37,129 nt of DNA from Actinomycetota bacterium. GTDB taxonomy: Bacteria > Actinomycetota > Actinomycetes > Propionibacteriales > Propionibacteriaceae. The first letter of the stretch is position 1; every line of letters starts with the position of its first letter. The stretch spans positions 1 through 37,129 of the forward strand of contig JAIUOT010000051.1 of the NCBI GenBank assembly GCA_020161015.1, read 5' to 3'. The notes under the pieces were generated by a model, which saw nothing but the letters and a program-made list of their open reading frames with translations, made no database searches and was not told where the DNA came from. Of this stretch, positions 1 through 37,129 are shown piece by piece. The position numbers and the translations under genes were made by a program.

Positions 1-1031
1 ATGGCGAGGGTGACGCCGAGGTAGCTGTCGGTGGCGGTCTGGATGTAGACGGCGAAGACGGAGCCGGGGGCGGCGGGGGCGCGCAGGCCGACGCCGAACA
101 GGACGTTGATGAACACTCCGGTCATGCCGCCGGCGATCATGGCCAGGATCAGGATCGGCTTCATCAGCACGTAGGGGAAGTAGATCTCGTGGATGCCGCC
201 GAAGAAGTGGATGATCGCCGCGCCGGGGGCGGAGGCCTTGGCCGCGCCCTTGCCGAAGAACATGTAGGCCAGCAGCAGGCCCAGGCCGGGGCCGGGGTTG
301 GCCTCGAGCAGGAACAGCACCGACTTGCCCACCTCGACGACCTGCTGGGTGCCCAGCGGGGTCAGGATGCCGTGGTTGATCGCGTTGTTCAGGAACAGCA
401 CCTTCGCCGGCTCGATCAGGATCGAGGTCAGCGGCAGCAGCCCGGTGTTCACCAGGAAACCCACCGCGTTGCCCGCGGCAGTCGAGAACGCGCTCACGAT
501 CGGGCCCATCACGAAGAAGCCGAAGATCGCGAGCAGGCCGGCCCAGATGCCGGCGGAGAAGTTGTTGACCAGCATCTCGAAGCCGGGACGGATCTTGTGC
601 TCCCACAAGGCGTCGAGCTTCTTCATCGACCAGCCGCCCAGCGGGCCCATGATCATCGCACCCATGAACATCGGGACGCTGGTGCCGGTGATCACACCCA
701 TCGTCGCGATCGCACCCACCACACCACCACGGGTGTCATAGACGATCTTGCCGCCGGTGTAGCCGATCAGGATCGGCAACAGGTAGGTGATCGTCGGGCC
801 GACGATGCCCTTGCCGTCGAACGCACCCCAGCCACCCAGCGCCGCCACCCAGCCGTCCTCCGGCTGCGGCGACAACACATTGATCCAGCCCGCCTTGATG
901 AAGATCGCGGTGATCAGGCCCCACGCGATGAACGCCGCGATGTTCGGCATCACCATGTTCGACAAGAAAGTGCCGAAGCGCTGCACCGCAACCCTCGCGG
1001 AACCCTTCTGCGCCGAGACGTCGGTACTCAT
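1..1031 (-). CDS. mtlA: PTS mannitol-specific IIC domain (MtlA), 3' end outside the window
   Basis: The frame is open from an ATG at 1031 to the window edge, giving 343 residues without a stop; the gene is therefore cut by the window. It is a polytopic membrane protein that fits the IIC channel of the mannitol phosphotransferase system, which imports mannitol while phosphorylating it. Recognisable stretches are the N-terminal [21 protein letters not shown], the [11 protein letters not shown] loop, and the highly conserved [13 protein letters not shown] signature around residues 283-295 that contains the substrate-contact Glu. The IIB domain, if fused, would lie beyond position 1. GAGGGAG sits about 4 nt before the ATG as ribosome binding site. 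The 135-bp gap to nnr suggests its own promoter, though none is obvious. In many actinobacteria alr follows nnr, so mtlA here marks a synteny break. Confidence 0.93.
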
Positions 1032-1166
1032 GTCACTCCCTCGTGCCGTAGGTGTCCGCCGGGGCACTCCACACCGAGGGCCGCGACGCGGCAACCGTCC
1101 TTCGCTGGCCGCCTCCCAGCAGGCTAAACCCTCCCTGTGACGCCGGGATGGCGCCGGTGGGGACAC

Positions 1167-2600
1167 TCACGAATTCTGCGCAAGTTCCCAGACTGCCCTT
1201 GGGAAGGTCGCGGCGAGCTCCTGCGGAGGCAGCGGCCCCGGCGTGCGCCGGGCGGCGAGCGCCTGGAGCCCGGCGGCGGCGAGGGCCGCCTCGGCCGCGC
1301 CGAGGCCGGCAGCCAGCAGGCTCCCGCAGGCTCCGGCCAGCACGTCGCCCGACCCCGCCTGGGCCGTCCACGCGGGCCCCGGCGGCGCGAGCCAGATCCG
1401 GTCGTCCCCGGGCGAGGCGACGTACTGCGTCGCGCCCTTGAGCAGCACCGTGCAGCCGGTGGCGTCCGCGGCGGCCCGCACGGCGGCGGGCGGGTCGGCC
1501 TCCACCTCCGGACGCGAGGTCCCCAGCAGCCTGGCCAGCTCGCCGGCGTGCGGCGTCAGCAGGACGCCGGCGTGCCCGCGCTCGGGGAGGTGGCGCAGGG
1601 CGTCCGCGTCCACGACGAGGGGGACGCCGGCCCCGACCGCGCGGGCGACCACGCCGCGGTCCTTCCGGTCGCCCCAGCCGGAGCCCAGCACCAGGGCCTG
1701 CACGCGTCCCTGGCCGACGACCACGTTGGGGAACCGGTCGAGGATGCGTGCGGCCACCGCGGGCGCGCCGAGGTAGCGGACCATCCCTGCCCCGGCCCCC
1801 ACCGCGCCGGCGGCGGTCAGGACCGCGGCGCCGGGGTAGTCCACCGAGCCGGTGTCGAGCCCGACGACCCCGCGGGAGTACTTGTCGCTGCCCGCATCCG
1901 GCACCGGCCATGCGGACGCCAGGTCAGCGTCCGTCCACTGCGTGACCGCGGGCCCGGACAGGTCCAGGCCGAGGTCCACCAGCTCGACCTCGCCGCACGC
2001 GGAGCGGGTGGGCTCCAGGAGCTGGCACACCTTGTGGCCGCCGAAGGTGACGGTGAGCCGGGCGACGACGTGCGGCTCCTGCGAGAACGGCGGTTCGGGC
2101 GCGAGCCCCGACGGCAGGTCGACGGCCACCACGGGCACCCGCAGCTCGCCGCACGCCGACGCGAACGCCGCCACGTCCGCGGCCAGGCCCGGGCGCGAGC
2201 CGATGCCGGCCACGCCGTCCACGACACAGTCGGTGCGCGGGAGCTCGGCCCGGGCGGCCGCCGCGTCGAGGTCGCGTCCGCCGGCGGCGAGGAACGCGTC
2301 CCAGCCACCCGGGTGCACCCCGGGGCCGGTGCGCCACGCACCGACGCGGACGCCCCGCCGGGCCAGCCGCGCGCCGGCGAACAGCGCGTCCCCGCCGTTG
2401 TTGCCCGAGCCGACCACCAGCAGGACGCGGGAGCCGTACGCGCCGCCGCGGCCGGTACCCAGGCGGCCGTCGTGCAGCCGCCGCAGGATCGCGGCTGCCA
2501 GGCCGGCCGCCGCCCGTTGCATCAGGGCGTCGCCGCCCGCACGGGCCATCGCCCGGGACTCGGCCTCGCGGATCCGGGCGACGCTGTAGCCGTGGATCAT
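1167..2600 (-). CDS. nnr: Bifunctional NAD(P)H-hydrate epimerase / ADP-dependent NAD(P)H-hydrate dehydratase
   Basis: This 477-residue metabolite-repair enzyme has two domains in the usual bacterial order. The N-terminal YjeF_N epimerase domain carries GSGNNGGDALFAG at about residues 64-76. The C-terminal ribokinase-like dehydratase domain carries QAGSGDVLAGACGSLLAAGL near residue 415, with the catalytic Asp of GSGD. Together they return damaged (hydrated) NADH/NADPH to the active form. The ATG at 2600 is preceded by GCGAGG at 6 nt. The gene begins 1 nt after the acpS stop, so it is the third gene of a glmS-acpS-nnr operon, an order common in actinobacteria. The length matches the fused family. 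Function is confident from motifs. Confidence 0.95.
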   Translation of the reverse strand: MIHGYSVARIREAESRAMARAGGDALMQRAAAGLAAAILRRLHDGRLGTGRGGAYGSRVLLVVGSGNNGGDALFAGARLARRGVRVGAWRTGPGVHPGGWDAFLAAGGRDLDAAAARAELPRTDCVVDGVAGIGSRPGLAADVAAFASACGELRVPVVAVDLPSGLAPEPPFSQEPHVVARLTVTFGGHKVCQLLEPTRSACGEVELVDLGLDLSGPAVTQWTDADLASAWPVPDAGSDKYSRGVVGLDTGSVDYPGAAVLTAAGAVGAGAGMVRYLGAPAVAARILDRFPNVVVGQGRVQALVLGSGWGDRKDRGVVARAVGAGVPLVVDADALRHLPERGHAGVLLTPHAGELARLLGTSRPEVEADPPAAVRAAADATGCTVLLKGATQYVASPGDDRIWLAPPGPAWTAQAGSGDVLAGACGSLLAAGLGAAEAALAAAGLQALAARRTPGPLPPQELAATFPRAVWELAQNS

Positions 2601-2601
2601 C

Positions 2602-2952
2602 TCAGGCCTCGCAGACCACCACCGCGGACGCGATCCCGGCGTCGTGGGTGATCGAGAGGTGGATCGTCGCGATGCCGCGTTCCGCCACGAGGGCCGCGAC
2701 CGTGCCCGCGCAGGAGAAGAAGGGCTTCCCGGCCTCGTCCTTGCGCACCTCGACGTCGGTCCACACCAGCCCGGTCGGCGCGCCGAGCGCCTTCGCGAAG
2801 GCCTCCTTGGCCGCGAAACGGCCGGCCATCCGCTGCATGGACGTGTCGTGCTCGGCGGGGGTGAAGATCTTGTCGAGCAGCCCGGGCGTGCGCGCCACCG
2901 CCTCGCTGAAGCGCGAGACCTGGGTGACGTCGATGCCGATGCCGACGATCAT
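2602..2952 (-). CDS. acpS: Holo-[acyl-carrier-protein] synthase
   Basis: The 116-residue protein transfers 4'-phosphopantetheine from CoA to the acyl carrier protein serine. It begins MIVGIGIDVTQVSRF, with the Mg-binding Asp at residue 8. It continues with the second signature FAAKEAFAKALG around residues 47-57, with the metal-ligand Glu at 50, and ends in the typical LSITHD...A.A.V strand. The size equals the usual AcpS length. The gene lies 5 nt downstream of the glmS stop and 1 nt before nnr, so translation is probably coupled. A longer upstream reading in this frame would run out of frame through glmS and is not real. coaA, which makes the CoA substrate, is transcribed divergently from the same intergenic region. 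Confidence 0.95.
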   Translation of the reverse strand: MIVGIGIDVTQVSRFSEAVARTPGLLDKIFTPAEHDTSMQRMAGRFAAKEAFAKALGAPTGLVWTDVEVRKDEAGKPFFSCAGTVAALVAERGIATIHLSITHDAGIASAVVVCEA

Positions 2953-2957
2953 CGCCG

Positions 2958-4802
2958 CTACTCGACCGTGACGCTCTTGGCGAGGTTGCGGGGCTGGTCG
3001 ACGTCGTAGCCCTTCAGCGTGGCCAGCTCGCAGGCGAACATCTGCAGGGGGACGGTCGCCACGAGCGGCTGGAGCAGGGTCGACACCTTGGGCAGCCGGA
3101 ACAGCACGTCGGCGTACGGCTCGACCTCCGCGTCCCCCTCCTCGGCCAGCACCACGGTCAGCGCGCCGCGCGCCCGCACCTCCTGGATGTTGGAGACGAC
3201 CTTGTCGTGGAGCTGGTCGCGGCCCTGCGGCGGGACGACGATGAAGATCGGGATGCCGTCCTCGACCAGGGCGATCGGGCCGTGCTTCAGCTCGCCCGCG
3301 GGGAAGCCCTCGGCGTGCAGGTAGGCGATCTCCTTCAGCTTCAGCGCGCCCTCCAGCGCCACCGGGTAGCCGACGTGGCGGCCCAGGAACAGCACCGACT
3401 TCTGGTCGACGAACCGCTTCGCGAGCTCCTTGATCGGGTCGAGCTCGTCGAGCACCTTCTGGATCAGCGGCGGCGTGGCCGCCAGCTCGCTCATCACCGC
3501 GTGGATCTCGTCGTCGTACATGCTCCCCCGCACCTGGGCGAGGTAGAGGCCGAGCAGGTAGCAGGCCGCGACCTGGGTCAGGAAGCCCTTGGTGGACGCC
3601 ACGCCGATCTCGGGGCCGGCGTGGGTGTAGATCACGGCGTCCGACTCGCGCGGGATGGTCGCGCCGTTGGTGTTGCAGATCGCGATCACCTTCGCGCGCT
3701 GCTCGCGGGCGTGCCGGATCGCCATCAGGGTGTCGGCGGTCTCCCCCGACTGGCTCAGGGTGACCACGAGGGTCGAGCCGGTGATGATCGGGTCGCGGTA
3801 GCGGAACTCGCTGGCGATCTCGACCTCGCAGGCGATGCGGGTCCAGTGCTCGATGGCGTACTTGGCCACCAGACCGGCGTAGTACGCCGTCCCACACGCG
3901 ACGATGATGATCTTGTCGATCGACCGCAGCTCCGCCTCGGGGATGTGCAGCTCGTCCAGGCGCAGCGACCCGTCCGGGTTGAACCGGCCCAGCAGGGTGT
4001 CGGCGACCGCCCGCGGCTGCTCGTAGATCTCCTTGCGCATGAACCAGTCGTAGCCGGACTTCTCCGCGGCGGACAGGTCCCAGGTGACCTCGAACGGGTG
4101 GGTCGGCGCCGGGCGTCCGGCGAAGTCGGTGACCGTGACCGAGGTCGGGGTGACGTCCACCACCTGGTCCTGGCCGAGCTCGATGGCGTTGCGGGTGAAC
4201 TCGATGAACGCCGCCACGTCGGACGCGACGAAGTTCTCGCCCTCGCCGACACCGACCACCAGCGGGGAGTTGCGGCGCGCGGCCACGAGCCGGTCCGGCT
4301 CGGCCGCGTCCACCGCGACGAGGGTGAACGCACCCTCCAGGCGTCCGCAGACCGTGCGCATGGCGTCGGCGAGGTCGGCGCCCGCCTCCACCTCGCGGCC
4401 CAGCAGCTGGGCGGCGGTCTCCGTGTCGGTCTGGGAGGCGAAGGTGACGCCGTCCGCCTCGAGCTCGGTGCGCAGCACCGCGAAGTTCTCGATGATCCCG
4501 TTGTGGATCAGGGCCACCCGGCCGCCGGCGGACAGGTGCGGGTGCGCGTTGGCGTCCGTGGGACCGCCGTGGGTCGCCCACCGGGTGTGGCCGATGCCCA
4601 GGCCGGTGTCGGGGATGGGGTGGTCGTCCAGCTCGGCGTCCAGGTTCGTGATCTTGCCCGCCTTCTTGCGGTACTCGATCCGCCCGTCCGACACGACGGC
4701 GACGCCCGCCGAGTCGTACCCCCGGTACTCCATCCGCCGGAGGCCGGCGACCACGACATTGCGAGCGACACGAGGCCCCGTGTAGCCGATAATTCCGCAC
4801 AT
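2958..4802 (-). CDS. glmS: Glutamine--fructose-6-phosphate aminotransferase (isomerizing)
   Basis: The 614-residue cytosolic enzyme makes glucosamine-6-phosphate from fructose-6-phosphate and glutamine, the first step to UDP-GlcNAc and peptidoglycan. The start is fixed by biochemistry: MCGIIGYTG places the nucleophilic Cys at residue 2, as all class II glutamine amidotransferases require. An upstream in-frame start would add 28 residues and bury it. The amidotransferase domain includes GHTRWATHG. Two SIS domains follow, with LSQSGETADTL and the EAxxLKLKEIAYLHAEGFxAGELKHGP block. The C-terminus DVDQPRNLAKSVTVE is the family hallmark. There is no ribosome binding site. TACAGT lies 7 nt before the ATG, so the mRNA may be leaderless. 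glmM, the next pathway enzyme, is at 6097-7464. Confidence 0.97.
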   Translation of the reverse strand: MCGIIGYTGPRVARNVVVAGLRRMEYRGYDSAGVAVVSDGRIEYRKKAGKITNLDAELDDHPIPDTGLGIGHTRWATHGGPTDANAHPHLSAGGRVALIHNGIIENFAVLRTELEADGVTFASQTDTETAAQLLGREVEAGADLADAMRTVCGRLEGAFTLVAVDAAEPDRLVAARRNSPLVVGVGEGENFVASDVAAFIEFTRNAIELGQDQVVDVTPTSVTVTDFAGRPAPTHPFEVTWDLSAAEKSGYDWFMRKEIYEQPRAVADTLLGRFNPDGSLRLDELHIPEAELRSIDKIIIVACGTAYYAGLVAKYAIEHWTRIACEVEIASEFRYRDPIITGSTLVVTLSQSGETADTLMAIRHAREQRAKVIAICNTNGATIPRESDAVIYTHAGPEIGVASTKGFLTQVAACYLLGLYLAQVRGSMYDDEIHAVMSELAATPPLIQKVLDELDPIKELAKRFVDQKSVLFLGRHVGYPVALEGALKLKEIAYLHAEGFPAGELKHGPIALVEDGIPIFIVVPPQGRDQLHDKVVSNIQEVRARGALTVVLAEEGDAEVEPYADVLFRLPKVSTLLQPLVATVPLQMFACELATLKGYDVDQPRNLAKSVTVE

Positions 4803-4806
4803 AGCG

Positions 4807-4840
4807 GCCACTGTAGTGGCGCGTTCGGCACACTTGTGCC
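4807..4840. promoter_or_regulatory. Two tandem 14-bp palindromes between glmS and coaA; candidate operators, one over the glmS -10
   Basis: GCCACTGTAGTGGC (4807-4820) and GGCACACTTGTGCC (4827-4840) are each perfect 6-bp inverted repeats around a 2-nt centre. Their centres are 20 bp apart, close to two helical turns, so bound dimers would lie on nearly the same DNA face. On the minus strand the first palindrome contains TACAGT (4810-4815), a TANNNT -10 hexamer placed 7 nt before the glmS ATG. A protein bound there would block glmS and possibly coaA. The identity of any regulator is unknown. Confidence 0.5.
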
Positions 4841-4879
4841 CTAATCCCGGTGGCGGGCCCGGCACGAGGTGAGGTGGTA

Positions 4880-5863
4880 ATGGCACCAGCGATCAACGTC
4901 CACGACGAGGTGGGCGCGCCAGAGGACAACCCGTACGGGCCCTACCTCACGCTGGATCGGCGCCACTGGGCCGCGCTCGCGGCGTCCCGTCCGGCGAACC
5001 TCGGCGAGGCCACCCTCGAGCGCCTGCGCGGCATCGGCGACCCGACGGACGCCGCGGAGGTGCGTGAGGTCTACGCGCCGCTGACCGACCTGCTCAGCCT
5101 GTACATGGAGCGCACCGGCGCCCTGTTCTCCGCCAGTCACGAGTTCCTCGGCCTGTCCGGCCAGCGGACGCCGTTCGTGATCGGTGTGGCCGGATCGGTG
5201 GCGGTCGGGAAGTCCACCACGTCCCGGCTGCTGAAGGAGCTCATCTCGCGGTTCCCGTGGCACCCGCGCGTCGACCTGGTGACGACCGACGGCTTCCTGT
5301 ACCCGAACGCCCGGCTGGAGCGCGACGGGCTGCTGGAGCGCAAGGGCTTCCCGGAGTCCTACGACCGGCGCCGCCTGGTGCAGTTCGTGATGGACGTGAA
5401 GTCGGGCGCGCCGCAGGTGACCGCCCCGGTGTACTCCCACCTCGTCTACGACATCGTGCCGGACGAGGTGATCACGGTCTCCCAGCCCGACGTGCTCATC
5501 GTCGAGGGGCTGAACGTCCTCCAGCCGGCCCGCCGCCGCACCGACGGCACGACCGGACTGGCACTGAGCGACTTCTTCGACTTCTCGGTGTACGTGGACG
5601 CCGCGCACACCGACATCCGCAACTGGTACGTGTCGCGCTTCCTGCGGCTGCGGGAGACCGCGTTCCAGGACCCGGGCTCCTACTTCGTCCGCTACGGCCG
5701 GCTGTCGGAGGCCGAGGCCACCCAGGTGGCCCTCGACATCTGGGGCCGGATCAACGGGCCGAACCTGGAGCTGAACATCCGCCCGACGCGCGCACGGGCC
5801 ACCGCGATCCTGCGCAAGGGTCCCGACCACCAGGTCAGCTGGGTGCGGATCCGCAAGGTCTGA
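4880..5863 (+). CDS. coaA: Type I pantothenate kinase
   Basis: The 327-residue P-loop kinase phosphorylates pantothenate, the first committed step of CoA synthesis. The Walker A GSVAVGKST is at residues 105-113. The bacterial PanK-I core follows: FPWHPRVDLVTTDGFLYPN, then the RKGFPESYDRRRLVQF stretch and the PDVLIVEGLNVLQP strand. The ATG at 4880 is chosen because GAGGTGAGGTGG ends 3 nt upstream; an in-frame ATG 30 nt earlier would place this purine run inside the gene. The gene is divergent from glmS-acpS-nnr and convergent with glmM. No simple terminator follows; instead there is the repeat tract at 5881-6038. Confidence 0.96.
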   Translation: MAPAINVHDEVGAPEDNPYGPYLTLDRRHWAALAASRPANLGEATLERLRGIGDPTDAAEVREVYAPLTDLLSLYMERTGALFSASHEFLGLSGQRTPFVIGVAGSVAVGKSTTSRLLKELISRFPWHPRVDLVTTDGFLYPNARLERDGLLERKGFPESYDRRRLVQFVMDVKSGAPQVTAPVYSHLVYDIVPDEVITVSQPDVLIVEGLNVLQPARRRTDGTTGLALSDFFDFSVYVDAAHTDIRNWYVSRFLRLRETAFQDPGSYFVRYGRLSEAEATQVALDIWGRINGPNLELNIRPTRARATAILRKGPDHQVSWVRIRKV

Positions 5864-5880
5864 CGCCGACCCGCCGTCCC

Positions 5881-5981
5881 TTCGCCCCGGCTTCGCACAC
5901 TCCGTCCCGGCTTCGCCCACTTCGTCCCCGGATTCGACCACTTCGCCCCCGCTTCGACCACTTCGCCCCGGCTTCGCTACG
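5881..5981. repeat. Five imperfect 20-bp tandem repeats in the coaA/glmM intergenic region
   Basis: Five units, at 5881-5900, 5901-5920, 5921-5941, 5942-5961 and 5962-5981, follow the consensus TTCGCCCCGGCTTCGACCAC, with 1-6 differences each and one 21-bp unit. The period is not a multiple of three and the units interrupt any long reading frame, so this is not a coding repeat. It begins 17 bp after the coaA stop and leads directly into the inverted repeat that follows. Function is unknown. Confidence 0.85.
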
Positions 5982-6038
5982 TCCAGTTCGGGACGCTACG
6001 CGTATTCGCGCAGCATCGTCGATTACACGTAGCGAAGC
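5971..6038. repeat. Long-loop inverted repeat with nested hairpin between convergent coaA and glmM
   Basis: GCTTCGCTACGT (5971-5982) and ACGTAGCGAAGC (6027-6038) are perfect 12-bp inverted arms separated by 44 nt. Inside is a second imperfect hairpin, GCTACGCG-TATT-CGCGCAGC (5995-6014, one mismatch). The left arm overlaps the last 20-bp tandem repeat. There is no T-run on either side, so it is not a textbook intrinsic terminator, though it sits where a bidirectional one would be expected. The remaining 6039-6096 holds nothing recognisable. Confidence 0.65.
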
Positions 6039-6096
6039 GCAGGGCCGGGCGCGCGGACGGACCCCGGCGAGGTCGGGTGAGGGACGGGCGCGGCGC

Positions 6097-7464
6097 TCAG
6101 CGCGCGGGCTCGAGGCTCAGGCGGTCGCGGACCACCTCTGCCAGGCGCTGGGCGACCTCCATGGCACGCTCTGCGGTGTCGGCCTCGACCATCACGCGCA
6201 CCAGCGGTTCGGTGCCGGAGGGACGCAGCAGCACGCGGCCGTTGCGGCCCAGGGCCCTCGACTCGGCGGACACGGCGGCGTTCACCACCGGGTCGATGCC
6301 GGCTCGCGCCTTGTTCACGTTCGGCACGTTCACCAGCACCTGGGGCAGCCGGGTCACGACCGCGGCGAGGTCGCGCAGGGTGCGCCGCGTCCGCGCCATG
6401 CGGGCGGCGAGGTGGAGGGCGGTGAGCACGCCGTCGCCGGTGGTGGCGAACTCGCTCATGATCACGTGGCCGGACTGCTCGCCGCCGAGGGTGAAGCCGT
6501 TGGCGTTCATCGCCTCCAGCACGTACCGGTCGCCGACCTTGGTCTGGTCGACGTGGACACCGGCGTCGCGCATGGCGTTGAGGAAGCCGAGGTTGCTCAT
6601 CACGGTCGCCACCACGGTATCGCTGTGCAGCGTGCCCTGCTCGCGCATGGCGAGGGCGAGGATGGCCAGGATCTGGTCGCCGTCGACGACCTCGCCGGTG
6701 TGGTCGACGGCCAGGCAGCGGTCGGCGTCCCCGTCGAGCGCGATGCCGAGGTCCGCGCCGTGCTCGAGCACGGCCGCCTGGAGCGAGGCCATGTGGGTGG
6801 AGCCGCAGTTGTCGTTGATGTTCAGCCCGTCGGGCTCGGCGTGCAGCGGGACGACGGTCGCCCCCTGGGCGTCGAAGGCGGCCAGTGCGGTGAGGCAGGC
6901 CGCGCCGTTGGCGCAGTCGACGACCACAGTGAGTCCCTCGAGGCTGGCGTCGGCGCCGAGGCTGGCCACGAGGTGCGCGACGTAGGCCTCGATGGCGCCG
7001 GGGTCGTCGATCACGCGGCCGACGCCGGCTCCGGTGGGACGCAGCCACACCTCGTCCATGCGCTGCTCGATGGCGTCCTCGATCGTGTCGTCGAGCTTGA
7101 CGCCGCCACGGGCGAAGAACTTGATGCCGTTGTCGGGCATCGGGTTGTGGCTGGCCGACAGCATCACGCCGAGGTCGGCGTCGAGGTGTCCCACGAGGTG
7201 GGCGACGCCCGGGGTCGGGATGACGCCCAGCCGCACCACGTTCACCCCGGCGGACGCGAGGCCCGCGACCACGGCGGCCTCGAGGAATTCCCCACTGGCA
7301 CGGGTGTCGCGCCCGACGAGTGCCACGGGACGGCGGGACGCACCGAACGCGCCCGCCTCGCCCAGCACGTGGGCGGCCGCGACCGACAGCTCGAGAGCGA
7401 TCTCGGCGGTCAGCTCGAGGTTCGCGGTGCCGCGAACCCCGTCGGTTCCGAAAAGTCGAGCCAC
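6097..7464 (-). CDS. glmM: Phosphoglucosamine mutase
   Basis: The 455-residue enzyme interconverts glucosamine-6-phosphate and glucosamine-1-phosphate on the way to UDP-GlcNAc. The N-terminus [10 protein letters not shown] is diagnostic. The phospho-serine loop [15 protein letters not shown] places the catalytic Ser at residue 105. The metal loop DGDADRC follows in mid-protein, and the sugar loop GGEQSGHV and phosphate-binding [15 protein letters not shown] close the set. The start is a GTG at 7464, 13 nt after the rpsI stop, with only a weak GGGTCGGG upstream, so translation is probably coupled to rpsI. It is the last gene of rplM-rpsI-glmM, a conserved actinobacterial order linking ribosome and cell-wall synthesis. 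Confidence 0.96.
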
Positions 7465-7477
7465 GGCCCGACCCGGA

Positions 7478-7993
7478 TCAGCGCTTGCTGTACTGAGGAG
7501 CCTTGCGGGCCTTCTTGAGGCCGGCCTTCTTGCGCTCCTTGACGCGGGCGTCGCGGGTCAGCAGGCCGGCCTTCTTCAGGGCCGGACGGCTCGCCTCCGC
7601 GTCCACGGCGTTCAGCGCGCGGGCGATGCCCAGGCGCAGCGCACCGGCCTGGCCGGTCACGCCGCCGCCGACGATCGTCGCGATGACGTCGTAGGAGCCG
7701 ACGACCGCAGCGGTCACGAAGGGCTCGTTGACGGTCTGCTGGTGCAGCTTGTTCGGGAAGTAGTCCTCGAGGGTGCGACCGTTGATCGAGAACTGGCCGG
7801 TGCCCGGCTTGATCCGGACGCGGGCGATGGCCTCCTTGCGGCGGCCGGTGGCGCCGGCAGGGGCGACGACGGCGGGACGGCCGCCCGGCAGCGGGGCGCT
7901 CGGCTGGGCCTCGGCGCGGTAGGCGATCTCCCGATCGTCCTCAACGAAGGGGACGACCTCGTCGGCCACGGTCTCTTCGACGGTCTCGGTCAC
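7478..7993 (-). CDS. rpsI: 30S ribosomal protein S9
   Basis: The 171-residue protein has an acidic N-terminal extension of about 40 residues ([19 protein letters not shown]) typical of actinobacterial S9. The conserved S9 core runs from [13 protein letters not shown] to the C-terminal [12 protein letters not shown], whose basic tail reaches the ribosomal P site. The Gly-rich segment [19 protein letters not shown] is the family signature. The GTG start at 7993 is preferred because GAGGAAG lies 4 nt upstream and the longer in-frame reading would overlap rplM. It follows rplM by 14 nt in the same operon. Confidence 0.95.
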
Positions 7994-8007
7994 GGTGCTT
8001 CCTCGGC

Positions 8008-8451
8008 TCACTGAGCGATCTGGGTGATCTGGTAGGGCTGCGGCTTCTGCGCGCTGTGGGGATGCTCGGGGCCGCTGTAGACCTTGAGCTTCTTGATCAG
8101 CTGACGAGCCAGCTTGTTCTTGGGCAGCATGCCCCACACCGCGCGCTCGACGGCCTTGCGCGGGTCGGTCTTGAGGAGCTCGCCGTAGGGAACCGCGCTC
8201 AGGCCGCCCGGACGACCGGAGTGGCGGTACGCCATCTTGTCGGTGGCCTTGTTGCCGGTGAGGGCGATCTTGGACGCGTTCACGACCACGACGAAGTCGC
8301 CGGTGTCGACGTGCGGCGCGAACTGCGGCTTGTGCTTGCCGCGCAGCAGGGTAGCCGCAGTGACGGCCAGCCGGCCGAGGACGACGTCCTCGGCATCAAT
8401 CACGTGCCAGTCCCTGGTGATCTCGCCAGGCTTGGGGCTGTACGTAGACAC
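8008..8451 (-). CDS. rplM: 50S ribosomal protein L13
   Basis: With the GTG at 8451 the protein is 147 residues and begins [28 protein letters not shown], the standard L13 N-terminus and length. The family signature around [11 protein letters not shown]...[15 protein letters not shown] is intact, as is the [14 protein letters not shown]-terminus. An in-frame ATG at 8472 would add seven residues (MEAGRRL) and has GAAGAG 9 nt upstream, so it remains possible. The family alignment favours the shorter form. L13 is an early assembly protein of the large subunit. A promoter is visible at 8536-8564. Confidence 0.92.
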
Positions 8452-8535
8452 GAGTCTGCGACCTGCTTCCATGAGTTGTAGCTCTTCGCGGTGCGGGATC
8501 CACCCTCAGGGCGGACCTCAGCGCAACAGCGCCTT

Positions 8536-8564
8536 AGATTACCGTGCCCTGATCAGGGGGTCAA
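8536..8564 (-). promoter_or_regulatory. Promoter of rplM-rpsI-glmM with palindromic spacer
   Basis: On the minus strand TTGACC (8559-8564) and TAATCT (8536-8541) are separated by exactly 17 bp, a near-consensus housekeeping-sigma promoter. Transcription would start near 8529, leaving a leader of about 77 nt to the GTG. The spacer contains CCCTGATCAGGG (8547-8558), a perfect 12-bp palindrome placed where a repressor would exclude RNA polymerase. The promoter match is strong; the operator role is inferred. Confidence 0.8.
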
Positions 8565-8576
8565 AACCGGGCTCTC

Positions 8577-9434
8577 CTACCACTGCCCGCGCCCCTCCGG
8601 GGGCGTGACACTCCGCCCGGGCCGGCCCTGACCTCGCCGCACGAGGAGGACGACGCCGACCGTCACCGCGGGCCACACCAGGTTCGCCCAGAACATCCCG
8701 CCGCCGAGCATGAACAGGCCGGCCGCGTACAGCACACCGCGCACGGCGAGGATCGACAGCTGGGCGATCCACTTCGCCTGCAGGGACGGCAGCGCCCACC
8801 AGCAGAACACGCTGAGCAGCACCGCGAGGACGGTGCTGGTGAGGCCGCTGTCCACCCACGCGACGAGGGAGCGGACCGGCGGCGGATCGCTGCCGATCTC
8901 GACGACGTCCCGCTCCAGCCAGGTCCCGGAGGGATCGCGCACGAAGGCGTAGCGCCAGCTGATCGCCACGGCCCGCGCGCTGTCGGCAGGGTCCACCGCG
9001 AGTCCGATGAAGGCCGGTGCGGTGTCGGGGTCGGCCTCGACCACCCAGTCGCCGCCCCCGACGCGACGCTCCACCAGGTGACGGCTGCGGGAGGTCCTCG
9101 GGTAGCCCTCCGGGTAGTCCATCCGCGCCCGGTAGCAGGTGCCGTCCCCGGCGCAGGCCGACCACGCCTCGGACCCGACCTTCGGCGCGGACTCCAGGGC
9201 GAGCGGACGCCCGGACCGCCACCACGTGAGTCCCCCGTCCGTGCTCGCGAGCCAGCGCTCGCCGACGCCGTAGTTCGGCTCCACCCGGACGTAGAAGGCG
9301 CCGCCGGCGTAGCCGGCCTCCTCCACCCCGCCGAAGGGGTCCGGCGCCCGGAGCGTCGCGGCGCCACCGGTCACGACCACCCACGCGGCGACCAGCAGGC
9401 CGACCCCGGCCACGATGCCCTTGGCGGCCGTCAT
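8577..9434 (-). CDS. Membrane protein with Asp-box (BNR-like) motif, function unknown
   Basis: The 285-residue protein has an N-terminal hydrophobic segment (VAGVGLLVAAWVVVTGG). A likely extracytoplasmic domain follows, with the Asp-box motif STDGGLTWW, and then two or three C-terminal transmembrane segments (about residues 190-270). Asp boxes (SxDxGxTW) occur as turns in beta-propeller proteins such as sialidases, but only one copy is visible, so no propeller can be claimed. The middle region aligns with its neighbour at 9431-10645 (GYAGGAFY.../GYADGAFH..., RWLASTDGGLTW/RWMRSTDAGVTW, a CxxDGxC pair, ERRVGGGDW/QRRVPGGDW), so the two arose by duplication. Its ATG overlaps the neighbour's stop by 4 nt (ATGA). 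No enzymatic motif was recognised. Confidence 0.75.
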   Translation of the reverse strand: MTAAKGIVAGVGLLVAAWVVVTGGAATLRAPDPFGGVEEAGYAGGAFYVRVEPNYGVGERWLASTDGGLTWWRSGRPLALESAPKVGSEAWSACAGDGTCYRARMDYPEGYPRTSRSRHLVERRVGGGDWVVEADPDTAPAFIGLAVDPADSARAVAISWRYAFVRDPSGTWLERDVVEIGSDPPPVRSLVAWVDSGLTSTVLAVLLSVFCWWALPSLQAKWIAQLSILAVRGVLYAAGLFMLGGGMFWANLVWPAVTVGVVLLVRRGQGRPGRSVTPPEGRGQW

Positions 9435-10645
9435 CCCGACCCCGCTTCCGTGGGTTCCGTCCCCCCGGCCGCTCGCCGGGATCGCCGGTCGAGCCACCAC
9501 GTGAGCCGCATCAGGACGGCAAGGACGACCACGACCAGCGCCCACGTCGCATACATCTGCACCCGCCTTACCGGGGAGGCCAGGACGCCGAGGACGAACA
9601 CGACCCCGAGCGCGAGGACGTTCATCATCTGGAACACCACCCGTGCGGCGAGCCACGGCACCAGCAGCCAGCCCAGGAGGCTCGCCAGCAGGAAGACCAC
9701 GAAGCCGAACCCGGGGGTGCCCAGCGATGTCACCAGTTCGCGCTGCCACTCGGGATCGCTGGCCGGCGCCACCAGGTCCACCGCGCGCCAGGCGCCGGAC
9801 GGGGTGCGCACCTGCACGGTCGTTCCCACCGCCACCACGGCGTGCTCGCTGCTCGCCGGGTCGATCGCGATCCCGTTGACCCGGTAGCTGCTCGACCCGA
9901 GGTACTTCTCGGCCCTCCAGTCGCCCCCGGGCACCCGCCGCTGGATCCACCAGCCCCGGTCCCACTCCTGGCTGCCCGCGACGTGGACCCCGGCCACCCG
10001 GAGGCACACGCCATCGGGAACGCAGGACTGCTGGCTGCCGTCGTGCCCGAGGCGCTCGGCCTCGGGGATCGGGCCCGGGTCGTCCTCCCTCGCCCACGTC
10101 ACCCCGGCGTCGGTGCTGCGCATCCACCGGCTGCCGTACCCGCCCTCGAGGTACACCTCGGCGTGGAAGGCACCGTCGGCGTACCCGACGGCCCGTACCT
10201 CGCTGGGCGGTGGGGGCGTGGTCGCCGTGGTCGCGGCCACCGCGGCGAGCAGCCCCAGCACGGCCCAGCCCCGCCGGGTGCGCGAGGACGGGACGGGACC
10301 GCGCCGCCGAAGGACGACCCACAGCGGGGGCAGCGCGACGAGCGCCACGAGATCGGTCGGGTCGCGCAGCGTGATGCCGCCACCCAGCAGCGGGGCGACC
10401 GTCTCGGCCACGCCCGGCACGGTCTTGAGCGCGAGGAAGGCCACGCCGGCCAGCACGGTCCCCGGGCCCGGCCCGACCAGCACGGAAACCAGGGTCGCGA
10501 CCACCACCAGTCCCGCGACGTCGCTGAGCTTCCCGGTGACCGGGCCCGGCCACGTCGCCTTGAACAGGTGGTCGTTCAGGGCCAGGAGCAGCACGGCAGC
10601 GAAGAACCAGGGCCTGGCCAGCCAGGGCAACCGGTTCCGGATCAT
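9431..10645 (-). CDS. Membrane protein with Asp-box (BNR-like) motif, paralogue of the next gene
   Basis: The 404-residue protein has about four N-terminal membrane segments in residues 10-140. A soluble middle domain follows (about 150-310), with the Asp-box STDAGVTW and a Cys pair CVPDGVC. Two to three C-terminal segments complete it, before a basic tail. It is longer than its paralogue at 8577-9434 by the N-terminal membrane block. The ATG at 10645 is chosen because AGGGTGG lies 5 nt upstream; an upstream in-frame GTG at 10654 would overlap this purine run. The short hairpin ACGGCCGG/CCGGCCGT at 10662-10686 precedes it. The pair probably forms one transcript. Function is unknown. Confidence 0.75.
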   Translation of the reverse strand: MIRNRLPWLARPWFFAAVLLLALNDHLFKATWPGPVTGKLSDVAGLVVVATLVSVLVGPGPGTVLAGVAFLALKTVPGVAETVAPLLGGGITLRDPTDLVALVALPPLWVVLRRRGPVPSSRTRRGWAVLGLLAAVAATTATTPPPPSEVRAVGYADGAFHAEVYLEGGYGSRWMRSTDAGVTWAREDDPGPIPEAERLGHDGSQQSCVPDGVCLRVAGVHVAGSQEWDRGWWIQRRVPGGDWRAEKYLGSSSYRVNGIAIDPASSEHAVVAVGTTVQVRTPSGAWRAVDLVAPASDPEWQRELVTSLGTPGFGFVVFLLASLLGWLLVPWLAARVVFQMMNVLALGVVFVLGVLASPVRRVQMYATWALVVVVLAVLMRLTWWLDRRSRRAAGGTEPTEAGSG

Positions 10646-10793
10646 GCCCGCCACCCTAAGGACGGCCGGCCGTTCTCACCGGCCGTTGAATGAGGAGCAA
10701 CCCGATCGTTACCGGCGGCGTGTACCACTCGTGCGACGGCACCGCCCGGAGCGCCTCACCGCAAGACGACATACGCCGGAAATACAACCCCCC

Positions 10794-10799
10794 TATCGT
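10794..10799 (+). promoter_or_regulatory. -10 element of a leaderless gltA transcript
   Basis: TATCGT fits the actinobacterial TANNNT -10 pattern and ends exactly 6 nt before the gltA ATG at 10806. The six bases between are GACCCC, with no ribosome binding site. Transcription from this element would begin at the A of the start codon. No good -35 hexamer is visible. The rest of 10646-10793 holds only the small GC hairpin at 10662-10686. Confidence 0.5.
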
Positions 10800-10805
10800 G
10801 ACCCC

Positions 10806-12086
10806 ATGCCCGACACTCTCGAGATCCGCTTTCCCGCCGCCGGCGTCGAGGCCGAGCTGGCGGTCACCGAGGCAACGATCCGGGCCACCGACCTGCGACA
10901 GTTCCCGGTCGGGGGCGAGCCGCTGGCCACCTTCGACCCGGGCTTCATGAACACCGCCGTCTGCCACTCCTCGATCACCTACATCGACGGCGATGCCGGC
11001 GTGCTGGAGTACCGCGGCTACCCGATCGCGGAACTGGCCGAGAAGTCCACCTACCTCGAGGTCGCCTACCTGCTGCTGAACGGCGAGCTGCCGACGGCGG
11101 CCCAGCTCCAGGAGTGGGAGCTGCTGATCACCGAGCACCGGATGCTGCCGGACAAGCTGAAGACCGTGCTGGCCGGCTTCCCCTACGACGCGCACCCGAT
11201 GACGATCCTGATGGCCTCGGTGGCGGCCTTCTTCTCCTTCTACCCCGACGCCCAGAACTTCGAGGACAAGTCGGCGCGCGACCTGAACATCGCCCGGCTC
11301 ATCGCCAAGATGCCGACGCTGGCCGCGTTCGCCTACCGCAAGGGCAAGGCGAAGCCCTACATCAACCCCGACGACAAGTACGGGTACTGCCACAACTTCC
11401 TGGCCATGCTGTTCAAGCAGAATGAGCGGCGCTACGAGGCCGACCCGCGGCTCATCCGGGCGATGGAGGTGCTGTTCATCCTCCACGCCGACCACGAGCA
11501 GAACTGCTCGACGAACGCCGTCCGCTCGGTGGCCAGCTCCGGCAACGACCTGTTCACCTCCTGCTCGGCCGGCATCGGCGCGCTGCACGGGCCGCTGCAC
11601 GGCGGCGCGAACGAGGCGGTGCTGCGCATGCTGCGCGAGATCGGGACGGTGGAGCGCGTGCCCGAGTTCATCGAGGGCGTCAAGGCCGGCAAGGCCCGGA
11701 TGATGGGCTTCGGCCACCGCGTCTACAAGAACTACGACCCGCGCGCGAAGATCATCAAGAAGTCCGTCGAGGATGTCTTCGAGGTGACCGGGGTGAACCC
11801 CCTGCTGAAGGTGGCGCAGGAACTGGAGAAGTACGGCCTCACCGACGAGTACTTCGTGAAGCGGCGCCTCTACCCGAACGTCGACTTCTACTCCGGCCTG
11901 ATCTACGAGGCGCTCGGCTTCCCGCCGGAGATGTTCACGGTGCTGTTCGCGGTGCCACGGACGTCCGGCTGGGCCGCCCAGTACCAGGAGTTCATCACCG
12001 ATCCCGAGCAGAAGATCATGCGGCCCAAGCAGATCTACACCGGCCACCGGACGCGAGCGTACGTGCCCATGGAGGAGCGCGCCTAG
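10806..12086 (+). CDS. gltA: Citrate synthase
   Basis: The 426-residue enzyme condenses acetyl-CoA and oxaloacetate at the entry of the TCA cycle. It is the hexameric type II form by length and sequence. The catalytic residues are all present: His265 in GPLHGGANEAV, His304 in GFGHRVYKNYDPR and Asp360 in NVDFYSG. The family signature HADHEQNCSTNAVR and the N-terminal GVLEYRGYPIAELA are also clear. The ATG at 10806 has no ribosome binding site but sits 6 nt after a TANNNT element, so the mRNA is probably leaderless. Longer in-frame upstream reading lacks any citrate synthase similarity. A hairpin lies 16 nt past the stop. Confidence 0.97.
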   Translation: MPDTLEIRFPAAGVEAELAVTEATIRATDLRQFPVGGEPLATFDPGFMNTAVCHSSITYIDGDAGVLEYRGYPIAELAEKSTYLEVAYLLLNGELPTAAQLQEWELLITEHRMLPDKLKTVLAGFPYDAHPMTILMASVAAFFSFYPDAQNFEDKSARDLNIARLIAKMPTLAAFAYRKGKAKPYINPDDKYGYCHNFLAMLFKQNERRYEADPRLIRAMEVLFILHADHEQNCSTNAVRSVASSGNDLFTSCSAGIGALHGPLHGGANEAVLRMLREIGTVERVPEFIEGVKAGKARMMGFGHRVYKNYDPRAKIIKKSVEDVFEVTGVNPLLKVAQELEKYGLTDEYFVKRRLYPNVDFYSGLIYEALGFPPEMFTVLFAVPRTSGWAAQYQEFITDPEQKIMRPKQIYTGHRTRAYVPMEERA

Positions 12087-12102
12087 GGGCGCTGTGGACC
12101 GT

Positions 12103-12122
12103 CCCCGCCCAAGTCAGCGGGG
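12103..12122 (+). terminator. Possible hairpin terminator after gltA
   Basis: CCCCGC (12103-12108) pairs with GCGGGG (12117-12122) across the 8-nt loop CCAAGTCA, 16 nt past the gltA stop. No T-run follows, so termination is uncertain. Confidence 0.4.
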
Positions 12123-12173
12123 ATTGCCGGGTTTGCCCTTGCGGAGCAGAGCCTGCGTGGCAAGGTATTCCCC

Positions 12174-14249
12174 ATGAGTTCAAAGTTGAGCGCTGCCTCG
12201 ATGCAGGTGACCAGTCCCGACGACGTCCGCAATGTCGTACTGATCGGAAACGCGGGCTCGGGGAAGACGTCACTGTTCGAGCAGCTGCTCAAGGCCCGTC
12301 TGGCCGGCTACCGCGGCGAGAAGGAGGACGCCGAGCGCGCCGCGCAGCTCTACCTGGCCTCGATCGTCAGCGGCGAGGTGCTGGTCAACCTGCTGGACGC
12401 CCCCGGGCACCCCGACTTCGTCGGTGAGCTGCGGGCCGGCATCCGCGCCGCGGACGCGGCCATCTTCGTCATCTCCGCGGCCGACGGCATCGACGGCGCG
12501 GCCCAGGCCCTGTGGGAGGAGTGCACGGCGGCCAACCTGCCGCGGATCATCGCGCTCACCAAGCTGGACGCCGGCCACGCCGACTTCGACGGCTCCGTCG
12601 CCGAGGCGCAGGACAAGTTCGGCGAGGGCGTCCTGCCGACCCACGTGCCGACGATCAGCCCGGACGGCATCATCGGCAACATCGGACTGCTGAGCCTGGA
12701 GGAGCACGACTACTCCGGCGGCGAGGTCGTCAACCGCAAGCTCACCGCCGACGACTCCCACGTCGAGACGTGGCGCGGCCCGCTGATCGAGGCGATCATC
12801 CAGGAGGCGGAGGACGACTCCCTCATGGACCGCTACCTCGGCGGCGAGGAGCTCGACACCGAGTACCTGCTGGACGACCTCCGCAAGGCGGTCGCCACCG
12901 CCAACCTGTACCCGGTCGTCCCGGTCGCCTCGAACACCGGCGTGGGCGTCGAGGAGCTCCTGCGGCTGATCGAGCACGGGTTCCCGACCCCGTCCCTGCA
13001 CCCGAACCCGCCGGTGACCTCCCCCGACGGCAAGGAACTGCCCACCCCGCCGACCGACCCGTCCGCGCCGCTGGTGGCCCAGGTCATCCGCACCACCACC
13101 GACCCGTTCGCCGGCCGGCTGTCGATGGTGCGCATCTTCTCCGGCACGCTGAAGGCCGAGGACCTGGTGCACATCTCCGGCCACCGCCCCAAGGCCGACG
13201 ACGCCCACCCCGACCACGACAACGACGAGCGGGTCGGCCTGATCCAGGCCGCGGTCGGCACAGAGCTCAAGCCGCGCCCGTCCGCCATCGCCGGCGAGAT
13301 CGTGATGGTGCCCAAGCTGTCGACGGCCGAGACCGGCGACACCCTGTCGGCGAAGGACCGCCCGGCCCTGGTGGCGCCGTGGAACCTGCCCGAGCCGCTG
13401 CTGCCGCTGGCCATCCGCGCGGCGACCCGCAACGACGAGGACAAGCTGGCCGGAGCCCTCCAGCGCCTGGCCGTGGAGGACACCACCGTCCGGCTCGACC
13501 GGGGTGGCAGCGACCAGCTCGTGCTGTGGACGACCGGCCAGGCCCACGCCGACCTGCTGACCGCACGGCTCACCGACCGCTACGGCGTCAAGGTCGAGCA
13601 GGAGGAGTTGAAGATCCCGCTGCGCGAGACCTTCATCGCCAAGGCCACGGCGCTGGGACGCCACGTCAAGCAGTCCGGCGGCCACGGCCAGTACGCGGTG
13701 TGCAACATCGAGGTCGAGCCGCTGCCTCGCGGCGCCGGCTTCGAGTTCGTCGACAAGGTCGTCGGTGGCGCCGTCCCGCGGCAGTTCATCCCCAGCGTCG
13801 AGAAGGGCATCCGCAACCAGCTCGAGAAGGGCGTCTTCGCCGGCTACCCGATGGTCGACGTGCGGGTCACCCTGTTCGACGGCAAGGCGCACTCGGTGGA
13901 CTCCTCCGACATGGCCTTCCAGCTCGCCGGCTCGCTGGCGATCAAGGAGGCGGCCACCCCGAAGACCGTGGCCCTGCTCGAGCCGCTCGACCTGGTGACG
14001 GTGACCGTCGGCGAGGAGTACCTCGGCGCGGTGATGACCGACCTGTCGGGACGCCGCGGGCAGCTGCTCGGCTCCGACTCCGACAACCACAAGGCGATCA
14101 TCCGGGCCCTCGTGCCGCAGACCGAGCTCGCGCGCTACGCCATCGACCTGCGCGGCATCGCGCACGGCTCGGGCACCTTCACCCGCGAGTTCCACGGCTA
14201 CGAGCTCCTGCCCGCGTCCCTGATGGACAAGTACGCCAAGACGAACTGA
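12174..14249 (+). CDS. fusA2: Elongation factor G-like protein (FusA2 type)
   Basis: The 691-residue translational GTPase has the EF-G domain order but belongs to the actinobacterial FusA2-like branch (M. tuberculosis FusA2 is the familiar member). G1 is GNAGSGKT at residues 25-32 in place of the canonical GHVDAGKT. G3 is DAPGHPD (75-81) and G4 is TKLD (129-132). The switch I segment reads ERAAQLYLASIV where true EF-G has the invariant RGITI, so GTP-coupled translocation by the usual mechanism is doubtful. Domains IV and V are preserved (QSGGHGQYAVCNIEVEPL; LGAVMTDLSGRRGQLLG). The ATG at 12174 has a weak AAGG 8 nt upstream. Its role is unknown; ribosome recycling or stress function are possibilities. 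Confidence 0.9.
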   Translation: MSSKLSAASMQVTSPDDVRNVVLIGNAGSGKTSLFEQLLKARLAGYRGEKEDAERAAQLYLASIVSGEVLVNLLDAPGHPDFVGELRAGIRAADAAIFVISAADGIDGAAQALWEECTAANLPRIIALTKLDAGHADFDGSVAEAQDKFGEGVLPTHVPTISPDGIIGNIGLLSLEEHDYSGGEVVNRKLTADDSHVETWRGPLIEAIIQEAEDDSLMDRYLGGEELDTEYLLDDLRKAVATANLYPVVPVASNTGVGVEELLRLIEHGFPTPSLHPNPPVTSPDGKELPTPPTDPSAPLVAQVIRTTTDPFAGRLSMVRIFSGTLKAEDLVHISGHRPKADDAHPDHDNDERVGLIQAAVGTELKPRPSAIAGEIVMVPKLSTAETGDTLSAKDRPALVAPWNLPEPLLPLAIRAATRNDEDKLAGALQRLAVEDTTVRLDRGGSDQLVLWTTGQAHADLLTARLTDRYGVKVEQEELKIPLRETFIAKATALGRHVKQSGGHGQYAVCNIEVEPLPRGAGFEFVDKVVGGAVPRQFIPSVEKGIRNQLEKGVFAGYPMVDVRVTLFDGKAHSVDSSDMAFQLAGSLAIKEAATPKTVALLEPLDLVTVTVGEEYLGAVMTDLSGRRGQLLGSDSDNHKAIIRALVPQTELARYAIDLRGIAHGSGTFTREFHGYELLPASLMDKYAKTN

Positions 14250-14266
14250 CCGCCACGCACTCCGCA

Positions 14267-14306
14267 CGCCGTGAGCCGGCCGCACCGTCGGCCGCTCACG
14301 GCGTTT
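14267..14306 (+). terminator. Intrinsic-type terminator after fusA2
   Basis: CGCCGTGAG-CCGGCCG pairs with CGGCCG-CTCACGGCG across the CACCGT loop (14267-14303) and is followed by TTTC. The stem is long and GC-rich; the T-run is short. It separates fusA2 from the FrnE-like gene. Confidence 0.75.
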
Positions 14307-14356
14307 CGGCGTCCATGGGGGGAATGGGGACGGGCGCCGCGGCGTTCGGGGTCGTC

Positions 14357-15019
14357 GTGCGCATCGACATCTGGTCCGACATCGCCTGCCCGTGGTGCTT
14401 CATCGGCCTCACCCGCCTGGAGGCGGCGCTGGCCCGCTTCGAGCACGCGGACGCCGTGGAGGTGGAACTGCACTCGTTCCAGCTCGACCCCGGCCTGCCC
14501 GACTCCTACCCCGGCACGGAGGCGGAGTACCTCGCCGCGGCCAAGGGGCTCGACCCGGCCTCGGTGTCGCAGATGGTCGGACGGGTGGCCGGCATCGCGG
14601 CCGCCGACGGGCTCTCGCTCGACTTCGACGCCCTGAAGGTGGCGAACTCGCGGCGGGCCCACCGGCTCATCCAGCACGCGAAGCAGGCCGACCCCGGCGG
14701 GGACACCGCCTGGCGGATGGAGATGGCGCTGTTCGCCGCGCACTTCAGCGATGGCCTCGACACCGGCGACCCGGACACCCTCGTCGGGATCGCCACCTCG
14801 GTCGGCCTGGACGCCGGCGCGGCCCGGGAGGCGCTCACGTCCGAAGAGCTGGACGCCCTGGTCGGCGCCGACGTGGACGAGGCGTCGCGGCTCGGCATCC
14901 GCGGCGTCCCCTTCTTCGTGCTCGCGGGGCGCTACGGCCTGTCCGGCGCCCAGCAGCCGGAGGTGTTCGACCAGGCCCTGCGCCAGGTGTGGGACGAGGC
15001 CGTGCCGGCGGCGGGCTGA
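14357..15019 (+). CDS. DsbA-family oxidoreductase, FrnE-like
   Basis: The 220-residue thioredoxin-fold protein carries the CPWC active site at residues 11-14 right after the first strand (RIDIWSDIACPWCFIG). This is the layout of the FrnE/2-hydroxychromene isomerase-like DsbA group. The second half has IRGVPFFVLAGRYGLSGAQQPEVF, containing the conserved cis-Pro loop (GVPFF) next to the active site. There is no signal peptide, so it acts in the cytoplasm, probably in thiol-disulfide exchange. The start is chosen as the GTG at 14357, since family members begin with M-RIDIWSD and CGGGG lies about 5 nt upstream; ATGs at 14315 and 14324 have no good ribosome binding site. It is convergent with marC. 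Confidence 0.9.
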   Translation: MRIDIWSDIACPWCFIGLTRLEAALARFEHADAVEVELHSFQLDPGLPDSYPGTEAEYLAAAKGLDPASVSQMVGRVAGIAAADGLSLDFDALKVANSRRAHRLIQHAKQADPGGDTAWRMEMALFAAHFSDGLDTGDPDTLVGIATSVGLDAGAAREALTSEELDALVGADVDEASRLGIRGVPFFVLAGRYGLSGAQQPEVFDQALRQVWDEAVPAAG

Positions 15020-15044
15020 CGCGGGAGCCCCGCCGCGGCCCGGC

Positions 15045-15668
15045 TCAGCGGGCGGCCTGGTCGGCGAGGAACCCGAAGACCCCGTCGGCGACCATCTGCA
15101 CGGCGATCGCCGACAGCAGCAGGCCCGCGATGCGCGAGGCCAGCACGGTGCCCGACTCGCGCAGGATGGCCCGGATCAGGCCGGCGTAGCGCAGGAAGAG
15201 CCACACCAGGACCATCACGACCACCAGCGCAGCGGCGACGGTGAGGTAGCCGGTGAGCCCCGGTGCCTCCTGCACGGCCAGCATGGTGGCCACGATCGCG
15301 CCCGGACCGGCCATCAGCGGCGTCCCGAGCGGCACGATCGCCACGTTCACGCCGTCGTGGCTCGTGGGCTCCGAGCCCCCGCCCATCAGCAGGTCGAGGG
15401 CGATCAGCAGCAGCAGCAACCCGCCGGACACCTGCATGGCGGGCACCGACACGTGGAGGTAGTCGAGGATCTGGCGCCCGAAGAGGGCGAACAGGGCGAT
15501 CACGCCGAACGCGACGAGGGAGGCCCGGTCGCCGGCGCGACGGCGCTGCTTCTCGTCCAGGGAGTTGGTGAGGCCGAGGAACACCGGCAGCAGGCCGGGA
15601 GGGTCGACGATCACCCAGAGGGTGACGGCTGTGGCGAGGAACAGATCAAGGTTGAAGAACTGGCCCAC
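15045..15668 (-). CDS. MarC family integral membrane protein
   Basis: The 207-residue protein has six predicted membrane segments and the MarC/UPF0056 signature PLGTPLMAGPGAIVATM in the middle, preceded by VDPPGLLPVFLGLT at the N-terminus. Despite the name, the family is not an established antibiotic-resistance determinant and its transport substrate is unknown. The start is a GTG at 15668 with no ribosome binding site. TAGGCT ends 6 nt upstream, so the mRNA may be leaderless. The gene is convergent with the FrnE-like gene (25 bp between stops) and stands alone downstream of yccF. Confidence 0.9.
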   Translation of the reverse strand: MGQFFNLDLFLATAVTLWVIVDPPGLLPVFLGLTNSLDEKQRRRAGDRASLVAFGVIALFALFGRQILDYLHVSVPAMQVSGGLLLLLIALDLLMGGGSEPTSHDGVNVAIVPLGTPLMAGPGAIVATMLAVQEAPGLTGYLTVAAALVVVMVLVWLFLRYAGLIRAILRESGTVLASRIAGLLLSAIAVQMVADGVFGFLADQAAR

Positions 15669-15674
15669 CGGCCC

Positions 15675-15680
15675 AGCCTA
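15675..15680 (-). promoter_or_regulatory. -10 element of a possibly leaderless marC-family transcript
   Basis: On the minus strand TAGGCT (TANNNT type) is followed by GGGCCG and then the GTG start at 15668, a 6-nt gap. No Shine-Dalgarno sequence is present. No convincing -35 is seen. Confidence 0.4.
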
Positions 15681-15738
15681 GGGCCGGGGGGCCCGCACCG
15701 CAGAATCGGGGGGACGCCGCCGGCGGCGCCCGCGCGGC

Positions 15739-16149
15739 TCAGAGGCTGTGCAGCGGACGCGTGCCCGGCGGCAGCAGCCGGCTGTCGACGATGTCCTTGC
15801 CGAACGGGAAGCAGGTGACCGGGATCATCTTCAGGTTGGCGACCGCCAGCGGGATGCCGATGATCGTCACGGCCTGCGCGACGGCGGTGGTGACGTGGCC
15901 GATGGCCAGCCACAGCCCGGCGATGAGGAACCAGATCACGTTGGCCAGGCCCGAGCCGATGCCCGCGGACGGCTTGGCGACCACCGCGCGGCCGAACGGC
16001 CACAGCGCGTAGCCGGCCATCCGGAAGGACGCGATGCCGAACGGGATGGTGATGATCAGGATGCAGGCGAGCACGCCGAAGGCGATGTAGCCCAAAGCCA
16101 GCCAGAACCCGCCCAGGACCAGCCAGATGAGGTTCAGAATCGCGCGCAT
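15739..16149 (-). CDS. YccF domain-containing inner membrane protein
   Basis: The 136-residue protein has two copies of the YccF unit. The first reads LNLIWLVLGGFWLALGYIAFGVL, followed by IPFGIASFRMAGYALWPFG. The second reads LANVIWFLIAGLWLAIGHVTTAVAQAVTIIGIPLAVANLKMIPVTCFPFGK. Each unit contributes two membrane helices and an amphipathic PFG-ending stretch. Function is unknown in all bacteria. The ATG at 16149 is set by AAGGAGAG 2-3 nt upstream. Longer readings in this frame run backwards through truA and are spurious. The gene is divergent from trmB across about 120 bp. Confidence 0.9.
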   Translation of the reverse strand: MRAILNLIWLVLGGFWLALGYIAFGVLACILIITIPFGIASFRMAGYALWPFGRAVVAKPSAGIGSGLANVIWFLIAGLWLAIGHVTTAVAQAVTIIGIPLAVANLKMIPVTCFPFGKDIVDSRLLPPGTRPLHSL

Positions 16150-16256
16150 GCCTCTCCTTGTTCGAAACGCACCGTCCATCAAACCGGGTGCCGGGCCGTT
16201 TCCCCAGCGGTGACGACCCTGACGCTCCCCTGACGTGCCCCCGGCGGCCGCGTCCC

Positions 16257-16262
16257 TACAAT
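16257..16262 (+). promoter_or_regulatory. -10 element of a leaderless trmB operon transcript
   Basis: TACAAT, one base from the TATAAT consensus, is followed by GTCGGCC and the ATG at 16270. Its last two bases overlap an upstream in-frame ATG at 16261, which therefore is unlikely to be transcribed as a start. No ribosome binding site precedes either ATG. Confidence 0.55.
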
Positions 16263-16269
16263 GTCGGCC

Positions 16270-16983
16270 ATGCCCGTCGACCAGCGCATCCATCGTGACG
16301 TGGTCTCGTACGTACGGCGCAGCGGGCGCATGAACGAGTCCCAGCAGCGCGCGTGGGACGCCCACCGGGACGCCTGGGTGGTCGCGCTGCCCGCCGGGGA
16401 GCGCGAGACGTCCGTGGCGAGCCACGCCACCGTCGACTGGACGGCCGTGTTCGGCCGCCAGGCGCCGTTGAAGGTGGAGATCGGCTCGGGCACCGGGCAC
16501 GCGATCACCGCGCTCGCCGAAGCCATGCCGGAGGCGAACCTGGTGGCGTTCGAGGTGTTCACCCCCGCGGTCGCCTCGACGCTGGGACGGCTGGCGCGCC
16601 ACGGCGTCGGCAACGTGCGGCTGGTGGTCGCCGACGGCGCGCAGGCGCTGGCGAGCGTTGTCGGCGAGGGAGAGCTCAGCGAGCTGTGGACGTTCTTCCC
16701 CGACCCGTGGCACAAGGCGCGCCACCACAAGCGGCGCCTGGTCGGGCCGGCGTTCGCCGCCCTGGTCGCCTCCCGGCTCGCGCCGGGCGGGGTGTGGCGG
16801 CTGGCCACCGACTGGGACGACTACGCCGAGGCCATGCGCGAGGTGCTGGACGCGGAGCCGGGCCTGGTGAACTGCCACGACGGGTGGGCCCCCCGCTTCG
16901 CTGCGCGCCCGGTGACCAAGTACGAGCGGCGCGGCCTCGAGGCCGGGCGCACCATCCACGACCTCGCCTACCGCCGCGCATGA
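16270..16983 (+). CDS. trmB: tRNA (guanine(46)-N7)-methyltransferase
   Basis: The 237-residue SAM-dependent enzyme methylates N7 of G46 in the tRNA variable loop. Key features are the SAM motif EIGSGTGHAI and the TrmB hallmark FFPDPWHKARHHKRRLV, with the PDPW catalytic stretch. The C-terminal TKYERRGLEAGRTIHDLAY forms the family's terminal motif. The ATG at 16270 is preferred over 16261 because the -10 TACAAT overlaps the latter, which leaves the former as a natural leaderless start. It overlaps truA by 4 nt (ATGA), so the tRNA-modification genes are co-translated. Confidence 0.94.
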   Translation: MPVDQRIHRDVVSYVRRSGRMNESQQRAWDAHRDAWVVALPAGERETSVASHATVDWTAVFGRQAPLKVEIGSGTGHAITALAEAMPEANLVAFEVFTPAVASTLGRLARHGVGNVRLVVADGAQALASVVGEGELSELWTFFPDPWHKARHHKRRLVGPAFAALVASRLAPGGVWRLATDWDDYAEAMREVLDAEPGLVNCHDGWAPRFAARPVTKYERRGLEAGRTIHDLAYRRA

Positions 16984-17795
16984 CCCGCTACCGCCTCGAC
17001 CTCGGCTACGACGGCACCGGCTTCCACGGGTGGGCGGCCCAGACCGGCCCGCGCACCGTGCAGGGCGAGCTGGAGTCGTGGATCGGCCGCGTGCTGCGGC
17101 TGCCCGCTCCCCCGGTGCTGGCGTGCGCGGGACGGACGGACGCCGGCGTCCACGCCCGCGGGCAGGTGGCGCACGTCGACCTCGACCTGCCCGGGCCCGA
17201 GGACGTGGCCGCCACGCTCCAGCGCCGGTTGCGTCGCGCCCTGCCCGAGGACCTCGCCGTGCACAGCGTGCGGGTGGCGCCGCCGGGGTTCGACGCGCGC
17301 TTCGCCGCGATCTGGCGCCGCTACGCCTACCGCCTGGCCGACCGGACCCTCGACCCACTGGTGCGGCACACCACGGCGACGGTCCGCGGCGAGGTCGACG
17401 TCGACCGGCTGAACGAGGCCGGCGCGGGGCTGCTCGGGCTGCACGACTTCGCCGCCTTCTGCCGGGCGCGCGAGGGCGCGACGACGATCCGCGAGCTCCA
17501 GGTGCTGCACGCCGCGCGCACCGGGGACGGCCGCGTCGAGATCGGCGTGCGGGCCGACGCGTTCTGCCACTCGATGGTGCGCTCCCTGGTGGGCGCCCTG
17601 GTGGAGGTGGGCACCGGGCGTCGCGACGGCGACTGGCTGCACGGTCTGCTGGAGGCGCCGGGGCGTGCGGGCGACGTGCCGGTGATGGCCGCGCGCGGGC
17701 TGGTGCTGGAGGAGGTCGGCTACCCGCCGGACGACCGGCTGGCCGACCGCGCACGCGAGGCGAGAGCGTTCCGGACCCTGGAGGAGCAGTCGTGA
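16980..17795 (+). CDS. truA: tRNA pseudouridine(38-40) synthase
   Basis: The 271-residue enzyme makes pseudouridine at positions 38-40 of the anticodon stem. The N-terminus RLDLGYDGTGFHGWAAQ is typical. The catalytic Asp54 lies in AGRTDAGVHARGQVAHVD. The later blocks FDARFAAIWRRYAYRL and DAFCHSMVRSLVGALVEVG complete the family pattern. In most actinobacteria truA directly follows rplQ; here it lies 17 kb away on the opposite strand between trmB and an rsmC-like gene, overlapping each by 4 nt (ATGA and GTGA). Confidence 0.96.
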   Translation: MTRYRLDLGYDGTGFHGWAAQTGPRTVQGELESWIGRVLRLPAPPVLACAGRTDAGVHARGQVAHVDLDLPGPEDVAATLQRRLRRALPEDLAVHSVRVAPPGFDARFAAIWRRYAYRLADRTLDPLVRHTTATVRGEVDVDRLNEAGAGLLGLHDFAAFCRAREGATTIRELQVLHAARTGDGRVEIGVRADAFCHSMVRSLVGALVEVGTGRRDGDWLHGLLEAPGRAGDVPVMAARGLVLEEVGYPPDDRLADRAREARAFRTLEEQS

Positions 17796-18394
17796 GCCAC
17801 TACTTCCACACCCCCACCGGCGAGGAGCACCGCCGCGAGGTGGGCATGCGGTTCTGGGACACCGACTGGACGTTCACCACCGCGGACGGGGTGTTCTCCG
17901 CAGACGGGCTCGACCTGGGCACGTCTGTGCTGCTGCGCGAGTCGGTGCCGCCGGCCGGGGCCACCCGGCTGCTCGACCTCGGCTGCGGGTACGGCGTGCT
18001 CGCCGTCGCGCTCGCCACCGCCTGCCCGGGGGCCGTGGTGGACGCCATCGACACCAACGCCCGCGCGCTGGAGCTGTGCGCGGCGAACGCCGCGGTCCAC
18101 GGCGTGGGCGACCGCGTCCGTCCGCTGGCGCCCGCGGACGCCGACCCGGACGCCCGCTACGACGAGATCTGGTCGAACCCGCCGATCCGGATCGGCAAGG
18201 CCGCCCTGCACGAGCTGCTGCTCACCTGGCTGCCGCGGCTCGTCCCGGGCGGGACGGCGCGCCTGGTGGTCGGCCGGAACCTCGGCGCGGACTCGCTCCA
18301 GGCCTGGCTCAACGCCTCGGGTTACCGCTGCGAGCGGGAGGCCAGCGCCAAGGGCTTCCGGGTGTTCTCCGTGCGTGCTGAATCCGCGCCGTAG
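17792..18394 (+). CDS. Class I SAM methyltransferase, RsmC-like (rRNA guanine-N2 type)
   Basis: The 200-residue protein has the SAM-binding motif LLDLGCGYG at residues 60-68. It also has the NPPI motif (SNPPIRIGK, residues 128-136) typical of enzymes that methylate the exocyclic amine of guanine in 16S/23S rRNA, as RsmC does at G1207. It matches only the catalytic half of E. coli RsmC, which is normal for the short actinobacterial form. The GTG at 17792 has GAGGAG 5 nt upstream and overlaps the truA stop by 4 nt. Together with trmB and truA it forms an RNA-modification operon. The exact target base is inferred. Confidence 0.85.
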   Translation: MSHYFHTPTGEEHRREVGMRFWDTDWTFTTADGVFSADGLDLGTSVLLRESVPPAGATRLLDLGCGYGVLAVALATACPGAVVDAIDTNARALELCAANAAVHGVGDRVRPLAPADADPDARYDEIWSNPPIRIGKAALHELLLTWLPRLVPGGTARLVVGRNLGADSLQAWLNASGYRCEREASAKGFRVFSVRAESAP

Positions 18395-18463
18395 CCCTCC
18401 CCGCGGGGGCCCGCGCGTCCTAGGCTTGCAGCGTCGCTCCCTACGAGAACAGAAGGGCAACGC

Positions 18464-18829
18464 ATGACTGAAGAGAACACCCCCAAGGAAGGCGCGGAAG
18501 GCTTCCTTGGCGGCCTGCTGGGCAAGGCCAAGGAGTTCGGCGAGAAGGCCAAGGACGTCGCCGGTGACGCCTTCGAGGCCGTGAAGGACTTCGCGGAGGA
18601 CCTGCCCGAGAACGCCCAGAAGCTTGCCGCCGACGCGTCCGCGGCGGCGAAGGACTTCGCAGAGGACCTGCCCGAGAACGCCCAGAAGCTCGCCGCCGGC
18701 GCCCAGAAGCTGGCCGGCGACGCTGTCGAGAAGGCCAAGGACCTCATCGACGGCGACGCCGCTGCGGCCGAGCCGCCGGCCCAGGCGCCCGCGGAGACCC
18801 CGGCCGAACCGCCGGCTCCGACCGCCTGA
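18464..18829 (+). CDS. Small helical protein with seven 11-residue amphipathic repeats (LEA/apolipoprotein-like)
   Basis: The 121-residue protein has no signal peptide or membrane segment. From residue 21 to 97 it reads as seven consecutive 11-mers, most ending in KD or QK: KAKEFGEKAKD, VAGDAFEAVKD, FAEDLPENAQK, LAADASAAAKD, FAEDLPENAQK, LAAGAQKLAGD, AVEKAKDLIDG. A 22-residue unit (FAEDLPENAQK plus the next block) is duplicated almost identically. The 11-mer period and A/K/D/E composition resemble group 3 LEA proteins and exchangeable apolipoproteins, which form long amphipathic helices. The tail is Pro/Ala-rich. AGAAGGG precedes the ATG, with TAGGCT (18421-18426) as a likely -10. A strong terminator follows, so it is a monocistron. 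Desiccation, membrane or lipid-droplet association are guesses. Confidence 0.8.
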   Translation: MTEENTPKEGAEGFLGGLLGKAKEFGEKAKDVAGDAFEAVKDFAEDLPENAQKLAADASAAAKDFAEDLPENAQKLAAGAQKLAGDAVEKAKDLIDGDAAAAEPPAQAPAETPAEPPAPTA

Positions 18830-18843
18830 CCCTGCCGTCCACG

Positions 18844-18882
18844 CAACGGGGTGCCCGATTCGGGCACCCCGTTGTACTTTTT
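18844..18882 (+). terminator. Strong Rho-independent terminator
   Basis: CAACGGGGTGCCCG (18844-18857) pairs perfectly with CGGGCACCCCGTTG (18861-18874) over an ATT loop and is followed by TACTTTTT. It ends the 11-mer-repeat gene and isolates the riboswitch operon from upstream transcription. Confidence 0.92.
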
Positions 18883-18919
18883 GGTTCACCCCTTGTCACG
18901 GCCACCGTCGCCACGGCCC

Positions 18920-19075
18920 ATGGGTTAGCCTGAGGCCACCTGAACCTTTGCAGGGGAACCCGGTGCAAGTCCGGGACTGACCCGCAACCGTGACGACGGC
19001 AGCTGCCGTCCAAGTCGGAATGCCTGCACAAGTTCTGGCTCATTCACACCCGTCGTGGCATACGGGCGAGCCGGA
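18920..19075 (+). ncRNA. Cobalamin riboswitch upstream of the ECF/transcobalamin-like operon
   Basis: The conserved core GGGGAACCCGGTGCAAGTCCGG...ACTGACCCGCAACCGTGA (18953-18992) matches the cobalamin aptamer, followed by the variable P6-type hairpin GACGGCAGCTGCCGTC and the closing AAGTCGGAATGCCTGC (19012-19026). TTTGCAGG before the core can pair with the CCTGCACAA after it. Downstream, GGCTC...CCCGT and ACGGG..GAGCC (19037-19072) form a two-part hairpin with loop CGTGGCA, placed like the P13 element of the expression platform. The ribosome binding site AAAGGA follows at 19116-19121. A TTAGCCT box near 18925 could be the -10. The aptamer is confident; whether control is translational is inferred. 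Confidence 0.92.
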
Positions 19076-19126
19076 CGCGCGCAGTTGGCCCCGGATCACC
19101 TGGAGGCCCCGCGCGAAAGGACTTCC

Positions 19127-20725
19127 GTGTTCAACTCATTCCGACGATCTCTGGCTGCCGGGTCTGCGGTCGTGATCGCACTGCTCGGCCTGCCCGCCGT
19201 CCCGACCGCCGACGCCGCGCCCGCCGCCGCCGACGCCACCCGGGCCGCCAACTACCTGGTGCGCAACCTGCCGAAGACCGCCGACGGCGTCGGTGCCTCG
19301 GCCACGGTCGCGCTCGGCCTGGCCACCGCCAACGACTGCACCTACGCGCCCGCGCTGCGCACGCTGGTGAGCCAGATGGAGAAGGGCGCGAAGGGCTACC
19401 TGTACCCGGGCAAGAAGCTCAACCCGGCCCGCGCGGCCAACCTGGCGATCGCCGTGGAGGCGCTGGGCCTCAACCCGCGCAAGTTCGCCGGCTACAACCT
19501 CGTCTCACTGGTCACCAAGGGCCTGCCGGCCGACGGCCGGATCGGCTCGTCGGACTCCGCGTTCAGCCAGAGCCTGGGCATCATCGCCCTCGACCGGGCC
19601 GACGCGACCATCCCGGTGACGCTGCTCACCAAGCTGCTCAGCCTCCAGGACGACACCGGCGCCTTCGGCTACGACTTCAACGGCTTCCAGGCCGACCCCG
19701 ACACCACCGGAATGGGGATCCTCGCGCTGCACGCCATCGGCCAGCTCGACCCGCAGGTGGATGCGGCGAAGGACTGGGCGGACGCCAACCAGCTCGAGGA
19801 CGGCTACTGGGCGAGCTACTCCCCCGTCGACTCCACCGGCCTGCTCGGCTCCGCGCTGGCCGCGGAGGGCGAGGACGTCTCCTCGGCCAAGACGTGGCTG
19901 GGCGGCGTGCAGAACAGTGACGGCGGATTCCCCAACTCGCTGGACGAGGGCACCGCATCGGACCTGATGGCCACCGTCGACGCGCTCTACCTGATCAGCG
20001 GCAAGAGCCTGCTCGACGCCTCGATCAACCTGGGCAAGTGCCCCAAGAACGCACCGAAGCTGCCGGCGGCCACCACCTCCTGCACCGGCGTGTGGGTGGT
20101 CGTCGATCGCGGGAACGGCCAGGAGACCGTGCGCTGCGCCACCAAGTACAGCACCGGCATCGCGGCGCTGAAGAGCGCTGGCTTCACGGTGGGCACCGAC
20201 GCGAGCAACTTCGTGAACCGGATCCAGGGGTTCCCGCTGGTTGTCGACACGACCTTCTCCAAGTACTGGGGCTACTGGCACGCAACGCCGAAGGCAGACG
20301 GCACCTGGGACACCTGGGTCGAGTACGGGGTTGGCGCTGCTGACGCGACCCCGAAGCAGGGCGATGTCGAGGGCTGGATCTATGGCCCCTGGCTCGGCGT
20401 GGGCGGCACCCCGAACCTCCTGACCCCGCCCGACGGCTACGCCGCGTCCCCGGTGCCGACGATCGAGAACCAGACCACCCCGGCCAGCACCACGCCGAAG
20501 GTGGGCGAGACCCTCGGAGCCGTCACCGGCACCTGGGATCCCGTCCCCGCCTTCAGCTACCGCTGGTACCGCAACGGCAGCTCGATCTCCGGGGCAACCA
20601 AGGCGACCTACAAGCTGACGAAGTACGACGTCGGCCGGGTGATCACGGTGAAGGTGACCGCGAAGCTCAGCGGGCACCAGACGGTGTCCCGCACGTCGCT
20701 TCCGACCGCGAAGGTCACCAAGTGA
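19127..20725 (+). CDS. Secreted transcobalamin-like protein: alpha/alpha barrel + DUF4430 domain + Ig-like tail
   Basis: The 532-residue protein is exported: RRSLAAGSAVVIALLGLPAVPTADA gives a signal peptide, with cleavage near residue 30. Residues about 35-310 form helical repeats of the prenyltransferase/squalene-cyclase type alpha/alpha barrel (LQDDTGAFGYDFNGF; VQNSDGGFPNSLDEGTASDLMATVDAL), with no cyclase DxDD motif. Residues about 318-425 are a DUF4430 (transcobalamin C-terminal-like) domain: CTGVWVVVD, a second Cys at CATKYS, ALKSAGF, and KYWGYWHA...W. Residues about 445-532 are an Ig-like repeat (VGETLGAVTGTWDP...SYRWYRNG...VTVKVTA). Barrel plus beta domain is the architecture of animal transcobalamin and intrinsic factor. 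The GTG at 19127 has AAAGGA 5 nt upstream, behind the cobalamin riboswitch. Corrinoid binding is strongly suggested but not proven. Confidence 0.85.
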   Translation: MFNSFRRSLAAGSAVVIALLGLPAVPTADAAPAAADATRAANYLVRNLPKTADGVGASATVALGLATANDCTYAPALRTLVSQMEKGAKGYLYPGKKLNPARAANLAIAVEALGLNPRKFAGYNLVSLVTKGLPADGRIGSSDSAFSQSLGIIALDRADATIPVTLLTKLLSLQDDTGAFGYDFNGFQADPDTTGMGILALHAIGQLDPQVDAAKDWADANQLEDGYWASYSPVDSTGLLGSALAAEGEDVSSAKTWLGGVQNSDGGFPNSLDEGTASDLMATVDALYLISGKSLLDASINLGKCPKNAPKLPAATTSCTGVWVVVDRGNGQETVRCATKYSTGIAALKSAGFTVGTDASNFVNRIQGFPLVVDTTFSKYWGYWHATPKADGTWDTWVEYGVGAADATPKQGDVEGWIYGPWLGVGGTPNLLTPPDGYAASPVPTIENQTTPASTTPKVGETLGAVTGTWDPVPAFSYRWYRNGSSISGATKATYKLTKYDVGRVITVKVTAKLSGHQTVSRTSLPTAKVTK

Positions 20726-21543
20726 GGCGTCTCCTCCTCGCGGCTGCGCTGACGGTTCCCCTCGCCGTCGGCGCGGCCGCGGCCGCGCCCGTCCAGGCCG
20801 CGCCGCTGCCGCAGGCCTCCGCCTGCAGCGGGGTCTGGGTGGTCGTCGACTACGGGTCGCTGGGCGGCACGAGCACGAAGTGCGCGACCAGCTACAGCAC
20901 GGGTGCGGCAGCCCTGAAGAGCGCCGGTTTCAGCATCGTGCTCGACGGCGGCTTCCTGCTGAAGATCAACGGCAAGCCGGGCAGCCCCGACATCAACAAG
21001 GCGTACTGGTCGTACTGGCAGGCGACGCGGTCCGAGGACGGCACCTACTCCAACTGGAAGTACTCCACCCTCGGGGCGAGCGCGTCCCACCCGACCAAGG
21101 GCAACGCGGAGGGCTGGCACTACCAGTCGCTGGACGGCGGGAACGTACCCCCGGGTGCCGCGCCGCCGGCCGAGGACACGTCCACCCCGTCCCCGACGCC
21201 GTCGCCGACGAAGACCACGACAAAGCCGAGTCCGAAGCCGACGAAGTCGGCGACCAGGAGCCCGAGCGCCAGCGCGACGGCCACGGCGACGAAGAGCGCG
21301 TCCGCCTCGGCCACCGCGAGCAGCACGCCGAGCGCTACCCCGACGCCGACCCCGACGCCGGCGGCGACGACCGCCACCCCGCTCGGGGCGGACGAGGCGA
21401 CGCCGATCGCCACCGAGGAGACCAGTCCCCCGCAGGACCCCGGCAGCGGCAGCCCGCTGGGCGCGCTCGTCGCCGGCGGGGTCGTCGTGGCCGGTGCCGC
21501 CGGCCTGGGCGGCTGGTGGCTGTGGAGAGGACGGAAGCCCTGA
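20722..21543 (+). CDS. Membrane-anchored DUF4430 (transcobalamin C-like) protein
   Basis: The 273-residue protein has a signal peptide (RRLLLAAALTVPLAVGAAAAAPVQA) and one DUF4430 domain at about residues 35-140. A Ser/Thr/Pro-rich stalk of about 80 residues follows, and then a C-terminal anchor GALVAGGVVVAGAAGLGGWWLW ending RGRKP. It would therefore stand outside the cell on a stalk. The domain is a clear paralogue of that in the upstream gene: CSGVWVVVD/CTGVWVVVD, KCATSYSTG/RCATKYSTG, ALKSAGF in both, and AYWSYWQA/KYWGYWHA. Both copies keep the same two cysteines, a likely disulfide. The GTG start overlaps the preceding stop by 4 nt (GTGA). A role as membrane receptor passing ligand to the ECF S component is inferred. 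Confidence 0.82.
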   Translation: MRRLLLAAALTVPLAVGAAAAAPVQAAPLPQASACSGVWVVVDYGSLGGTSTKCATSYSTGAAALKSAGFSIVLDGGFLLKINGKPGSPDINKAYWSYWQATRSEDGTYSNWKYSTLGASASHPTKGNAEGWHYQSLDGGNVPPGAAPPAEDTSTPSPTPSPTKTTTKPSPKPTKSATRSPSASATATATKSASASATASSTPSATPTPTPTPAATTATPLGADEATPIATEETSPPQDPGSGSPLGALVAGGVVVAGAAGLGGWWLWRGRKP

Positions 21544-22709
21544 ACCAGGTGCACCCGTGGGCGTGGTGGTGCTGGGCGATCGGTATCGGGATCGCCGTGA
21601 GTGGCACCACCAACCCGCTGCTGCTCGCGCTCGTCGCGACCGCGATGATCGCGGTCGTGATGCTGCGCCGCAGCGCCGCACCCTGGGCACGGTCGGTCCG
21701 CGCCTACCTGCTGCTGTCGCTGTTCGTGATCGGCATGCGGGTGTTCTTCCAGATCGTGCTGGGCGGCGGGCGGGGCGAGACCGTCCTGTTCGCCCTTCCC
21801 GAGATCCCGCTGCCCGCCTGGGCGGCGGGCATCCAGCTCGGTGGCACCGTCACCGCAGAGGCCCTGACCGCGACGCTGTACGACGCATTGCGGCTCGCGG
21901 TCATGCTGCTGTGCATCGGTGCCGCCAACGCCCTGGCCAACCCGCGCCAGGCGTTGCGGTCGGTCCCGGCCGCGCTGTACGAGGCATCGGTCGCCGTGGT
22001 GATCGCGCTGAGTGTGGCGCCGCAGCTGATCGAGAGCGTCCAGCGGGTACGCAGGGCGCGCCGCCTGCGCGGCGCGTCGTCGACCAGCCTGAAGGCGCTG
22101 GCCACGGTCGCCATGCCCGTGCTCGCGGACGCCATCGAACGCTCGATGTCGCTCGCGGCCGGCATGGAGGCGCGCGGCTTCGCCCGGACGCGTGGCCTGC
22201 CCACCCGGGGCACGCTGCCGCTCATGCTGGTCTCCTCGATGGCCGCCACCATCGGGGTCTTCCTGCTGCTCAGCACCTCCTGGTGGCAGCCAGCGCTGGG
22301 CCTGCTGGTGGCCGGCGTCACCGTGGCCGGCTTCGGCCTGCGGGCGGCCGGACGGCGGCTGCGGGTGACCACCTACCGTCCGCAGCCGTGGCGCGGGCGC
22401 GACACCCTCGTCGCCGCGACCGGCGTGCTGGCCGCCGTGCTCGTGCTCGGCCTCGGCTGGCTCGACCCCACCACGCTCAGCCCTGCGCTGGCCGCGATCC
22501 TCGACCCGGCGGCGCTGGCACCCACCACCGACCCGCTCGCCTGGCCGCAGCTCACCCTGCCGATGTTCGTGGTGATCGGCCTGGTGCTGGCTCCCGTCCC
22601 GCTCACCCGGGCGCGGAAGGTCGCCCAGACGGCCTCGACCCGCAACGACACCCGCGTCCGCTCGCTGCGGCCGCAGGTCGAGCGCCCGAAGGTGCCGGCA
22701 TGGCGGTGA
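21540..22709 (+). CDS. ECF transporter T component (CbiQ/EcfT family)
   Basis: The protein of about 389 residues is the membrane-embedded scaffold that couples ATPases to the substrate-binding S subunit. It begins LNQVHPWAWWCWAIG and has the two diagnostic Arg motifs on the coupling helices: ARRLRG (about 173-178) and MEARGF (209-214), which dock on the ATPases. Membrane segments lie at both ends; the C-terminal extra segments make it longer than the usual 250-270 residues. The start is uncertain. A CTG at 21540 overlaps the preceding stop (CTGA) and has GGAGAGG 9 nt upstream; GTGs at 21522 and 21549 are in frame but have poorer spacing. The gene overlaps the next by 10 nt. Confidence 0.88.
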   Translation: MNQVHPWAWWCWAIGIGIAVSGTTNPLLLALVATAMIAVVMLRRSAAPWARSVRAYLLLSLFVIGMRVFFQIVLGGGRGETVLFALPEIPLPAWAAGIQLGGTVTAEALTATLYDALRLAVMLLCIGAANALANPRQALRSVPAALYEASVAVVIALSVAPQLIESVQRVRRARRLRGASSTSLKALATVAMPVLADAIERSMSLAAGMEARGFARTRGLPTRGTLPLMLVSSMAATIGVFLLLSTSWWQPALGLLVAGVTVAGFGLRAAGRRLRVTTYRPQPWRGRDTLVAATGVLAAVLVLGLGWLDPTTLSPALAAILDPAALAPTTDPLAWPQLTLPMFVVIGLVLAPVPLTRARKVAQTASTRNDTRVRSLRPQVERPKVPAWR

Positions 22710-24292
22710 TCACCTTCGACCGGGTCTCCGTGACCTACCCGGAGGCCGACCGCCCCACGCTCGACCAGGTCTCGTTCGCCCTGCCCGAGGGCGACCTGTG
22801 CCTGGTGGTCGGCTCCACCGGCACCGGCAAGTCCACCCTGCTCGGCGCCATCAACGGCCTGGTGCCGCACTTCACCGGAGGCCTGCTGTCCGGCCGGGTG
22901 CTCGTGGACGGCCGCGACACCGCGCACCACCGTCCCCGCGACCTGGCCGACGTGGTCGGCTACGTGGGCCAGGACCCGCTGCGCGGGTTCGTCACCGACA
23001 CCGTCGAGGACGAGGTCGCCTACGGCATGGAACAGCTCGGCATCGACCCGGTCGCCATGCGCAAGCGCGTCGAGGAGACCCTCGACCTGGTGGGCATCGC
23101 CGACCTGCGGCGGCGTCCGCTCGTCGAGCTGTCGGGCGGCCAGCAGCAGCGGGTCGCGATCGCCGCCGTCCTCGCCGCCCAGCCCCGGGTGCTGGTGCTC
23201 GACGAGCCCACCTCGGCCCTCGACCCCACCGCTGCGCAGGACGTGCTGTCGGCCATCGCCACGCTCGTCCACGAGGTCGGGCTCACCGTCGTGCTGGCCG
23301 AGCACCGCCTCGAGCGGGTGATGCAGGCCGCCGACTCGATGATCTGGCTGCCCGGGGACGGCAGCCTCGTGCACGGCAGCCCGCGCGAGGTGCTCGCGCG
23401 CGCCACCGTCACTCCCCCGCTGGCCGAGCTGGCCCGCATCGTCGGGTGGGACGAGGTGCCCCTCAGCGTCCGCGAGGCCCGGCGGCGGGCGCTGGCCGAG
23501 GACCTCGCGCCGACCGCCCCCCGGCGCGCCCCCGCCAACGGACGGCCCGTCGCGCTCGCCGCGCGCGGCGTCGAGGTGCGCTTCGGCGACGTGGTGGCCG
23601 TCGACGGCGTCGACGTCGCCCTGCCGCAGGGCTCGGTGACCGCGCTGCTGGGACGCAACGGCGCCGGGAAGTCGTCGCTGCTGTGGGCCCTCCAGGGCGC
23701 GCTCACCTGCGCCGGGGAGATCACCGCCGGCGGCCAGGACCCCCGCCGCCTGTCCGCCGCGGAGGCAAGGCGGCTGGTGACACTCGTGCCGCAGACGGCC
23801 GCCGACCTGCTGTACCTGCCCACCGTGGCCGCGGAGTGTGCCCAGGCGGACGCCGAGAGCGACGCCGCCCCCGGAACGACGGCGGCGCTGCTCACCGCAC
23901 TCGGGGTGGACGTGCCCGACGAGCGCGACCCGCGGGACCTGTCGGAGGGCCAGCGGCTGGCCCTCGTGCTGGCCGTGCAGCTGGCGGCGCGGCCGCCCGT
24001 CCTGCTGCTCGACGAGCCGACGCGCGGCCTGGACTACCGCGCCAAGGCCGAGCTGCACCGGATCGTCGACCGCCTCGCCGCCACCGGGGTCGCGGTCGTG
24101 ATCAGCACCCACGACGTCGAGTTCGCCGCCCTCGCCAGCACCCGGACGCTACTGATGGCCGACGGCGAGATCATCGCCGAGGGCACCACCGCCGACCTGC
24201 TCACCTCCTCCCCCGCCTACGCCCCCCAGATGGCGAAGGTGTTCGCGCCCCTCCCTGTGCTCACGCCGGCCGACGTCCGCGGGGGGTTGTGA
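22700..24292 (+). CDS. ECF transporter fused double ATPase (EcfA-EcfA')
   Basis: The 530-residue protein has two ABC ATPase domains in one chain. Domain 1 has Walker A GSTGTGKST (38-46), signature LSGGQQQR (144-151), Walker B VLVLDEP (165-171) and the EcfA-type FVTDTVEDEVAYGMEQLGI segment. Domain 2 has Walker A GRNGAGKSS (about 318-326), a diverged signature LSEGQ and Walker B VLLLDEPTRGLD with a His switch STHD. ECF modules often use two different ATPases; here they are fused. It starts 10 nt inside the T component gene and its stop overlaps the S component start (TGATG). It powers import through the T/S complex. Confidence 0.93.
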   Translation: MAVITFDRVSVTYPEADRPTLDQVSFALPEGDLCLVVGSTGTGKSTLLGAINGLVPHFTGGLLSGRVLVDGRDTAHHRPRDLADVVGYVGQDPLRGFVTDTVEDEVAYGMEQLGIDPVAMRKRVEETLDLVGIADLRRRPLVELSGGQQQRVAIAAVLAAQPRVLVLDEPTSALDPTAAQDVLSAIATLVHEVGLTVVLAEHRLERVMQAADSMIWLPGDGSLVHGSPREVLARATVTPPLAELARIVGWDEVPLSVREARRRALAEDLAPTAPRRAPANGRPVALAARGVEVRFGDVVAVDGVDVALPQGSVTALLGRNGAGKSSLLWALQGALTCAGEITAGGQDPRRLSAAEARRLVTLVPQTAADLLYLPTVAAECAQADAESDAAPGTTAALLTALGVDVPDERDPRDLSEGQRLALVLAVQLAARPPVLLLDEPTRGLDYRAKAELHRIVDRLAATGVAVVISTHDVEFAALASTRTLLMADGEIIAEGTTADLLTSSPAYAPQMAKVFAPLPVLTPADVRGGL

Positions 24293-25074
24293 TGGACGGC
24301 CGTGCGCGGGTGCCCGTCGCCGTGGTGGCCGCGGCCCTGATCGGGCTGGTCGCCTTCAGCTGGCCACTGTTCCTGCGTCCGGAGTCGGGCATGTCGGCCA
24401 CGCAGGCGCCGATCATGTTCGCGCTCGTGCTGCCCACGGTGCTCGCGGTCGTGCTGTCCGAGATCGCCGGGGGCCGCATGGACGCCCGCTCGCTGGCGAT
24501 GCTCGGGGTGCTGGCCGCCGTCGGCACGATCCTGCGTCCGCTCAGCGCGGGGACGGCGGGGTTCGAGCTGGTCTTCTTCCTGATGATCCTCGCCGGGCGG
24601 GTGTTCGGGGCCGGCTTCGGCTTCGCGCTCGGCGCGATCACCCTGTTCACCTCCGCGCTGATCACGTCCGGGGTCGGGCCCTGGCTGCCGTACCAGATGC
24701 TGGCGGCGGGCATGGTCGGACTGTTCGCCGGGCTCCTGCCGCGGGCGGGCGGACGGGCCGAGATCCTGCTGCTGGCCGCCTACGGCATGGTGTCCGCCTT
24801 CGCCTACGGCTGGGTGATGGACTTCTCGTTCTGGCCGTTCGGGATCGGCGAGGACACCCAGATCTCGTTCGACCCGGCGCTCGGCCCGCTGGAGAACCTG
24901 CACCGGTTCGTGCTGTACAACATCGCCACCTCGATGGGGTGGAACCTGGGCCGCGCCCTGACCAACGCCGTGGTGATCGCCCTGCTCGGCGTCCCCCTGC
25001 TGCGACTGCTGCGCCGCAGCGCCCGCCAGGCCCGGTTCGCGCCCGCGAGTTCGGCCCAACCTCTGGCGGAATAG
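24292..25074 (+). CDS. ECF transporter S component, probably corrinoid-specific
   Basis: The 260-residue protein is a bundle of about six membrane helices with the look of an ECF substrate-binding subunit: a small, very hydrophobic core and Gly/Ala-rich first helices for T contact (VPVAVVAAALIGLVAFSW). Characteristic loops include GTAGFELVFFLMILAGRVFGAGFGFALGA, ITSGVGPWLPYQMLAAGMVGLFAGLLP and YGWVMDFSFWPF. The ATG overlaps the ATPase stop by 1 nt. Specificity cannot be read from the sequence alone. The upstream riboswitch and transcobalamin-like proteins point to cobalamin or a precursor such as cobinamide. It ends the operon; no clear terminator precedes sodA. Confidence 0.85.
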   Translation: MDGRARVPVAVVAAALIGLVAFSWPLFLRPESGMSATQAPIMFALVLPTVLAVVLSEIAGGRMDARSLAMLGVLAAVGTILRPLSAGTAGFELVFFLMILAGRVFGAGFGFALGAITLFTSALITSGVGPWLPYQMLAAGMVGLFAGLLPRAGGRAEILLLAAYGMVSAFAYGWVMDFSFWPFGIGEDTQISFDPALGPLENLHRFVLYNIATSMGWNLGRALTNAVVIALLGVPLLRLLRRSARQARFAPASSAQPLAE

Positions 25075-25134
25075 CCACCGCAGGGGGCAGGTTGGGGGTA
25101 GGTGATAGCCAGTCACGCAACGAAGGGAAACCTG

Positions 25135-25743
25135 ATGGCCTACACGCTGCCCGATCTCGACTACGACTACGGCGCACTCGCCCCGCACATCGCCCCGGAG
25201 ATCATGGAGCTCCACCACAGCAAGCACCACGCCGCCTACGTGGCCGGCGCCAACACCGCGCTGGAGAAGATGGCCGAGGCCCGCGACAAGGGCGACTTCG
25301 CCAACATCCCCAAGCTCGAGAAGGACCTCGCCTTCCACCTCGGTGGCCACATCAACCACTCGGTGTTCTGGAAGAACATGTCGCCGGACGGCGGCGGTGA
25401 GCCCGACGGCGACGTGGCCGCGGCCATCGACGAGTTCTTCGGCTCGTTCGCCGGCTTCAAGGGCCAGTTCGAGGCCGCCGCCAACTCGCTGCAGGGCTCC
25501 GGCTGGGCGCTGCTGGTGTGGGACCCGCTGGGCGCGCGCCTGAACATCAACCAGCTCTACGACCAGCAGAACAGCGTCCCGGTCGGCCAGCTGCCGGTGC
25601 TCCAGCTGGACATGTGGGAGCACGCGTTCTACCTCCAGTACAAGAACGTCAAGGGCGACTACGTGAAGGCCTGGTGGAACGTCGTCAACTGGGCGGACGT
25701 GGCTGCCCGGCTCGCCAAGGCGCGTGCGGCGGTCGTCCTCTAG
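25135..25743 (+). CDS. sodA: Superoxide dismutase, Fe/Mn family
   Basis: The 202-residue cytosolic enzyme dismutates superoxide. The metal ligands are visible: His27 (MELHHSKHH), His75 (HINHSVFW), and Asp159/His163 ([14 protein letters not shown]). GGH upstream of His75 is MnSOD-like, and YDQQN near residue 144 has Gln where the mycobacterial iron enzyme has His. This leans to manganese or cambialistic use, but metal cannot be fixed from sequence. The ATG at 25135 is supported by GAAGGGA 7 nt upstream; an ATG-like start 33 nt earlier lacks one. It stands alone between the ECF operon and rpfB. Confidence 0.95.
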
Positions 25744-25778
25744 GACCCCGGGATCCGACAGTCCCCCGACGGTCAATT

Positions 25779-25818
25779 CTGAGAGAAACTTGACCTAACT
25801 CTCAGGATCAGGCAGGCT
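25779..25818 (+). promoter_or_regulatory. Candidate rpfB promoter with an inverted repeat around the -35
   Basis: TTGACC (25790-25795) and CAGGCT (25813-25818) are 17 bp apart. The -35 is flanked by CTGAGAG (25779-25785) and CTCTCAG (25799-25805), a perfect 7-bp inverted repeat centred on it. The leader would be about 37 nt. The arrangement suggests a repressor or other regulator; none is identified. Confidence 0.5.
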
Positions 25819-25860
25819 CTTCTCAGGAACTGCACGCCTAGACCTTCGGGGGACTGCGTC

Positions 25861-26982
25861 TTGAACAAGGCGATCACTGCGACCGCGCTGTCAGCAGCAC
25901 TGCTGGCCGGCGGCGCCTTCACCGCCTCTGCCCTGTACAAGAGCGTGCAGCTGAGCGTCGACGGACAGGTGCAGGAGGCCTCGGGCTTCGCCCTCACCGT
26001 CTCCGACGTGCTCGCGACGAGGGGCATCGCGCTGACCGACCGCGACATCGTCACCCCGGAGCCGTCCGCCCCGGTCACCAGCGGCACGACGGTCACCGTC
26101 CGCTACAGCAAGCAGGTCACGCTGAACGTGGACGGCAGCCCGCGCACGTTCCTGACCACCGCGGCCACCCTCGACGAGGCGCTGCTGTCCAACGCGCTGT
26201 CGGCGGAGCCGGTCTCGCTGATGGCGAGCTCCAACAACGCCGGCCTGGCCGGCGCACGGATGTCCGTCCCGCTCGCCACCCCGCTGCCGCGCGACGGGCT
26301 CACCGTCCAGGTGACCACCCCCAAGGACATCGTCCTGAGCGTGGGCGGCACGAAGACGAAGCTCACCACCACCGCCCCCACGGTCGGCGACCTGCTGCTC
26401 GAGCAGGGCCTGACCACCTCGGCCACCGACCGCCTCGATCCGGTCGCGGGGACCCCGATCGACGAGGGCGCCACCATCACCCTCGACCGGGTCACGGTGA
26501 GCACGAAGACGAAGACCGAGCCGGTGAAGTTCGAGACCGTGCAGAAGAAGAACTCCAGCCTGTGGAAGGGCGAGTCCCGCGTCACGACCGCCGGCAAGGC
26601 GGGCAAGGCCAGGCGCACCTACGAGATCACCGTGGTGAACGGCAAGGTCGAGAAGAAGGTCGTGCTCACCGAGAAGGTGCTCACCAAGCCCGTCACCCAG
26701 GTGCTCGAGGTCGGCACGAAGACCACCAGCAACGGCGTCGGGATCAACCTCGCCCGGGCGGCGATGTGGGACCGCATCGCGCGCTGCGAGTCCGGCGGCA
26801 ACTGGAGCATCAACACCGGCAACGGCTACTACGGCGGCCTCCAGTTCAACCTGGCGTCGTGGAACTCCAACGGCGGGCGCGACTTCGCCGCCTACCCGCA
26901 CCAGGCCAGCCGCGCCGAGCAGATCACCGTGGCCAACCGCTACTACGCGAAGGCCGGAACCAGACCCTGGACCTGCGCCTGA
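25861..26982 (+). CDS. rpfB: Resuscitation-promoting factor, RpfB type
   Basis: The 373-residue exported muralytic enzyme helps dormant actinobacteria resume growth by cleaving peptidoglycan. An N-terminal hydrophobic segment (TATALSAALLAGGAFTASAL) is followed by three DUF348 repeats (LSVDGQVQEASGFALTVSDVL; LNVDGSPRTFLTTAATLDEAL; LSVGGTKTKLTTTAPTVGDLL). A G5 domain follows at about 205-285, and then the lysozyme-like Rpf domain at about 297-373. The catalytic Glu310 is in CESGGNW, and the Cys309-Cys372 pair is the conserved disulfide. The start is TTG at 25861, with GGGGGA 8 nt upstream. The architecture matches M. tuberculosis RpfB. The gene is monocistronic, with a strong hairpin after it. 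Confidence 0.95.
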   Translation: MNKAITATALSAALLAGGAFTASALYKSVQLSVDGQVQEASGFALTVSDVLATRGIALTDRDIVTPEPSAPVTSGTTVTVRYSKQVTLNVDGSPRTFLTTAATLDEALLSNALSAEPVSLMASSNNAGLAGARMSVPLATPLPRDGLTVQVTTPKDIVLSVGGTKTKLTTTAPTVGDLLLEQGLTTSATDRLDPVAGTPIDEGATITLDRVTVSTKTKTEPVKFETVQKKNSSLWKGESRVTTAGKAGKARRTYEITVVNGKVEKKVVLTEKVLTKPVTQVLEVGTKTTSNGVGINLARAAMWDRIARCESGGNWSINTGNGYYGGLQFNLASWNSNGGRDFAAYPHQASRAEQITVANRYYAKAGTRPWTCA

Positions 26983-27028
26983 CGGCCCCCTCCCCCTCGG
27001 CGTCAGCGCAGCACCCTCCCCCGGTCCG

Positions 27029-27069
27029 ACGGCCCCGGAAACCTCCTCCCCCTTGGTTTCCGGGGCCGT
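27029..27069 (+). terminator. Hairpin terminator after rpfB
   Basis: ACGGCCCCGGAAACC (27029-27043) and GGTTTCCGGGGCCGT (27055-27069) form a perfect 15-bp stem with an 11-nt loop; only TTG follows, so the T-run is weak. The following 27070-27204 contains TTGACC (27103-27108) but no clear -10 for the next operon. Confidence 0.8.
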
Positions 27070-27204
27070 TGCCCGTCCCCGCCCGGGCGCCTTAAGGCAA
27101 GCTTGACCCTCCGTTAGGCCTGCCATGCGCCTCCCGACAGCGGACTCACAGGCAACGACGCGACTCTGGGACCAGCCCTTCACACGGCAGAAAGGTCCGG
27201 CCCC

Positions 27205-27474
27205 ATGAGCACCTCCGCACTGACCAAGACCCGCGTCGTCCTCAGCGCCCTGATGGCGACGGCCACCGTCGCGACCACAGGGATCGTGACCTCGCTCGCG
27301 CTGGCGCGCAGCGAGCAGGACGCCGACGCCGCTGTGGTCACCGACCAGGCGGCCGGCACGACCGGGGCCACCGCCGACGCCCCGAGCACGCACACCGCCA
27401 GCCCCACCTTCGCGCCCACCCCGAAGGCGAAGAGCACCTCCGGCACGACCCACACCAAGACGAAGGGCTCCTGA
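27205..27474 (+). CDS. Small exported or membrane-anchored Thr/Ala-rich protein, function unknown
   Basis: The 89-residue protein has one N-terminal hydrophobic segment (VVLSALMATATVATTGIVTSLALA, about residues 11-34). A 55-residue Thr/Ser/Ala/Pro-rich extracytoplasmic tail follows, ending KTKGS. AGAAAGG lies 9 nt before the ATG. It is the first gene of the apbE operon, 25 nt upstream of apbE. In related actinobacterial loci this place is often taken by a longer exported FMN-binding protein whose N-terminus looks similar; here no FMN-binding domain is present. The tail contains TTGATADA, which loosely resembles an [S/T]GAT flavinylation site but lacks the usual upstream Asp spacing. The role is unknown. 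Confidence 0.7.
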   Translation: MSTSALTKTRVVLSALMATATVATTGIVTSLALARSEQDADAAVVTDQAAGTTGATADAPSTHTASPTFAPTPKAKSTSGTTHTKTKGS

Positions 27475-27499
27475 CCACTCCGGTCGGGGCGACGAGACG

Positions 27500-28459
27500 A
27501 TGGACGCCGCCAGCGTGTGGGACGGGCCCGCGGAGACGGGCTTCGATGCGATCGGGACGCGCAACAGCATCCTGGCGACCGTGCCGACGAGCCTCGCCGA
27601 GGCCGTCCACATCGCGCGGGAGCACCTCGCGGACCTCGACCGGGCGGTGTCGCGCTTCCGTGACGACTCCGAGGTGAGCCGGCTCGCCCGCCTGGCCGCG
27701 ACCGCGGACGCCTGGTGCTTCGGCTCGCCCCTGCTCGTCGACCACCTGGACGCCGCGCGCCACGCGGCGCGGCTCAGCGAAGGCCTCGTCGACTTCACCG
27801 TCGGTTCGGCGGTCATCGCCTCCGGCTACGACGCCGACCTGGCCCTGGTCCGGGCGCGGACCACCTGGGTCCCGTCGGGGCCCGCCCCTCGCGTGCCGGG
27901 GTGGCGGCGGGTCGAGCGGGCGGGGGCACGCCGGATCGCCGTCCCCGCCGGCACCGTCCTCGACTTCGGCGCGACCGCGAAGGCGCACGCCGCGGACACC
28001 ATCGCCCGGCTCCTCGCCAGCCGCCTCGACGGCGGCTTCCTGGTGAACCTCGGCGGCGACATCGCCACCGCGGGCCCGGCCCCCGAGGGCGGGTGGCGCG
28101 TCGGCGTCGAGGCCGCGGACGGGACCGTCCGCCAGGTCGTGGCGGTCGCCGGGCAGGGCGTGGCGACCTCGTCCACCCGGCTGCGCCGCTGGGCCACCCG
28201 CACGGGCGAGGCGCACCACATCGTCGACCCGCGCACCGGGCGCACGGCCGCGGCCACCTGGACCCAGGTGACCTGCATCGCCGCCACCGCCCTGGAGGCC
28301 AACACCGGCTCCACCGCGGCGGTCGTCCTCGGCGAGGACGCCCCCGACTGGCTGTCCGCCCGCCGGGTGGCCGCCCGCCTCGACCGGCCCGACGGGGACG
28401 TGGTGTTCACGCCCGGCTGGCCGGTCCCCGTCCCCGACACCGAAAGGGCCCCCGCATGA
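27500..28459 (+). CDS. apbE: FAD:protein FMN transferase
   Basis: The 319-residue ApbE-family protein attaches FMN from FAD to a Thr/Ser of exported flavoproteins. Motifs: DLDRAVSRFRDDSEVSRL near the N-terminus, the DFGATAKAHAAD FAD-site stretch, FLVNLGGDIATAG, and ATSSTRLRRW...HHIVDPRTGR in the C-terminal half, which contributes the metal site. No lipobox or clear signal peptide is visible at the ATG (27500), so it may act in the cytoplasm or be exported unusually. It overlaps the next gene by 4 nt (ATGA). The expected FMN-accepting partner is not recognisable in the window. Confidence 0.9.
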   Translation: MDAASVWDGPAETGFDAIGTRNSILATVPTSLAEAVHIAREHLADLDRAVSRFRDDSEVSRLARLAATADAWCFGSPLLVDHLDAARHAARLSEGLVDFTVGSAVIASGYDADLALVRARTTWVPSGPAPRVPGWRRVERAGARRIAVPAGTVLDFGATAKAHAADTIARLLASRLDGGFLVNLGGDIATAGPAPEGGWRVGVEAADGTVRQVVAVAGQGVATSSTRLRRWATRTGEAHHIVDPRTGRTAAATWTQVTCIAATALEANTGSTAAVVLGEDAPDWLSARRVAARLDRPDGDVVFTPGWPVPVPDTERAPA

Positions 28460-29022
28460 GCGGACAGGCATTCTGGTTCCTCTCCCGCGCCACCGGCGTG
28501 GTGAGCGTGGTCCTGCTCACCGTGGTGGTGTGCCTCGGCATGGTCACCGCGGGCCGGAGGCGCCCGCACGGCGAGAGCGCCACCGTCGTGATGGGCGTGC
28601 ACCGCTGGCTGTCGCTGGGCATGCTGGTCTTCCTCGCGGTGCACATCGTCACCGCGATCGTCGACGGCTACGTGCCGATCGGCTGGCTGGCCGTCGTGCT
28701 GCCGTTCTCCTCGCCCTACCAGACCCTGCTGGTGGGCCTGGGCACCGTGGCCGTCGACCTGCTGGTCGTGCTGATGGTCACCAGCTACCTGCGCCACCGC
28801 ATCCCGGAGCGACGCTGGCGGATCATCCACTGGACGTCCTACGCGATGTGGCTGGCCGCGCTCGCCCACGGCTTCGCGATGGGCACGAGCGACCAGCCGG
28901 GGCTGCGGCTGACCACCATCGCCTGCGGCACCGTCGGCGGGCTGTTCGTGGCCTGGCGGCTGGTGGCGAGCCACGCCGACAGGGAACGGCGCCAGGAGAT
29001 CAACGCACAGGAGTGGACATGA
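28456..29022 (+). CDS. Ferric-reductase-like transmembrane cytochrome b
   Basis: The 188-residue membrane protein has about five helices and two histidine pairs spaced for two b hemes: His49/His63 (GVHRWLSLGMLVFLAVHIV) and His125/His138 (RIIHWTSYAMWLAALAHG). This is the ferric reductase-like transmembrane domain seen in MsrQ, YedZ and NOX relatives, without a flavin/NADH domain of its own. It would pass electrons across the membrane, taking them from the neighbouring NuoF-like protein and ferredoxin or from quinol. It shares 4-nt overlaps with both flanking genes, so subunits are probably made together. The electron acceptor outside the membrane is unknown. Confidence 0.87.
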   Translation: MSGQAFWFLSRATGVVSVVLLTVVVCLGMVTAGRRRPHGESATVVMGVHRWLSLGMLVFLAVHIVTAIVDGYVPIGWLAVVLPFSSPYQTLLVGLGTVAVDLLVVLMVTSYLRHRIPERRWRIIHWTSYAMWLAALAHGFAMGTSDQPGLRLTTIACGTVGGLFVAWRLVASHADRERRQEINAQEWT

Positions 29023-30122
29023 CCGACCTTCTCACCATGCTCGACGAGGCCGGCCTCACCGGACGCGGCGGGGCGGCGTTCAGCACCGCGACCAAGGTGC
29101 GGGCGGCGCGGGAGCACCGCGCGGAACTGATCGTGAACGTGTGCGACGGCGAGGTCGGCGCGGCCAAGGACGGCTGGATCGTCGAGCACCACCTGCACGA
29201 GCTCATCGAGGGCGCCGGCCTGGTGGCCGGGGACGGGACGCGGCGCGCCGTCCGGTACGCCGCGCACCGGGGCTCGCGGACGGCGTCCCTGCTCGCCGCC
29301 GCGGGGCTGGGCGTGCTGGAGGTCCCCCACCGGTACGTGTCGTCGGAGGAGACCGCGGTCATCTCCGCCGCCCACGGCGGACTCGCCCGGCCGATGACCA
29401 AGCGGGCGCCGTTCGTGTTCGGCGGCCGCGACAGCCAGGGTCGCCGGATCGCGCCGACGGTCGTGCTCAACGCGGAGACCGTCTGGCGGGTGAGCCAGGT
29501 CGCACGGTTCGGCCCGCGCTGGTTCCGCTCGTTCGGCACCACAGACGAGCCGGGACCGCGCCTGGTGGCGGTGGGCGGCCACGTCCCGCGCCCCGGCGTG
29601 TACGAGGCGGCGGCGGGAGTCGCCCTCTCCGACCTGCTCTCCCTCGCCGGAGGCCTGCCACCCGACGCCCGCCACGTCGGTGTCGGCGGGCTCGGCGGGG
29701 TGGTGCTGACCGCCTCGGCCGCGCTCTCCACGATCTGGGACACCCCGGGGATGAAGCGCCACGGCGGAGCTCTCGGTCCGGGCATCGTGACCGTGTGGGA
29801 CCCCTACGCCTGCCCGATCGACGTGGCCGGTGAGCTGATCGCCTACGGCGCCGGCGAGTCCGCCGGGCAGTGCGGGCCGTGCATGTTCGGGCTGCCCGCC
29901 CTGTCCCAGGCCTGGGGGGAGCTGGGACGCCGGCCCGGCGTGCCGGCCCAGGAGCGCCTCCAGCAGCGGCTCTCGCTGCTCGAGCGGCGCGGGGCCTGCC
30001 ACCACCCGGACGGCGTGGCGCGGTTCGCCGCGTCCGCGCTGGGGACGCTGGCCGCGGAGTTCGCCGCGCACGCCGACCACCGGTGCCAGAAGGAGAGGAG
30101 ACCCCATGCCCAGTTCGCCTGA
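29019..30122 (+). CDS. NuoF-like (NADH dehydrogenase 51-kDa family) flavin/iron-sulfur protein
   Basis: The 367-residue protein has the FMN-binding LTGRGGAAFSTATKV (residues 13-26), a version of the NADH/FMN loop (NVCDGEVGAAKD) and SSEETAVISAAHGG. An SLBB-like strand follows (AVGGHVPRPGVYEAAAGVALSDLLSLAGG), and last the iron-sulfur region. In NuoF the cluster uses CGxCxxC plus a distant Cys. Here the stretch reads ESAGQCGPC (Cys285, Cys288) with a later Cys327, so the first ligand is Ala. It lacks the standard length of NuoF and is not part of a nuo operon. It probably oxidises NAD(P)H and feeds the adjacent ferredoxin. It overlaps the next gene by 17 nt. Confidence 0.85.
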   Translation: MTDLLTMLDEAGLTGRGGAAFSTATKVRAAREHRAELIVNVCDGEVGAAKDGWIVEHHLHELIEGAGLVAGDGTRRAVRYAAHRGSRTASLLAAAGLGVLEVPHRYVSSEETAVISAAHGGLARPMTKRAPFVFGGRDSQGRRIAPTVVLNAETVWRVSQVARFGPRWFRSFGTTDEPGPRLVAVGGHVPRPGVYEAAAGVALSDLLSLAGGLPPDARHVGVGGLGGVVLTASAALSTIWDTPGMKRHGGALGPGIVTVWDPYACPIDVAGELIAYGAGESAGQCGPCMFGLPALSQAWGELGRRPGVPAQERLQQRLSLLERRGACHHPDGVARFAASALGTLAAEFAAHADHRCQKERRPHAQFA

Positions 30123-30303
30123 CGCCCGGATCGCCGTCGACCGCGTGCTGTGCACCGGCCACGGGGTGTGTGCCCAGACCCTGCCGGGTGCGGTCACGCT
30201 CGACGAGTGGGGCTACCCGATCATCCGCAGTGAGACGGTGCCGGCCGACGCCGCGTCCCTCGCCGTGAAGCTCTGCCCCGCGCGGGCGTTGTACCTGCGC
30301 TGA
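30106..30303 (+). CDS. Small ferredoxin, [3Fe-4S]-type
   Basis: The 65-residue protein has Cys16, Cys22 and Cys57 in the pattern C-x5-C ... C-P (LCTGHGVC; KLCPARAL), with His19 at the position of the missing fourth ligand. This CxxHxxC form is common in actinobacterial single-cluster ferredoxins, often partners of P450s or flavoproteins. The length is normal. The ATG at 30106 has AGAAGGAGAGG 5-8 nt upstream, although it lies within the end of the preceding gene. It ends the operon; its stop is 1 nt from the convergent response-regulator stop, with no terminator between. Confidence 0.9.
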   Translation: MPSSPDARIAVDRVLCTGHGVCAQTLPGAVTLDEWGYPIIRSETVPADAASLAVKLCPARALYLR

Positions 30304-30304
30304 G

Positions 30305-30928
30305 TCACTGCGGGGGCAGGTGGTCGCGCGCCCAGAGGGCCGCGCTCGTGCGGTCGGGGACGCCGAGCTGGCGGAACACCTGTCCGAGGTGGGACTTCAC
30401 CGTCCGCTCGGTGATGCCGAGGCGGCGTCCGATCTGCTTGTTCGCCAGGCCCTTGGCCACCAGCCGGAGCACCTCGAGCTCGCGGGCCGACAGCGACTCC
30501 TCCGGCCGGGCGGGCCGCGCCGCCGGGAGCAGCACCCGCGCGACCTTCGGGTCGAGCGGGGCGTGACCCTGGGCCGCCGCGCGGACGCCGGCCAGCAACT
30601 GGTCCGGCTCGCCGTCCTTGAGCAGGTAGCCGATCGCGCCCGCGGCGAGGGCCTCGGTGACCTTGGCCGCCTCGGAGAAGGACGTCAGCACCACCACCTT
30701 GGCCTCGGGGTCCGCTGCGACGATGCGCCGGGTGGCCTCGATGCCGTCCATCACGGGCATGGAGAGGTCCATCAGCACGACGTCGGGACGCACGCGCCCG
30801 GCCAGCTCGACCGCCTCCGCGCCGTCGCGGGCCTGGCCGACCACGGTCAGGTCGGCGGTGGCCGCCAGCAGGGCGGACAGCCCGGAGCGGACCATCGCGT
30901 GGTCGTCGACGAGCAGGACGGTGGTCAT
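30305..30928 (-). CDS. NarL/LuxR-family response regulator
   Basis: The 207-residue protein has a receiver domain (TTVLLVDDHAMVRSG, acidic pair at 8-9) with phospho-acceptor Asp54 in VLMDLSMP, the Thr of LTSFSE and Lys of LLKDG. A LuxR-type DNA-binding domain lies at about residues 143-205 (LSARELEVLRLVAKGLANKQIGRRL, ERTVKSHLGQVFRQLGV). The ATG at 30928 is set by GGGAGGGAAGG and overlaps the kinase stop by 4 nt. It is the output half of the two-component system and likely regulates its own operon and/or the convergent apbE operon. Confidence 0.94.
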   Translation of the reverse strand: MTTVLLVDDHAMVRSGLSALLAATADLTVVGQARDGAEAVELAGRVRPDVVLMDLSMPVMDGIEATRRIVAADPEAKVVVLTSFSEAAKVTEALAAGAIGYLLKDGEPDQLLAGVRAAAQGHAPLDPKVARVLLPAARPARPEESLSARELEVLRLVAKGLANKQIGRRLGITERTVKSHLGQVFRQLGVPDRTSAALWARDHLPPQ

Positions 30929-32343
30929 GCCTTCCCTCCCGGGATCGTGAGGCGCCAGTGGGTGCCGTGGCCGGGCGCAGCGGCGAGGTCGAGCCGTGCC
31001 CCTGCCGACGCCGCGACGTCGCCGAGCACGCGCAGGCCGAAGTGCCCGTCCGCGGGCTCGGCGAGGGCTGCGGCGGCGTCGAAGCCCGGGCCGTCGTCGC
31101 TCACCTCCAGCACGGTCGAGGAACCCTCGGCGCGCAGGGTGAGCACCACGTGGGCTGTGGGGGCGTGCCGGGCGGCGTTGCGCAGGCACTCATGCGCAAC
31201 GCGGTGGACCAGGCGCTGCCGGTCGGCGTCGAGGCCGTCTGCGACGCCGTCGGCGAGGTCGAGGGTGACCCGCAGCCCGCGGGAGCCCGCCTGCGCGGCC
31301 AGGTCGGCCAGCGCTGCGGCGAGGCCGGCCGCGGGCAGTCCCTGGGGGTAGAGCTCGACGAGCAGGGAGCGCAGGCCGCCGATGCTGCTGCGCACGGCTG
31401 CGGCGGAGCGCCGGAGGTCGTCGGCCAGGGCCGCGTCGCCGAGGGCCTCCGCCCGCGCCTCCGCGCCCGCCACGGTGAAGGACGTGCCGACCAGGTCCTG
31501 GACCGGGCCGTCGTGCAGGGTGCCGGCGATCCGGCGGCGCTCCTCCGCGGAGGCGTCCATGGCCCGGACGAGGAGTTCCTCGCGCTGCTGCTGGGTGGTG
31601 CGCAGCCGCGTGAACACCCGCCACAGGATCGGCACGGTGAGCACGAAGAGCAGCAGCAGGCTGGTGAGCATCACCCCGGTGAGGCCCCGCCACAACTCCG
31701 CGGCACGCTCCCGCACCGGGTCGTAGGCCGCGTAGATCTCGAACAGCATCTGGGTGCCGGCGGGCGTCCACACCGGACGGTAGACCTCCAGGAGCTTGTC
31801 GGTGGACTGCTCGAAGACGTTCTCGCTGCGGTCGAGCTCGGACACCTCCGCGCGCACGCTCGGGCTGCGGAGCGCGTCCAGCTGCTCCTCCTCCAGCGGG
31901 AAGGTCTGCCCGATCAGCTGCGGCTCGTCGGCGTAGACCACCCGTCCCTGCGGCGACCACAACTTCACGCGCACGATGTCGTCGCTGAGGATCCGGGTGC
32001 GGGCGATCGCGTCGAAGGCGGCCACCGCCGCGGGATCGCCCTGCGCGAGCTCCTCGGTGAGAACGGGCTGGACGACGGACTCGGCCAGCACGTCCGCGAT
32101 CCCCGCGGCGTCGTTGACCGCCTCCCGCTCGGCGAGCTGGCTGGCGGCGAAGACGCTGCCGACCCCCACCACCGCGAGCACGCCGACCGCTCCGAGCACC
32201 AGCCGCAGCACCAGCCGCCGCAGGTCCAGCGGGGCAAGGTCCGCGGGGGCGCCGGCGTCGCCGGAGACCCGGATCCAGGCGGGCGAGGTCCCGGCCGCGG
32301 CCGGGGCCGGGACCGGGACCTCAGTGGGGGAATCGGGGCTCAT
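30925..32343 (-). CDS. NarL-type sensor histidine kinase with extracytoplasmic sensor domain
   Basis: The 472-residue kinase has transmembrane helices at about 44-66 and 222-244, which bracket an extracytoplasmic sensor of about 155 residues (VKLWSPQGRVVYADEPQLIGQTFPL; resembles Cache/PAS-like folds). The HisKA_3 dimerisation helix follows with phospho-acceptor His277 in ERRRIAGTLHDGPVQDL. The HATPase domain holds the N box HECLRNAARHA and the GPGFD G box. It overlaps the regulator by 4 nt and the upstream Asp-rich gene by 1 nt (TGATG), so all are co-translated. The signal is unknown; membrane redox or metal status would suit the convergent neighbours. Confidence 0.93.
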   Translation of the reverse strand: MSPDSPTEVPVPAPAAAGTSPAWIRVSGDAGAPADLAPLDLRRLVLRLVLGAVGVLAVVGVGSVFAASQLAEREAVNDAAGIADVLAESVVQPVLTEELAQGDPAAVAAFDAIARTRILSDDIVRVKLWSPQGRVVYADEPQLIGQTFPLEEEQLDALRSPSVRAEVSELDRSENVFEQSTDKLLEVYRPVWTPAGTQMLFEIYAAYDPVRERAAELWRGLTGVMLTSLLLLFVLTVPILWRVFTRLRTTQQQREELLVRAMDASAEERRRIAGTLHDGPVQDLVGTSFTVAGAEARAEALGDAALADDLRRSAAAVRSSIGGLRSLLVELYPQGLPAAGLAAALADLAAQAGSRGLRVTLDLADGVADGLDADRQRLVHRVAHECLRNAARHAPTAHVVLTLRAEGSSTVLEVSDDGPGFDAAAALAEPADGHFGLRVLGDVAASAGARLDLAAAPGHGTHWRLTIPGGKA

Positions 32344-32771
32344 CAGTCGTCGGAACCGTGCCCGGAGCCGCCGTGGTCGTCCGACCCTGAGTCGTCGGAG
32401 CCCCGGCCGGAGTCGTCCGACCCGGAGCGGTCGTCGGCGCCCCTGCGGTCGTCCGAGCCCGAGCGGGAGCGGTCGCCGCCGTGGTCGTCGCCGGCGTCGT
32501 GGCCGGCGGAGGCCGACGGGGAGCGGGAGTCGCGGTCGTCGCCGGGCTCGGTGCGGCTGTCGCGGGGGCGGTCGCCACCGTGGTCGTCCCCCGCTTCCGG
32601 CGACGCGGACGCCGACGGGCCGGGGGTGGAGTCGTCGGCCGGGAGCACCTGGGCGGTGCCGGGGATGCGCACCGGGACGTTCTGGGAGAAGGTCCCGTTG
32701 CCGACCAGGCCGACGGTGGCAGGCACCAGCGCGGCGACGGTGGCGCCGATGGCGAGGGCGATGCGGATCAT
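32343..32771 (-). CDS. Exported Asp/Ser/Gly/His-rich low-complexity protein
   Basis: The 142-residue protein has an N-terminal hydrophobic export segment (IRIALAIGATVAALVPATVGLVG). A short ordered part follows (FSQNVPVRIPGTAQVLPADD), and from about residue 58 to the end there is a low-complexity acidic tail with repeats of GDDHGGDR, GSDD and DDSG. Asp, His and Ser dominate, which would suit cation binding, but no defined metal motif is present. The stop overlaps the kinase start (TGATG), so it is expressed with the sensor. GGAAGGA precedes the ATG at 10 nt. The role is unknown; a ligand or ion sponge for the kinase sensor is conceivable. Confidence 0.72.
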   Translation of the reverse strand: MIRIALAIGATVAALVPATVGLVGNGTFSQNVPVRIPGTAQVLPADDSTPGPSASASPEAGDDHGGDRPRDSRTEPGDDRDSRSPSASAGHDAGDDHGGDRSRSGSDDRRGADDRSGSDDSGRGSDDSGSDDHGGSGHGSDD

Positions 32772-32829
32772 GTGGGTGGTCCTTCCGGGGAGTCAGTGTG
32801 TCAGGGGAGGCGGCGCGCGTTCCAGAGGG

Positions 32830-33243
32830 TCAGCGGCTGTAGGTGAGGGTCGCGGTGCAGGTCTCGCCGCTGCGCGCGTTGGTGGCCGTGGCCGAGATCA
32901 CGTCCACGCCGGCGCGGTTCGCGGTCCTCTTCTCCACCGAGAACGAGCCGCTGCGTCCCTTGGTGACGCGGGTGCCCGACCAGACCTTCTCGCCGTTGTC
33001 GGTGATCGCGACCGACCAGCGCTGGCCCTTCCGGTTGGCGTCGACCTCGAACTCGACCTCGAGGCGGCCGTCGTCGGCCTTGGCCTTCAGCTTCGCGTGG
33101 GTCGAGGCGGTGCAGGTGCCGGCGACACGGACGGCGGAGGCGCCACCGTGGCGGGCGTGGGCATCGGGGGCGCTCAGGGCGACGGCCGGGACGGCGAGGG
33201 CTGCGCCGGCGACGAGTGCTCCGGCGAGTCGGGTGATGTTCAT
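32830..33243 (-). CDS. Small secreted beta-rich protein with conserved Cys pair, function unknown
   Basis: The 137-residue protein has a signal peptide ending near AHA30 and a mature part of about 105 residues with alternating beta-strand pattern (GRLEVEFEVDANRKGQRWSVAITDNGEKVWSGTRVTKGRSGSFSVEKRTAN). Two cysteines, Cys44 (AGTCTAS) and Cys129 (GETCTATL), lie near its ends and probably form a disulfide closing a sandwich. AAGGAG lies 6 nt before the ATG at 33243. It is the first gene of the minus-strand operon with the Asp-rich protein, kinase and regulator. Proteins of this type occur as unnamed secreted proteins in many actinobacteria; no activity is known to me. Confidence 0.8.
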   Translation of the reverse strand: MNITRLAGALVAGAALAVPAVALSAPDAHARHGGASAVRVAGTCTASTHAKLKAKADDGRLEVEFEVDANRKGQRWSVAITDNGEKVWSGTRVTKGRSGSFSVEKRTANRAGVDVISATATNARSGETCTATLTYSR

Positions 33244-33414
33244 GAGGACTCCTTCTGGATCTTCGGACCGGCTGTCCCGGTTCCACACCACAAGGCTGCG
33301 GGCGCCGTGGTCCAGCCCGCCATCGGGCGATGGTCGTAGTACCACGCGCGGCTTGGCTGCGCCCGGTAGGTTCTGCTCGTCCGGCACGACGCGGCCGGTG
33401 GAGGGAGAGCGGAC

Positions 33415-34338
33415 GTGGGCTGGAGCAGGGCTGACATCCCGGACCTGTCGGGGAAGGTGGCCGTGGTCACCGGCGCCAACGGCGGGCTGGGCCTGGAGAC
33501 CGCGGACGCGCTCGCCGCGAAGGGCGCCCACGTGCTGATGGCCGTCCGCGACCAGGACAAGGCCGCGGCCGCCGTGGACCGCATCCGCGCCACGACGCCG
33601 GAGGCCCGCCTGGACCTGGTGCCGCTCGACCTGGCGTCCCTCGCCTCGGTGCGGGAGGCCGCCGACCGGATCGCCTCCCTGACCGGCTCGCTGGACCTGC
33701 TGGTCAACAACGCCGGGGTGATGGCGATGCCGGAGCGCCGCACGGCGGACGGCTTCGAGATGCAGCTGGGGGTGAACCACCTGGGCCACTGGGCGCTGAC
33801 CGCGCACCTGATGCCCCTGCTGCTGGGCGCGCCCGCCGCGCGCGTGGTGTCGGTGACGAGCACCGCGCACCACATGGGCCGTGTGATCGACCCGCGCAAC
33901 CCCCACCTGCACGGCCGCTACGAGCCGTGGCGGGCCTACGGGCAGTCGAAGCTGGCCAACTACCACTTCGCCCTCGGCCTCCAGCGCGAGTTCGAGCGGG
34001 TGGGCGTGGCCGCCCAGAGCCTGATGGCCCATCCCGGGCTGACGAACACCGACCTGCAGAGCCGGACCGTCCGGGAGGGCGGTGGCGGGGCCGCCGGCAG
34101 CGCGGCCCACTGGGTCACCGCCCGCGCGGGCATGGCTCCGGCCGACGGCGCGCTGCCCCAGCTCCGGGCGGCCACAGACCCGTGGGCCCGCGGCGGGGAG
34201 CTCTACGGGCCGCGCTGGATCAACACCGGCCCGCCCGTGCGGCTGCCGCTGTTCCGTCCGGGCGCGGACGGGGCGATCGCCATCCTGTGGCAGGTGTCGG
34301 AGCGCGAGACCGGCGTCCCGCTGCGGGTCACGGCCTGA
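33415..34338 (+). CDS. Short-chain dehydrogenase/reductase, retinol dehydrogenase-like
   Basis: The 307-residue oxidoreductase has the SDR cofactor motif TGANGGLGLE near residue 20, the NNAGVMA strand near residue 100, and the catalytic Ser-Tyr-Lys set (VSVTSTAHH; YGQSK). The insertion HLHGRYEPWRAYGQSKLAN and the long C-terminal arm are typical of the RDH11/WWOX-like group, which uses NADP(H). The substrate is unknown. The GTG at 33415 has GGAGGGAGAG about 5 nt upstream. It stands alone: divergent from the secreted-protein operon and convergent with rplQ, ended by the hairpin at 34363-34403. Confidence 0.92.
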   Translation: MGWSRADIPDLSGKVAVVTGANGGLGLETADALAAKGAHVLMAVRDQDKAAAAVDRIRATTPEARLDLVPLDLASLASVREAADRIASLTGSLDLLVNNAGVMAMPERRTADGFEMQLGVNHLGHWALTAHLMPLLLGAPAARVVSVTSTAHHMGRVIDPRNPHLHGRYEPWRAYGQSKLANYHFALGLQREFERVGVAAQSLMAHPGLTNTDLQSRTVREGGGGAAGSAAHWVTARAGMAPADGALPQLRAATDPWARGGELYGPRWINTGPPVRLPLFRPGADGAIAILWQVSERETGVPLRVTA

Positions 34339-34362
34339 CCCGGGGGAACCCGGCCCCTACGA

Positions 34363-34403
34363 CGAGAACCGCCCGCCCCCAGGCAGGGAGCGGGCGGTTC
34401 TCG
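34363..34403. terminator. Bidirectional hairpin terminator between SDR gene and rplQ
   Basis: CGAGAACCGCCCGC (34363-34376) and GCGGGCGGTTCTCG (34390-34403) form a perfect 14-bp stem with a 13-nt loop between two convergent genes. No long T-run is present on either strand; the pairing ACGA/TCGT can extend it slightly. Confidence 0.8.
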
Positions 34404-34415
34404 TGTCGTGCGGGA

Positions 34416-35018
34416 TCAGGCCTTCGCGTCCTCGTCGGCCTGTGCGGCAGCCTCGGTCTCGGCGTCGACCGCGGCGGGAGCCTCGACCTCAGCCTCGGCG
34501 GCGGGGGCCTCGACGGTCTCCTCCACGACCTCGACGGCCTCCTCGTCCTTCGCCTTCTTGGCCGGGGCCTTCTTGGCGGGGGCCTTCTTGGCGGTCTCGG
34601 CCTTGGCCGGCTCCGCCTTCTTGCCGCTCGCCTTGGCCTTGGCCTTGCGGGACTCCTCGACGCTCTCGGTCACGATCTCGATCACGGCCATGGGGGCGTT
34701 GTCGCCCTTGCGCGGCCCGATCTTGGTGATCCGGGTGTAGCCACCCTCGCGCTCGGCGAGCTTCGGCGCGATCTCGGTGAACAGGACGTGCACGACGCCC
34801 TTGTCCGTGATCGTCTGGAGCACGATGCGGCGGTTGTGCAGGTCGCCGCGCTTGGCCTTGCTGATCAGGCGGTCGGCCAGCGGCTGGACGCGCTTGGCCT
34901 TGGCCTCGGTCGTGGTGATCTTGCCATGCTGGAACAGCTGGCTGGCCAGGTTGGCCAGGATGATCCGCTGGTGGGCCGGGCTACCCCCGAAACGGGGGCC
35001 CTTGGTCGGCTGGGGCAT
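34416..35018 (-). CDS. rplQ: 50S ribosomal protein L17 with long C-terminal tail
   Basis: The first 120 residues are standard L17 ([47 protein letters not shown]). They are followed by an 80-residue tail that is first Lys/Ala/Pro-rich ([17 protein letters not shown]) and then strongly acidic. Such tails occur on actinobacterial L17 and are probably disordered. AGGAGA is 9 nt before the ATG at 35018, and a CCCCCG-TTT-CGGGGG hairpin lies at codons 8-12, which may tune translation. It is 28 nt downstream of rpoA and is the last gene of the alpha operon here; truA, its usual follower, is absent. Confidence 0.96.
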
Positions 35019-35046
35019 TGTTCGCTATCTCCTGTATGGCTGTGGA

Positions 35047-36051
35047 TCAGTACGAATCGTCGTAGTCGACGTCCGTGTCGTAGTTGGTGAGGGCGCTCAG
35101 CGGATCGAAGCCCGGGGAGCTGTCCTTGAGCGAGAGGCCCATCTCGTGCAGGCGCAGCTTGACCTCCTCGATGGACTTCGAGCCGAAGTTCCGGATGTCC
35201 AGCAGGTCCTGCTCGGAGCGGGAGACCAGCTCGGAGACGGTGTGGATGCCCTCGCGCTTGAGGCAGTTGTAGCTGCGCATCGTGAGCTTGAGCTCCTCCA
35301 CCGGAAGGGCCAGGTCGGCGGCGAGCTGCTCGTCCACGGGGGACGGGCCGATCTCGATGCCCTCGGCGTCGACGTTGAGCTCGCGGGCCAGGCCGAACAG
35401 CTCGACCAGGGTCTTGCCGGCGGACGCCATCGCGTCCCGCGGCTTGATGGAGGCCTTGGTCTCCACGTCCACGATCAGCTTGTCGAAGTCGGTGCGCTGC
35501 TCGACACGGGTGGCCTCGACCTTGTAGGTCACCTTGAGCACCGGGGAGTAGATCGAGTCGACCGGGATGCGACCGATCTCGGAGTCCGGGTTCTTGTTCT
35601 GGACGGCGGAGACGTAGCCGCGGCCGCGCTCGACGACCAGCTCCATCTCGATCTTGCCGGTCTCGTTGAGGGTGGCGATGTGCAGGTCGGGGTTGTGCAC
35701 CTCGACGCCCGCCGGCGGCGCGATGTCGGCAGCGGTGACCGCGCCGGCGCCCGACTTGCGCAGGTACATGACGACCGGCTCGTCCTCCTCGCTGGAGAGC
35801 ACCAGCGACTTCAGGTTCAGGATGACCTCGGTGACGTCCTCGACCACGCCCGGGAGCGTGGAGAACTCGTGCTGGTTGCCCTCGATCTTGATGCTGGTGA
35901 CCGCCGCGCCCGGGATGGACGAGAGCAGGGTGCGACGCAGCGAGTTGCCGAGGGTGTAGCCGAAGCCCGGCTCCAGCGGCTCGATGACGAACCGGGAACG
36001 GAACTCGTCGACGACCTCTTCGGTAAGGATCGGACGCTGTGCGATGAGCAT
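35047..36051 (-). CDS. rpoA: DNA-directed RNA polymerase alpha subunit
   Basis: The 334-residue protein starts [54 protein letters not shown], the conserved dimerisation and beta-contact part. It has the C-terminal DNA-binding domain at about 250-320 ([47 protein letters not shown]). The length fits actinobacteria. It follows rpsD after a 128-nt spacer with two hairpins, and GAGAGGAAG lies about 10 nt before the ATG. Confidence 0.98.
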
Positions 36052-36099
36052 GTAGTGGTTTCTTCCTCTCCACCGCCCGCTATTTGACGGTGATCAGTG

Positions 36100-36173
36100 G
36101 TGCCGGACGCCCTGCCCGGCACGGGGGGCGAGGCCAGTTCTCCTCCCCGTCCGCGGGGGACGAGGAGGAGAAC
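36100..36173 (-). promoter_or_regulatory. Two hairpins in the rpsD-rpoA leader; possible attenuator or r-protein element
   Basis: In the minus-strand transcript GTTCTCCTCC...GGAGGAGAAC (36164-36173 with 36137-36146) forms a 10-bp stem with an inner GTCC/GGAC helix. GTGCCGG...CCGGCAC (36116-36122 with 36100-36106) forms a second hairpin 14 nt further on. No T-run follows. The 128-nt gap is unusually long for this operon. Confidence 0.45.
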
Positions 36174-36179
36174 CTGGGC

Positions 36180-36785
36180 TCACTTGGAGTAGAGCTCGAC
36201 GATCAGCTGCTCGGTGACGTCGATGGTGATCTGCTCGCGGACGGGCAGCTGGTGCACCAGGACCCGGCCCTTGTTGGGGCGGACGGTGAGCCAGCCCGGC
36301 ACGACCTTCTCGTTGTAGGTCTCGCGGGCCACCTGGAACACGTACATGTTGAGCGACTTCGGCTTGATGTCGATCACGTCGTACGCGCTGACGCGGTAGC
36401 TCGGCACGTTCACCTTCTTGCCGTTGACCAGGAAGTGGCCGTGGACGACCAGCTGCCGGGCCTGACGCCGGGTGGACGCGAGGCCGGCCCGGTAGATGAC
36501 GTTGTCGAGGCGGGACTCGAGGATGATCAGCAGGTTGTCACCGGTCTTGCCGGAGAGGCGGTTGGCCTCTTCGTAGTAGCGGCGGAACTGCTTCTCGAGA
36601 ATGCCGTAGGCGTAGCGGGCCTTCTGCTTCTCGCGGAGCTGGAGCAGGTACTCCGACTCCTTGGTGCGGCCGCGACCGTGCATGCCCGGGGGGTACGGAC
36701 GGTGCTCGAAGGCCTTGTCGTTGCCCACCAGGTCGGTGCCGAGCCGGCGGGACTTCTTCGTGATGGGGCCGGTGTAACGGGCCAT
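36180..36785 (-). CDS. rpsD: 30S ribosomal protein S4
   Basis: The 201-residue primary 16S-binding protein begins MARYTGPITKKSRRLGTDL and carries the S4 RNA-binding domain around residues 90-150 (SRLDNVIYRAGLASTRRQARQLVVHGHFLVNGKKVNVPSYRV). It has the Cys-free N-terminus typical of actinobacterial S4. GAGGAGAG lies 4 nt before the ATG at 36785. In many bacteria S4 represses its own operon by binding mRNA. It is separated from rpsK by 25 nt. Confidence 0.97.
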   Translation of the reverse strand: MARYTGPITKKSRRLGTDLVGNDKAFEHRPYPPGMHGRGRTKESEYLLQLREKQKARYAYGILEKQFRRYYEEANRLSGKTGDNLLIILESRLDNVIYRAGLASTRRQARQLVVHGHFLVNGKKVNVPSYRVSAYDVIDIKPKSLNMYVFQVARETYNEKVVPGWLTVRPNKGRVLVHQLPVREQITIDVTEQLIVELYSK

Positions 36786-36810
36786 GTTTCTCTCCTCTTC
36801 GGCTCAGGTA

Positions 36811-37129
36811 CTAGACGCGACGGCGCTTCGGCGGACGGCAACCGTTGTGCGGCACCGGGGTGACGTCGGAGATCGGACCGATCTCCAGGCCGACGGCGCC
36901 GAGCGAACGGATCGCGGTCTCGCGGCCGGAGCCGGGACCCTTGACGAAGACGTCCACCCGCTTCATGCCGTGCTCCATGGCGCGGCGGCCCGCGGCCTCA
37001 GCGGCCATCTGGGCGGCGAACGGGGTGGACTTGCGGGAGCCCTTGAAGCCGACGGTGCCGGCAGAGGCCCATGAGATCACGGCACCCGTGGGATCGGTGA
37101 TCGAGATGATGGTGTTGTTGAACGTGCTC
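36811..37129 (-). CDS. rpsK: 30S ribosomal protein S11, 5' end outside the window
   Basis: The frame is open from the window edge to a TAG at 36811. It gives about 106 residues from [24 protein letters not shown] to the C-terminus [20 protein letters not shown], all standard S11. The first 25-30 residues, including the start, lie past 37129. S11 helps form the platform of the small subunit near the mRNA exit. It leads into rpsD in the alpha operon. Confidence 0.96.

Follow-up and report, generated by a model that had tools for sequence, protein, structure and literature searches.

The DNA analysed here, 37,129 nucleotides in length and referred to below as the window, corresponds to contig C35 in a genome of 3.67 Mb and carries five successive genes on the plus strand, headed by a cobalamin riboswitch. 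The aptamer (Rfam RF00174; 18905-19045, plus strand) is separated by a leader (19046-19126) from gene A (19127-20725), which has a GTG start and encodes an apparently exported protein of 532 amino acids with a toroid, a beta-grasp and an Ig-like domain. Gene B (20722-21543) encodes a predicted membrane-anchored beta-grasp protein of 273 amino acids. It is followed by genes for a CbiQ-like EcfT (about 21522-22709, with a GTG start at 21522 or 21549 as read from the sequence; Pfam CbiQ, E = 1.2e-8), a fused EcfA-A' ATPase with two ABC_tran domains (22700-24292) and a putative substrate-binding membrane component EcfS (24292-25074; Pfam ECF_trnsprt, E = 1.9e-6, 28.4 bits against a cut-off of 30.7). 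The successive overlaps amount to 4, about 22, 10 and 1 bases. Upstream lie an unrelated ORF of 121 amino acids and then a terminator (18464-18875), and the other flank is formed by a superoxide dismutase gene. The initial annotation had described five overlapping genes behind an aptamer, including T, fused A-A' and S components, and our gene calls and the Pfam matches agree with it. In a search that may omit records very close to the window's own, the nearest named records were two MAGs, one of Propionicimonas sp. and one of Actinobacteria, each with 76% identity across the toroid-SLBB region, followed by Micropruina and other Propionibacteriaceae.

The RF00174 match reaches 35.4 bits, where the gathering score is 31.5, spans model positions 1-189 and is the sole match in the window at the gathering threshold, which confirms that a cobalamin aptamer heads the operon. 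The aptamer core GGGAACCCGGTGCAAGTCCGGG was found once with up to two mismatches permitted, against an expectation of 0.01. When the window is aligned with five relatives, two of which cover the 3' part alone, the aptamer proves to be conserved, and the same alignment reveals a common block at the end of the leader that closes with CGCGCGAAAGGA, where the ribosome-binding site presumably lies. Folding of the leader gave no unusual stability (z = -0.28). The only terminator found in the scan of positions 18700-19300 lies upstream of the aptamer (18843-18875), and none lies between the aptamer and the GTG at 19127. Since such a terminator is missing from the scanned region and the end of the leader is conserved, the riboswitch is likely to act on the start of translation.

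Protein A consists of an alpha/alpha toroid (residues ~31-300), an SLBB or transcobalamin-C-like beta-grasp domain (~309-432) and an Ig-like domain (~440-532). The C-terminal Ig-like domain had been absent from the initial description of the gene. Signal peptides of A and B were assigned by eye, and A looks exported on this basis. Residues 31-435 were modelled with AlphaFold2 from a 33-row alignment of the window and its relatives (pLDDT 91.7, pTM 0.77). When this model was compared with the PDB by Foldseek, ranks 1-15 were all occupied by transcobalamin, haptocorrin or intrinsic factor (E = 4.5e-12 to 3.2e-7), as the proposed transcobalamin-like architecture would lead one to expect. The alignments extend over 427-453 columns for a model of 405 residues and are thus longer than either domain; terpene cyclases and other toroid proteins start at rank 16. 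The predicted structure therefore contains the toroid joined to a beta-grasp domain that is found in the transcobalamin-like SLBB clade. A further mark of this clade is a beta-hairpin insert behind the beta-grasp helix; as read directly from the model, a helix (314-320) is followed there by short strands at 325-327 and 333-336, which may or may not form such an insert. The superposition on transcobalamin gave an rmsd of 17-18 A and a TM score of 0.40-0.50, which suggests that the domains of A fit the carriers while their mutual placement in the model differs from that in the ligand-bound carriers; we therefore make no claim of a closed binding site in A.

Sequence profiles gave a different picture of the same protein. 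The initial annotation had named A and B as DUF4430 proteins; Pfam finds no DUF4430 match at E<=1 in either of them and matches one of 33 beta-grasp members (E = 0.0037), so that the name did not hold, whereas the underlying relationship is seen in the predicted structure of A. We treated the DUF4430 profile as a detection aid and not as a feature that defines the clade. None of the Pfam, NCBIfam, phmmer and PDB profile searches ties the beta-grasp domain to transcobalamin: the PDB search with the beta-grasp alignment (A5) returned antibody chains (E = 0.03-1.4) and no transcobalamin. With NCBIfam, gene A matched the SCO2321 family (8.2e-10) far under its cut-off, with 38.1 of 300 bits, and the SCO2322 family with 13.6 of 85 bits. 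The PDB search with the whole alignment (A3) placed squalene-hopene cyclases first (2.6e-26), with B12 carriers absent among the 41 matches. This last result, together with the name of a plasmid homologue (H1, 'prenyltransferase/squalene oxidase repeat-containing protein'), could be taken to mean that the toroid protein is an enzyme of the terpene cyclase or prenyltransferase type with an indirect link to B12. We regard this as very improbable, given that B12 carriers rank first by structure, that A looks exported and that many of its relatives are wall- or membrane-anchored. Class II cyclases carry a DxDD motif, and the window has DPDTT at this position; membership in the class II terpene cyclases was rejected, the family profile (Pfam SQHop_cyclase_N) staying under its cut-off with 14.2 of 26.2 bits. 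A tblastn search of plasmids yielded 26 records from Streptomyces and Embleya, none of which covers 80% of gene A; among the eight listed, several match the Ig-like part alone.

Protein B comprises a putative signal peptide, an SLBB beta-grasp domain (~28-145), a Ser/Thr/Pro linker, a C-terminal transmembrane helix and a basic tail, the two ends being read from the sequence. It is 42% identical to residues 304-459 of A, and its assignment as a beta-grasp protein is also based on alignment A5. Anchors were counted with simple pattern and hydropathy rules in the relatives (loci L025-L064 and L094-L167), which were not down-weighted for relatedness. A C-terminal transmembrane helix with a basic tail is found in 77 of the 96 SLBB-only proteins, and an L[PA]xTG motif near the C-terminus in 26 of the 91 toroid-bearing proteins. 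As many as 69 of these 91 have no SLBB match on the same chain, a count that could miss a weak match; L[PA]xTG is carried by 18 of them and the helix with a basic tail by 21, which leaves 30 with neither, and the corresponding figures for the 22 proteins with both toroid and SLBB are 8, 3 and 11. The two halves of transcobalamin are thus often located on separate proteins, of which one is sometimes wall-anchored and the other usually membrane-anchored.

The CbiQ-type T component and the two ABC ATPase domains detected by Pfam place the transporter among the ECF importers. For the S component, an AlphaFold2 model from an 11-row alignment (pLDDT 76.9) matched ECF S components at all of the Foldseek ranks 1-10 (probability 0.93-1.00, E = 0.04-0.55), which supports an S-component fold. 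The matches include S components for folate, pantothenate and riboflavin; BtuM comes no higher than rank 29, and the best 50 do not include CbrT. A profile search of the PDB with S found no relative at E<=1, and S is not recognisably CbrT by profile or fold. Since the fold matches are weak, BtuM ranks low and CbrT is absent from these matches, the substrate of S is assigned here from its context and not from its structure.

This context was surveyed in the family and in the phylum. An alignment of 17 toroid proteins was too diverse for a scan of the collection, and one of 8 closer proteins led to 14 loci. In the family set, 100 of the 147 genomes (the window's own included) had a match to gene A, many through the Ig-like domain alone, and 40 of them, not counting the window's, were examined for the module and the riboswitch. 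In 32 of these 40 genomes, the matched toroid/SLBB stretch is preceded on the same strand by an RF00174 match at a distance of 69-719 bases, and 29 of the 32 matches are above the gathering score; in three of the eight genomes without a match the locus is situated at a contig end. Toroid and SLBB genes followed by T, A-A' and S are seen again in many relatives, if not in every fetched stretch, and this recurring order bears out the link to a dedicated ECF importer that had been read from the window alone. In the phylum, a profile of S had matches in 85 of the 396 genomes sampled, again including the window's. We fetched 74 S loci from 72 genomes (E<=3e-35), leaving out 12 genomes with weaker matches, and excluded 24 loci with less than 8 kb upstream. 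Among the remaining 50 loci, 44 have SLBB, 34 the toroid and 36 a riboswitch upstream on the same strand, where 0.14 riboswitches would be expected by chance. Of the 36 riboswitches, 17 are above the gathering score (counted by eye) and the others have E<=1e-3 for the whole genome. In all 74 loci the corresponding numbers are 55, 43 and 42, and 18 loci have none of the three. The survey of co-occurrence that had been proposed together with the initial annotation has been carried out in part, and the association is frequent.

There are loci that deviate from this pattern. No riboswitch was found upstream of 14 of the 50 S loci, and in 12 of the 72 phylum genomes a match to the cobalamin riboswitch is missing altogether; these include G154, G371, G414 and G489, which are rated 100% complete. 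SLBB is present and a toroid match absent in G154, G371 and G489; G414 has neither, and the riboswitch-less genome G168 (locus L150) has both. S and the toroid and SLBB matches are on different strands in L144 and L165, and in L161 and L112 (one of the two S loci of G253) SLBB, toroid and riboswitch are all absent.

The genes that follow S were sampled as same-strand ORFs within 1.5 kb, picked by codon-position GC, with at most two per locus. According to Pfam, in a tally that covers 25 of the 33 families, these 56 ORFs include at least five corrinoid genes (btuR twice, cobU, cobT and cobS) in four loci. In L160, toroid, SLBB, T, A and S are followed by cobU, then by an unscanned ORF and cobT; no riboswitch was found at this locus, whose contig begins 237 bases before the toroid ORF. 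A btuR gene follows S after 24-32 bases in L166 and L167, and in L131 a distance of about 1.2 kb separates S from a cobS gene behind it. These are genes of corrinoid salvage and activation; they are few, and the association is suggestive. The module might usually have stood under unrelated regulators or beside genes for other vitamins, and the riboswitches and the 56 downstream ORFs did not bear this out. The proposal that the operon scavenges corrinoids thus gains support from both the riboswitch and the cob/btuR association.

Contig C28 of the host genome carries cobA, cbiC, a cobJ/cbiH domain with a CbiG-like part, cbiE, cobM/cbiF, cobI/cbiL, a cbiA-like gene, btuR/cobO, a CbiN-CbiQ cobalt importer and two further cobalamin riboswitches. 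The host therefore probably makes corrin rings, so that its need for uptake is not obvious. Among genomes with the module, CbiH/CobJ is above the cut-off in 21 of the 40 from the family and in 17 of the 72 from the phylum, and not in the other 19 and 55, some of which are incomplete; likely producers and likely auxotrophs thus both have the module. Producers might keep it in order to recover lost corrinoid or to spare synthesis. Alternatively, the module could import a small molecule related to corrinoids (alpha-ribazole, dimethylbenzimidazole or specifically cobinamide) and be controlled by B12 for this reason. The probable synthesis of corrin rings by the host would fit such a role, as would the likeness of S to S components for small vitamins and the presence of cobU, cobT and cobS, which are lower-ligand and nucleotide-loop genes, 3' of S in two relatives. 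Carriers of complete corrinoids, however, are built as a toroid with a beta-grasp domain, btuR adjoins S in two loci and acts on corrinoids, and a small base would hardly require a two-domain carrier; we consider this alternative unlikely. The Pfam label of T (CbiQ, 'cobalt transport') might also point to an ECF cobalt importer with CbiQ/CbiO-like parts, and riboswitches of this kind can govern such importers, as on contig C28. The host genome already has that separate CbiN-CbiQ set, S has a match to ECF_trnsprt but to none of the cobalt-importer families, and a metal ion would give the toroid and SLBB proteins no evident use, which leaves cobalt import with very little credibility.

Taken together, the locus is a conserved, real operon with a probable role in corrinoid uptake, and we hold its assignment to the vitamin B12 family of substrates with considerable confidence. 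Low intracellular adenosylcobalamin, the presumed ligand of the riboswitch, would permit expression of the operon. Exported A may then bind a corrinoid (cobalamin, cobinamide or both) between its toroid and beta-grasp domain, in the manner of transcobalamin; membrane-tethered B may receive or present it at the membrane; and S would import it with energy provided by EcfT and the fused EcfA-A'. We infer ligand binding and the direction of hand-over, and the chances for and against the particular order from A via B to S appear about even. The distribution of the two halves over separate, differently anchored proteins suggests a split carrier or relay. A more tentative possibility, which we put forward as somewhat less probable than that order, is that actinobacteria use a split, exchangeable transcobalamin, in which a toroid half, secreted or bound to the wall, and a beta-grasp half tethered to the membrane together enclose the corrinoid and pass it through the wall to S. 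In the genus of the window, where the toroid and SLBB halves are also fused, the second SLBB protein might serve as a swap partner for the hand-over. Such a split relay through the wall can be likened to the haem relay of Gram-positive bacteria and, if it exists, the animal carriers would descend from a fused version of the bacterial pair.

To our knowledge, little is known about the passage of B12 through the thick Gram-positive wall to an ECF importer. A survey from 2019 (PMC6593275) regarded the identification of B12 transporters in gut genomes as an open problem. The module described here is common in the phylum and offers a testable bacterial counterpart, and possible forerunner, of transcobalamin. 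It also offers a candidate function for the Streptomyces families SCO2321 and SCO2322 of NCBIfam, whose names give none and which are matched by 18 and 16 of the 33 toroid or beta-grasp members (E<=0.01); a literature search on SCO2321-SCO2325 found nothing relevant.

The operon type is widespread, and scavenging systems of its kind had already been predicted in other phyla. In 2007, Burroughs et al. (PMC1796856) described operons with toroid and SLBB proteins, a second SLBB paralogue, CbiO and CbiQ in low-GC Gram-positives, planctomycetes and, less often, euryarchaea, usually lacking key B12 synthesis enzymes, and proposed that they scavenge B12 or its precursors. The window shares with them the exported toroid-SLBB protein, the second SLBB paralogue, the CbiO-like ATPase and the CbiQ-like membrane protein; it differs in being actinobacterial, in lying below DUF4430 detection and in the corrin synthesis of its genome. 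It is also riboswitch-led, with fused A-A' and an S component, whereas that paper's passage on these operons names neither riboswitch nor S. In actinobacteria, ECF modules led by cobalamin/AdoCbl riboswitches were proposed as cobalamin transporters in a 2017 paper on acI genomes (PMC5301498). These modules resemble the window operon in both respects; the acI genomes are without B12 synthesis, and the paper's account of the modules mentions no toroid or SLBB capture proteins. The initial annotation, which knew of no detailed description of such a complete relay in actinobacteria, had thus overstated the novelty. A search of titles and abstracts that covered the open literature found no description of the actinobacterial operon as a whole. 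In ECF-CbrT of Lactobacillus delbrueckii (PMC5997447), carriage of cobalamin and cobinamide has been proven experimentally. It is an ECF-type importer, like the one proposed here for a corrinoid, but it uses a shared ECF module, and CbrT is not recognisably related to the S component of the window by profile or among its best 50 fold matches. Finally, the animal carriers transcobalamin, haptocorrin and intrinsic factor have the same predicted order of a toroid followed by a beta-grasp domain as protein A, which is a predicted carrier with 15-18% identity to them and another relative placement of the domains in its model.

Gene A, the first gene of the riboswitch-led operon, encodes an apparently exported toroid and SLBB protein whose Ig-like domain (window positions 20444-20722, residues about 440-532) is possibly a surface-binding module substituting for an anchor. 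Further copies of this domain were found in related genomes, often inside large open frames.

Elsewhere in the host genome, a corrin-synthesis cluster (L065, G000:C28:1-20000) has a cobalamin riboswitch at its cbiL end and another upstream of cbiN-cbiQ. The fourth cobalamin riboswitch match of this genome (L066 8647-8787, G000:C40:70646-70786) is sub-threshold at 30.4 bits, with a Cob_adeno_trans/HbpS-like gene close by, as well as a frame for aldehyde dehydrogenase on the opposite strand.

Among the ECF substrate-component (S) loci of the phylum, L160 contains a single same-strand gene run (238-7940) that combines capture proteins and ECF genes with cobU and cobT, and no CbiH, a corrin-synthesis protein, was found above cut-off in its small genome (1.6 Mb); this run is a clean candidate for cobinamide salvage. 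The 11 kb upstream of a single S gene in L107 include two toroid/SLBB pairs, along with three cobalamin riboswitch matches on the same strand. Four further loci (L134, L135, L136, and L137) have the S gene, accompanied by SLBB in L134, L135, and L136, with no toroid match within the loci and no cobalamin riboswitch match in their genomes; these S genes may be under different regulation or serve a different substrate.

Also within the window, positions 27500-30122 contain an ApbE-family gene and, after it, one for a Complex1_51K/Nqo1-like protein; this protein bears a Pfam SLBB domain, which belongs to the same superfamily as the SLBB of the capture proteins but to another clade.
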